A stretch of 64,000 nt of DNA from Apostichopus japonicus (lineage: Eukaryota; Echinodermata; Holothuroidea; Aspidochirotida; Stichopodidae), in the NCBI RefSeq assembly GCF_037975245.1, contig NC_092579.1, forward strand, positions 16,826,178 to 16,890,177, written 5' to 3'. Below are positions 1-64,000 of this stretch, piece by piece. The notes under the pieces were generated by a model. That model was given only the letters and a program-made list of their open reading frames with translations. It was not told where the DNA came from and did no database searches. The stretch's first letter is position 1; each line of letters opens with the position of its first letter. The position numbers and the translations under genes are program-made.

Positions 1-3000
1 TTGTAACAAACTACAAAGTGACTTTTTCAACCATTTCAATTGGCTGCAGTACCACTAAGGTTTTGGTTTTCAAACCCAAAGAGAGAAGTCTTTTTTTTTT
101 AGGGTATAGCGTAACAATTTTGGGTCCGGTTTTGTCGGCCGGGTTCAGATAAGAAGAAGGTATCCAAACAGTTAGAAACAAAAAACTATCAGGTTTTGGT
201 GATCTGTTACCTTATTCTCTATTTCTTATTATTATATGTGTAAATAGTCTGGGTTTTGTGATAATATTTTGGTTACTAATTTATGTTTGTTTGAATGCTT
301 CATCGCTGTGACAACCATTCGTTGGCCCACGGTTATTATGGGCCAGAAGTGTTATATTGTTTCATATTTTCTAGTGGCTCACTTTGACATCAAAGCCACA
401 ATGGTGATGGTTTACCTTGTTCTGTTTAAGTGTATAATGCCTCACTGTTGTCTTAATTCAATTCTTTGAGGTTTCGAAATGGAGGGGGGCACTATGCTCC
501 TATGTGCTGGTACATATTAATATTGTGGTTGTAATGTAAGTCTATCATGGGTGTATACTAGGGTCTCATTAAATTTATAACAGGTCACTCTTTGTCCAAA
601 GTCAAGTACAGTATGCTGGTTGCTGTTGTCAGGCCTGGTGGTGAGAGGGGGACAAGGTGGTGAAAGGGGGGGGGGACCAGGCGGTGAGAGGGCAACCAGT
701 TGGTATGAGCTCCTGGGTCAAGGAAAATATGGATTTTGGGGTTGGGAAAATATTTGATAAATAATTTGTGTATTTCTCATTTTCATAATATACTAGTAAG
801 GAAAGAATAAAGAGTGCCAATATGGGGGTGGGGGGGGGGAGGGAAGAACGGGTGTTGACCTGATCATCCCAGGAGCCTGACCCAGCTGTTCACCCCTGTG
901 ACTGTGGTATCAATTTTAGTTTATGATGGGTTACTGTGGTCCTCATGTAAATAATACTCTGTAATAAAGACACAGTGGGCTTCGTAGTAGGACCGTGTTG
1001 GACCCTAACGTAAGTTTGTTACTAAGTCACTGTGGTCTCAAGTCACAAGTAATTTGAGAACCCATTTCTTATAGTCATAATGTAACGATATATCACCTTA
1101 GGGTTACATATAAGTTCATAATGGTCATTGCACATTTTGACTATTGATGAACTCTGTTACTGGATACAGTGATTGTCCATCACAGTCTGTTAACGAGCAT
1201 TCAGTCTTAGTCATGTGTCAATGGTTGGTTATTGCATTGTTCTATTTTACTGATTTGTTCTAGGTCACTGATAATGCAAATGGGTCACGTTATCTTGGAC
1301 GGGCGGGTCACCATTTTTGACCGGGGGTGTCTACGTTCACTACAGAGGTCATCTTGTTATTGTGATTGTGCCTGTCAGTGTAAGAGACAATATGTTTAAT
1401 AAAATAACTGTGGTTTTCACGTTTTGTGATTGGACAATTTGGCCTTTACCCATTTGGATTGATATGCATTGGCTCACTTTTGGGTTTCGTCCAATTTTTA
1501 CCCTGTTCGACGCTATGCATGGATGTTATAGATTATGTACCTTGTGTCCCCTATGTATCAGTGAGCAACAAGACCGCCCTCAACATGTTGTACAAAGCAT
1601 CTTGTCACTTGGCCTATTATTATTATTGTATGCAATGGACAAGTGATTTTTATGTTTGCCTTAACCCTGAAAATATAATTGATTTTGTCTCCTCTATTGG
1701 TGGTAGATGCCATAAATATTAATATTTGTACTTAACTGTTTGGCAAGAATACACAACCTGTAGTAAATAGCCTCTCAGGGGTCAGAAAAATTGTCCATAT
1801 TAAGTATAAATCATATTATAAAAATGTAATTCTGGAAATTCAGGTTGGTTAAGAAATGATAGTTTGCTTGTTGAGGGAGGAAAAAAAAGGCATTAAGTTT
1901 GTAACATTCAACGTCCAGGGACCATTATCCACGATTTGGTATCAAAGATTTTACCTTTTTTTTTACTATAATTTGAAACATCATTTGCCTAGTTTATATT
2001 GCTGAGTTTGCTTCCAAACATTGATAATGACCAATCAATGTGTGTACGTTTCAATATTTGCAAAAAAAACAAAAATCTTGTAAGTTAAAATTGAACTGGT
2101 TTGCAATTTTAATAAAAATATTAATAATGTATTTGACTATTTTGCTTGTTGGGACAAATTGCACGTACCATTCTGTTGTGACTAATTTCTGCAAGTTCAT
2201 TTTGCTTTTTTCAGCCTTCTATTAAATTTGATTGTATTTTGAGAATTTGCTTTGATGTTGAAGTAGTAAAAATTACTGAAGGAAATAAAACATAAGACCA
2301 AAAATAGAAAAAGAAGACAAAAAATAGGATAAAAAATAAAGACAAAAAAAAAAGTGAAGAAAGAGGAGCAAATACAAATGTTTGAACCTTTTCTCGTGAC
2401 TCAAAGTTACCAATTTGAAACTTAAGGTAAAATGGTTCTTGATTGGTTGTGCCGGTTCTAACATAGTTCCATCCCTGGTTGAATGGGTTTAATGTACGTT
2501 GAGTGACGTGGACTCGGTCTGTACCAACTAGGACCGAGTTGAAGGTTTCAAGCTGCCAATGATATGGTAAACTGAGTATGAAAACTAGTTTTGAAAGTAT
2601 CAGAATATCGTAATTCATTTTGAAGGATATGAGCACCATGTGCATAGTTGATTTGCTATGTCCATTATTTATGACAGACCAAGTTTTGAAGGGAAACTCA
2701 ACCCTTGCAAAAAAGGGTTGGGATCCATTGCAAATATTCTGATCAATATAATTTTGATTTTAACGAACCAGCTTTTGAAGGTGTGAAGCTTGTGTTAAAT
2801 ATCTGTAGTGTTTTTGATGTTTGTTGCAGTGTGTTCTGGTATAAAAGTGAGTGTGTTATAGATTCGTTTTGATGGATATGCATTTGTTTTAAATGTTGAG
2901 TGTCCCTTTAAATGTCCAGAAGTGATGTTTCTTTGTTGTTTTACTTTTCTTGCACTTTGTGTTTTAGAAAGTGGAAAAAGTGAAGTTCCTGTGAATTTGT

Positions 3001-3215
3001 GGTCTGTTTTAGTTTGGGGATATTGAGGATGTAACGAACGGAAAAAGGACCCCTTTAATGTAAAAAGATCAACTTCCTTTATGCTATGGTTCTTTACAGT
3101 AAGATAAGCTAAAAAAATTTCCTTATATGCTATTAGATTAAATATGATTTTAATCTGAGTGTGCCCATGCAGTTTATGTCTTTACTTCAATAAAGCTGAC
3201 TATGTTATTTACAGA
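1..3215 (+). other. Non-coding stretch, possible 3' UTR of an upstream + strand gene
   Basis: No exon of a recognised family was found on either strand. The + strand is visibly rich in G and T, a bias often seen on the sense strand of animal transcripts. An AATAAA hexamer lies at about 3,189-3,194, followed by a T-rich stretch. I infer that this could be the long 3' UTR of a gene entering from the left, but nothing in the window proves transcription. The short open frames here, such as 1,317-1,646 and the minus frame at 2,211-2,645, have low-complexity or unfamiliar translations and are treated as chance. Confidence 0.25.
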
Positions 3216-5660
3216 AAGGGCTATGTGGGATGTTGTAGAGTACTATTTACTCAACTGATTAACGATTCAAGTGGGCTAAAATCATGCGTCGTTTACATCC
3301 GTCATTTAGGCCTTCCACCGTGGACCTGTTAGAGGTAACCTAGTTCATAGGTATTCTTTACAGGTTTGGAAGAGAACTAAGATGTGATTTGCCTTATCAA
3401 TACTCTTGAGGAAAACTTGGCTGCGTTTGTTTTTTGGTAAGATGATGTTATTTTTGAGTGTGTGTAATGTTATCTTCATATTCAAGGTATTGAATACTTT
3501 CATGACTGGTATAGTCATTTGATTTTATTTGCACCTAACATATATCAAAATTCAAGTTTGTTGCTATTCTGTTTGAAAATGTAGTTAACAGAGAGTGGTG
3601 AGGTGAAGAGTTTGGTTCCTAGAGGGAGAAAGAGGGAGAGATGTGTAGAGAAAATCTTGTTGGTAGGAAGGTATTTCATTCACAAGATGCTGTAGTGTAG
3701 AGGGTTAATTTTGGTTCAGACAGGATTCTGTGCAAGAGGTTTGGTTCAAAGCTAGTAGTAGGGACAAGGGGGGGGGTGGAGGGTTTGGGGATTTGGTTCA
3801 AATAGTGCAGCATCTGTAAGGTCTTGCTTCACAGAAAGTATGTTTTGGTATACTATGTCAGCTCTGTGACAGATTAAAACTTAAAATTTTACGGTAGTTT
3901 TTGGGTAATTTTAGTAATCGTTTAGTAGTTTCTTCCATCCATGGCCAAGGGTAAAAATAATTAAATTGCCCTGATAATCTGCCAATCAGTCTTTTTTGGT
4001 CTCTGAGGTGATACACCAAAAGCCATTTCCTGTTCTTAGGAGTACCCAAGCAATCAACCACTCTTGGGTGCCAGTTTTTGTTTTCAATCAAAGTAAATAG
4101 CCCCAAAATTAACTCATGCATGCAAACCTGTTGCCACATGATAGATAAATACATCAGCAGATGTATAAAAGGTAGCGTGCAAAATGGCCCCTAGTTCTAC
4201 CCATAAAACCAGGGGCTACTTTTTTTACAGAGTGAGTCCACTGGTCCTGAATATAGGTGGGCAGGCGTCATTTCTGGAAGCTTATTGGTTAAGTTTCTAA
4301 AACAGACCAAACTTCCATCCATTTTGTACTCACAGTAGTTTTAGAAGGAATGTTCATGTGAAAATTTACAAGGTAACAGCTGTGGTCTCTATAGATCAGT
4401 ATTTGATCCAGTGTTTGGTCATGTGCCCTTGGGTGGGGTGGAGGGGGGGGGACCATTTGGGTAAATTTATGTAAGGTTTGTTAATAACCATTTGTGATTG
4501 TGTTTGGTGTTAAAGGCAGGGGGAGGTAAAATGAAAATTGTTAATAAATGGTATTAGACAAATAATTATAAGGTATTAATTGAATGCAGTTACCAGCAAG
4601 CGTGGTGTTATTCTGCATTTATAAGTATCGTAGGAGCTGCAGATCTCTTAGCTACATTGTCAACAAAGCAGCGAGAATTGCTAAAAGAACACGCTTCGAG
4701 TACCGTGAATTACTCAGATAAACATCCCCTACAAGGATTTCAGATTTATATTCAAATTATTATTCTCCTTATTTGTGCTGGCTTATGACATTTGCTTGCT
4801 CGATAGATATAAATAATTGCTTCATCCTCATTTGCATGAACCTGTTGCAGATTTATATCCTATTATGGCATTATTAGTTTTTTTTTCAGTTAAGATTTAA
4901 TAATACTAAATATTACATAACAAATAGACTGCCCAAGGGTTTTTGTGTTTTGGGGAAATACTAATAATTTATGGCATGTTAAACCATATATATATTCTGC
5001 TTATACTTAATTTATGTTGTAGTCGTAGAAACTCCTGCTGTTAGCGTACGTTACACGGTTGGCTGCGTGAATTCTTTTGGTGATAATACGTTGGATTCGG
5101 TTTCAACCTGTCATCTGAGAAAGCCTAATGCCCTGACACTGTTAACATGCTTGATTTAGCTGTGGTTGTTATGGTTTGCTTGAAAAGACTTATAATCATA
5201 TAGAAAATATATACGGGCAGGAAAAAATTTATACATATATGTCCTCTTTTTTGTTTCAATACTCTATAGGATTTTAGTAACAACTGATGTATTTTTTAGT
5301 AAAGTTGCAGCTTTTTGTAATAACCGAAATTGAAACAAAAGGTTGGGGGGGGGGGGGTGGAGGGCATATTGTTTGAAAATTTTACCTAGAAATAGCTTCA
5401 AAATTCCTTTAGCCTTCATGGAATGATCAACATGTTTACATGGTGTGATAAAAGAGAGTCCGAATAGAAACCAAAACCAGTGTGTAACTTTTTTATGTAT
5501 ATTTAAGTAGATTTTGTACAAATTGTAAACTTTGAGAATTTATTCAAAAAGGGAAAAAAAGGTTTTGTTTTTCATTAGCAAGACTATAAATAATACTTTG
5601 AAATACAGTGACCAAAAATGGGAAACAAGGGTTCCTATATATACAATGTAGGAGTAGGGC
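3216..5660. other. Unassigned non-coding DNA
   Basis: Still G/T-rich on the + strand, with poly-G runs near 3,768, 4,445 and 5,345. The minus-strand frame at 3,858-4,154 shows no recognisable domain. No gene, RNA or clear mobile element is seen. Confidence 0.4.
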
Positions 5661-5699
5661 TAAAGAAACCAAACGAATAAAAAAAAAAAAGCCTGAGAT

Positions 5700-8600
5700 G
5701 TAGCTATGTTCAATAATTATTGTTTATTGATCTGTATCTCTCTGCAGAACTTTAAATATAAACAGAATTAACCCAAGTAATCTGACACAAGATCAGGTAG
5801 ACAATATATGTTAATTAAAGTAGCAGTAATTTCTTTCAACTTCCTCAACAAAAAACTGGAATCAAAATCTCAATTATAGTCACCGGAATTACATCTTCTA
5901 CACAAGACATTACAAATGATCTGGAAAACATGAGTTGAAATTCCTCCTCAAAGAAAATAGGACTTAAGAAAATATTATTTCAATGTGTATTTTTCCCTTC
6001 TTAATATGCATTTTAGCAGGTACCACAATTTGCTGTAATAAAGTAACTTAGCACATTACAATTAAAGCAGCTTCTTCCCACTAATAAGACTTAGTGATTT
6101 CTGTGCAACAAATTTGACTGGTTGTCCATCTGACCAAGTTTTCACGAACATCATTTGAACTATGAACCTGTTTTTTTTTTTACAAGATCAATGTGCTACA
6201 GATGACTTGGATTACAACAAAGCAGTCCCCTAACACCAACCTTGAGAATAGTTTATGGTTTGGAAGAAAAAAGTGAACAACTGAACATGAGTAAAATATA
6301 TTTCAAGGTGTTATCATATATACTACTAATTATGTTAGCATCCTCTACCAACCATCGTATCGCACTTTGTACCAACCTGAAGCAATCTTCCTGTCATGAC
6401 ACTGAAGACTACGAATAATATTAATTACTTTACAATGGCAAGTCAGTGTTTAATATAACCATAGAATAGTCACACGGTGATCTTGTTCGTAGCCATCACA
6501 AAAGAGTTTCAAACTTTAACGGAACAAAATGTTTCAAACTACATATTGACTGATCTCAACAAACATACATATTGACTGATATCAACAAACATACATATTG
6601 ACTGATCTCAACAAACACATACATACTGATTGAACTTGTTACACACAGACAAATTGGGTGAACTTGTGACACATTGACTTAAATCAATACTCACACACAT
6701 ACATGCATTGATTGAACTCAACACAAAGGGTGAGGAACTCAACACACATACACATGAAGTATTGAGTGAACCCAATGCCCATACTGAGTTAACTCAACAC
6801 ACATACATGTATTGATTGAACCCAACATCAAGAGTTAACTTTACACATACACATGTTGTATTGAGTGAACCCAACACACAAACAGAGTTAACTCAAAGCA
6901 CACACAAAATGGGACTTCAATATTTAAAAGCTGCTTTTTGAGTTATTTTGATCAAGGTTACAACTGGAAAATAAAGTGTATGTCAAATTTTTTGGACATT
7001 TTTCAATTTGCTTTTTACATGAGATTGATACTAATAAACAAAAAACTGTCTGGGAGATGAAAATTCACTAAATGTTTACAAATTTAATGAAATCATTCAT
7101 AACATGCTCATTATACCTTCATTTGATGATGAAAAAAAGAAAACAAAAACTATCTAGGTCTTGGTTTGATGATGACCTTGTGTGGAGCTTAACCTCCATA
7201 GATTTGGTAAAATTATAGACCAAATATAAAGGCTCTCTTTAGGAGGTACATTATAACTGTAAAACCAATCACAAGTGTACTTTACATGCATGCAACATAA
7301 TATAACGCATAATTCTAAATGCTACCACAAATATTGGAAGCAGTTTGCAGGATATTTGGACAATGTCTAGCTATTCATAAGGATGCAATCTTGAGGTGAT
7401 TGATACTCTTGACATCTGGGTAATATTGTAGAGAAAAAAGACTAAAACTTTTTTTTTTAATGCAATTTCATTGAACGTTGCAATATTTTAACGTCTGTAA
7501 ATAAAACAAGTATAAAAAAAACTAAACACAAAACCACTGAGTTTGTGGATAATAGAGTTGCTATAGAACTATTTACAAAAGAATATCATTTATCATTTAT
7601 ATAATAAACAAGTTTGAAACATGTACATGTACATCTTCCAGAACTAAGACTAAATCAGTTATAAACTGTCTTAATTGTTTTGTTTTTTTATCAAAGCTTC
7701 ACACTCATTTTGATTAAGCATCGCATCTGTTCACTATGTGTGTATGATGAGATGTTCTTAAACAATGTTTCTTTCTTCTCCCAGAAATATGTTGATAGAC
7801 AGAAAACATATCGAACAACAGAACTCAAATTTGCCAACTTTTGCCAACTTTGCATTGACAAAAAAGTGAGCCAACAATCTTCTACTCATCCTCAATGTGG
7901 GCCCTGAAGGCCCTTTGCCAAAGCACACTAATATTCAGCCTCCTCTGAACACTGTTAGGTACAGTGAGAATTGTCTTCTCTCTCTGGCCTTATGCTTAAA
8001 CAGATGTTTCGCTCTTGGTCTGATAGATATTTGGCAACACCAGGGTTTAGGATAAACAGTTGATAAGTCTCTTGTTTCATATCTCAAAGGTCAGTAGTAA
8101 TGGACCCAAAGTTCAGCTTGCTACAAAATAAATGGTCAGAATTTTTCAAAATGCTAGTCCTAGAGGCTCCAATCCAATTATTTTCAGACGTAAAAGAAGA
8201 AGGGTTTAAATTAGACATTTACCATGTTTTAATAAAGCAAAACACTTTATGGGTGACACATAAAGTGTTTGTTGAAATCTAAGCAATCGTGATCAATACT
8301 ATGTGGCATATTTGCGGGCAAAACCGAGACCTATACATGATGTGACATTAATGTAACAAGCTAACAACATAATTTCTGTCTGAGCGCCTCTCAAAAAAAA
8401 AATCCTCAAAAAAACCCCCAGCGCATTGTGAAATACAAAGCCCTAAAGACCAATAAGAGTTCTCATGAAAATTTCTATAATCTCTGTCTACTTTTGAAAA
8501 CCACTTAAAACATCGGACCTACTGTATAGTTATCCACTGTATTCAATTATGTGACCACGAAAACAAACTCAAATACAAAAGACATTAAAACTAAATTTCT

Positions 8601-8816
8601 GAATAGTTTTTCTCCAATATCAGTAGAATGGACCTACATGAAGTACTGTATGAGGTTGACCCTTGACATGACACACTGCACTCTTGTCTCCTTGTTACTG
8701 TACTATCTCTAAACACATCCCTGTCCAATTCCAGGGACGGTACTGTACACAGCGCAAGACCTTAAACTGTTGTCCTAGTGAACAGCACAAACAGACCCAA
8801 GATCACTTCCACTTCG
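5700..8816 (-). other. Probable long 3' UTR of the Josephin gene
   Basis: No coding exon is seen between the Josephin stop codon at 8,817 and about 5,700. The + strand here is A/C-rich, so the minus strand is G/T-rich, the opposite of 1-5.6 kb and as expected if this part is transcribed leftward. TTTATT at 5,723-5,728 is an AATAAA signal on the minus strand and would place the mRNA end near 5,700. The extent is inferred; other AATAAA-like sites exist closer to the stop. Confidence 0.35.
6530..6910. repeat. Degenerate minisatellite, units of roughly 24-45 bp
   Basis: Imperfect tandem copies share a core of the kind ATTGA-TGAAC-CAACACAC. The first units (6,540-6,620) are nearly identical, alternating ACATATTGACTGAT with CTCAACAAAC; later ones drift in length. 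It lies in the stretch inferred to be the Josephin 3' UTR. No coding role is seen. Confidence 0.7.
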
Positions 8817-9111
8817 TCAGGTCTGTAAGGTCCAGGTGCCTGCCTCCACCGCCTCTGATGGAACCACTAGGAGAAGTTCGCAGCCCTTATGTTTCAGTTT
8901 CGTCTCGAGGAATGTCCTCAAGTCTGCGGCAGAACCGATTTCAGATGGCTTGCTCAGTTTTGAGTCCAGATTGTAGTAAACACCCTGCACTTGTCTGACA
9001 GCGATCCAATGTTTGCGCCGGAGCGGAACGCTGACGAACCCAAATTGCAATGGCGATAAAATGTTCAGGATGAAACCCCTAATATTGGAAAAGTTGAGAT
9101 CTTTCATGCTC
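8817..9111 (-). CDS. Josephin gene, last coding exon
   Basis: The acceptor follows a pyrimidine-rich tract ending CTCCTCAG on the minus strand. The exon encodes residues 82-178: [12 protein letters not shown] with the catalytic His, VYYNLDSKL and the C-terminal [10 protein letters not shown] strand, then a short tail and a TGA at 8,819-8,817. The open frame runs on upstream of the acceptor, but that part has no Josephin similarity and is intron. Confidence 0.93.
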
Positions 9112-10245
9112 CTGAGGAGGGGAAGAAAAAACATTGAAACAAGTCCTTGTTGAGATATAATTGGAAAATGAAACCAACTAGCATAAAAAATATTAAAAAA
9201 AACATTTGTTACTGTTGAAAGCACTTAAGGGACTTCAGGGTATTATCTCTCTGGGGAAAAAGGTGATAAACCTTTTCGAGCCACCTCACACTTGCAATTT
9301 GTTGATACGAGTCATGACTCCTAACAACACTGGTACAATGTATGTCCTATGAAAGTGTTTAAAGCGGATACCATGGCCAGGAGGAAAACAAGCAAGTACT
9401 ATTTTAAGTAGACCAAATTTTAGGCAATACACTTTTCCATGACTGTTAGACATTTTCACTCCTCAATTACTATTCCAGAACTGGAATGGACTTATCAAAT
9501 TTCTGTGACATTTCCATTTTTGAACTGCATGTTACCATTCCTCATTTTGAAAGTACACTGGAAGAAAAGACCAGGAAGCTCACATCATGTAGTTCATAAA
9601 GTGAGCTGACATCGTTCTTCAGTGAGAACTACAGTATACATAAAATGAATCTGACTCACTTTCGTTTATCCCACCAAATGGCCTCGCACTGCTTGCTTTG
9701 TACTGCTTTCATGATGACATTAACATCGTAGTTTCCCAGACCTAGCATGCTCCTGTGAGGATTCACCATAGAGCCAGGTGACAATCTTAAAGAAAGAAAA
9801 AATATTGCAGTAGTTACATCTCAATGATAAAACTGTACCTTGAAAAATCAATTGATAAAATTCAAATCATATAAAAAAATATGATCCGCCCACTTCAACT
9901 TTGAAAGACAGCTTACAATTAAGAAATAAATACTAAATCAACTTCCTAACAGCCTGAGCCCTTCATCTGGTTTCCTATTCTGACATGGAAATACTATGAA
10001 TATTCATATCCTATGCAGATTTTAAATTACTCAAGTATATACAATAAGTCACCCTTCAGGTGTGTAATAAATATAGAATTGCCAGTTAAGTAGTATTAAG
10101 GCAACAAATCATAATAACAAAAGACTTACCCCTGACATAGCTCATCTAAATGTTGTTTGCTGAAAGCATTCTCATCCTGGAAAAGATTGTTGAGTGCATG
10201 CAGAGCACAAAGCTCCCACTTTTGTTTCTCGTGATAAATCGACAT
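8817..10245 (-). CDS. Josephin-domain deubiquitinase, JOSD1/JOSD2 type, three coding exons
   Basis: Complete coding region on the minus strand: exon 1 at 10,245-10,130, exon 2 at 9,785-9,660, exon 3 at 9,111-8,817; 537 nt, 178 aa. All junctions are GT-AG and phases match (2, 2). The protein is one Josephin domain, a cysteine protease fold that removes ubiquitin. Visible motifs are [10 protein letters not shown] with the catalytic Cys at about 13, [18 protein letters not shown] at 47-64, the catalytic His of KHW at 115, and YYNLDSKL with the third catalytic residue at 130. LCALHALNN is the family hallmark. The length suits the stand-alone Josephins and lacks the UIM tail of ataxin-3, so this is JOSD1/2 and not ATXN3. 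The start is the only Met ahead of the Josephin motif. JOSD1 and JOSD2 act at the plasma membrane and in the cytosol in mammals; I cannot say which is the closer orthologue. Confidence 0.93.
9660..9785 (-). CDS. Josephin gene, coding exon 2
   Basis: Preceded by an AG acceptor after a T-rich tract and followed by a GTGAGT donor (plus positions 9,654-9,659). Encodes about residues 39-81, including [15 protein letters not shown] and IWWDKR, all conserved in JOSD1/2. Phase 2 to 2. Confidence 0.92.
10130..10245 (-). CDS. Josephin gene, coding exon 1
   Basis: Encodes Met1 to the split Gly39, including the catalytic Cys region [10 protein letters not shown]. On the minus strand the exon is followed by a consensus GTAAGT donor (plus positions 10,124-10,129). 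It ends in phase 2. Confidence 0.92.
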
Positions 10246-10730
10246 CTTAACAGTTCTTCTTCATCAGTTTAATGGAAAATTTACAGAACTGGACGACAAA
10301 TCAAGATGGCATACTTTTCGAGCAGCACCAGAAAAAACCAGAATGCTGTATCAGCAATGTTTTCCTTTGAGATTACCCAGACCTATATCCACAGGTAAAA
10401 CCTTGGCAAATGTTTCCAGTAGAAGTACAGTAGGCCTACTGCCTACAATGGCTGTCACCGATATACAGTAACAAGGGTGAGGAATGGTTGAAGAAGAATT
10501 CTCCTCTTTGTTACAGTTTCAACTTTGAAACTGAAATACTATAGTGTAGCTATGGTTCCTGCTCTTTATATAGTTCATGCTTTATAATTAGCCGTGCTAC
10601 CCATTGTTCTCTTTATACAGTAACTGAATTACAATGGAGCATCACAAAACATGGATCTCTAACTCTGAATAACAAAAAAGAATGATTCCAATATGGCAAT
10701 GCAAGGAGGTCAAACTATATGTCCGAACCT
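10246..10730 (-). other. Probable 5' UTR of the Josephin gene
   Basis: There is no obvious acceptor between the start codon and about 10,730, where the minus strand reads TTGTTTCTTTCAG, a good acceptor. I infer a mostly untranslated exon of about 480 nt here plus one or more non-coding first exons further right. No core promoter could be assigned. Confidence 0.3.
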
Positions 10731-12540
10731 GAAAGAAACAAGAATAAAAAATGAACATGAAAATGATTGAAATCCACATGTTTCATCTTGGCATACTGAT
10801 ACTGTAGTCTTTTATATGCCTAGGTACCATATTTCTACGGTTGCCAGATTGGTCAAAGTTACTGTATGTAAGCCAAAATTCCTTAGCTACAATAAACATT
10901 GGCCCCATTATATACATTCTTCAAAAAATCTTCTCCTTAATTGGAGATTCGGCCCCATTTACTTTATTCCTAGACAGTGAGGAATGTTCAATTAGACAAT
11001 TAATAGCATGTCACAATGAGGAGGAATGTTTCTGAAGCTCACAGGGGTTAAAAAATGAGTTCATATATTTAAAAACATGAGACCATTATTTGAATTCTTG
11101 CACATTGAGGGGGTCAATACTGATTCACCTGAGACAGAATCCAAGTGTTAACAAGGATTTACTGATGAGAATTCTCAACTTTGATATGCATATATACGTG
11201 TATGAAGTCCTGCTATTGTATAATTTGGCCAAAAAAATTAGAATAATTTGACAACACTAACTTAGTTGGGTTTCAACGATATTTTATAGACACAGACTAC
11301 TTTTGATAGACAGTGTAATACTTTTGAAAATGCATCATCTCTTTTACTCATTTGTATTTCGACAAATGCCAACGATTGTAGATGACATAGCAGATAACAC
11401 TTACAGGCCCTGTTCCAGAAGGATGGGTAATCATGTTGCACAATTTAGTAACTGACGTTGCTGAGGAATCAGCAAACTTGCCTGTTATTTTCATGCTATT
11501 GTAAAAATTTAGCACAATATGAAAGGACCTTTGCTTGCCAGCCTTAGCCTGAGGGCATTACTGCAGCGATAACTTTTAACCGTAGGCTTCACAACAATAC
11601 CTATTGCTACTGTAGGCTACTTATATTTATACTGATACAGTGATACTGATAGACATAACAATAGCATGGTATAACTAAGCAGCGATATCCTAATTGGGTT
11701 ACTACTTAGGCCAATTGATGCCTGGCTGAATAGACCAATATAGGTCCACTCTCTGAGTAATAGTTTCATATTCATAGAGTGAGTGTTACCTTTATCATTT
11801 ACGATCTCTATAACTACAAACCTCGACAATTAAGAACATCAGTCTAACTAGCCTAGCCTAACTACAATAGTACAATACCAAGTTACCAAGGCAAAGTTGA
11901 AGGCATACTCTACTATTGAAAAATTGAAAAATACAAAATGACCATGGCCTTTCTTTCTCTCTGTTTTACCGGTCGAAAGGTCTCGTAACATCCGAAGGTC
12001 TTGTCAAACAAGGATATAAGGAATTAGTATCACACTGTGTAGCCTACGTAACCGCAACACTCGCAGCGACAGAATGACACCTTAATTGACATGTACACAC
12101 TACGGATAGGCCTCTGTCGTTTGATCCTAATGATGGAACGCCAAACGAGTAAAATCAAAACCACTAACAACTTCAATTTAATTGTTGGTTACACCATGGA
12201 GGTAAAAACAGATAATTACCAAAGGTATGACGTCGGAATGAGGAGGGGCACATGCGGGCTTTGTGAAAATGATTCCTGAAGGTACTCAACAGGCAGTCTC
12301 CAGAGTCAATTAGGAGGAATACGAAACATACATTTGATCATTGTATCACTTGCCACTCCTTTCCACTTTCCACCAAGGTTCTAACTGAATTTCGTGGTGT
12401 AATTCCCCCAGTAAGCAAAACGTTGGGTTGCAGGATCAGGGATACCCCTCCCACTTTCAAAATGGTGATGCTAGTGTCCCATCCTACGCCTACGGCTTAA
12501 CGTTCGAATGTTACATGGTGAACAAAGGATTGTTTCATCA
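10731..12540. other. Non-coding DNA between the Josephin gene and the transposon-rich region
   Basis: Short open frames at 10,841-11,035, 11,617-11,829 (minus) and 12,091-12,279 show no domain, signal or repeat pattern. It may hold the Josephin promoter and first non-coding exon. Nothing definite is seen. Confidence 0.4.
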
Positions 12541-12544
12541 CTAC

Positions 12545-12725
12545 ACGAATACGTTAACCATATCTAATACATATAATAATTCTACATAATCGCCAAAACG
12601 ACCAACTTGCGAAATTTACACAAAGCTATATAATTGGAGTAACGAGAGTACAGTGACCTGTTATTTTTTTTTTTCGTAATTCGCACGATAATGAGTTATC
12701 GGTAACTTCCTTCGATTCATCATTC
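12545..12725 (+). repeat. Third, diverged copy of the receptor-gene upstream sequence
   Basis: The stretch resembles 16,060-16,185 (block A) and 24,475-24,600 (block B): an AT-rich lead-in, then TTCTACATAATCG, CCAACTTGCGAA-TTTACA, a CTATA-AATTGGA-TAACG segment and ATGA-TTATCGGTAA in the same order. It is clearly more diverged than A is from B. The similarity covers only part of the 5' flank of the receptor gene, and no receptor exon follows before the transposons. Read as a relic of an older duplication. Confidence 0.6.
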
Positions 12726-13094
12726 AAGTTTTAGCTCAGCCGAAAGCTTTCAGTTGAGCTAATTAATTGAGAGATCGTGTGATTCTGTCGAAATTCTGTG
12801 CCATTTTGCCAGTGTTTGATTGAGTGCCGTGTCGTCATTATTCATTCGATTTGGCAGAACTTTAGTGAGTGGTTTGTGTGAGTTAATTTTTCAAATTTGC
12901 GATCATATTTAATGAATTCGAAGGTCACTGGAGGCCACGAGCGCTCATTTTCTGAAAACGTCATATAAACTACTCCTCCTAGAGCGTTCCAAATAAGTTG
13001 ATGAAATGTGGGATATGACGTTTGAATGGTGTTGAACGTTGTTCATGAAAAAATATTTTTGTCTTCATGTGAGGGCCCAAAACAGGACCTTCTG

Positions 13095-14445
13095 CAGGGG
13101 CGTATCCAGGATTTTCCAATAGGGGGGCGCCAGGCATGAATGATCGCCGTCCTGGGGGATGGGTCTAAGGGGAGGGGTGTACAATTTTTGCTTTCAAAGA
13201 AGGGCTGAAATGCAAAATGGTGTCATATGCACGGGCGGCGATCCGTACTTCCGAGTGGGGGGGGGGGGATATGACCTTGTTGACTATCTAAGCGTAGCGC
13301 CACCATGAGTTGGCGCGAAGCGTACAAGAAAATTTTGGGATTAACAAACCCTCTAGATGGCCGGAAACGGCACTTCCCGAGGTTTCCAAGCGGCATATAC
13401 CCAACTTTAAAATAGGGATGTCATGTCCGAAATATCTCATAATCAGGATCCAAAATACTTTTTTTTTTTTAATTTCGGGTGTTATTTTGGGAAAATTGCC
13501 CCTGTCAATCTTGTTTCAGGCGCAACGTTAGAATGTTCGAGAGCCCTGTTATATTATTCGATGAAGAAAATGGCCTCATGCAGGCTATTATAGGCCTATA
13601 CACATGCAATACACAATTACACATAGTTACATTCCTAGGTACCGATTGCTACGGCATCCAGGTGAAACGTGTATTAAGCATTACCCTGTTTACATGAGAT
13701 TCTCAGCTGTTCGAGGGAACATGTACGTGTGTAGACCTACTATAGGGCCTATATGAATACTATGAGGGTGCATATATGTACTATATCAATACCGTGGGCG
13801 CAATAATACATTTTGTTGTTATAGGGCCAATGAAGCCTACAGTCAACTATTTTTGCTTTATAAAGACGCTTTATTTGAAAAGATCGCACTGCGTTTATGG
13901 TAGGCGAGAAATGAAGCTAAAAAAGAGCCGTACATTAACGAAGATGCATAAATGTAGGCATGGAAATATTCTTATCCCTGGCATTTGGTGGGGGGGGGGG
14001 GGGATATGGTGCATTACATCCCCTCCACCCATTTTCATGGGGGGATATATCCCCCCTCCACCCAGGATCGCCGCCCATGGCCATATGTGATCCATTTTTC
14101 GACCTTAATAATAAGCAACATTTCCAGTAAATATGGACACAAAATGCACAATTTAGTATGGCTGGCATGTCATTTAGTGTTTATAGTGATAATACAAACA
14201 CAATTACCATCTATGTTTCTAAAACTATTATGCCGCCGAACTTCGCCAGAACCTTTTTTTTGGCAAACAAAAAATAAAGCATACGGGAGGGGAGGGGGGG
14301 GGTTAAGCGATCACCGACATCTCACATAAAGGTCGTCATCAATTTTTTTTTTTTTTTTTTTTTTTGCTAAACTTTCTTCTTTTTTTTTGGTGACGGCCAA
14401 TAGGGGGGGCGCGCGCCTGTTGCGCCCCCCCTGGATACGCCCCTG
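13095..14445. mobile_element. Non-autonomous DNA transposon TE1, 5-bp target duplication, with a nested insert
   Basis: Terminal inverted repeats CAGGGGCGTATCCAGG (left, 13,095) and its complement (right, ending 14,445) are perfect over 16 bp. TTCTG flanks both sides (13,090-13,094 and 14,446-14,450). No transposase frame is seen. Subterminal sequence near the right end is GC-rich (GGGGGGCGCGCGCC). A second element of about 850 bp sits inside. The terminal CAGGGGCG style is typical of hAT-like elements, but classical hATs duplicate 8 bp, so the superfamily is uncertain. Confidence 0.75.
13230..14079. mobile_element. hAT-like MITE nested inside TE1
   Basis: Inverted ends CACGGGCGGCGATCC and CATGGGCGGCGATCC. 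The flanking octamers GTCATATG (13,222-13,229) and GCCATATG (14,080-14,087) differ at one base, as expected of an aged 8-bp hAT target duplication. Both termini lie next to poly-G or poly-C tracts. It contains one copy of the shared internal cassette at 13,284-13,384. The overlapping open frames at 13,776-14,329 are products of the low-complexity ends. Confidence 0.7.
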
Positions 14446-14448
14446 TTC

Positions 14449-14610
14449 TGTAAAATGTTCAGTAGTGATGATATGTAGGTAACAGATCATACGCAATGAT
14501 CAGGAAATTTTTACTAATCATGACATATGCTACTGCGTTTTGGGTACCTCTTGACTAACACATTAAATCATAAAGGTAATTTGGCCTCTAAGTCTACATT
14601 TTTCTAGGAC
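14449..14610. other. Short unique stretch between TE1 and block A
   Basis: About 160 bp with no gene or repeat recognised; block A homology starts near 14,612. Confidence 0.4.
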
Positions 14611-16545
14611 TAACTATATAGGGCGCTTCTTATACTGCACCATACAGTCACTAGGTTTAAGAACCGTTTAAATCAGTCCATGATCTTGGGAAATATAGTC
14701 ACCTGATTTCAGGATATGGAGCGGTGCAATTAGGGGGAGAGCATTTCTGAAATGTGGAAACACTGGTTAATTTATTGATCGCACCTGCAAAAAGCCTTGA
14801 TCATGTGTTGCGCATGCGTTACTCCCTTGTAAAACAATGGCAGCAGGTCATTGATGAAATACGACCGTTATGTAACACATTAGCCTAAAAATTCTAAGGC
14901 ACCGTCGAGGGTTACACCATGGTCAAGTATAGTGCAGTGCGGCCAGTGTTGTCTTTGTCATGTGCACGCTTCATGCCATTGATGGTTTGTAGTAGAATGT
15001 ATACACGCAACCCACTATAATAAAATGTGCATACATTCTGTACACTATAATGATGCTGTATACTGTACAGCTTGAGCGCTTGCGATAGAAGGAAATACTA
15101 CAAGGGTGATCCGACGATGTTTTAATAAATCACGGTAGAAAGATACAGCCTATTCTTTATCAATATTTTGTTTTATCTTGAATAACCGAAACTAAACATT
15201 GGATGTAATTTTCAATTGGGAAATGGACCTACATTCTTCATGACAGGTAAATGCAAACTTATATATGCTACTGGAGGTAGCTTTATTAAATAAAAACAAT
15301 AGCTGCATTTAAGTAAAAGTGAAACCGGTGATTTTGTAATTATAAATGATTGTTTGGGAATAGGATATTAAAGAGTTTCTTGTTTTTCAGTCACGAACGT
15401 TCTTTAACAAGTTTCTTAGACTGATCCGACGGTAGGCTATACATTATAGCTATGATAAGGGCTCGATATCTAGAATTTAGTAAATGAACATTTTATACAG
15501 GGTTTGGAAATTCAGTTCCAAGGAAAATGTGCTATGGTGAAAACCTTTCTACTTAATAATATTGTATACCTTGTCTCAAGAATGGACACATGTATAGGGA
15601 ACCCATGCTGAGTTGAACAAAGAAAGCCCTTGATAATAGTTTAAGACCAAAATCATTTGACGTCAACTGGTTCAAAAAATAATAATAATAACTAAGGAAA
15701 TGTAACATTGAAGAGTATCCTACTGCCGTGAGAAGGTGTCATTCTGAGTATAAATGTAATAATTTTTACGGTGAGCTCAAACTACACCAAGGGTCAACAG
15801 TGTCTGCAGAACTCACCTAAACAACTTAGTTTTCAAAATATCTTACAAGGATGATATGACGCATGCTCTGTAACAATGACGTCAACCATTAAACCTCAAT
15901 ACAGCTTTGCATTCTGGTTTAAAGATACTACAAAGGCAATAAAATGATAAACAAGATAATCTAGGCCCTAAGCGCCTTTTGTTCACAACAAATGTTATTA
16001 ACAAACTTTGTCTGCTAAGAAGGAGTATTAAGGCAAAGAATTAGTATCTTATGTTATATATAATTATTCTACATAATCGACCGAACTGCCAACTTGCGAA
16101 CTTTACAAAAATCTATAGAATTGGAATAACGTGGGGAGAATGAAGTCTCATTTCTGTAATGATGATGATAATGACTTATCGGTAATACCTATTGTTTCAT
16201 GAAATATTTTGAATGTGACAGAAAGCATCCCTGTCAGGAAATTCCTTCTACAATAGAATATCAAATATTCTACTCAGAAGTGAAAATGAAACATTGTGAA
16301 ACTTATTTAACCGAAACATTTATCGATAAGTACATAGATTAAGTATAAACACCGTCATATGTAGACCGTTACTGGTTAAGGCTAGTTTGCTTTTACTGAT
16401 TGATTTTGTTGACCTACAACAGCCAAACGTTTTCGACAAATTCTTGAGCCAACATATAATTTCGTTTACCTCTGTATACATAATATACAGTCATTTCTAC
16501 TGGAAGCTCATTGGTCAACCAAACAGCGGTCATTACTGATTTGCA

Positions 16546-19500
16546 ATGGGATACATTGGTATATTCGCTATTGCAAGTACCAGATACGAAATACTAGTCA
16601 TTTTTCTGTCGTCGATTTTACAAATTGGTTCAAACATTGAACTCACGCCTCGAGGAAATCATGGTATTGTATACTGCGTTGGACAAGGTATACAACTGGA
16701 TCACTCAAAGAGTCAATTCAGCTGTGACGTATTTCGCGACTCTTGCGCTGGAGTACAAGAAAAATTATATCTGGAAATTATAAAGATTTCAAGGAAAAAT
16801 TCATCAATTGAAAATGAGCACTTTAAAAATTACCCTGAAACTTGTTCGTACATCTTAGATATTGTACAAAATACAACCTCATTGGCAGAAAATGATAAAA
16901 CTATCATTGCTAATTCTACAGGGATTATAGGATTTAACATTTCTAGTAACAACCTTATCAATATTCCATGTTTCGGCCATGGTTGGTCGGAAGGTTTGAA
17001 ATGGTTGGACTTTTCTTACAACAGAATTAGTCAGTTGGATTCACCGTTGTATTTTGGTAAACCTCCTAATTCATTAAACTACCTCATTTTAAAAGGAAAT
17101 CAAATAAATCAAACACACCCATTTGCTTTTCGTAATCTCACCTCTCTTAAAAAACTTGATGTTAGTGCTAATGCAGATATAGTTGATTGGGCATTTGTTG
17201 AAAACTCAATGAGTTTAAAACTTGTGAATATCAAAGATTCTTGTTCCGGAAGCAGTTTGGTTTGCACTGTAATAAGAATATGACGTTTGTAGTGAACGCA
17301 AACTACAGCGGCTGTTGCACTAGTGATTTTGAATGCAGAAACGTCAATTCCCGTTGCTCTTTTGAATATAATTGGCCTCAATTTGATCTCCCTACTTGTG
17401 CACCAGGTAAGTGGGTTTTATATTCTCACCAAGAACGCAAGAGAAAAGTGTCAAGAAATAAAGTTAAATAATTAATAAAAAGGCTGTATAGTAAGTTTTG
17501 CATAAGTTACATTACAATTCATATATTGCATATTCTCTAATGCCGTGCAATCAAAAAAAAAAAAAACATTAGAATTAATTTTTACTTCCTTTCAGTTTCA
17601 AGCTAGCTAGTGAAGAAACCGTTAATAGTATTTTATGTGAAGGGTATTTTTGCTAGTAAGTTTATCTCAAATTGAGCTCAAATTGTAGATTTCATGGCTA
17701 TACTTTACGTGGAGAGTAATTTATTCGCCATTTTGGCTTCTCACAATCTGAACACTGATTTGCACTGACAGGCTGCTTAGAATGTTAAAATAACTGACTT
17801 CTGGACTCATGAATATGCAACCTGATGATCTCAATATACAACAAAGGCTAGTTCCGGCTTATAGTTTTATCATACATATGCAATTAAGTTTAACATAGTT
17901 AACCTAATTCACCGTATTTCCTAAGTTTCCTTTTTTTTATTTGGAAATAAGCTTAAGTGCACAAGCAAGGTGTTAAAAGTTACCAGGTTTGTTTCCTCTG
18001 CATATTTTCTGAAAATCCTATAATGTTTGAAATTTGGAAACATGACGATCGCTATTTATCAATATAAACTATGTTATAGACTGAGCGCAAAATACCATAT
18101 AATAAACTAAAGTATTTTAACTAATGCCATTGGTTAATTGGCCATGTCGACATGAAAAAATGCATTACCTGAAAGCAAACCGATATCGTGAATATCCTTA
18201 AATCCTTAAATTAATAAATCCTTAAATATATTCTTCATTGTGTCATCAATTTCACCTAGCCATCGGTTTATCATGTCAAAAATCATGTAAAAGTTAAAGC
18301 AGCATTTTGCGTTTTGTCGCCGTTTTCCACTTTTTTGACAAGTCCAAACAGGTGTTTACATATATCAATCACAAAACAGAAAACTAAGATATTAGCCAAG
18401 TTTTTTTTCCATGCCAATAGCGTTAATTGGAGAGTATACTTAAGGACATTTGCATATAATGAGAAAAGTGTCCTCCGACAAATTACACATTTAATATTAA
18501 TCGCATACAGTTCCCCCCCAGTTTATAAATCTTAGTTATTATTTTTCCGCCAACCCACTAGTTTGAATTCAACCAATCAGAGATGCAGGTTAAGTAATAA
18601 GCCGTTGCTAAATATAGATTCAAATCGTCGAGTTGGTAACGTGGTACAACCAACGAGCTTGACTCTAACAGCTCCCTTGTACAGCTTCCATGACAGTCTA
18701 CACAAATGAAGCATGGTTTTGTATAACGTATTGGCCAATGACGTTCGTAGATTTTATATATTCATATCATGGGCGAGGTTTATTAAGATCCCAACGGAAA
18801 ATATCTTCGAGAAAAACAAAGTTGAAAGTTGTAAATTTTTCGACTTTTATGCCACCATTTGAAGTAAGATTTGAATATATAGATCAGCTAGTTATAGGCC
18901 TATATGTCGTTATGGCATCGTGGATTCAGTGAGATTGAGAAAAACCATGGAAAAGGACACAAAATGCTGCTTTAACAAGGAAGAGAAGACTGGGTGGGGT
19001 AGGAGTGTGACATATTACGTACCACCTTACCATCAGCGACGCCGAAATTTTTAACAAGGTGTCATCTTTATCAAATCCTCTATTAAAATGGCATAATTTT
19101 TTGGCAATTTTATTTTACTGTTTTCTATTACGCAGTACCTCCAATGATGTCGCTTAAGATCAACGAAAATACACTTAAACAATCTTACTACTGGGTTCCC
19201 CAGTTTGAACCAATTCTTATAACGTGCTTTGCTTGGGACGCAATGCCGAAGGTGAACCTTTCCTGGGTTACAAATGGTCGAGACAGAATCTATACACAAA
19301 CAAATGTAACAGAAGGTGATACATCAACGTATAATTCAACATCTCTGCTGCATTATATACCAACAGAAGAGAATTCATCCATTTCCTGTTATGGTAATAG
19401 TGTGATATCATCAGAGTATCACGTGGAAGTGTCACTCTATACATATGGTAAGTTAACAGAAATCATAGCATCACATATGAAGTATCAGTACACACGGTTA

Positions 19501-20477
19501 CAGTGTGCACATATTTTTTAAGACCAAGCATAACGTTCAATGGACCTGTGAAAAGATCAGATTAATTGTTATAGACTGGAGGAATAAGTAAACATTTTCA
19601 CAAAATACTTTTCCGAAGACAGGAATATCTCGCCATCATAAATTATGGCAAGTAAACTCCACACGCCAAAATAAGTAGCACATGATGGTACTGAATTTAT
19701 GAAACGTTTTCACGAACATGACGAATGAATGCTTTTGAATTTCGCGGTTGAAATTCGTGGTTGAAATAAGTAAAAACAAAAAAATGTAAAACTAAAGCTC
19801 CTGATATTAAAAAGTTATGTTACTCGCAGAAAATTCCCTCAGATTTTCTCATAATTTACAAGTTTCTTTAATAATTGATAATTAGTTACCTAATGTGTTT
19901 TAATCCTGAAGTTTTCTATTCCTGTTGTTTCAACATGCCCATGATTAGACTCATATCAAGTTTTCCTGAAATTAATCTTCGGATGGAAATATTAGGCGCA
20001 AAGATAGACAACCAAGAACTGTTCAATGGAATCACGTTAGTATAAGTACATATTATAGAGCACATAGTAGTAGGATGATGAAACTGCTTTACACGCATGT
20101 TAGTGTTAATATTGAGTGAACACCTTAATTCTCTTGATTATAATTAGTATACTCTCATTAATTATCGTTTTCCTACTAAACCTGGAAAGTATTATCTATT
20201 CCAGTCCAATTGCTGTGTGACAATTTCATCAGGTGAACAATATTTAAATTAAATTTAAGCTATTATCTTATATATTTCAACTTTAAGCGAGTTCAAATTA
20301 CAGTAAAACATCCAACGATATGTCTGATAAAGGTAATGGGTGCGTAAGTAGTTACCTATGTTACACTTTTGTTAATGAAAAGTCTTTCCAGAACTTTACA
20401 TTACTTTGAATGGTGAAAGAATCGAGAAGGAATATGTGAATTCTGGAGAGTACTTAAATGTCAGTTGCCATGCTGAT
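16546..20477 (+). pseudogene. Broken copy of the LRR-Ig receptor gene (frameshifted and truncated)
   Basis: Exon 1 (16,546-17,406) encodes a signal-like N terminus, an LRR N-cap region and leucine-rich repeats almost identical to the intact copy. At 17,256-17,258 a run of three T stands where the intact copy has four (25,767-25,770). The lost base shifts the frame and gives a stop at 17,281-17,283, just before the cysteine-rich C-cap. The rest of the exon stays readable in the next frame up to a good GTAAGT donor at 17,407. The first Ig exon (19,136-19,447) is intact with both splice sites. The second Ig exon starts after an AG at about 20,391 and is cut at 20,477. No stalk, TM or kinase exon follows before block B. 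It could still yield a short secreted LRR fragment of 245 aa. A sequencing error in the homopolymer would remove the frameshift but not the truncation. Confidence 0.85.
19136..19447 (+). pseudogene. Broken receptor copy, first Ig exon (exon itself intact)
   Basis: 312 nt, phase 1 to 1. Preceded by a T-rich tract and CGCAG, followed by GTAAGT. Encodes one Ig domain with the Cys of LITCFAWD, the core Trp of LSWVTNGR and the second Cys of SISCYGNS. It differs from the intact exon 28,128-28,439 at scattered residues, for example PQFEPIL against PQNELMV. Left of it lies intron 1 (17,407-19,135), in which nothing else was found. Confidence 0.85.
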
Positions 20478-20515
20478 CATGAAATTTGTACTTATCATGA
20501 CATAGCAGGCGCGTA
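20478..20515. other. Bridge between the block A breakpoint and transposon TE2
   Basis: About 38 bp unrelated to the receptor gene, ending in the CATAG target duplication of TE2. It continues on the other side of TE2 as the unique sequence that leads into block B, so TE2 landed in the spacer between the two blocks. Confidence 0.6.
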
Positions 20516-22711
20516 TCCAGGATTTTCAAACCCGGGGGGCGCGAATTACTATCTAAGCGGAGCGCCACCATCGGTTGGCGCGCAGCGTACAAGAAAATTT
20601 CTTGTTTTGAAACCCCCCCAGATCACCGGAAACGGCACTTCTCGGGCTTGAAATGACCAACCAGATGTACACTTTTTGCCTGAGAACCAGGTATTTCCTA
20701 ATAGTTTTTTTTTTCCATCCATAACCTTTTTGAAGTTTGTCAACCCGGCACACATCATGTTCGACCTGATGGCATCTCCTGTGGGTCTTTGCTTTTGTAG
20801 GTGATTCTACGTCGCGGCTCACAATACCCGTCAGCCCCACTTTTCAAGGTTTTAAGCCCCATATTTGTTCAGAATTTGAAAATTCACATTTCTCGTGAAT
20901 AAACTGACTTGAAAACATACCCATAATGTTGTACAAAATTTCATCTAAAATGGACAACCAATATAGAAAAACTTCCTTCAACCCCTAACAGACCGGTCAA
21001 AATTGCACGAGTAGAGGGAAGTGTGATGCAGAATGTTGGTCAGAAATTTTCGAAAATTCCGACACAGTTAATTTATTGGTGTACAAACATTAAAACCTCT
21101 TATAACGGCTATTATAAAACTTGGTTGAAGGAAATGAAAAAAAAGCAGATATTTCCTTCAACCGAACACTACACACATAGGCGTAGGAGGCGCGGCGGCA
21201 GTGGCGGAGCTAGGGGTATTGGTCAGGAGTGGCGAGAATGGTCTGTAGGAGCGCTTTCGACACTATCTAAGCGGAGCGCCACCACTGGTTGGCGCGTAGC
21301 GTACAGAAAATTTTTGAATAAAGATACTCCCTAGATCGCCGGGAATGACCCTTTCCGGGCCTGGCTAATTTGGAGAAAAAGGAAGAATAAGGTGTCATCG
21401 CCAAATTACACCAACAAAATGTGAGAAATGTCAATAAGTAGATGAGAGCGCAATAAAAAAGTTAATAATCTAGAATAAGTAAAAAGTGGTAAAGAGCTGA
21501 AAAAGGCCCCAGCAGTCCATTTGAGTCCGTCAGGGGGACATCCACCCCCCCCCCCGACCGTATGGACGCTCCGCCACTGCGCGGCGGGGGTGCAGCCCCT
21601 AATTCGCCATTACTAATGTAAAAGAGAGTTTTGACATAATTGGACCTCCATGCTTTTTATACATCTACATGAGACATGTCGTTGTTTACATTAGCATCCC
21701 GCAAAATACTGCGCAATTTGAACGGACCGTACGGTACATGATGGCATGCGATGTAATAATCGATGCTTGCTTATATGATATTGACATGAACACGTTGAAC
21801 GCGCGCTTAGCGCGCGAAAATTTTTGGTTATTTTTTCAGGCAAGTCGGACAGTTTTGAGGCTTTTCATCCTGGAACGCCATTTTCATGCTCACTGATATG
21901 ATGTGATATCTGCTGTTTGCGTTACAAATTCGAACAGGCGCGTAGCGAGGAATTTGCCAAGGGAGGGGCGAAGCCTGTAGGCAAATTATCTAAGCGTAGC
22001 GCCACCATAGGTTGGCGCGAAGCGTACAAGAAAATTTTGGCCGAAAATGCCTCCCAGATCTCTGGAAATGGCACTACCCAGGACCATTTGTTAGCGCGAA
22101 GCGTACAAGCAAATTTTGGCCGAAAATGTCTCCCAGATCGCTGGAAATGACACTTCCCAGGCCTTGTAAGTTGCCTCTATTTCTTTTTTGAAATTACTTA
22201 GCGATATCATTTAAAAAAAATGCTGAATGGGGGGGGGGGCGGGCGGTCGCCCCCATCCCAAAATGCGTCATGTTCCCCGACGACACGGTCGAGTTCGAGA
22301 CCAGCCACAGTTGGTTTCATAGCACAATTCTACACACGCGTTATGATAGACCATATATAGTACATATATAGATCATTAGTGAGAGAGGAAAATGGAAACG
22401 TCAAAAAATGGAGTTGTCGGTGTAAGGGGTAGGGTGAGTCACACTTTTACGAAATCATTGATCCGTCACTGGCTACCCTTCAGCGCTGTAATGATGTCAC
22501 TGTTCCTCTTTCTCTCCCCGGTGTCTTCGCGTTTTTCTTTTACTCCCTCCTTTTCTCCTTTTTCTCTCTTTCTTCTTTTTCTTTTCCCTTCCTTCCTCTC
22601 CTCCTCCTCTTTTTTCCCCTCTTTTTTCCTTTTTTTTTCTCTTTTTTTTCTCTCCTCTTTTTCTTACCCGGGGGGCGCGCGCCCCCAACGCCCCCCCTGG
22701 ATACGCACCTG
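20516..22711. mobile_element. Non-autonomous DNA transposon TE2, same family as TE1
   Basis: Ends CAGGCGCGTATCCAGG (20,516) and the complement of CAGGTGCGTATCCAGG (to 22,711). CATAG flanks both sides (20,511-20,515 and 22,712-22,716), again a 5-bp duplication. The right end has the same GC-rich subterminal sequence as TE1. It holds a nested hAT-like MITE (21,199-21,579), four of the five copies of the shared cassette, and a pyrimidine-rich low-complexity tract at about 22,500-22,670 that gives spurious open frames. No transposase is seen. Confidence 0.78.
21199..21579. mobile_element. hAT-like MITE nested in TE2, perfect 8-bp target duplication
   Basis: 381 bp. Inverted ends CAGTGGCGGAGC and GCTCCGCCACTG. 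CGCGGCGG is present on both sides (21,191-21,198 and 21,580-21,587), the 8-bp duplication typical of the hAT superfamily. It carries one copy of the shared cassette at 21,263-21,360. No coding capacity. Confidence 0.85.
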
Positions 22712-23511
22712 CATAGGCTAGCCTTTAGCTATATAGGGTGCTTCTTATACTGCACCATAGGGGAGAGCATTTCTGAAATGTGGAAACATCGGTTAATTTA
22801 TTGATCGCACCTGCAAAAAGCCTTGATCATGTGTTGCGCATGCGTTACTCGCTTGGAAAACAATGGCAGCAGGTCATTGATGAAATACGACGGTTATACA
22901 CCAATATATTAGCCTAAACAATCTAAGACATCTTCGCTGTGACGCCATGGTCAAGTATAGTGCAGTGCTGCCAGTATTGCCTTTGTTATAGCCACGTTCC
23001 AGGCTATTGATGCTTTGTAGTGGAATGCACACACAACTACTATAATAAAATGTGCATAGTGTCTGTACACATAACGGTGCTACCGTACTTGTATGCTTGT
23101 GATAGAAGGAAATACTAGAAGGGTGATCTGAAATGTTAAATAAATCACGATAGAAAGATACAGCCCATTCCTCATCCATATGTTTTGTTTTATGTTGAAT
23201 AACCGAAACTAAACATTGGATGTAATTTTCAATTGGGAAATGAACCTACATTCTTCATGACAGGTAAATGCAAACTTATATATGCTACTGGAGATAGCTT
23301 TATTAATAAAAACAATAGCTGCATTTAAGTAAAAGTGAAACCGGTGATTTTGTAATTATAAATGATTGTTTGGGAATAGGATATTAAAGAGTTTCTTGTT
23401 TATCAGTCACGAACGTTCTTTAACAAGTTGCTTAGACTGATCCGACGGTAGGCTATACATTATAGCTATGATAAGGGCTCGATATCTAGAATTTAGTAAA
23501 TGAACATTATA

Positions 23512-23754
23512 TCCAGGGTTTGGAAACTCAGTTCCAAGGAAAATGCGCTATGGTGAAAACCTTTCTACTTAATATTATTGTATACCTTGTCTTAAGAATG
23601 AGACACATGTATAGGTAACCCATGCTGAGTTGTATACAACTCAGCATGGGTTACCTATACATGTGTCTCATTCTTGAGACAAGGTAGGTAGAACGGTTTT
23701 CACCATAGCGCATTTTCCTTGGAACTGAATTTCCAAACCCTGGATATAATGTTC
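23512..23754. repeat. Large near-perfect palindrome in block B
   Basis: The left arm (23,512-23,634) is followed with no spacer by its own inverted copy (23,635-23,754). The centre reads GAGTTGTATACAACTC. The right arm lacks about 15 bases present in the left one and has a few substitutions. In block A the same place (15,489-15,620) has a single arm, so the inverted copy arose after the duplication. Confidence 0.9.
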
Positions 23755-24982
23755 ACAAAGAAAGCCCTTGATACTAGTTTAAGGCTAAAATCATTTGACG
23801 TCAACTGGGTCAAATGTTAAACGTTGTGACCACCATAGCTAAGGAAAAGTAACATTGACAAGTATCCTACTGCCACGAGAAGGTGTCATTCTGAGTATAA
23901 ATGTTGTCATTTTTGTGAGCTCAAACTACACCAAGGGTCAACAGTGTCTGCAGAACTCACCTAAACAACTTAGTTTTCAAAATATCTTACAAGGATGATA
24001 TGACGCATGCTCTGTAACAATGACGTCATCCATTAAACCTCAATACAGCTTTGCTTCCTGGTTTAAAGATACTACAAAGGCAATAAAATGATAAACAAGA
24101 TGATCTAGGCCCTAAGCGCCTTTTGTTCACAACAAATGTTATTAACAAACTTTGTCTGCTAAGAAGGAGCATAAGGCAAAGAAAAATGAGACGGGAGGAA
24201 AGGAAATGACACCTTTATTGAACCCGCCTATATGTCTTAACTTTTTCGCACAAACAAATTGATAAACTGCTCAGAAATATTGCCAATCAAGAAACAACTT
24301 TCCCATAGTACATAAGCTTAGCAGAGCTTCTGCAGCGCGTTGCTGCTCATGTTTTGAGTGTGACAGACAGTATCTGTGCCAATTAATTCCTTCTATTCAA
24401 TGGCATATTATTTAGGCTACTACTTAAAAATGAAAATGAAACGTTGTGAAACTTTAAACAATTAGTATCTTATGTTATATATAATTATTCTACATAATCG
24501 ACCGAACTGCCAACTTGCGAACTTTACAAAAATCTATAGAATTGGAATAACGTGGGGAGAATGAAGTCTCATTTCTGTAATAATGATGATAATGACTTAT
24601 CGGTAATACCTATTGTTTCATGAAATATTTTGAATGTGACAGAAAGCATCCCTGTCAGGAAATTCCTTCTACAATAGAATATCAAATATTCTACTCAGAA
24701 GTGAAAATGAAACATTGTGAAACTTATTAAACCGAAACATTTATCGATAAGTACCTAGATTAAGTATAAACACCGTCATATGTAGACCGTTACTGGTTAA
24801 GGCTAGTTTGCTTTGAGGTATTGGAATGTCAACATCACAATTTAAAAATAACTTTCCTCATACAAATATCATTGTCTATTTTGAAACTTAGTTATCAGAG
24901 ATCATACTGATTGATTTTGTTGACCTGCAACAGCCAAACGTTTTCGACAAATTCTTGAGCCAACATATAATTTTGTTTACCT

Positions 24983-25056
24983 CTATATATATCATATACA
25001 GTCATTTCTATTGGAAGCTCATTGGTCCACCAAACAGCGGTCATTACTGATTTGCA
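24983..25056 (+). promoter_or_regulatory. Possible core promoter of the intact receptor gene
   Basis: A TATATATAT stretch (24,984-24,992) lies about 70 bp before the start codon, with an inverted CCAAT (ATTGG) at about 25,021. In block A the matching site reads TGTATACATAAT, so the TATA-like run is broken there. Suggestive only: no start-site evidence is available, and TA-rich runs are common in this DNA. Confidence 0.3.
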
Positions 25057-25918
25057 ATGGGATACATTGGTATATTCGCTATTGCAAGTACCAGATACGA
25101 AATACTTGTCATTTTTCTGTCGTCGATTTTACAAATTGGTTCAAACATTGAACTCACGCCTCGAGGAAATCATGGTATTGTATACTGCGTTGGACAAGGT
25201 ATACAACTGGATCACTCAAAGAGTCAATTCAGCTGTGACGTATTTCGTGACTCTTGCGCTGGAGTACAAGAAAAATTATATCTGGAAATTGTAAAGATTT
25301 CAAGGAAGAATTTATCAACTGAAAATAAGCACTTTGAATATTACAATGAAACTTGTTTGTACAGCTTAGATATTTTACAAAATACAACCACATTGGTAGA
25401 AAATGATAAAACTACCATTGCTAATTCTACAGGTATGATAGGATTTAACATATCTAGTAACAACCTTACCAATATTCCATGTTTCGGTCATGATTTGTCG
25501 GAAGGTTTGAAATGGTTGGATTTTTCTTACAACAGGATTAGTCAGTTGACTTCAAAGTTGTATTTTGGTAAACCTCCTAATTCATTAAACTACCTCATTT
25601 TAAAAGGAAATCAAATACATCAAACACACCCATTGGCTTTTCATTATCTCACCTCTCTTAATAAACTTGATGTTAGTGCTAATGCAGATATAGTTGATTG
25701 GGCATTTGTTGAATACTCAACGAGTTTAAAACTTGTGAATATCAAAGATTCTTGTTCCGGAAGCAGTTTTGGTTTGCACTGTACTAAGAATATGACTTTT
25801 GTAGTGAACGCAAACTACAGCAGCTGTTGCAGTAGTGATTTTGAATGCAGAAACGTCAATTCCCGTTGCTCTTTTGAATATAATTGGCCTCGATTTGATC
25901 TCCCTACTTGTGCACCGG
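25057..25918 (+). CDS. Pseudokinase receptor exon 1: signal segment, LRR and C-cap
   Basis: Encodes Met1 to residue 287. A hydrophobic stretch ILVIFLSSILQIG (about 16-28) suits a signal peptide, though 15 residues precede it. Two Cys near 45-65 suggest an LRR N-cap. Leucine-rich repeats are seen in IGFNISSNNLTNIP, LKWLDFSYNRISQL, LNYLILKGNQI and LNKLDVSAN. A Cys cluster (CSGSSFGLHC, CCSSDFEC, CSFEY, TCAPG) forms the C-cap. Many NxS/T sites. Ends in phase 1 before GTAAGT at 25,919. Confidence 0.9.
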
Positions 25919-28900
25919 GTAAGTGGGTTTTATATTCTCACCAAGAACACAAGAGAAAAGTGTCAAGAAATAAAGTTAAATAATTATTAAAAGGCTTTAG
26001 AGTAAGTGAAGTTACGTTACAATTCATATTGCATTTTCTGTAATGCCGTGCAATCAGGAAAAAAAAACACATTAGATTTCATTTCTACTTCCTATCAATT
26101 TCAAGCTAGTGAAGAAACCATTAATAGTACTTTATGTGAAGAGTATTGTTGCTAGTAAGTTTATCTCAAAAGGAGCTAAAAGTGTAAAGATTGCATGGCT
26201 ACTTGACTTAAGTTATAAGCCATTTTGGCTTCTCCCAATCTGAACTCTGATGTGCACTGGCAGGCTGCTTAGAGTGTTAAAATAACTTACTTCTGGACTC
26301 ATGAATGCAACCTGATGATCTCAATATACAACAAAGACTAGTTCGGGCATATAGTTTTATCATACATATGCAAGTTTAACCAAGTTAACCTTATTCACCT
26401 TCTTTCCTAAGTTTCCTTTTTCATTTGGAAATAAGTTTAATCAAGGTGTTAAAAGTTTCCAGGTTTGTTTCCTCCGCAATTCCGCATATTTTCTGAAAAT
26501 CCTATAATGTTTGAAATTTGAAAACATGGCGATCGCTATTGATCAATATAAACTATGTTATAGACTGAGCGCAGAATACCATATATTAAACTAAAGTATT
26601 TTAACCAATGCCATGGGTTAATTGGCCATGTCGACATGAACAAAATGCAGTATCTGAGAGCAAACCGATATCGTGAATATCCTTAAATCCTTAAATTAAT
26701 AAATCCTTAAATATATGCTTCATTGTGTCCTCAATTTCACCTAGCCATCGATTTATCATGTCAAAAATCATGTAAAACTTAAAGCAGCATTTTGCGTTTT
26801 GTCGCCGTTTTCCACTTTTTTGACAAGTCCATCTAGTTTTTTACATATATCAATCACAAAACAGCAAACTAAGATATTAGCCAAGTTTTTTCCCTGCCAA
26901 AAGCGTTAATTGGCGAGTCATTAAGGACATTTGCAGATATAAGAAAAGTGTCCTCCGTGTGTTAAATTACACATTTAATATTAATCGCATACAGTTCCCC
27001 CAACCCACTAGTTTGAATTCAACCAATCAGAGATGTAGGTTTAGTTATGAGCCGTTGCTAAAAATAGATTCAAAAGGAAGCTGCTCACTTCGCCCAACAA
27101 CAATTTCGCCTAACTGCCATTTCGACCAACCTTACCATTTCGCCCAACCTTGTTGGTCATTTCGCCCAACCAGCATGGTCATTTCGCCCAACCAGCATGG
27201 TCATTTCGCCAAACCTTGCTGGTCATTTTGACCAACATTGATTAAATATTATACTTCAATATTGGTCAATTTAATAAGGAAACGTTCGGGAATTGTTAAC
27301 GTTACGGGATACCAACCGAATATTAAGGAAACTTGAAGTCGTGGTTACAGTCGGTAGGATGGATCAGTGTTTTAGGGGTTAGGTTTGATAGGTTTTTATG
27401 TAGACCGATTCCCCTTTGTTTGTATAACAAACGAAGTAATATAACCCCCAAAAAAAATCAAACTGAACTAGTGAAATAGAAAAAGAAAAATATTTCTAAC
27501 TGAATATGAGTAAAAAATATGGTTGGTCGAAATGACCATGCTGGTTGGGCGAAATGACCATGCTGGTTGGGCGAAATGACCATGCTGGTTGGGCGAAATG
27601 ACCATGCTGGTTGGGCGAAATGGCAGTTGGGCAAATGGTTGTTGGGCGAAGTGACCATAAAGCGATTCAAAACGTCGAGTTGGTAACTTGGTACAACGAC
27701 CCTAACAGCTCCCTGGTACAACTGCCATAGACAGTCTATGATGTTCGTAGCCTTTAAATATTCATATCATGGGCGAGGTTTATTTGGATCCCAACGGAAA
27801 ATATCTTCGAGAAAAACAAAGTTGGAAGTTGTAAATTTTTCGACTTTTATGCCACCATTTGAAGTAAGATTTGAATAGATAAGCTAGTTATATGTCGTTA
27901 TGGCATCGTGGATTCAGTTAGGTTGAGAAAAACCATAGAAAAGGATGTAAATTGCTGCTTTAACAAGGAAGAGAAGACGGAGAGGGTGGGGTGGGAGTGA
28001 GACATATTACGTACCACCTTACCATCAGCGACGCCAAAATTTGTAACAAGGTGTCATCTTTGCCAAATCCTCTATTAAAATGGCATAATTTGTTGGCAAT
28101 TTTATCTTACTATTCTCTATTACGCAGTACCTCCAACGATGTCGCTTAAGATCAACGAAATTACACTTAAACAATCTTACTACTGGGTTCCCCAGAATGA
28201 ACTAATGGTTATAACGTGCTTTGCTTGGGACGCAATGCCGAAGGTGAACCTTTCCTGGGTTACAAATGGTCGCGACAGAATCTATACACAACTTAAAGTA
28301 ACAGAAGGTGATGCACCAACGTATAATTCAACATCTCTGCTGAGTTATATACCAACACAAGAGAATTCATCAATTTCCTGTTATGGTAATAGTGTGATAT
28401 CATCAGAGTATCACGTGGAAGTGTCACTCTATACATATGGTAAGTTAACAGACTAAAGTATCATAACACACTTATGATAAAGAAATCATAGCATCACATA
28501 TGAAGTATCAGTACAAACGTTTAGATCACAGCATCATGTATTCAGTGTGCACATATTTGTTAAGACCAAGCATAACATTCAATGGATCTGTGAAAAGATC
28601 AGAATAATTGTTATACACTTGAGGAGTTAGTATATAGTAACGTTTGGATCGTTCTGTTATAAACATTTTCACAAAATACTTTTCCGAAGACCGGAATATC
28701 TCGCTATTCATAAATTATGGCAAATAAACTCCACACGCAAAGATAAGTAGCACATGATGGTACTGAATTTATGAAACGTTTTCACGAACACAACGAATGA
28801 ATGCTTTTGAATTTCGCAGACTATGTATTGCAATATTTTCTTTTATATTGTTTATCTATTTCGTGGGCTCTCAGTAGGTACATGTTGATTCGTGGTTGAA

Positions 28901-31900
28901 ATAAGTAAAAACAGAAAACTGTAAAACTAAAGCTTTTGAAAAGTTTCATTTTAACAAATAATGCATCATGTACTTGTCTTCTCTCTCGGTGGAGTTTTAA
29001 GTTGCTCGCAGAAAATACCCTGTCTATTAGATTTTCTTATAATTTACATGTTTCTTAAATAATTGATAATTAATGTAATAATGTGTTTAATCCTGAAGTA
29101 TTCGTGTTGTTTTAATATGCCCATGATTAGACTCATATCAATTTTTCCTAAAATTAATCTTGAGATGGAAATATTAGCAGCAAAGATAGTAAACAAAACA
29201 CTGTTCAATGGAATCACGTTACTATAAGTACATATTATATAGCACATAGTGGTAGGATGATAAAACTGCTTTACATGCATGTTAGTGTTAACATTGAGTG
29301 AGCACCTTAATTCACTTGATTATAATTAGTATACTCTCATTAATTATCGTTTTCCTACTAAACTGGGGAATTATTATCTATTCCAGTCCAATTGCTGTCT
29401 GACATTTTCATCAAGTGAACACTATTTAAATTAAATTTAAGCTATTATCTTATATATTTCAACTTTAAGCGAGTTCAAATTACAGTAAAACATCCAACGA
29501 TGTGTCTGTTTAAGCTAATGGGTACGTAGGTAGTTACCTATGTTACATTTTTGTTGATGAAAAGTCTTTCCAGAACTTTACATTACTTTGAATGGTGAAA
29601 GAATCGAGAAGGAATATGTGAATTCTGGAGAGAACTTGAATGTCACTTGCCATGCTGATGGAGCAAGACCTGTATCATCGTTATCCTTTAACGACCGCAA
29701 TGAAGTTGTGACTGAATTACCACCGATCACAAATACGTCCACAAGCATCTCGTTCCTTCTGATGAAACGACTGGAACAGGAGAATATTACATGTACGAGT
29801 ACACAACGACGTGAGGATGAATCTGATCTCACGAGATTTGTCACGGTGACAGTTACTGTGCCTGGTAAGGAAAATAAGCCGTCCGCCACATTGTGGTTAC
29901 AGAGATGTCATTCTTAAAGTTGTTACCAACTGGGAGCCTTAAGAAGAGAGTCTGCTTCCATTTCCCCAATTCTGCTTCTTCTTACAGTATATATTTTTAG
30001 CTTTGGATTTTCTTAAGCATACCTTAAGCAGAATTTCAGTTGTCATCTTCATATGTTATAGTCCAAGAAAAAGAAAGCCTCAGAATGAGTGCTAGTAATA
30101 TTCCATATCTATCCGGTTTTCAAGATACACACCTTTAAATATTATGTTAAATCTATGCATTGGATAATGGATAGCTTTAATGTACAGTTCATTCATACTT
30201 AGTAAAGATCCCTAAATCCTATTGGTCCATTCAGGTCAGCTGACCGTGGTTAATCCTGTGAGTAACGCACGGTAAAATTACGGGGCATCACTTTAATAAA
30301 TCTTTGGTTATATGTAACCAAAAATGTTTTGTTTTATGATTTTTCCCCCACACAAATGGTAGTGTATGAATGAACGGGGTTAATCAACGGTCTAGCGTGC
30401 GTTACTCAAATGATTAATGCACTCCGGGTGTTAATGCTATCGCTGGATGCACTCGGGCTCCGCCCTCGTGCATCGCTTGCATTATCCCCCGATCGTGCAT
30501 TAATCCTATGAGTAACGCACGCTAGACCGTTGATTAACCCCTTATTAATACGTTGTTTTATACACTCCAATAACTCAACCAGACTTTCATTTGGATGTTA
30601 TTCAACACCACTTTGCCTTGAACATTTTGTAATATATTGCAAACATGTCATTGAAGACAATCTAAGTCTTTTGTTTTCCAAACGAGTTTTGTTGCATCTG
30701 ATGAATGGCAACATTGGTATGTGTTTTATACTGCATAGCTCGATCACTTTAATTGATGAACCTCAAGGGTGTAAAGGGGAATTTCACAAATGTAGAGGAA
30801 GAAGTGTTACAAGTGTGTGTTACAAGAAGTGTTAGTGAAATACAACCCTATAATAATAGCAGTGTCTACAACATAGCAATGTTAATTATGTCCCTCAAGT
30901 CATCGTTCAATATGGAAAATCCACTTGATGATGACATTTTGAAGAGCACATACCCTTCAATATGTTTCATGTTTTGAGTGTTGTAGTAAAAGAAAATAAT
31001 TTTAAAAAAACGTTTATTGAAACATGTTTTCATTTCTTCTCCCACTGTCTTTCAGAAAAGTCGACCACACAACCAGGTAACTTCAGTTGGATATCATGAG
31101 TGATTTATTCCATAACTTAAAAAATTGGAGTAGGATCGGTGTTCTTATTTTTTACCCGAAGACATAGGAATATACCAAAAGGCAAAAGAGCTCCCAAAAC
31201 ATTTATCAATGATAACCTGTGCATCCTTTAATGTTTTGTATATATTTAGTCCAATCTAACATATTAATGGTTTGTTTATTTGTTGTTTTAATTTGCTGTT
31301 TTGTTGTTGTTATGGGAGATCATTCGATGATCATCTAATCTAATTGTAATTGGGGGTAAAGGGTGTAAAGGGGAATTTCACAAACATAGAGGAAGAAGTG
31401 TTAATAGCAATACAACCCTATAATAATAGCAGTGTCTACAACATATTTATGTTAATTATGTCCCTCAAGTCATCGTTCAATATGGAAAATCCACTTGATG
31501 ATGACATTTTGAAGAGCACATACCCTTCAATATGTTTCATGTTTTGAGTGTTGTAGTAAAAGAAAATAATTTAAAAAAAAAACGTTTATTGAAACATGTT
31601 TTCCTTTCTTCTCCCACTGTCTTTCAGAAAAGCCGACCACACAACCAGGTAACTTCAGGTTTGGATATCATGAGTGATTTATTCCATACCTTAGGAATTT
31701 GAAGTAGGATCGGTGTTCTTAATTTTTACCCGAAGACATAATATACCAAAAGGCAAAAGAGCTCCGAAAACATTTATCAATGATGATCTGTGCATCCTTT
31801 AATGTTTTGTATCTTTTTAGTCCAATATAACATATTAATTATTTGTTTATTTGTTGTTTAATTTGCTGTTTTGTTGTTGTTATGGAAGATCATTCGGTGA

Positions 31901-34551
31901 TCTTCTAATTGTAATAAATTGTGCACAAAAAATTGTTTTAATGAAATCTCTTGAAATTATCTAGCTACCAATCATTTGTCTTCTGCAAAACGTGTTCAAT
32001 TGCATGTCACGAAATATTTCCATTTACTTTCAGATAGCCCAACAAAAGATCCACCATCTTCAGGTTTTCTTTCATTCAGATATTTATGTAATATTAATGC
32101 ATACAATTAATTTAAATTAGCAACAATGATATAGAGGGGATTTTACTGTTATTAAGATTGATTACTGTTACTGTTTTTTTTTATTGTATTTCTTACTTCA
32201 ATTATCACACTTTTGTTGCCTTCATAGTTATTCCGGAAATCACTTTACTATGTGTTAATCTACTTTTGTTTTGGTACAAGAGTAAGCTATGTGAAAATAA
32301 TTTCAGACCTATTTACGCAACAAGTCCATTGTTTTATTCGAGATTGCTAATTGTAACGTGACATGCAGACGTATCAATAGAAAACTTGTGTCAATGCACT
32401 GTTCAGATATTTGGGTATAACTATCTACTTTCGTTTCAGGATTTGATTATCTTCAATGGATCATACCCAGTATTGCTACACTGTTAACTTGTTTCGTGTT
32501 TGTCTGCATCTACAAGATAACCACGAAGATCAGAGGTAAACGAAGTTGTTTAAAATCGAACTGTTATGCTATATCATAAGATAAGCTGTCATAACAAAAC
32601 ACCATGGTTATGTTTACTATCAACTAATGAAGAACACAAATTTGAAGCGGTTTTACGAAATATTCAAAGTGAATAATGATACTTGTTTATTTGCATGTGT
32701 GACATGACATATGTCAATGCTTGCTGTTTATTTCATGGGTCACATGACATGTTTCAATGCTTGTTGTTTATTTACATGTGTAACATGACATGTCTCAATG
32801 CTTGTTATTTGCTTGCATGTGTAAACAAAATATGTCCCAATGCTTGTTATTTGATTGTATGTGTCACATGACACGCTTCAAATGCTTTTTGTTTACTTGC
32901 ATGTGTCACATAACATGTTTCAATGCTTGTTGCTTATTTACGTACTGTGTAACATGACATGTCCCAATGCTTTTTATTTGTTTGCATGTGTCACATGACA
33001 TGTTTCAATGCTTGTTGTTTATTTGCATGTGTAACATGACATGTCCCAATGCGTATTATCTGTTTGCACGTGTAACATGACATGTTTCAATACTTGTTGT
33101 TGATTTGAATGTGTAACATGACATGTTTCAATACTTGTTGTTGATTTGAATGTGTAACATGACATGTTTCAATACTTGTTGTTGATTTGAATGTGTAACA
33201 TGACATGTTTCAATACTTGTTGTTTATTTGCATGTGCAATATGACATGATTCAATACTTGTTGACAGATCCCTTCAAACTCCAATAATTGAAGAATAATT
33301 TCCGTATTGACATTATTAATATATTTTCATTTCCATATGTAGCTTTGATGTCTGTTACATTTTCAACGTAAGTCTTTTGTGTTCGTTTGGATTTTGGATG
33401 ATTGTTAATACATTTGTTAATTGTCGACTTTTCTACATTGACAGACGCGTTGTATTAACATTAATATGATATTCTCGAATCCAATTTGGAATAACTGAAG
33501 TTATTAGTTGGCTATTCATCACTTTGATATTGACAAATTATTTCTATTACAATGGCCAAGGTTGGTCACTTGATTGAATTATAGTTTATGTTATAACGAT
33601 TGCAAATTCATCCTTTCTATAGACATGTACAATGACAAATGGTTCTAAAATCAGGTGGCATGAATACATTGTTGAATTAATGTGCAATTATTAATTAACT
33701 TTTTATTTAGTTAGCAGATTAATTTATCAAATGTTCAACCTGCAAATGATTCTAAGGGGATAGGAGACATACCATACGTTTTAACTGAATTTTCCCCAGC
33801 CAATAACAAAGAGATGTCTGTTATTTATTCAGAGATGCAGATACAACTCATCTGAAACTCAACAGCTTGCCGGCGGATCAATCACGTAAGATAAAGCAGT
33901 TTTTAATCTGTATTAGACATCATATGCAAATCGTTTTCATATTTGATGATATTTCCTTGACTACTATATCTCTGTCTTTACTTTAGTTGCACATTATTCG
34001 TCACAAGTGTATCTCCAAAACAAACAGAAGTAAGTAGACTTAAAAACTTTGGTCAAACGCAATTATGAATTTAGAAAATTCAAAATTGTGGTTCTTTATG
34101 TGGCTGAATTTATAATGCACAAATCTTAATGTCTAATTATTTTCATTATGTTATTGCAAACATAACAATGTCTAACTATACTTGTTATCACAAGACTACT
34201 TGTTACGTTAACGATATTGTTTTCATTACCGAGGTATAACCATAATTGTGTATAATGTAAGCACTTATCCGTATTTCATTTAATTTTTAATATAAATGCG
34301 CAGTTCGTTTCATTAGCTGTCGAGTAGTTGAAACAGCTTCAGATAATTCTAATTACCTTTTTACCGTCTTCTGCAAAATGGAAAACAATTATGAGATATA
34401 CATTCTCACTTTGTTTCTGTATTTCACTTTAGATCAGCTCTTCCAAGCATTCCGAGAGACGAAATCAGTTACAATCATTTTAGCAGCAGTGAAAGCAGTA
34501 AGATTTTACATGAATTCTAATCGAAGGAAAGTGCATAATTTAATGATAATG

Positions 34552-34603
<52 letters not shown>

Positions 34604-37600
34604 GTTATTTGCTTTACGAGCAATATTGGGATCGTCTCATGTATGTTTCCCACTGTAAATAAACGATTCACGTTATTATGATGTACACTATGACAAATAT
34701 ATTTTGGAAAAGTATATTGCTGTTGATACATTTTCACTGACTTCCCTATGAAACCTTCACGTGTTCATCTTACCTATCTGAAAGCTTAACGTATTTTTAT
34801 TGTTTTTACACCTGTATCTGCTGTACAGTATATTACTCTGCAGAAAAGGAAAGCACATCGAAGGACAGAATATTTAGTGAGAATGAGTTCTGTATCTTAT
34901 CGACAATAAAGGTCGGAACAATTTACAATAGATGGATGGGTACTATCAAAACTCCCAACAAATTCGCGGTTCTAACGACAATCGCAGGTTAGTCGCAGCC
35001 TTGATTGCTGGTACGCATGTGTCTCGCGTGTAAACTACAAACTGGTTTTACAAAAGCCTTTCTCTTGTATTGAAGTATTGCAGCTAGGAACGTAAACAAC
35101 GAATTGCGAGGTTTTAATGCATTTCGTTTAATTATGCATAGTCTATTAACTAACAGAGACATGTTCCTTTCTTGCTGAAAGTTTGTGATGTAAAGTGTGA
35201 CACTTGAGATATTCAATAGGCCTATATGAAACACTATTTTTCTGCATTAGAGGGAGTTATGGAGAAACAAATCAATTGGGATGCATTTGTCAAACGCACA
35301 CTTGACCTGCCTACGACGGATCATCTTACGAGAATCGAGGGAATAGCAGTCGAAAAAAGTGAGTTATTCTTTCATCGCGTAGATGTCTACGTTACATCTA
35401 TATACTGGTACAAACGTACCACCTTGATATTGAACTGGACTGGTGTAGGTCTTATACAACACTGTTTAGATCATAAACGCTTTTTAAATTCCCGCGTTTT
35501 AGCTTAACATGAAAACTTATCTGGCTGAAGAAATGTTAAAATCACATCTTACTTGCAGGTTTATTGATATATCAATGATCGTATTTTAGTTATCGCTACA
35601 AGCGATAAAATTGTCGGCTTTACTCTGTAATAAATGATCTCCTGATATGTCTGGCGTTTAGCACAGTATAACGATGCATTTTCAATGACGAATCCCTACC
35701 TGTTAGTTCACAAAGAAATAAATCAACGTAAAATTAAATGCAAGCTTTAGCCAGTAGTGAAGGAAAAACATCGGATTATTCATTGTTTGCATGCAGTTAC
35801 GAATAGGTTTGTCTCCTCTCTGGCTTGTACCTATATAGGCAATGGAAGCATGTGAAATTAACATTCGAACCGCATGGTGTAATATCATCAATCGTGCATC
35901 ACATTAGGTATGTAGTATTTTAATCCTTACAGCCACCCTTTACCTGGTTACTGAACGTACTGTCTGTGAGACATTGAAGAGCCGCCTTACATTTGACCCG
36001 AGTTCACAAAGCAGTACATTTTCAGTTTCGGATGTTATGAAACATGTCGCTGCCATTTTGGAAGGAATAAAATGTTTGCAGTCGTATGGGGTGAGTCGAC
36101 TACACAGTTATGTATCAATAGTAGAGTTGCTTATATATATGTTGTTTTCCAAAAGAAGTTGTATTATTATTCAAATTGTTGCAGTACTACACTGACACTT
36201 GCGTTAGTGTGACAGTTGGTTTGCCGATTTTGTCAACATAACTGAATCAACAACAAGATGCCACACTAAAATTTGAAGAACAAAATCATGAGATTCAATG
36301 AATGAGCCGAATCGCATCATCTTTTGAGAATATAAAATTGTTTTTATGACAACATTTAAGAAGCTCTTTGTGGTTAGATTTAAAGAAGTTTAATAAATCG
36401 CACCCCCGCTCACATCAAACCCCGTTTGTTTAAAACACAATGGCCATTGTCCAAGAATATATCCCGTATTCCACTATTATATTAGTTCATTGTTATAACT
36501 AATTGTTTGTGTTTTATGTTTTGTTCAAAACATATATCTTCCAATTAATTTTAACAGTTTTTACATCCGGGGTTATCAACAAAGAAGATTCTATACACAA
36601 ACGAAGGAATCTGCAAATTATATGATTTCTGCCTCGCTGAAGATGCGCCAAAAGTAGTTATGCTAAAGAAGACACAGGTGATCATCCTTCCAAAACCAAT
36701 TTCGAAATGTTTTCATAGTAACAAACTTTTCAAACTATAGTTTTCATTTTTTAATTCCATCTCATTTATTGAATGTTATGTTATTACATAAAATTTCACC
36801 AAACAGAACGTTTGTGTCCTTATCAAAGTTAATCAATATTTCCGTACAAACTAAAATACTGCAATTGTAGGTAACATCTTTATTAATGAACAAAAGGTGC
36901 CCTTTGACGTAGGTAGAAAGCATTAAACAATTTCATCTTGATTGACTTCTTTGATTATTCATGGTATTTTCTAATTGTTGTAGAAGTATATAAATTAAGT
37001 ATAAAGAAGATAATTACGGATTAATATTACCTTTTCAGTTTTTCTTCAATCGTAGTTACGGCTATAAAACTTTCTTATTTTTGCCAGATGAATACTGTCT
37101 CCTTTAATCAGTTACCTCCAGAATCTTTCTTCCGTAATGAATACACTGCTGAGAGTGATGTATGGTCCACAGCTGTAGTAATATGGGAAATCTTATCGAG
37201 TGGTAAAATAAAGAATACAAAACTATTGGGTTTAATGCATGAGCCCTATCCTAAGCTATTATCGTTTTCATAATACAGTATTGCTATAACATTTGTGTAT
37301 GTAAAGAAGAACAAATATTGGAAAATGAGATTTCTCAGAACAATATATGATTTAGGTGACATAATGAATGGCAATATTAGGAAGTTGTTTAGTTTGTATT
37401 GCCATACTTTCATGACTAATTTTGAGACTACCAATCATGATCATCTGAGAAAGCGACTTACAACATTTAATTCGTTCTATAGAGAGTAAAGTCTATGTTC
37501 CTAATATCTTAATAAGCAGAATAATATAGCTATGGACAAATGTAGTGTATTACTTTAGTACCATGCGTATTACACTATTCCACAAGGTTTTTTCCTTTTT

Positions 37601-38831
37601 GCAAAAGTTTAGGCGTAATATTTTATTTTAAGACATACAAAACCACCAGTTCAAAAGAAGGGACGATTCCCCGAACCAAGAGCATATGTCATATTTTGTC
37701 TTCGATTTTTTTTTTCGAAGGAGAAACTCCGTTTCCTGTGGATGAAGATATACAACCCGGTCAATATGTAAATGCACCGATGTTAAAGTGGCCTCAGAGA
37801 TGCTTTCAGCTAAGGTATCACTTACTTATGTCAATCGTAAATCATTTATTTACAGCGAATTTAATATCAATCATGTGAATTTGCAATAATTCACATACAG
37901 ATACAATATAGCAATGTAATTATATCATTGTTTTGTTCAGTAAAGTCAGTAAAATAGCATTGTCAAGACAAAATAACGACAAATAATCCTGCACCATGGT
38001 CCTACTTTAAAAATATTTAATATTTTTCACATGTGGCAATGACGCGCGATAAGCAAAGTGACACCAACATATACATTTAGTGAAACGTTAATTATCATTT
38101 GGCTAAACCAACAGCTTTTCACAACACCTATGGAGGAAATGGCATATTAATATTTAATAAGTTGATTGGGACTAAAATATGATTTAGAGAACTTAGCTAC
38201 TCGGTAGTGTCTTACACTACAATAGCGGGATGTAAACATAACCATTTAAATTGATACATGTCTTTAGTATAAAACATTCTGAAATTAAAATTAATTACTT
38301 ATTCGATAACTATTTACCATTTCATTCCTAAGATTGATAACCATAAGGTTGATAACCAAGGTAAATATCGTTCTATATTGTCTTTCGACAGAAACTTGGT
38401 ATTATTTGATTGTTGGAGTCAAACATGTTCTCTTAGACCTTCAATTCATTATCTTAAAGAATCATTCAGAGCGGTAAGTACATTGTTAACTAAGTGATGC
38501 ATTGATTACAGAAAATACAGGTACACATAAATACACACAAGGCAATGTTTATTTTAAATGCTACAAAAAAGAATGTATAAGTAAATGCGTGAATTAATTT
38601 CTTGAACAGTAATTTACTTTGTATCTTAGGCATTCGAAAATGACACTTACCACGAGCGATGAGTTTTAATTAAAGACTTTCAGAACTAAGGAGAAACATT
38701 TATTATTAGCACCTAAATGTCCTTTCTTTTTGTGTTCGCAGGTTTTCGAAACTTTAAGAGAAAACAGTTTCTATGAGATACCACGCTCGGGATTATATAT
38801 GCCAATGAGTGGAGTTACTAATTACAGTTAA
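25057..38831 (+). CDS. LRR-Ig-Ig receptor with tyrosine pseudokinase domain, 19 coding exons
   Basis: Exons: 25057-25918, 28128-28439, 29574-29864, 31056-31076, 31628-31648, 32034-32063, 32440-32535, 33343-33367, 33833-33885, 33987-34029, 34433-34497, 34829-34987, 35251-35358, 35933-36090, 36558-36677, 37088-37202, 37721-37814, 38392-38473, 38742-38831. All junctions are GT-AG, phases agree throughout, and the sum is 2,745 nt or 914 aa. Layout: signal-like segment 15-30, LRRs about 125-230, Cys-rich cap to 287, Ig1 288-391, Ig2 392-488, Pro/Thr-rich stalk 489-512, TM about 519-537, juxtamembrane to 620, kinase-like domain about 625-885, tail 886-914. This is the layout of Trk receptors, but orthology is not shown. 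The active site is lost: only one Gly of the P-loop remains, there is no VAIK Lys, HRD is HPG (751-753), the Asn after it is Lys758, and DFG is DFC (771-773). Predicted role: a surface receptor that signals through partners. Exons were joined by eye; the very short ones are the least certain. Confidence 0.85.
27076..27663. mobile_element. Foldback-like element with 21-22-bp subrepeats, 9-bp target duplication
   Basis: The two ends carry inverted arrays of a unit of the form CATTTCGCCCAACCAGCATG, several copies each way, around a unique AT-rich centre. GATTCAAAA flanks both sides (27,067-27,075 and 27,664-27,672), while block A has a single ATTCAAAT at the site (near 18,618). The insertion is therefore younger than the duplication. 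It lies in receptor intron 1. The frames 26,959-27,231 (+) and 27,458-27,721 (minus) arise from the subrepeats. Confidence 0.85.
28128..28439 (+). CDS. Pseudokinase receptor exon 2: first Ig domain
   Basis: 312 nt, phase 1-1, residues about 288-391. Ig signature: Cys in VITCFAWD, core Trp in LSWVTNGR, second Cys in SISCYGN. Acceptor CGCAG, donor GTAAGT. One domain per phase 1-1 exon is the usual arrangement for extracellular Ig domains. Confidence 0.92.
29574..29864 (+). CDS. Pseudokinase receptor exon 3: second Ig domain
   Basis: 291 nt, phase 1-1, residues about 392-488. Cys in LNVTCHADGARP and in NITCTSTQRR; the strand pattern ends RFVTVTVTVPG. The donor is GTAAGG. The first 81 nt match the truncated exon in block A, which stops at GCTGAT. 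Confidence 0.92.
30376..30541. repeat. Foldback/MITE-like hairpin in receptor intron 3
   Basis: The left arm begins GGGGTTAATCAACGG and the right arm ends with its complement at 30,541. The arms also share the CTAGCGTGCGTTACTCA core, and the centre is self-complementary around CTCGGGCTCCGCCCTCG. Almost the whole 166 bp can fold on itself. A piece of the right arm (TTAATCCT-TGAGTAACGCACG) recurs as a direct repeat at about 30,250. No clear target duplication was found. Confidence 0.75.
31056..31076 (+). CDS. Pseudokinase receptor exon 4: 21-nt stalk microexon, copy 1
   Basis: Lies between CCCACTGTCTTTCAG and GTAACTTC. In phase 1 it adds seven residues, EKSTTQP, to the extracellular stalk. It was recognised because a second near-identical copy with conserved splice sites lies 572 bp on. 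Microexon, so confidence is moderate. Confidence 0.6.
31628..31648 (+). CDS. Pseudokinase receptor exon 5: 21-nt stalk microexon, copy 2
   Basis: Same size, phase and splice sites as the 31,056 exon; encodes EKPTTQP. The Ser-to-Pro change is the only protein difference. Whether one, both or neither is used in an mRNA cannot be seen here; all options keep the frame. Confidence 0.6.
32034..32063 (+). CDS. Pseudokinase receptor exon 6: 30-nt stalk exon
   Basis: Follows TTTACTTTCAG and encodes DSPTKDPPSS in phase 1-1. The donor GTTTTC is weak, so this exon may be skipped without frame change. It extends a Pro/Thr/Ser-rich stalk typical before a TM helix. Confidence 0.55.
32440..32535 (+). CDS. 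Pseudokinase receptor exon 7: transmembrane helix
   Basis: 96 nt, phase 1-1, residues about 513-544. Encodes WIIPSIATLLTCFVFVCIY, one clear TM helix, followed by the positive stop-transfer residues KITTKIR. Acceptor TCGTTTCAG, donor GTAAAC. It anchors the receptor as a type I protein. Confidence 0.85.
32670..33270. repeat. Minisatellite of about 41-bp units in receptor intron 7
   Basis: About 14 imperfect units of the type CATGTGTAACATGACATG followed by TTTCAATGCTTGTTGTTTATTTG. The last units before 33,230 are the most alike, suggesting local amplification. The open frame 32,683-32,871 is a by-product. Confidence 0.9.
33343..34497 (+). CDS. Pseudokinase receptor exons 8-11: juxtamembrane segment
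   Basis: Four small exons at 33,343-33,367, 33,833-33,885, 33,987-34,029 and 34,433-34,497 (25, 53, 43 and 65 nt; phases 1-2, 2-1, 1-2, 2-1). Together they encode residues 545-606, a polar intracellular linker that includes HLKLNSLPADQS, AHYSSQVYLQNKQ and SYNHFSSSES. Tyr residues in contexts such as VYLQ and SYNHF could be phosphorylated; YxxQ and YNxF are not classical docking motifs. Donors are all GTAAG; phases interlock only in this order, which supports the set. Confidence 0.7.
34552..34600. repeat. (TA)n microsatellite in a receptor intron
   Basis: About 24 uninterrupted TA units between exons 11 and 12. It gives open frames on both strands that are not genes. Confidence 0.95.
34829..35358 (+). 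CDS. Pseudokinase receptor exons 12-13: N-lobe of the kinase-like domain
   Basis: Exons 34,829-34,987 and 35,251-35,358 (phases 1-1 and 1-1), residues 607-695. The P-loop region reads IKVGTIYNRWMGTI where a kinase has LGxGxFGxVYxGxL: Gly636 and Gly644 remain and the other loop glycines are gone. The beta-3 strand reads FAVLTTI without the ATP-binding Lys. The helix C region (WDAFVKRTLDL) lacks the Glu that pairs with it. Acceptors CTGTACAG and CTGCATTAG, donors GTTAGT and GTGAGT. Confidence 0.8.
35933..36090 (+). CDS. Pseudokinase receptor exon 14: hinge and helices D-E
   Basis: 158 nt, phase 1 to 0, residues 696-748. TLYLVTERTVCETLKSRL matches the hinge and helix D of tyrosine kinases (LYIVTEY---G-L---L). 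VMKHVAAILEGIKCLQSYG matches helix E leading to the catalytic loop. This exon and the next make the kinase fold unmistakable. Confidence 0.85.
36558..36677 (+). CDS. Pseudokinase receptor exon 15: degenerate catalytic loop and DFG site
   Basis: 40 codons, phase 0-0, residues 749-788. FLHPGLSTKKIL aligns with FVHRDLAARNVL: the catalytic Asp is Gly753 and the metal-binding Asn is Lys758. KLYDFCLAEDA aligns with KISDFGLARDA, with Gly replaced by Cys773 while Asp771 stays. Both splice sites are good (TTTTAACAG, GTGATC). Confidence 0.88.
37088..38473 (+). CDS. Pseudokinase receptor exons 16-18: C-lobe
   Basis: Exons 37,088-37,202, 37,721-37,814 and 38,392-38,473 (phases 0-1, 1-2, 2-0), residues 789-885. 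LPPESFFRNEYTAESDVWST matches the P+1 loop and helix F of tyrosine kinases (PPES, SDVWSFG). VVIWEILSSG, then GETPFP, then LFDCWSQTCSLRPS match helices F to H, including the conserved Arg-Pro that closes the C-lobe. So the C-lobe fold seems kept even though catalysis is lost. Confidence 0.85.
38742..38831 (+). CDS. Pseudokinase receptor exon 19: tyrosine-rich C-terminal tail
   Basis: 29 codons plus TAA. The tail VFETLRENSFYEIPRSG carries Tyr896 (YEIP), then Tyr904 in YMPM and Tyr913 two residues from the end. YxxM is the known binding site for the SH2 domains of PI3-kinase p85. The acceptor is TTTGTGTTCGCAG. Confidence 0.85.
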   Translation, partial: VFETLRENSFYEIPRSGLYMPMSGVTNYS

Positions 38832-39335
38832 ACAGAGAGAAGGGGGATATATGGACAGTTTCAAATGATAGCAAAATAATCGAGACAACCACCGATAAAC
38901 CCTATTTGCATTGAAAAGATATCATTTACCATTGTAGTAAAGAAACCATTTTCTCTCTAAACAGAAAAAAAAGGTGATGATCATTGCGCCAAATTATTAC
39001 AATTGATAGTCTGATGTAGACGAAATCGTTGATGTAAGAGAAATTTCTTTGCCACTTTAGAGGCGAAAATCACAGCAGTAGGATGATTTCGTTTATTTGG
39101 TTTGAGCAGTGCGAATCAATATCATTGTGAATACTATAGTTTATAGATTATAGTTAATAGTTTATAGATTGGATAGGAATTAAAGAGTCACAGTAAACCT
39201 AAATAGATATATTAAACTGTTTATTATGACGATACATTTTAACTTTTACTACTCTGTACTAGTCATCGTGACAAGGTTTGCTTCATGTTTGTCTCGTTAT
39301 ACGAGTACATATTCTTAAAATTGTACTATAATAAA
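38832..39335 (+). other. Probable 3' UTR of the pseudokinase receptor gene
   Basis: Starts after the TAA. An AATAAA at 39,330-39,335 could direct cleavage shortly after. No open frame of note. Confidence 0.45.
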
Positions 39336-41361
39336 ACTCTATCGATTTAACGAAAATGAGACTTTATTCACCGTGATAAATGCTGATTTTTCGGTATAAT
39401 CAGCCGTTTTTAAGATTATCATACAATAATAAGTTAAGCTTTAATGTATCCCTTGTTGAAAAACTTGTTACGGTTGCTTGGTTTCTCTTACTTTCGGTTG
39501 ACGTTTCGGTTGAAGTTTCGGTTAAAGTATTGTAATGGTACTACATCATATAATAGCGGAAGGCTAGAATTACTGCTCGGTTTTCAACTGTAAAATTCGT
39601 GGCACTCCTACGAAAAGAAATTATCCATCGGTCTGCACGATCTTTCTATACAGCACCTATTGTGAGTAACGAAAGTGTTACGAAGTACAGTATATGAATT
39701 ACAGTTGCGTTTCCTTGTTTGTTTCCAGAGAAAGGTATCGGGAATCAAGGGAAAGGTATCGGGGATTAAGCGGATATTCCTGTGGCATTCTTTGTCATAC
39801 GGTAGCTTACTTTACTTAAAGATAATCCACATTGCCATAGTTGAAAACCTCATAAGATATTGCTCCTATAAATCGAGATATGTGTGCTTGAATGTACCCT
39901 AAACACTCTCCTCTTATCAAAGGTATCCCCCTTTCACCCTAACATATGAATTAGGAAGTAATTATTACCACAACATTGCTTTGATTAAGACCGAATTATG
40001 GATCTAATTTATTGTGACAAATATGCCTCAGAAGGCGCCATCTGAAAATTGTAATGGTTTTCAGAGAATCACCACGAGATCCCCCTACATGGGGGAAGGG
40101 TGGGGGGATGGCGGGGGGATTCAACTTCTCAATGACCAATGTCCTTCTTCATATAAATCTGGATCTTCCTCTGTCAATTTTTTCTCTATATTCATTGAAA
40201 ACAAAATAACAATTTCCAAATATTAGTATAGTGATGAAACAGATTCGCCTCATACAAAGAAAGCAACAGTTACTAACACAACTGACTTTGCATGTTGATC
40301 TGATTTTTTTTAGTTATCAAATTAATTTAAGCCTGTAAGTAAATAATCCTATAACTATGCCCCAGAATGCACCATTTCACGTCTTAATTATTATTTTTTT
40401 TTTCTCTCTCTCGAGAATGACCCTCTACGTGAGAGATATATTCAACAACCTGTAGGTCAAACCCCTTCCATTTGAAACTCATGCATCCGACAGTGGTTTC
40501 AATATTAGCATGATCATAGCGTTCTTAGAAATAGCTTGTGATTTGGGTTACTTATTCCTATAGTCTCTTTGGACCATATAGGAGACGAAACAGTTAATTC
40601 GTTACAAAATGACGGCTGAGTTAATACAAAATAGTCAAAGGTATTTCCCCTTCCCCTTTCCATGAATGAAAACAACATTTTACTATAACCTCATCATACG
40701 CTTTGGTCTATGTATAGTTAGACGCTAAGAATTATATTTCAATTCTGTCAAGAAGCTCTCCCACGATTCCGTCAGCAGTTTTAATAAAAAAAATAACGAA
40801 ACTGGCGGGTAATTATTTACTAAACCTTTTCACTCCAACAATTCAACAATTGCCAGAAACAAGGAAGCAACTGTTTCTTTCTTTGGTCAAAATCTTTGTA
40901 AGCTTAAAGAGGTTTTTTACGTTTCACAATAGAAGTTAAGTACATGCATTCGAGTACTGTTATTATTAGGTACCATACCGCTCTTCAAGCTTTCTCTGGT
41001 GTGAACTTTTATATATAGATACATATAGAGAAGTTACAAACGATATTTGAGCGCTGAAGTGGAAAAAAAACGATTTTCTTTTGTAATAACAAGAACACAC
41101 GTATCCGAAATCAACTTTCAGGAAAGGTTTCGATCTGCCACGATGGCATAATATTGTGATGTAGTATGTAGTATATCCCCATCATATTACTTTAAACATG
41201 TGCTTCCATGCGTCTTTGTCTTAAGAGTAACTACTTTCTTCCTGTTCCCAAGTGTATTCACCTCTCGCCCACATCAGAGTCGTATATAAGCCGCCTTTGT
41301 CTTAATTCCATGAAATATGCACCCTGTCGCATATTTCATGTGTATACAAATGTCACAGTCA
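39336..41361. other. Gene-poor interval
   Basis: Only short frames with no recognisable similarity, such as 39,675-39,902 and 40,014-40,226. A short near-repeat GGTATCGGGAATCAAGGGAA / GGTATCGGGGATTAAGCG is seen at 39,735-39,770. No gene supported. Confidence 0.45.
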
Positions 41362-42161
<800 letters not shown>

Positions 42162-43890
42162 GTTAGTCATAGCCCTCTCCTATGTGCATTAGTAATTATA
42201 AGTAAAAGAGTCTGTGACCAAGAGTTTAAGTCAGAGGTTATTGCCCCTTCGCAGGAAGTTGTAATGACATAAATACTGTAGTTTTTTAGTATGCAAAAGA
42301 CTAGCATTTCAGACTTCAGAAGTGTGTAGTTCAGATACACTATTCTGGATCTGCACTCCAGCAACAATGTCATCTCAGTGTAAATAAAGCTTATATTCTA
42401 CAATTATACCTATGTCTTGAGTTTCTCTTTATCTGCTGTTAATTCTACTTATTTAATTACGGGACCCTGAACTAATTGAGCCGGAGCACCCCGACGGAAT
42501 ATTTAGGAAGAGAAACGGGTGAAGAGAATATTTGTCGGGGAGAGTGTGATCTTCTAATTTATTGCGATTAATCCTTAATAATCAGGCGGGTAGGCTAGCC
42601 TTCGCTGTGTGAAGGGGCAAAACCAAAGCTGTGTCCTGGTAAGGTTTTCATGAACGCCTGTATGACGTTTCATACGAAGTTTTATACGAATTTGAAAACA
42701 TAAAATGCAAGCCATTTACCTGTCAATCACGGAATCAAAGTTAATTTATTTTCCTGTGTAATGTCGTTCAATGCTTATTATGGCTAATATTAATAAGGAA
42801 GTCCTTTTGAGAAGAAGATCACTGTTGAAATTGTTGAAAAAAGTGCTTTGCTGTCCAAATTATACTGTTATACACATTTGAAGTTTTGATAAATCTGGGA
42901 ATCTCATTAAATATGTGCAACCTATGACGTGGAGTGTTGCGCTCATCAAGACTTCTTAGGTAACCCTTATGATTACAAGCCCGCATATATAATTCGAATA
43001 ATGTGATGTTCGTCTTTTCAAATAAAATATTTCAAAAATCGCCTTAAGCCACAAATCTGTGTTCAGTGTCGATCCTTGAAAGGAAGCCTTGTTGAAACAA
43101 ATGAATAACATAACAGAAAATTAGGCAGTCACTCCATTTACACACCATCAATGTGCATAATTAGCTAATGTTTATTTAGAAATGAAACTTGAATTAAGGA
43201 AAGACTTGTTAAAAGGTCAATCTTTGATGGACTTTAAATTTGATGGGAGTTGCAGCTATTTTCATGATTTCTAATGTCTATGAGACTGATTAGGTTTACC
43301 TGAAGAATTTGCATTGAAACCCCAAATCAGTCCCTTCAAAAGTGTGCAGCAATACGAAAGAATTAAAAATGTTTTTCATAGGTGTCCGTAGACCATTAAA
43401 AGAAACAAATTCAGTATAGTAGATGAAATTACGAAACGAAGACAATTACCCCAACCTGGTGACCAGGTGGTTATATAGCAGCTCCTGAATGCAATGAATA
43501 TTCATCTCTCGCGGAACTGCATATATAAATAGCCTATAAACCTTTAGGCCTCTATTTATATCAAATATATCGATGTAGTCCTGTTACGTGCATGTATATT
43601 TTGATAAAGCCAAAATCCTCTGATTTTTTAGTTTTAATGATTAATCTATATTGATCACGCATTAGGTAAAAAGTATATGAGTAATTTGTGGGTGATGGGG
43701 GGGGGGGGGTAGGGCCGAGGTGAGATGGGGTAAGATAACTATATATAGCCTACTCAACAAAAGATAAATTCGTGATAGCCTTCCACTTGAAGAATTTGCA
43801 TTTAAACCCAAAAGCAATCCCTTCCATAGTTTGCAGCAATACGAAAGAATTAAAAGGAAGAATATCGGCATATTCATATAAAAATGTAGA
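42162..43890. other. Gene-poor interval
   Basis: No exon, RNA gene or mobile element recognised. The minus frame at 42,167-42,373 has no domain. Confidence 0.45.
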
Positions 43891-43896
43891 CAATTT

Positions 43897-44523
43897 GAAA
43901 CTGAGGCGGCGAGAGTGCGAGGCGGCGAGAGTGCGAGGCGGCGAGAGTGCGAGGCGGCGAGAGTGCGAGGCGGCGAGAGTGCGAGGCGGCGAGAGTGCGA
44001 GGCGGCGAGAGTGCGAGGCGGCGAGAGTGCGAGGCGGCGAGAGTGCGAGGCGGCGAGAGTGCGAGGCGGCGAGAGTGCGAGGCGGCGAGAGTGCGAGGCG
44101 GCGAGAGTGCGAGGCGGCGAGAGTGCGAGGCGGCGAGAGTGCGAGGCGGCGAGAGTGCGAGGCGGCGAGAGTGCGAGGCGGCGAGAGTGCGAGGCGGCGA
44201 GAGTGCGAGGCGGCGAGAGTGCGAGGCGGCGAGTGCGAGGCGGCGAGGTGGCGAGAGTGCGAGGTGGCGAGAGTGCGAGGTGGCGAGAGGGCGAGGTGGC
44301 GAGAGGGCGAGGTAGGGCGAGGTGGCGAGAGGGCGAGGTGGCGAGAGGGGTGGAGGGCGAGGTGGCGAGAGGGCGAGGTGGCGAGAGGGCGAGGTGGCGA
44401 GAGGGCGAGGTGGCGAGAGGGCGAGGTGGCGAGAGGGCGAGGTGGCGAGAGGGCGAGGTGGCGAGAGGGCGAGGTGGCGAGAGGGCGAGGTGGCGAGGTG
44501 GCGAGAGGGCGAGAGGGCGAGGT
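43897..44523. repeat. GC-rich 16-bp minisatellite, two-part
   Basis: The first half (to about 44,235) is about 21 nearly perfect copies of GAGGCGGCGAGAGTGC. The second half (to 44,523) is a derived 16-mer, GAGGTGGCGAGAGGGC, with a few 8-bp slips. Because 16 is not a multiple of three and the unit lacks stops, five long frames on both strands stay open, giving low-complexity Arg/Gly/Glu or Ser/Pro/Leu/Ala proteins of up to 292 aa. They carry no independent sign of being genes. Confidence 0.95.
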
Positions 44524-46005
44524 GCTGACATTTTCCGCATATTTCACATAGTTTGCGCCCAATCAACCAACCTCCACGGCTAATGTGTTGAACGAAGTTT
44601 TCGAGATACCTTTTTTTGCTTCCTGGGAAAGCTCGATTGGAGGTTTGCAACTGCATATCCTTCAATAACCGACTGTGCCAATTTTTCGTTGTAGGCCTAC
44701 TTGTAAACAATAACATGAAAGTTCCTCATGTGATCGACTTCATTACCACAATGCACTGACCTCAGAACTGAATCAAATAAGCATTGTGTGGTACGTCCGG
44801 CCAGCACAATAGTGTAAACAGTACAGCCATGGAAGGGTACAGTATGTCATTATGGTGGTATATGTAAAAAAAATCGTTTTGTTGTTACCTCTTTAGTATT
44901 GGCACTCTGGTAAAAGCTGACAGCTGGAAGATTTGGTAAGGTTTTAACATCTACACTTAGGCCTACACAAAAGCGGGTTTGCACGTAGTTTGTGGCCTAC
45001 TGTACCATATGCCTATCTAGGCTCCTAGTCCTAGCCTACTGTAGAGTACTAAAGACTTGTTTTGTCTGTTTATGGAGTTGATTTTGGAAGTCTGTTGACA
45101 TGGTTTGGAAATTAAATTGGTGCTATACGTAAGCTAGAACCTTCAGTATCAGGATGAGTGACTCAAGAGCAAAATAACAGGAACTGTCACTCTCTTGTTA
45201 GGTGAAATCAACCATTATATTGGCTGATATGACATAAATCTTTGTGAAGAACAACAACCGAAAGGACCAAGAAAATCTTGCTCCATTTGGGAGATATTCT
45301 AGTTGCAAATCCTCGTCTGAAACCAATTCAATCTCTAGGTCATGGCATAAGCTTCTCGTTTCAGCATTTGCAAAACTCATCTACAATAAAGAAAATAGAA
45401 ATTGTTACAAGTAGCATGGACACTGTGAAGTTTGGACACCTAAGCCTTAAAACACCCCAAAACTATGACTTCCTTATATTGATAAATATGTAAGTACTTA
45501 CTTGCAGTACGTGTTATTTGCACAAAAGTATTTAAGCTGCCTTTTAACCAATAGGGCCAATTAAAAAGACAGTTATAATGTTAATAATACTGTGTATTTT
45601 CTTCAACTCTGCATATACAGTAGCTTTCCTGTTACAACTTGTCTGTTTAAGTGATCTACACCACGCAGATCTCCTCACAAATATTAGTATTATAGATCTA
45701 GTTATATTGCTTCGAACATTACAAACTCATAGAAATAATTTTAAGGGATAGCAGTTATAGTCTCATAACATAAACTTATACTTTACCCACATTTCAGCTG
45801 ATTTTTGTATGCTAAACAATGCTGTAAGGATACAATATACTGTACATAGGCTATGAATCAAACCTGGTGCAATATAATTTCATATATTTACAGGTCAATA
45901 TTTTACTGTCCCTCAAATTGTAAGTTCCAAAGAATTGCTTCCAAAGTAGTTCCTCCAGGCTGGATATTTCTCAGCTTCCAAATGTTTTGCAGAAATTGAG
46001 TTGAC
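44524..46005. other. Gene-poor interval
   Basis: Several short frames (for example 45,278-45,493) without recognisable similarity. It may hold upstream regulatory DNA or non-coding exons of the SLC17 gene; none was identified. Confidence 0.4.
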
Positions 46006-46013
46006 ATATATTC

Positions 46014-47033
46014 TAGGGATGCACCGGATATCCGGTCCGGCCGGACTATCCAGCCGGATAGTGAGCAATGTTCCGGTTCCGGCCAGATATTTTTCAAAAT
46101 CCGGCCGGATCTTTTTCAAAATCTGGCCGGATCTTTTTCAAAATCTGGCCTGAATTATTCCTTAAAAAGGTGTTGGTATTAACTTAAATCAATGTAAACT
46201 ATTTCCAAAAATTAATAAAAACATTCAAAGTAAGGAAAAATTTGGTTTAACATGTTTAATTTAATTTTCTCAATGGTCTGACTCACTGTTTCTAAAGATC
46301 AACCAAAATAATACAACTACTGTAATAATATGAAGCTATATATACAACAAATACAGTTTGCAATGAAATCATTTCTTGCAGCCTTCATCAGTTTAATATT
46401 GTGCAGTTAAAATAGACCATTTATATACTTTTCATTCAAAATACTGTTCCATTGAATCTTTACTTTCCCATTATTTTTGGCATTCATGTTTTCTGTGATT
46501 TTGTATGTGTGGAACAATCTCTTACGTATATAGTTAAATACGTCTGAATTTTTTTTAATTCCACAAAAACCACTTCATCTTAAAATTCATACTTAAACCT
46601 TAGAATAACTTAAATTCTCATAAAAAAGAATAATTCCAGAGCTGACAATGAAAACAATTTCAAAAGTAACCTTTCTACAGTTATCACATACGGAGACAAT
46701 TATCTTCGTAGGTAGTATGCAGTATTTTTCCAGCAAACAAATTTACATACTGTATCAAGCTTGTCAACAATTATATTGTAGTTATTTTATTAAAGAATGT
46801 AGATTACACCACTTCAAGTCATATTTAATCTCATAAATGGGGTCTTAATTTCAACTTCTTTATAATATGCGTATACGTCTCCATGTTTCATACTTCTGCT
46901 TCTTATTCATGATTTTCTTTTGTGTAATGAAAAAATCCGGTTCCCGTCGGATTTTATCCGGCCGGATTTCATGTACTATCCGGCAAAATCCGGTTCCGGC
47001 CGGATCCAAAAATTTGGATCCGGTGCATCCTTG
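46014..47033. mobile_element. hAT-like element with perfect 8-bp target duplication
   Basis: 1,020 bp. Left end TAGGGATGCACCGGAT, right end the complement of CAAGGATGCACCGGAT. ATATATTC on both sides (46,006-46,013 and 47,034-47,041). Subterminal regions on each side are packed with short CCGGCCGGAT repeats in both directions, as in many hAT elements. The interior is AT-rich with no transposase, so it is non-autonomous. Confidence 0.88.
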
Positions 47034-47559
47034 ATATATTCCCGTAGAGAATGAAGTGGCTCCAGTTTGAAATAATTTTTTGTCCATCCTACACTTACAG
47101 AGTTTCCATCATGTTGAACACTAGGGAAGGGAGGTGGGGGAGGGAGCAGAGGAGGTCACCAATGCTTCAATGAACTCAATTTCCAGTGATGTACATATTC
47201 AAAACAATTCTATGCCGATTGTTTTTCTTCAGATATTGAGGCGGCGCTGTAGCTATTTGGAAAGATGCTGTATAAATGATGCATGAAATTTTTCAGAGTT
47301 CATGACCCCTGAAATCTGTACGGTTTCTGGCCTTACAAAATTTGTGTGGTTAGTATTGGAGACATAGCCTTATTAAACTTATCGGTCAGGTGGTTGACTT
47401 GTAGCCATTCCCATCTTGGAACAAGCTCCAAATGTTTGCAAAGGGGTTCTACATATATAACTATTTTTTTATTTTTTTTATTTTCTTATACTGAAAGGTA
47501 ATTCTCCACTTTGAAATGGCGTTGTGAGAAGAGACGAGCTCTACCTCCTGTTCATAGTC
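47034..47559 (+). other. Upstream region of the SLC17 gene
   Basis: Between the hAT-like element and the SLC17 start codon. It should hold the 5' UTR and perhaps the promoter, since no upstream exon was recognised. A TATATA at about 47,452 is the only core-promoter-like word. No confident call. Confidence 0.25.
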
Positions 47560-47647
47560 ATGGCAAAGCAGTCTGGGTCATCCTTGCATGTTAATGTGAA
47601 CCCAGATGTCAGCCCTACACATGGGACAAGTGATTCCCTTCATTATA
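47560..47647 (+). CDS. SLC17 gene, coding exon 1
   Basis: Encodes a polar N-terminal cytoplasmic segment beginning MAKQSGSSLHVNVNPDVSPT and ending HY, 29 residues plus one base. The donor GTAAGT at 47,648 leaves phase 1, which exon 2 requires. No family motif lies here, so the call rests on frame and position. Confidence 0.65.
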
Positions 47648-49147
47648 GTAAGTCAACAAGGGACGAAATACTTTTAGAGAATTGATTAGCAATAATTGCT
47701 CGACAATTCTTGGAAATAGCAATTAGCATTAGCAGGTACTGCATCTTTTGCTAATCAAAAGTAATATTGATTAGCAACTGGCAATTCTTGGGTAGCAAAT
47801 TGCTATGCGAACCCAGTTATTTCGTCCCTTGGTCAAGTGCATCCAAAACTCGCTTCAGATGCCGGCACTGTTTGCCAACTTTGGTTGGTTGCCATGGGTA
47901 CCCATTCATGACTATATATGTCACCGAACATGAAACTCACTGTGTGTATATTTTCAGTAGTCTGATTTTAAACTGTGAATTTGTACAGTGAAGTCTACTA
48001 GTAAGACTGTGAACATCTATTCATTACATTGGTGAAATGATGACTGTAGGCACATCTTATATATATTTAACTACTAAAATCCTTCAATTTCTTCTGAAAA
48101 GAAAGCTATGTCTCAGTTATCTGGACAGAAACATCTTAATCTGCAAGTGTTGGCATCAACTTCTCTTTAAGCATGTGAACAGTGCTCTGCCCCATTGAAG
48201 GAACTACTTGGGGAATTTTAGTGTGTCTGTGATGCAAACTTCTTTACAGTATTTGTATATTTTGACGATTCAGTGCAATTGTCGACCCAAAAGACGTTCT
48301 AAAAGGCATTTATACAGCATCACGCCATAATTATGCTTGTGGGTCTTCATTCCGGTAATGATCATGTCATTACGATATAATTGCCGCACAGAATCATGGA
48401 AACTTTGAGGACTTCATTTGCTGAAGTTTTTAATATATTGTTGTGAAATAATCAGTATAAAATGCTCTGGAATAGCCATAAACAGAATGGAACAACTGTT
48501 ACGTTTGGTGATTTTTGTTTTACCGTGTTTTATCCATGCCATGATTGCAGTATTATAGTCCCATATTTGAATTCAAATGGAATATTTTATGAATATGCTA
48601 CTCAGTAACAAATCAAGGAAAATGGAACTAAACTTTGGTAGCACGCAAATTTCTAAGACTATTTTGAATCACACAAACCTTTTTACATTCACCGATTCAT
48701 CGGTTAATAACCACATTGTGGACTCAGATACATATTGTGGGACCCTGTGCTATCTTCATGCTTTGGTCTCTACCATTTTATACTTTAATTTAGTTGGTTT
48801 AATGTTCAAATACATTTTAGTTAACATTTCTAATCTCCCTCTGACAATAAAGTATGTTGCCTTCTGTAAGTTCTACTCTCATAACACACCCATAGTATAT
48901 GCCCTTGCATGTCTAACACTTTTCTCTTTTTCGTCTGTATTCTTCGTGCTAGGAGCTAAGAGAAGATGTTACATCCCTACGAGATTAGTGCTGGTGGTGT
49001 TGCTGTTTCTGGCTAATGTCATGACATATGGCATGCGGGTTAATCTCAGCATCGCTTTGGTTGCCATGGTTAAGGAGAATAACACGGATGTACATCAACA
49101 TTATAGCTATTGTAAAGGACTGCAGAATGATACTCACAGGGCTGATG

Positions 49148-49184
<37 letters not shown>

Positions 49185-52100
49185 AGGGAACATAATTTAT
49201 CTGTACATCAACATTATAGCTATTGTAAAGGACTACAGAATGATACTCACAGGGCTGATGAGGTATATATATATATATATTGCAGGGAACATAATTTATC
49301 TGTACATCAACATTAAAGCTATTGTGAAGGACTACAGAATGATACTCACAGGGCTGGTGAGGTATATATATATTGCAGGGAACATAATTTATCTGTACAT
49401 CAACATTAAAGCTATTGTAAAGGTCTATAGAATGATACTCACAGGGCTGATGAGGTATATATTGCGAGGAACATAATTCATCTGGAGACAGCCAACAATT
49501 CTTATGCGAACTGGCCTAGTTGCTGCACAATGACAAATAACCTGTCACAAGGTTTCTATATAGCTAGGCATAGTAAATTTGTTCTTTATAATAACACACT
49601 TCTTTCCAGTATCAAGGCCGGCTATACGGCAACATGCAACCTATTGAACACAAGATGACACTGCATCAAACGTCAAAAAGAAGGTCTTCTGCTTGCAGTG
49701 ATAATTTAAAAAAACAAATTTCAACCCCTTTTCCTTTCTTTTCTTATAGGCTGGACAATTTGATTGGGACATTGGAATCCAGTCAGTGATCCTAAGTTCC
49801 TTTTACTACGGTTATCTGTTTACACAAATTCCTGGAAGCTGCACCAGTGTTTACTTCAGTGCAAAGTGGACGCTCGGTTTGAGCGTTTTCTTTTCGGCCA
49901 TTTTGAATTTTCTTACGCCTTTAGCTGCCAACCACGGTTACATTTTTCTGATCGGTACCAGGGTACTCTTGGGTCTAGTTCAGGTAAGTTTTAGTTGTTC
50001 CTTGCTAGATACATAAATTATATTTATTTATAACTTTGTAGGAACAATAACCTAAAAGTCCAGAGACCTTTCTAGTTTGCATATATCCATCAGGAGGCTC
50101 ATGAAGGTAGACAATTAACAGTCGACATGCCCATGAATAGCTACTGTATGGTAACTTTAGGTTAAAAACCTGATAACTTGGTTAAGAATCAGGCACTGGA
50201 TTGTGGTACAATCAATATATACACAGTCAACAATAGCTAAAAAAAATTGAAGATATAGATTACGGAAAAATAATTCATTTATTATGCAAACTTTTCAAAA
50301 ATTATCAAATTTGCTCCAACGGCTTTGGACATTTTTAATGTTCCTATATATGATTAGAATGTAATTGCTAACCTTAATCAAACAGTTTTGAGAACTGAAT
50401 AAAGTACTAGCTAAAATAACCTGTCGAAAAGTGTCATTACTTCAACAGTGAATGTTATACAGTAAAAAACTCTAACAGCAGGGGGGGGGGGGTAAGAAGC
50501 TGTAAAAAGTGGGAGGGCAGAAAACTTGTCGGTCCTGGGGCCTTTACCATAAGAAGTTTGGTGTTATAGATACATAGGTGGCCCAGATAACCTAAACAAA
50601 ACGAATTTCAGTGTTACTCCAAATGTTGACTTGACATGTTAATATTTCGACATTTTTCTAAAATCAAGAGAAGAAAATACAAGAAAGGAACTATAATGGA
50701 AATTTGTGAATGCAAAGGATCCAGTTGACTCATGTTATGGCACTGCTGTGGAGTGCATCCATTGTTGAAAAATTGAGGGAACAGAAATAAACTTCTGCCC
50801 CCCCCCCCTGCTCCCTCTAACTTTGCAAAGTTGGGAGGGGTAGATGTGCCACCCCTGCTCCCATAAAGACTACGTTTAAGAAGAGTGTCAGGTAGAATGG
50901 ACATCAAGTAGAGATTTATAATATACAGTTAAGAGAGTAACAGTGTGTTGTGTATTCTATGTACCATATTTTATCTTTATTTGCACTAAATTGTGGGAAC
51001 AGTGTGAATACAAAAAGTCAATTGTTAATTGGTGGTTGGCAATAATTAATGGTTTACTACACTTGTTCAGTCATTATTGATGCCACTCAACAGTTATTTG
51101 TCCCCGGCATGCAGTTTATACCAAGTTTAAGGTTGGGTTTATACAGGATACGCCCTCCTCCTCATGCCTCGAGAAGAAATCCCCGCTAACAGCTCTTTTT
51201 ATATGTTTCTTTCTTCAGGGTGTCTATTTTCCTGCTGTTTTTCATTTGTTGGGCTTATGGCTTCCACCTAGGGAAAGAACTTCCTCATATAGTTTTGTAG
51301 CTGCAGGTATAAACCCTTTTATTTCTTTACAATAATTCTCCTCCAAGTATTGAGCTATGATTAAAATAATACACATGTGATTCGTGTAACACTTCCATCT
51401 CTAATATAAATCAATTAGATTGTTTGGCCTTATGTAATACCTTTCTCCACCAGATATGTTCAGTATGGCATTGGTTTGTATTCTATCTTAGTGGTACCAA
51501 ACTTCAGCTTTCTTACTACTTTATGCAAAGTAATTATGTTTAATATACTGAAAAGCAAAATTTCCAGTTACCCACAGTTTACAAAATGTGATCCCTAGGA
51601 CAACTGATATATATGTACAGTATACAACGCAATACCACATATTGTGTTTGATTTTTGCAAAACTACAGTATATTGTGCTAAAGAACCAATGATCCAAATC
51701 TGAAAATAACACAAACCCCTATATCAATTTCTCTCGGTTTGTTATATCGTACATAATTGCTTCGTAACGCCAAAGTTACCTTAAAATTGTGAAAAATTTA
51801 GCATATTTTGTCAAATTCTTGTAAAGACTATAAAAAATGTGGATTGATATCACTTGAAGGATAACTCATAAGATATGCTAATTTTAACGTTTTGGGGAAG
51901 AATCTTGCCCCCACGCCTCTGCTCCTAATCGTTTTCAAGAAAACATGAACATTGTAATATTCAGAATCAAGAAATTTTGTGGTGAATATTTAAATGGTAA
52001 AGGCTGTCATTATAACCATTTTTTAACATACTTTCTTATTGTATTCATTGTTACTATTCTTATTTTGTAGGTACATGCGTGGGTTCGACTGTTTTCCTCT

Positions 52101-55100
52101 TTATATCTGGTGTGCTTGCTTCCAGTAACATCATGCAGGGTTGGCCATCTGTTTTCTATTTCAGTGGTAAGCCGGTCACTTCTAAAGATCTCTGCTATCA
52201 CAGGGAAATTATTTATCCAGTATCGCATCACAAAATTGCTGTACAAAAAGGTCAAGATTGCTATGCAAGTCCAAAGATGTATATAGCAGTGTTTTTTTAC
52301 ACAGGAATCATAGTATTTCATAAACAGACAAAATCCAGAGGAGACTTCAAAACTGCTACACAAAATTTGAACACTAAAGTTTTAAAATGAGTTATGAAAG
52401 TAAACAAAAACATGTTTCTCCTCCCCACCAGCATCCTTTTGTAGCCCTACTCCCTCCTCCTTCTTTTCTTTCCCCCTTTTCCTTTAGTTTGTGGCATCAC
52501 CGTATGGGAAGTCCCCCAGGGGATATGTGGTGTACTGTAGTGCCCGGGTGGGAATGCTGAATTGGGCAAACTTGGGTGTGGGTGTTACAGGTTACCAATC
52601 ACCAGAGGTGAACTGTTGTAAAAGTTGTGTGAAAAAGCCTTGGCCTTTGATACAAGACCGTAAACCTTGAAACTTTAACTTTTAACTTTTATAGGTATTG
52701 CTGGTATTGTGTGGTGTCTTATGTGGTTTCCTCTGGCATACAACTCACCATCATCTCACCCGTGGATCAGTGAAACAGAGAAAGAATACATCATGGAATC
52801 TTTAAAGTGGAATAAGAGAGCAGTGAGTTATAAACTGTAGGCTACCTTACTTAATAATATTTAGTACCATATGGTATAACACCAGAATGTCGGTCGTCTT
52901 ATGCTTTGATTTGATGGTCAACCATTTTTCTCCCTGTAAAACTGAATTGGTATATATTGTTTAGAAAGAAAAGGGAAAATATCACAGGCAATTTCACATC
53001 TTTATTCTGACCGCTTTCAGACTTGACTTTTGATATAAAATTCTGCAAGATAACCTGAATCATATGGTGTATGCAGAGTACTGTGGACTTAAGAGGGATC
53101 CATGTATCCCACAAGTAACCCCTAGCCATATGTACAGGAACCAATGGTTCCATACTTGCTCACTTGCAAACCTAGTGTGCAGTTGGTATCTCCTACTTCT
53201 CTGCATGTAGAATAATTAAAAACATGAATTTGCATAATTGTGACATATTTGATATTGATTAAGCTCTCATTATCTCACATGGCTGAATCAGAAATTGCTG
53301 TGCTCATAGGTGTATAATAATTTCAGATACTGTGTGAATTGTGTGTGTGACATGCGAGCATTCTGTGGGGGGACATGCGTGCATTGTGTGGGACATTTGT
53401 TCATTTTGTGGGACATGTGCGAATTGCCTGTGACATGTGTACATTATGTCTGACATGTGTGCATCGTCTGTGACGTGCAAATTCTGGGCAACATGTGTGA
53501 ATTGTGACAGGTGTGAATTGTGGCACGTGTGAAATTTAAATTTCCTTGCAAGCTAACATCTACAACAGAATGGATTTCAGTATCATTTCTGTGTTCCTTT
53601 TCATGGCAACACAAATACAATCCAATCTGTCTACCCTTTGAAAGCAGATATACCTTTATACCCACTGTGGATACAAGAATGGTGGTCCAAGGAGCCATTG
53701 TCACTATTAAATCTTAAGGCTCAATTCACATTCCCCCCTTCTTTTTTCTTTTTGTAGGAGGTGGAAACAACGTTTTGTAGAGCAGTCTATTTTTCTCTTC
53801 TTGTCTTACAGAAGCAACGTCATAAAGTACCTTGGTCCTCTCTCCTCCTCTCTATACCAGTCTGGTCTGCACTAATATGCCAAGTCTGCAGCGAGTTTGG
53901 ATTCTTCCTCTTCTTAGCTGAGACTCCTACCTACTTTAGCAATATCCATGGATTTAACCTCTCACAGGTTAGAAGCATGCTTGTATTCTTGACAACAAAA
54001 ACCATGTATGGATCTCTTCATCCATGCATTTTGAGCTGACTTCATCATTTGGTGTTTTTAACTATATCAATTTAAAAAAGATGTTGGTTAGAAGTCATGA
54101 CAGCTATCTCACCCAATGAAAGTCTTGTCCAGTTGCCAGCATACTACCACTTTTTCAGGTGTCAATTTCAGCCAACTGGAAATTCATGAACCTAGATTAG
54201 TTTACATCTTAAACTGTTTGTTGTTTTTGCCAATTATGCTTTGTGACTAGAGGCTGCTAAGATTCATGAAACTAGATAGAGTATACATCTTAAACTGTTT
54301 TTTGGTTATTGTCAATCATGCTTGGTGACTAGAGGCTGCTAAGATTCATGGACCTAGATAGAGTTTACATCTTAAACTGTTTGTTGTTATTGCCAATTAT
54401 GCTTTGTGACTAGAGGCTGCTAAGATTCATGAAACTAGATAGAGTATACATCTTAAACTGTTTTTTGGTTATTGTCAATCATGCTTGGTGACTAGAGGCT
54501 GCTAAGATTCATGGACCTAGATAGAGTATACATCTTAAACTGGTTTGTTTTTATTGCCAATTATGCTTTGTGACTAGAGGCTGCTAAGATTCATGAAACT
54601 AGATAGAGTATATATCTTAAACTGTTTTTTGGTTATTGTCAATCATGCTTGGTGACTAGAGGCTGCTAAGATTCATGGACCTAGATAGAGTATACATCTT
54701 AAACTGGTTTGTTTTTATTGCCAATTATGCTTTGTGACTACAGACTGCTAAGATTCATGAAACTAGATAGAGTATACATCTTAAAGTGGTTTGTTGTTAT
54801 TGTCAATCATGCTTGGTGACTAGAGGCTGCTAAGATTCATGGACCTAGATAGAGTATACATCTTAAACTGGTTTGTTTTTATTGCCAATTATGCTTTGTG
54901 ACTACAGACTGCTAAGATTCATGAACCTAGATAGAGTATACATCTTAAAGTGGTTTGTTGTTATTGTCAATCATGCTTGGTGACTAGAGGCTGCTAAGAT
55001 TCATGGATGTAGATAGAGTATACATTTTAAACTGGTTTGTTTTTATTGCCAATTATGCTTTGTGACTACAGACTGCTAAGATTCATGAACCTAGATCAAG

Positions 55101-57589
55101 TTTACATCTTAAAGTGGTTTGTTGTTATTGTCAATCATGCTTTGTGACTAGAGGCTGCTAAGATTCATGAACCTAGATAGAGTATACATCTTAAACTGTT
55201 TCATCGTTATTGCCAATCATGCTTTGTGTTTAGAGTATAATGATATATGGTATATAAGCTTTGTTCACTTTTGAAAAATACATCTATCAAAAATACACTA
55301 ATGAAAAATACATTGAAAAGGACCATCAGGTTCCTTCTTTACCAAAGCTGATCCAGGAAAGAGTCCATATTTGGGAACATTAGTTGGAATAAAGACGAAC
55401 AGAGAACATTGTGAAATTACCAGAACTTCGCAATGATTGTTTCTACTAACGATTAATCATCCAGCTAAATTTCAATCCTATAAAATGTATTTTCCACATG
55501 TTACCACTTTCATGCAAAAAAAAAAAAATCAGACGTTCTTTGGCAAATTTATTTTAGAGTGGCTTTTTGTCTGGATTACCATGGATACTGCAGCCACTGA
55601 TGGGAGTAGGTGTATCGCTTATAGCTGAATACATTATCAGAGCAAAGCTTGCTAGAGTGGTAGTGGTCAGAAAAGGATTGTCATTGACAGGTAGGTGTCT
55701 ATATATATCATTTCTAATTTTTACTTAATTTGGTGAGGGTCTTGTTTTTGCCATGTTTGTCTTTAGAATGTTTGTTAAAGTTGGTGTTTTGTTAGTATTA
55801 TTTTTGTTAGTATTCTTATGGTTGTCATCGCAGAAGAAGTCGTGGTCATGGTCACCATGACGACGACTACAGCTCATAAAAGAAGGATGAGTAGTGACCA
55901 TTTTCATATTCCAACATGATGTCATAGCATAAACCATTCCAGTGCTACAGATATCTTAAACTAGATTGTAACTAGATACTTATCTACCTGCAGTGTCAGT
56001 GTAACATTGGGGTTGTGTGGGGGTGGACAATGGTTATCTAACATTTAGGCATTGTAAACAAAGAGAAACAAGTATACTTTTTTAAAACAATGGCTTGACA
56101 GATGTATTATATTAACTAGTTTACAATTGTTTTGTGTAGCAATTGTGTTGACTGCACACCACTGAATTGTAAGAGTTCGGTCATGTAAGGAAAATGTGCT
56201 GCGGTCTATAAATGACTTAATTTTAAAACACTTCTGTTTTGCTTGGAAAGCTTTCTAGTATTCCCCATCCTAGCACCATTAAGGTATCCTCGATCGTTTT
56301 CATTGGGCAAAAGTGAACTTAAGTAGAAATCTATAGACAATACTCTCAATGTTTTCAAATGTACCCCCCCTCCTTCCCTCCCTCCCTCCCTCCCCCCACC
56401 CACCTTCCCTCCCCCACCCTCCTTCCCTCCCCTCTGTGGATGCAGAGAGGTGTATGAACTCATCCATTGTTCATGTCTTTTTTTCTTTCCCCTTTAAAGG
56501 TATGATTATTCAGTGCTCCCTGTTCATAGTGACGGCAAATTCAAACTGCAATACGTTGGTCGCTATCACCTGCTTTGTCACGGCCATAACCTTTGGAGGA
56601 TTGTATTCACCAGGTTTCTACGTCAATAGACTAGACATTGCACCAAATTCTGCCGGAGTTCTTTCTGGTATGGTGAATGTGCTCACCACCCTCGGAGGCA
56701 TAGCAGGACCACTCCTTGTAGCACTTATCGTTGGAGATGAGGTGAGTCCAATTGTACGACTCTATGGGATGAGTATTACTTTACTGCATCTCTAGGTCAT
56801 CCTGGGTGGCTAAAGTACCCACAGCTGGGATGGAAGAAAAGGGGGCAGGCACAGGGCCATCTTCTTTTCTTGGTTTGGGATAAGTTAGAGTACATACTCT
56901 TTAGTCCTTTCAGTTAGTTATGCCTTTGATGCCACACCACTGAATTGTGGGTTTCATTTTTATAGGCTGTTGGCAGGGTGGGAGAAGGGGGTGAGAGAAG
57001 TGATGATACAGACAAATGTGTCCTTTACAAAGGAATGTTTGCTTCCAGACAGCTGGGCTTCCCTTTTGAGACCTAATTGTACCAGGAAAGTCCAAAATTT
57101 GAATGTTTGCCATGTTTCATGTCCCATATGAGGTGGTTTAGGAATATCATATTATTTTTCCCCCTTACTAAGATAGGATAGTTAACTGTACATCAACCAT
57201 TGATTTCAAAGAAGAAGAAGAAAAACCCTTTGATATAAAAAAGAAAAAAAGGATTGAGTCCACATATCATGACGATGGAGCGGGTGGAATCAGGATCGGG
57301 TATTTAAAGCGGAGGAGACATGTCAATTTGGTGTAGATTTACCCTTAGCTTGAATATATTGTTCTTTATTGTTGCCTACTTATCCATTCTCTCCAAACAG
57401 GGTTCTGTGAGTGAGTGGAAAGTAGTTTTCTGGATCATTAGCGGTCTTTTGTTCGTCGGTGTCGTAATTTTCGTGTTTTTTGGATCAGGACAACAGCAGT
57501 CCTGGGACAAGGAGCTTGCCACGTCCTCATTTGTCGCCGATGAAAATACGGCAGCTTTACTGGCCGGCAATGATGCAAAGGATAGCTGA
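47560..57589 (+). CDS. SLC17-family anion transporter (sialin/VNUT-like), ten coding exons
   Basis: Exons: 47560-47647, 48953-49149, 49750-49983, 51219-51306, 52071-52166, 52695-52822, 53812-53967, 55558-55690, 56500-56741, 57401-57589. All GT-AG, phases consistent, 1,551 nt, 516 aa, the usual SLC17 length. SLC17 proteins are 12-TM major facilitator carriers of organic anions (sialate, glutamate, ATP, urate, phosphate). Visible signatures: RVNLSIAL in TM1, FDWD then GYLFTQIPG in TM2, RVLLGLVQGVYFPA in TM4, LWLPPRERTSS, GWPSVFYFSG, EFGFFLFLAETPTYF, and GFYVNRLDIAPNSAGVLSG. The last is the family signature before TM11. LLGLVQGVYFPA and GWPSVFYFSG are closest in style to VNUT (SLC17A9); TM1-2 and the RLDIAP region look more like sialin (SLC17A5). 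Exon 1 was chosen because it starts with ATG and ends in the phase exon 2 needs. Substrate cannot be told from sequence alone. Confidence 0.93.
48953..49149 (+). CDS. SLC17 gene, exon 2: first TM helix and luminal loop
   Basis: Acceptor after a T-rich tract ending GTGCTAG. Encodes RRCYIPTRL, then VLVVLLFLANVMTYGMRVNL (TM1 with the SLC17 RVNLS motif), then a luminal loop with NNTD and NDTH glycosylation sites. The open frame extends back to 48,577 and on to 49,476, but those parts are intron. The donor GTATAT at 49,150 is the first of four tandem copies. Confidence 0.85.
49089..49480 (+). repeat. Four tandem copies of an exon end with its splice donor
   Basis: Units start at 49,089, 49,202, 49,301 and 49,394 with TGTACATCAACATT, and each runs through GATACTCACAGGGCTG-TGAG to a GTATATAT donor and GGAACATAATTTATCTG. 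Lengths fall from about 113 to 93 bp as the TA run shortens. Unit 1 overlaps the last 61 nt of SLC17 exon 2; the others lie in intron 2 and carry intact copies of the donor. Confidence 0.9.
49750..49983 (+). CDS. SLC17 gene, exon 3: TM2 to TM4
   Basis: 78 codons, phase 0-0. FDWDIGIQSVILSSFYYGYL then FTQIPG is the strongest SLC17 match in the window. The loop after TM2 reads GSCTSVYFSAKW where most family members have a GG--AD--GGK motif. It ends RVLLGLVQ at the TM4 site, before GTAAGT. Confidence 0.93.
51219..53967 (+). CDS. SLC17 gene, exons 4-7: TM4 to TM7 and central loop
   Basis: Exons 51,219-51,306, 52,071-52,166, 52,695-52,822 and 53,812-53,967. They encode GVYFPAVFHLLGLWLPPRER (end of TM4 and the loop), TM5 and TM6 ending WPSVFYFSG then GIVWCLMWFPLAY, and the central cytoplasmic loop with SETEKEYIMESL. 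After this come KQRHKVPW and TM7 with EFGFFLFLAETPTYF. Each boundary has a standard acceptor and donor. Confidence 0.9.
54183..55235. repeat. 82-bp minisatellite with a two-unit higher-order pattern in SLC17 intron 7
   Basis: About 13 units starting GATTCATG-ACCTAGATAGAG; unit starts are spaced 81 or 82 bp (54,261, 54,343, 54,424, 54,506, 54,588, 54,670, 54,752, 54,834, 54,916, 54,998, 55,080, 55,162). Two variants alternate for most of the array: one with GCCAATTATGCTTTGTGAC, one with GTCAATCATGCTTGGTGAC. The effective repeat is thus a 164-bp dimer. Confidence 0.93.
55558..56741 (+). CDS. SLC17 gene, exons 8-9: TM8 to TM11
   Basis: Exons 55,558-55,690 and 56,500-56,741. They encode SGFLSGLPWILQPLMGVGVS (TM8), then EYIIRAKLARVVVVRKGLSL. 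The next exon gives GMIIQCSLFIV and a long helix ending GGLYSPGFYVNRLDIAPNSA, with GNV-type helix VLTTLGGIAGPLLVALIV after it. The NRLDIAP-SAG signature fixes the family. Confidence 0.92.
57401..57589 (+). CDS. SLC17 gene, last coding exon: TM12 and C-tail
   Basis: Acceptor CTCCAAACAG. Encodes SEWKVVFWIISGLLFVGVVI (TM12; EW--VF-I is typical of SLC17), then FVFFGSGQQQSWDKEL and an acidic tail ending NDAKDS. Stop TGA at 57,587-57,589. Confidence 0.92.
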   Translation, partial: GSVSEWKVVFWIISGLLFVGVVIFVFFGSGQQQSWDKELATSSFVADENTAALLAGNDAKDS

Positions 57590-58128
57590 TGAGGAACTAC
57601 ATGATTCATTTAAGTAGAGTAATAATGTAATATTTTTTATACAAATTCAAGGCAATTTAGGCATAATACTTCTATGAAAGATTGGTCACAACATTTGAGT
57701 AGAAATTATTATTCACTTATTTTCTTTGGAGAGGGGGGAGGGGAGGGAGGGGGTGGGTTATTTGATAAAGAGATATTGACATGTATATGGATATCTACAT
57801 GTTTTGGCATTAGAAGGAGATGTAACAGTATTCTTCCACCTTGGTTTGCATTCCCTGTAATATTCAATGTGATGAATATTACTATAAACAGTTATTAGTT
57901 TAAGTGTGCTGTTCAAAAGTAAGAACATTTTACTCATAAAGCTTTCTGAAATTTTTAAGGAATATATGTGATATTAGCATGGGATGGTTGCCATTTTTTT
58001 ATTTTTTAATACTCAACTGCCTGCATTTCAATCGTTAAACTTCTTAAGGATGTTTTTACTTTTTAAGACTTTTATAAATTTGTATACAATAAAAATATGT
58101 GCGATGTATACATGGTTTTGAAAATAAA
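57590..58128 (+). other. Probable 3' UTR of the SLC17 gene
   Basis: Two AATAAA signals at 58,088-58,093 and 58,123-58,128, the second followed by a T/G-rich stretch. A length of about 0.5 kb is inferred. Confidence 0.55.
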
Positions 58129-58427
58129 TTGTAATCTGGTTTAAAAGTATGATATTTGTCTCTCATTATTGGTCAGCGTACCTACCAAATCATGGAATTG
58201 TTACCATCCCAGCATTGCAAGGAGGATTGTCATGGGCTGATCCAGGAGTTTATAAAGGAGAAGTGACACTATCATTGAAGACAGCTACCATATAAGGGGG
58301 GAGGGCTGGGGGGGATGGGGCGTCCCCTTCTTAATATTTCTCTTTTTGGTTTCAATGATAATCGTAACCTTTGCATTCAGGATGGCATGTGTGTGTGGGG
58401 GTGCATTTGTGATGCCCATTATGTAAT

Positions 58428-58840
58428 CATGATATCTCAAGAAGGGTAAGTTGTACCAATTTCATATTTAATGTGTAGAAGTACCACATTGAGTACAAGA
58501 AGCCTATCGTTTTTGGTAGAGGTCATTTGGGGTCACTAGGGGTCAAATTGTGAAAATGTCCAAACACGATATATCAAGAAGGGAAACCGGCAGATCTCAT
58601 ATTTATTGTGTTGAAGTACCACATTGAGTGCAAGAAGCATATTGTTTTTGGTGGGTGTCAAAAGGTCAATTAGGGTCACCGGGGGATCAAATTGTGAAAA
58701 CTCTTACCACGATATCTCAAGAAGGGAGGCATGGGCAGACCTCATATTTGGTGTGTAGAAGAACCACATAGAGTACAAGAAGCCTATTGATTTTGGAGGT
58801 CATTTGAGGTTGTCAGAGGTCAAATTGTGAAAAACTTGTA
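58428..58840. repeat. Three tandem units of about 138-143 bp
   Basis: Each begins near CACGATATCTCAAGAAGGG and runs through TCATATTT, GTGTAGAAGTACCACA, GAGTACAAGAAGCCTAT, TTTTGG and GGGGTCAAATTGTGAAAA. The units have diverged by scattered substitutions. No coding potential. Confidence 0.88.
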
Positions 58841-61819
58841 AACGTTGTAGCTAGTAACAATTCCACACTGCTTTGAACTCGTCAAAAGGGAAAAAAACGA
58901 AATGAGAAAGAAAACCACATACGCACTCAACCAACATTTCCTTAAATGGAAAATGATTAGTCTAAGGATAATTGAAATAACCATTTGAAATAGAGTGTAG
59001 AGCAACAAGTCGCAATAAGAATCGACATAACAGTAGTCATTTTCAGAATGCCGTGTCATAATCCGATTATTTTCTTCCACCCTTGTGCTGCCTCACTCAA
59101 TTTGAAACCCAACACGGCACATGGTATTTGTATGACTGTGCGAAAAGATGTTTCATAAACGTTGACGTAAATCGTATTATGGGCCATGTCGACTGCATTC
59201 TGTGTGTTTTTAAAATATCTACTCCAGTGGTCGCTTTGTTAAAGTATCAGATGACGGTGAAGAAGCCTCACTTGTCGACAATACTGCATAGACAGACATG
59301 CATGACCCTTTTGGCTTGCCATAATGAACGAACATGCCTGCGAGAAACGACTTCAGTAAGCAGTTTGTTTTGGTCAACTTGTCACAAAAGTGAACTTTGC
59401 AGTGGTTTTTGACAAGGACTTGAACTGGACAAACCCAATGTTCAAGGCGAATAACAGCAACACAAATGATCTCATTTGTACGTGTTGGTGGCCAGTGCTG
59501 TATGATAGATAAAACCACGCCAGCAAACTGGTATAAGTAATGCTTGAAAAGGTAACTAAATTCTCTAGCTGTCGAGGTTAATATAAAGACTAGGCCTAGG
59601 CATAATGGCTAAGTCTGACAGGTATAATAAGGCGGGTCTGGATTTACAACAGATCAACGTCATTCTGAAACAAAACAACAACACACCCAGGCTGTAGATA
59701 ATTGTAGCTTGTATGCACGTTACGTTAATTATAAGCTGACTTGTTTCGCTGCACTGCTGGACAATATATGTGTGGTCGTTGTTGACTAGTTGAAACAGTT
59801 GATGAAGTTGAATCGATATGGCTTCACCAGCTGTTGGAATGACCTTCCGCTGACACCAGTCTCCAGACTTGGGTCGTTTATTCCAGTTCTTGCTTGCAAA
59901 GGGCTTTCGGATATCGTTTTGATACATACTGTACACTAAACATAGGCTCACTACCAGGCTTACTTCGAGAGACTATAGTTGACGACAGGTGAACAAATGT
60001 GACCATGGAGTTGTTATGAAAAAAACAACTCCCTGATGTGACTATTCTCATCACGTCCGATGATAAGGGATAAACAACAAACAATAAGGCCTTACTCACA
60101 CTAGGCTGCATATTGGTCTTCAGGCATTACTAATAAGTACTTGGGATAGCCGGGAAGGGGGGGGGGGTGGTTCAGTTGCTGCGATTTTGATGAAGTTAAA
60201 CGATTTTGTATGCAATTTTTGGAAGGACTTGTAGTATTGACGCATTGTATATTGATATAAGACCACCGTGACAACAACAACAACAACAACAAAATGAGTG
60301 GAATTATTTTTGGTATATTCTTAGGATGTTATAGTTCGATCTATAAAGACCTATATATATACAGTTTACATACTATTTCTAGCATTGTCTGGTATTAACA
60401 ATGCTTTTTGTTATGTAGGCTTAATCCGATACCCCTTTTAGATTTGTTTTTCTTGTCATAAAGTACTGGCATGTGTGTCTACTTGCCACTAAAGCTAGCC
60501 AACGTTGTAACCAGTTTTAAAGACTAACGAAGCACAAAAATAGTGTCGGCTTGTATTTGTATAAAAACTGTGCGCGTACATGTGTATGCCTATGCCTATA
60601 CGAACTAATAGGATACACATGTGACAGGAATACGCATTAAATTGTTCAATGTGCAATGTGAACACATATCGATACCTGTAATTTGCCAGTACATAGGCCT
60701 ATATTTTGTAGTATTCTGTCTGCCAGTAGGGGTGGGGCACTGGAGGTTGCAATTGAATAATCCCCTGATTAAATTAGGGGGTGTACGTAGGTTCGCCCCT
60801 GGTCATAACATATTTTGTTATTAGGGGCTCAACCACTATACTTGGTGTCGGGGGGGGGGGGGCTTTTCGAGTTCTTAATTCAGGAGTCGCGACGCGTATG
60901 CATCGTAGCTCTTCAGATGTGAAGAAACTCCCTCCTATCCCCTTTTAAAACACTAGAAAACGAGATAAAGGCCTAACCAAAATTAATGAATTCGATGGAA
61001 AGTGGGAGCAATTCCAGCTGGATTTTGTTAAGTATATGTTTTACTTGTGCAGTTTCACTTTAGGCTACCGTTGGAAAGTTTTGCAACAATGAACAAACGT
61101 GCCAACTTAAGATAAAGGTGCCATATTCCGAAAAAACATTTCACAATTAACTTTAACAGCTGTTGGCACGTACCCTCCTTTAATTAATGATATAAATATA
61201 GACTAAAGGGAATGTGTTGTCAGTCTCGTTCAAATATTCATTCAAAAACACGACTGGCAGTTGTGATCCGAAACATTTAACCCAAAATGTGGTAACAAAC
61301 GGTTGGGGCTCCTGGATATCGTGTCCTGGTTCAACGAACCGAGCTAAGTTGCTTCAATCACCTTTGAACAAATTAAGGAGAATTGAAAAATCAAGTTAGT
61401 CATTTGTATAATCACTGTATCACATAATCCGCCGAGATTTCTATTATGCCAGCGTATTGAATTTTCCAGATACCAAGTCAACATTTCGAGATAAAACGTC
61501 AAAAGAGTTTGAAATTAAAGTCGCAAGTCAGGATCAAACACAACTCTCAATAATTCTTAAAAGGTTTAGGCTATTGGTAAATTGATAGCTAGCTGACTCC
61601 CGACGAGATCTCTACTAGAATGATACTTCATAGTATTCGTGCTGTATCAACCATTATTGCCGTATAAGTGATCACGTTGTGGAAGTATAGGACTGCAATA
61701 TGGTTATAAATTAATAAATCACAAAACGAAAAATAGTTGCGTCCAGTGGACTTTCACTCTCTTTCTAAATCCTCAGAATTTTTGCCTAGAATTCAACCTC
61801 ACGAATTATCATCTTAAAT
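58841..61819. other. Interval without a recognised gene
   Basis: Short frames on both strands (for example minus 59,565-59,951 and 59,878-60,111) have no domain. A (CAA)n run lies at about 60,270-60,292. The + frame at 61,214-61,399 has a WGSW word but no further thrombospondin-type signature. The last 200 bp probably include the 5' UTR and promoter of the next gene; no TATA box could be assigned. Confidence 0.4.
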
Positions 61820-62515
61820 ATGGGCGTCGGAGAAGGGGAAGGGCACAAGCGGCGTAGGCGCCGTCGTCACCGCCGTCACCACCGTAACGCTCATCCGCCT
61901 CTACGGTTTGAAAATAGCAGAGAAGCCCGGATTTACTATTGCTATGTATTCTCATGGGTAATGTTGGTGACTATGGTTATCACAGCTCTGCCACTCGTAG
62001 TTGTATCAGCTATTAGCCTGGGTAACAGATCGTTTCTTTTAATTATCGGATGTGTATTTATTGTCTTAGCTGGACCTTGTCTTGTGTATGTCATACTGAA
62101 ACACAGACAGGTAGCCGACATCTATCGTCGAGCAAAACAAGCTTCAATGGCTGCGCAGGCGCAATCGGAAGAAGGTCACCAAACTGTAGGCCAACCAACA
62201 GAAGGCCCTTCTGTGCCTCCTTCATATCAAGCTGTTATACATGGCTCAGATGTCGCCGGTAACACAAATTACCAAGGAACGCCGCAGGTGCTCCATCCAC
62301 CCTATACACCTTCATGGCCCTCGACACAGAACGCCCAGCAATACGGTCAATTATCTTATGGTTTCACTACCCTTGTTGGTGGTGATGCTAAAACCGAATT
62401 CACGCAAGGTCCTAATTATGCCACAACGTATGGAATTCAACACGAAAACGCAACGACGAGTGTGAAGAATGAGTCAGCAGAGAATAACAAAGGATCTGCA
62501 TTTACATATTCATAG
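61820..62515 (+). CDS. Two-TM membrane protein with a PPxY motif, family not recognised
   Basis: Intronless frame of 231 aa. Residues 10-22 form a dense Arg/His block (KRRRRRRHRRHHR). Two hydrophobic helices follow at about 42-66 and 71-93, joined by a tight loop with NRS (Asn69), so the protein should be a hairpin with both ends in the cytosol. After TM2 come a basic stretch (KHRQVADIYRRAKQ) and a Gln/Pro/Tyr-rich tail with VPPSYQAV at 132-139; PPSY is a PPxY site for WW domains such as those of Nedd4-type ubiquitin ligases. The layout, short TM hairpin plus C-terminal PPxY, is shared by many small endosomal adaptor proteins, but I do not recognise this one. The start is the first Met of the frame. 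An AATAAA lies at 62,953-62,958. Confidence 0.72.
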   Translation: MGVGEGEGHKRRRRRRHRRHHRNAHPPLRFENSREARIYYCYVFSWVMLVTMVITALPLVVVSAISLGNRSFLLIIGCVFIVLAGPCLVYVILKHRQVADIYRRAKQASMAAQAQSEEGHQTVGQPTEGPSVPPSYQAVIHGSDVAGNTNYQGTPQVLHPPYTPSWPSTQNAQQYGQLSYGFTTLVGGDAKTEFTQGPNYATTYGIQHENATTSVKNESAENNKGSAFTYS

Positions 62516-62993
62516 CAAGAAGGTACCTTTCTTTAGACATTGATATACCTTTATCATCTTGGATTAGGACGACCATCACTTTCGGATGAATTTAACAACA
62601 CAATGTTTTGAATGGTGAGTGGATCAAAGAATATTTGTTACTGTAATGATTGAAATGAAATTGAAATTAGGTCTATAGACCTAATTTCAAAATTTTAAAA
62701 TAATATATATATTATTTTTGTGTATACTATTTTGATACAATCACAAGAAGTTATATATAACAGACCCATATAGAACATTGCACTACTGATCATTTTTCTT
62801 TTTATTGTATTCCCCCCCCCCCCCCTCCATTTCTCCCCTTTCTTTGTTAGGCCCTTAATCGCAGAGACAATGATGTCACAAGCAATACAGAGTCCCACGT
62901 GATAAACTCCATATAAGTCAGTAAGTTGGTAATAATGACGAACGCTGATTTAAATAAATCCATACGTACAAGTAAATCTGAATCTTATCAGTG

Positions 62994-63363
62994 CAGTGGC
63001 GTAGGAAGGTACTTTTGAGTGGGGGGGGGGCTGAGGACTGATGGCCGGCCTGGGGAGGGGTCTAAGGGGAGGGGGTGTCCCCCTCCCCTTTTGATTTTTT
63101 TTGCATTTCCAGGTGGCCTCAGATGCAATTTGGTGCAATATAGCACACTTCAACACCCACTCCATTTTGTAAACTTAATTTTGTATTTTCACCTGGCCTT
63201 AGATACAATTTGGTGCTCCAAATGATATTTTTTTTCTCATTTAGAAATGAAAAAGGGGTTTTCTGACTTGCGAACCGGGGGGGGGGGCGGAATGATACTT
63301 CCGCCCCTCCACATTTTTCACTGGGGGCTGGCGCCCCCCAGTCCCCCGGTTCCTACGCCCTTG
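62994..63363. mobile_element. hAT-like MITE with perfect 8-bp target duplication
   Basis: 370 bp. Ends CAGTGGCGTAGGAA and the complement of CAAGGGCGTAGGAA. TATCAGTG on both sides (62,986-62,993 and 63,364-63,371). Poly-G and poly-C tracts near both ends give the spurious frames here. It sits just past the AATAAA of the two-TM gene. Confidence 0.88.
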
Positions 63364-63371
63364 TATCAGTG

Positions 63372-64000
63372 CCAATTTCGACCAGCTTTAATGCCACAAG
63401 TTAAATATTTTGGTAAACACTTTATGAGCTTCCAGCGATCCATAAACTGATACACACCTATGTACGTCTTTGTAAGTCTTTCAGACAGTGTACATTAATT
63501 GTGATCAGTTGCCATGGCAAGCATAAGGTTATACCGCGTCCAGTAATAAAAGCCTATCACTAAGTAGGCAAACAATGCTTCTAATAAGACAATATTGATT
63601 TTCCTCAACTCTTTTTTCTCAGTCGTAGTAGGAGACAACGTTATCTATCCCTGTGTGTAGGGTTTATCGGTATATGTAGGCAACAGAATTATACCATATA
63701 TGTATCTATCCGAGTGTTGCCTATATTAGGCTTACATAATCTGGTTTAAAAGGAGTGTTAGAGCAAGAGATGAATATTATACATCAAGGCTTCTATAGTG
63801 TTTATCAATTGATTCACCAAGAGACAGCTTTTCCTCTCTCGCTTTTTTCCGCGCAAAACTGAATATCAAATAAATGCAAATATTTTAATGTTGATCCTGA
63901 TAGTTGGAAGTCTGACTTTTGAAACCGTTACTCGTCATCGACTGAGTAGAGAATAAGGATGAACTGTTAGAACAAATCAGTGCTTCATCTTCCTCAACTT
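63372..64000. other. Unassigned right edge
   Basis: No frame, repeat or RNA gene recognised. Confidence 0.4.

Follow-up and report, generated by a model that had tools for sequence, protein, structure and literature searches.

In the sea cucumber Apostichopus japonicus we describe a receptor gene whose tyrosine-kinase domain, as read from its residues, is catalytically dead, with the beta3 Lys, the helix-C Glu, the catalytic Asp and the catalytic-loop Asn all lost, and is under purifying selection. By genomic comparison the gene is one of a large family, with several dozen such genes scattered through the genome, and a single inactivation appears to have preceded the family's wide expansion. 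The reading that we favour, at a probability of roughly 60%, is that the product is a single-pass receptor acting as a co-receptor and docking platform.

The gene occupies positions 25057-38831 of the forward strand of the window, by which we mean the whole 64,000-nucleotide stretch of DNA that was analysed. The splice-joined model comprises 18 exons and 905 residues in one open frame, with GT/AG introns throughout and consistent phases. An earlier sequence-only reading had already claimed a single open frame with consistent phases and had placed the start and stop correctly, but its count of 19 exons and 914 residues is here revised. The order of domains is a signal-like start, LRR, Ig, Ig, stalk, transmembrane helix and tyrosine-kinase fold, distributed as follows:

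14734..20477, + strand: broken partial tandem copy of 22760-29659, with LRR exon, Ig1 and Ig2 and no kinase exons
25057..25918, + strand: exon 1, start ATG, a signal-like segment, then the LRR domain (LRR_8) with Cys-rich ends; phase 0 to 1, donor GTAAGT
28128..28439, + strand: exon 2, Ig domain 1 (C2-set_2 by Pfam); related exon upstream in relatives
29574..29864, + strand: exon 3, Ig domain 2, with Ig matches below Pfam cut-offs; counterparts upstream in relatives
31056..31076, + strand: exon 4, 21-nt stalk exon (KSTTQP) inside a tandem repeat
31628..31648, + strand: exon 5, second copy of the 21-nt stalk exon (KPTTQP), from the gene model and the tandem repeat
32034..32063, + strand: exon 6, 30-nt stalk exon, from the gene model
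32440..32535, + strand: exon 7, transmembrane helix identified by eye; 77% identical in the C17 relative
33835..34497, + strand: exons 8-10, juxtamembrane (33835-33885, 33987-34029, 34433-34497); exon 10 matched in relatives
34829..34987, + strand: exon 11 (K1), P-loop changed and beta3 lacking its Lys, from gene model and comparison
35251..35358, + strand: exon 12 (K2), helix C with Glu replaced (FVKR), from gene model and comparison
35933..36090, + strand: exon 13 (K3), hinge LYLVTE, from gene model and comparison
36558..36677, + strand: exon 14 (K4), HPG for HRD, STKK for AARN and DFC for DFG, from family comparison
37088..37202, + strand: exon 15 (K5), PPESFF, SDVW and helix F, from gene model and comparison
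37721..38473, + strand: exons 16-17 (K6 37721-37814, K7 38392-38473), end of the C-lobe with CWSQTCSLRPS, from the gene model
38742..38831, + strand: exon 18 (K8), C-terminal tail SFYEIPRSGLYMPMSG and stop, with YEIP and Y[MI]PM

Searched against Pfam, the 905-residue protein matches PK_Tyr_Ser-Thr (E=1.2e-28), so that the kinase fold is recognisable, as well as C2-set_2 (E=1.7e-8) and LRR_8 (E=3.3e-6; 27.2 bits, just over the cut-off of 27); a PDB search with the receptor's kinase sequence likewise matched kinases. Exon 1 is joined to the downstream exons by phase, splice sites and position only, and AlphaFold2 applied to the LRR exon alone gave an unusable model (mean pLDDT 32). The tandem repeat that spans stalk exon 4 (30765-31339 and 31359-31909) is 89.6% identical between its copies, and alternative acceptors are present at the first juxtamembrane exon.

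Within the kinase domain, the P-loop has no glycine-rich motif, AVLTT stands at the expected position of the beta3 Lys motif, and helix C reads FVKR. HRD is replaced by H742-P743-G744, AARN by S746-T747-K748-K749 (Lys standing for the catalytic-loop Asn), and DFG by D762-F763-C764, in which the Asp is retained along with the hinge, PPE, SDVW and CWS..RPS. These fold landmarks had been picked out by the sequence-only reading; its description of the kinase as fully degenerate is slightly strong, given the DFG Asp and the landmarks that stay. It had also raised the prospect of exons restoring HRD or DFG, of which pattern and homology searches of the genomic DNA of the window found none. Some kinases lacking canonical residues are active, and the altered domain may have residual or unusual catalysis.

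The same catalytic-loop (K4) exon is found at no fewer than 89 places in the 671.58 Mb A. japonicus genome, 44 of them on C12 and many close together, with arrays on C12 and C4. Among the 73 K4 exons read, a tally that excludes 12 loci repeating already-counted places, the catalytic Asp is lost in 72, the Asn in all 73 and the DFG Gly in 72 (to Cys), and the exon of the window gene fits the family pattern FLHPG.STKK...KLYDFC. Synonymous codons vary at the altered sites of these exons (His CAT 44, CAC 29; four codons for Pro; Cys TGT 59, TGC 13), and in six exons taken as controls from other kinase families of this genome the catalytic Asp, AARN and DFG are all intact. Because the same exons recur genome-wide with the same changes, the changes are not due to chance. 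Part of the family is decaying, since some members carry stops (L091 in K4, C16:45005 in K3). With the window gene's Ig exons as query, at least one Ig match lies within 15 kb upstream at 15 of the 73 loci, and both Ig1 and Ig2 lie there at seven (the window gene and six relatives); at the other 58 this search returned no match. For the relative at C16:40171, L141, a pair of ORFs at C16:40160.3-40161.4 kb, was considered as the Ig1 region and rejected; Ig1 and Ig2 map to 40166-40167 kb. The first ORF of the pair matches nothing in Pfam at E<=0.1, the second matches C2-set_2, and L141 can contribute no more than additional Ig-like exons further upstream, of putative linkage.

Over the kinase exons, dN/dS is 0.27-0.34 against the five nearest relatives (bootstrap upper limits 0.40-0.51) and 0.35 (0.23-0.57) on the window gene's own branch, the longest within its close group, where 0 of 1000 bootstraps reached 1. 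Purifying selection thus keeps the dead kinase domain, and the earlier argument for a selected pseudokinase over a decaying gene, which a ratio near 1 over these exons would have refuted, is borne out. Across the pairs listed among 13 family members, kinase dN/dS spans 0.07-0.46. For Ig1, the comparison with the C17 copy yields 0.97, a value resting on 10 synonymous changes; within the closest group, the remaining pairs for Ig1 and Ig2 range from 0.18 to 0.84, with no general positive selection.

YxxM is a p85 motif, and the C-terminal tail carries YEIP and Y[MI]PM in all five copies read (the window gene and L129-L132); this conservation partly reflects shared ancestry, since all five belong to the closest group. 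In the mechanism that we propose, the LRR and Ig domains would bind an extracellular ligand or one on a neighbouring cell, and the receptor would pair with an active tyrosine kinase that phosphorylates its tail. Phosphorylated Y895, in the context pY895-MPM, could then recruit PI3-kinase through the p85 SH2 domain, much as in ErbB3, itself a pseudokinase receptor. The changed pocket (HPG, STKK, DFC) would be retained as a surface that supports the structure or binds a partner, with no productive ATP binding expected.

Other readings of the gene must be weighed against this one. That it is a decaying or unexpressed copy, open by chance, would fit the broken upstream tandem copy and the stops in some relatives, but all 18 exons are open and their splice sites intact, which together with the ratio on its own branch makes this reading very improbable. 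A decoy or dominant-negative role, in which the receptor captures ligand or dimerises with active receptors and so blocks the signal, its tail being no docking site, suits the loss of catalytic residues, the presence in the same genome of expanded kinase families that keep theirs, and the existence of a homologous LRR gene cluster with no kinase exons in the flanks examined. Such a role, however, needs neither the kinase fold, which is under selection here, nor the tyrosine tail kept in every copy read, and we consider it unlikely. Somewhat more credence, still tentative, may be given to a variable immune or allorecognition repertoire, with many Ig-type ectodomains on one constant pseudokinase signalling module. 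The number and crowding of the K4 places, the restriction of the LRR fusion to the window gene among LRR matches, the Ig1 ratio against the C17 copy, and the enrichment of expanded A. japonicus families in signal recognition and immunity, as given in the available part of PMC5638244, all point towards it, although the lower ratios of the other Ig pairs speak against positive selection as a general feature.

The origin of the LRR exon bears on the ectodomain. Its strong matches are limited to itself, the broken tandem copy and a separate, homologous LRR cluster at C19:29.69-29.75 Mb, on the same chromosome as the receptor gene, and the LRR-receptor therefore looks like a fusion of an LRR to an Ig-pseudokinase receptor. 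The LRR exon could instead be a separate gene, leaving an Ig-Ig-TM-pseudokinase receptor that begins with a different exon, not yet seen: in the closest relative the 8.9 kb before Ig1 contain no LRR exon and homology to the window starts about 140 bp before Ig1, and the cluster genes read as single open frames ending in their own hydrophobic stretch. This seems rather unlikely to us, for the LRR frame of the window lacks any hydrophobic segment beyond the LRR domain, runs up to a good phase-1 donor fitting Ig1 2.2 kb away, and precedes Ig1 in both tandem copies. In the broken copy the LRR exon is frameshifted after 17255 and the Ig2 exon is interrupted at 20478; as such, the dN/dS of 0.95 for an exon pair from the tandem copies says little about the good one. 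A stretch of 1% divergence between them lies beside one of 8%, which suggests conversion.

As a rule, receptor pseudokinases are ancient genes that occur singly. It is conceivable, though doubtful enough to be offered only tentatively, that the HPG/DFC genes form the largest animal pseudokinase-receptor repertoire known: tens of receptors, including arrays, bearing differing extracellular modules (Ig sets and, in the window gene, an LRR taken over from a distinct cluster of LRR-TM genes) joined to the same conserved dead kinase. This kinase, with its re-invented active-site signature, would act as a common module for signalling or partner binding and might serve immune or self recognition. Because inactivation appears to precede expansion and the altered residues are conserved, the family offers a natural experiment on the kinase fold without catalysis. 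A 'tyrosine-protein kinase receptor' family is reported as expanded in the same species in the available part of PMC5638244, the main text of which, to that extent, contains the word 'pseudokinase' 0 times; we found no published statement that this expansion consists of pseudokinases. It may include the HPG/DFC genes, and if they were counted, some of its members cannot work as ordinary kinases, which may correct how the expansion is read in a species that is farmed and used in regeneration research.

Among known receptors, Trk (NTRK) shares the order LRR-Ig-Ig-TM-kinase, with the LRR linkage putative here, and the Trk-type layout proposed by the sequence-only reading stands in that sense. Kinship to Trk, however, is not supported: the Trk kinase is active whereas that of the window gene is inactive by sequence, neither its LRR nor its kinase has Trk as nearest match, and no LRR exon was found close to the nearest relative. 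Pfam models specific to Trk exist, and the eight families listed at E<=1 include none of them. For the kinase domain, the 60 best PDB rows, whether the search used the single sequence or the family profile, are EGFR, Eph and FGFR, with Trk, ROR and MuSK chains absent; the best single-domain matches of the profile are FGFR1-3, while EphA3 and FGFR1 score alike with the single sequence. The FGFR family shares the Ig-TM-kinase plan, but in the window gene the Ig is C2-type and the catalytic residues are lost. ErbB3 (HER3) is likewise a single-pass receptor with a dead kinase domain and a YxxM tail motif; it keeps the beta3 Lys and binds ATP, whereas the window receptor lacks Lys, Asp and Asn alike, and its ectodomain differs. 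PTK7/CCK4, RYK, ROR and EphB6 are pseudokinase receptors with other ectodomains, usually one or a few genes per genome. CCK4 is named among the pseudokinases in the available part of PMC8662651. These receptors, like the present one, have a selected inactive RTK domain, but the family described here is large, dispersed and marked by one shared altered motif.

The larger finding of this analysis is a family, beyond the single receptor gene, named here for the HPG and DFC that stand at the HRD and DFG positions of its altered catalytic-loop exon. The member in the window lies among these features:

8820-9224, minus strand: open reading frame that we take to resemble a Josephin-domain protein
14734-20477: tandem copy of 22760-29659
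25057-38831, plus strand: the LRR-Ig-Ig-TM receptor gene with a pseudokinase domain
32675-33263: tandem array of 41-bp units, in the intron after the transmembrane exon
43823-44524: tandem array of 16-bp units
48571-57586, plus strand: open reading frames resembling, we presume, an SLC17-type transporter gene
54134-55334: tandem array of 82-bp units

Rebuilt from the DNA, the receptor gene has 18 exons in a single joined frame of 905 residues, with GT/AG at every intron and agreeing phases, which stay 1-1 between the first Ig exon (Ig1) and the first juxtamembrane exon and are mixed in the exons that follow. The sequence-only reading had placed both ends correctly, and its counts of 19 exons and 914 residues are replaced by these. 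Pfam matches comprise LRR_8, C2-set_2, weaker Ig matches and PK_Tyr_Ser-Thr (1.2e-28). The stalk is made of three tiny exons (21, 21 and 30 bases), the first two of which sit within a tandem duplication of approximately 570 bp. The earlier claim that one open frame carries multiple altered kinase residues was right, as the rebuilt gene confirms: the hinge, PPE, SDVW and CWS..RPS landmarks are retained, while HRD has become H742-P743-G744, AARN S746-T747-K748-K749 and DFG D762-F763-C764; AVLTT takes the place of the beta3 motif, and helix C carries FVKR at the expected Glu site. Alternative exons that would restore HRD and DFG were sought in the window by pattern and by homology, and none was found: a six-frame pattern search of the 64 kb gave no HRD-like motif together with DFG, and three catalytic-loop exons from other kinase families in the same genome, used as queries, hit nothing in the window but the gene's own exon, at E 0.16, and a single place at chance level, at E 0.22.

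The selection test adds weight to the pseudokinase reading. In it, the kinase exons compared with those of the five nearest relatives, one of which carries a stop in the third kinase exon, gave dN/dS of 0.27-0.34 over 248-274 codons (bootstrap upper limits 0.40-0.51). The gene's own branch gave 0.35 (0.23-0.57); in a small tree it is the longest of its close group, and the gene is therefore somewhat fast-changing. For Ig1 and the second Ig exon (Ig2), pairs within the closest group ranged from 0.18 to 0.97, the top value being that of the window gene's Ig1 against the closest relative, on contig C17 at 14.36 Mb, with just 10 synonymous changes.

The genome searched comprises 671,581,487 bases on 35 contigs, and the window occupies C19:16826178-16890177. 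A kinase-domain query gave 128 exon matches (128 scored of 891 candidates) and a query of the catalytic-loop and PPE/SDVW exons gave 150 (150 scored of 515); combined, they place the catalytic-loop exon at no fewer than 89 places on 12 contigs, with at least 44 on C12 and at least 23 on C16. Seventy-three of the 89 were read, the window gene among them, and the other 16 are known by location. Since the queries themselves carried HPG and DFC, this sample is biased toward that signature: His of HRD is kept and Arg replaced by Pro in all 73, the catalytic Asp is replaced in 72 (by Gly in 65, Cys in six and Ala in one), the catalytic-loop Asn is Lys in 72 and Arg in one, DFG Asp is kept in 72, and DFG Gly is Cys in 72 and Tyr in one. 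A stop codon lies inside one of the 73. The single exon with the catalytic Asp (L105, C16:45854 kb) has HPD at the HRD position and still has Lys for the catalytic-loop Asn. At C4:14.93-15.06 Mb, a sub-array (L073, L081, L082, L090, L092 and L093) has HPC rather than HPG, and open reading frames at L141 42-1130, upstream of one family member, presumably resemble a retroelement polyprotein. Among the kinase-domain matches listed, canonical kinases reached 22-26% identity only and no intermediates between them and the family were seen.

The ectodomain appears to have a composite origin. An Ig1- or Ig2-like exon lies on the same strand within 15 kb upstream of 15 of the 73 catalytic-loop exons, seven of which, counting the window gene, have both; the remaining 58 gave no match to the gene's Ig query over that distance. 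The C17 copy aligns with the window, in introns as well as exons, starting roughly 140 bp ahead of Ig1, but a search of the 8.9 kb preceding its Ig1 showed no LRR exon. A genome-wide search with the window gene's LRR exon produced 31 matches: the exon itself, both pieces of the upstream tandem copy, a set of 12 at C19:29.69-29.75 Mb (L012-L023) with 32-38% identity and E of at most 8e-9, and another 16 LRR matches, weaker and lying elsewhere (E 1e-4 to 0.007). Four frames read from this C19 cluster of homologous LRR genes span 353-546 residues, each with a hydrophobic stretch after the LRR by eye, and no kinase exons were found in the cluster loci or their 1.5-kb flanks. We read the window gene as a probable fusion of a cluster-type LRR module to an Ig-Ig-TM-pseudokinase receptor; the 5' ends of other relatives were read over a limited distance, and further fusions among them are possible.

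The upstream tandem copy has an LRR exon one base short and an Ig2 exon cut at 20478, with no kinase exons within the window. One 359-bp segment of the duplication (16035-16393 / 24456-24814) is 1.1% diverged, other non-coding segments being 4.6-10% diverged, which could reflect either recent conversion or constraint. Intron 1 holds inverted repeats at 27082-27657, with units like GGTCATTTCGCCCAACCAGCAT, that the upstream copy lacks.

In the last exon, YEIP and Y[MI]PM are kept in the window gene and four relatives. YxxM is the binding motif of PI3-kinase p85, and because Y[MI]PM fits it we propose a docking model, in which the tail may serve as a docking site, for example for p85.

Kinship to Trk receptors, whose layout the ectodomain was earlier said to have, is not shown. 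Elsewhere in the genome, six exons of other expanded kinase families keep the catalytic Asp (HGD in four, DRD in two), AARN and DFG. One such family is clustered at C17:13.17-13.61, C18:8.70-8.85 and 13.97-14.26, C19:8.83-9.14 and C21:13.30-13.48 Mb; it may be active, because HGDLAARN and DFG are kept in the four exons read (L133-L136). Other kinase copies, scattered on C4, C9, C14, C19 and C20 (among them L137 and L138), match the profile at 122-180 and 9-85; we take them to be FES/FER-like (IDRDLAARNCLVG...DFGMSREE), and several have one stop in the matched stretch. The literature searched, which includes few subscription papers, yielded no published pseudokinase description of the HPG/DFC family among the entries listed, and the word pseudokinase is absent from the main text of PMC5638244. 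That paper lists 'tyrosine-protein kinase receptor' as one of five expanded families in A. japonicus, a statement repeated in PMC13228809, which also refers to another group's report of an FGFR expansion.
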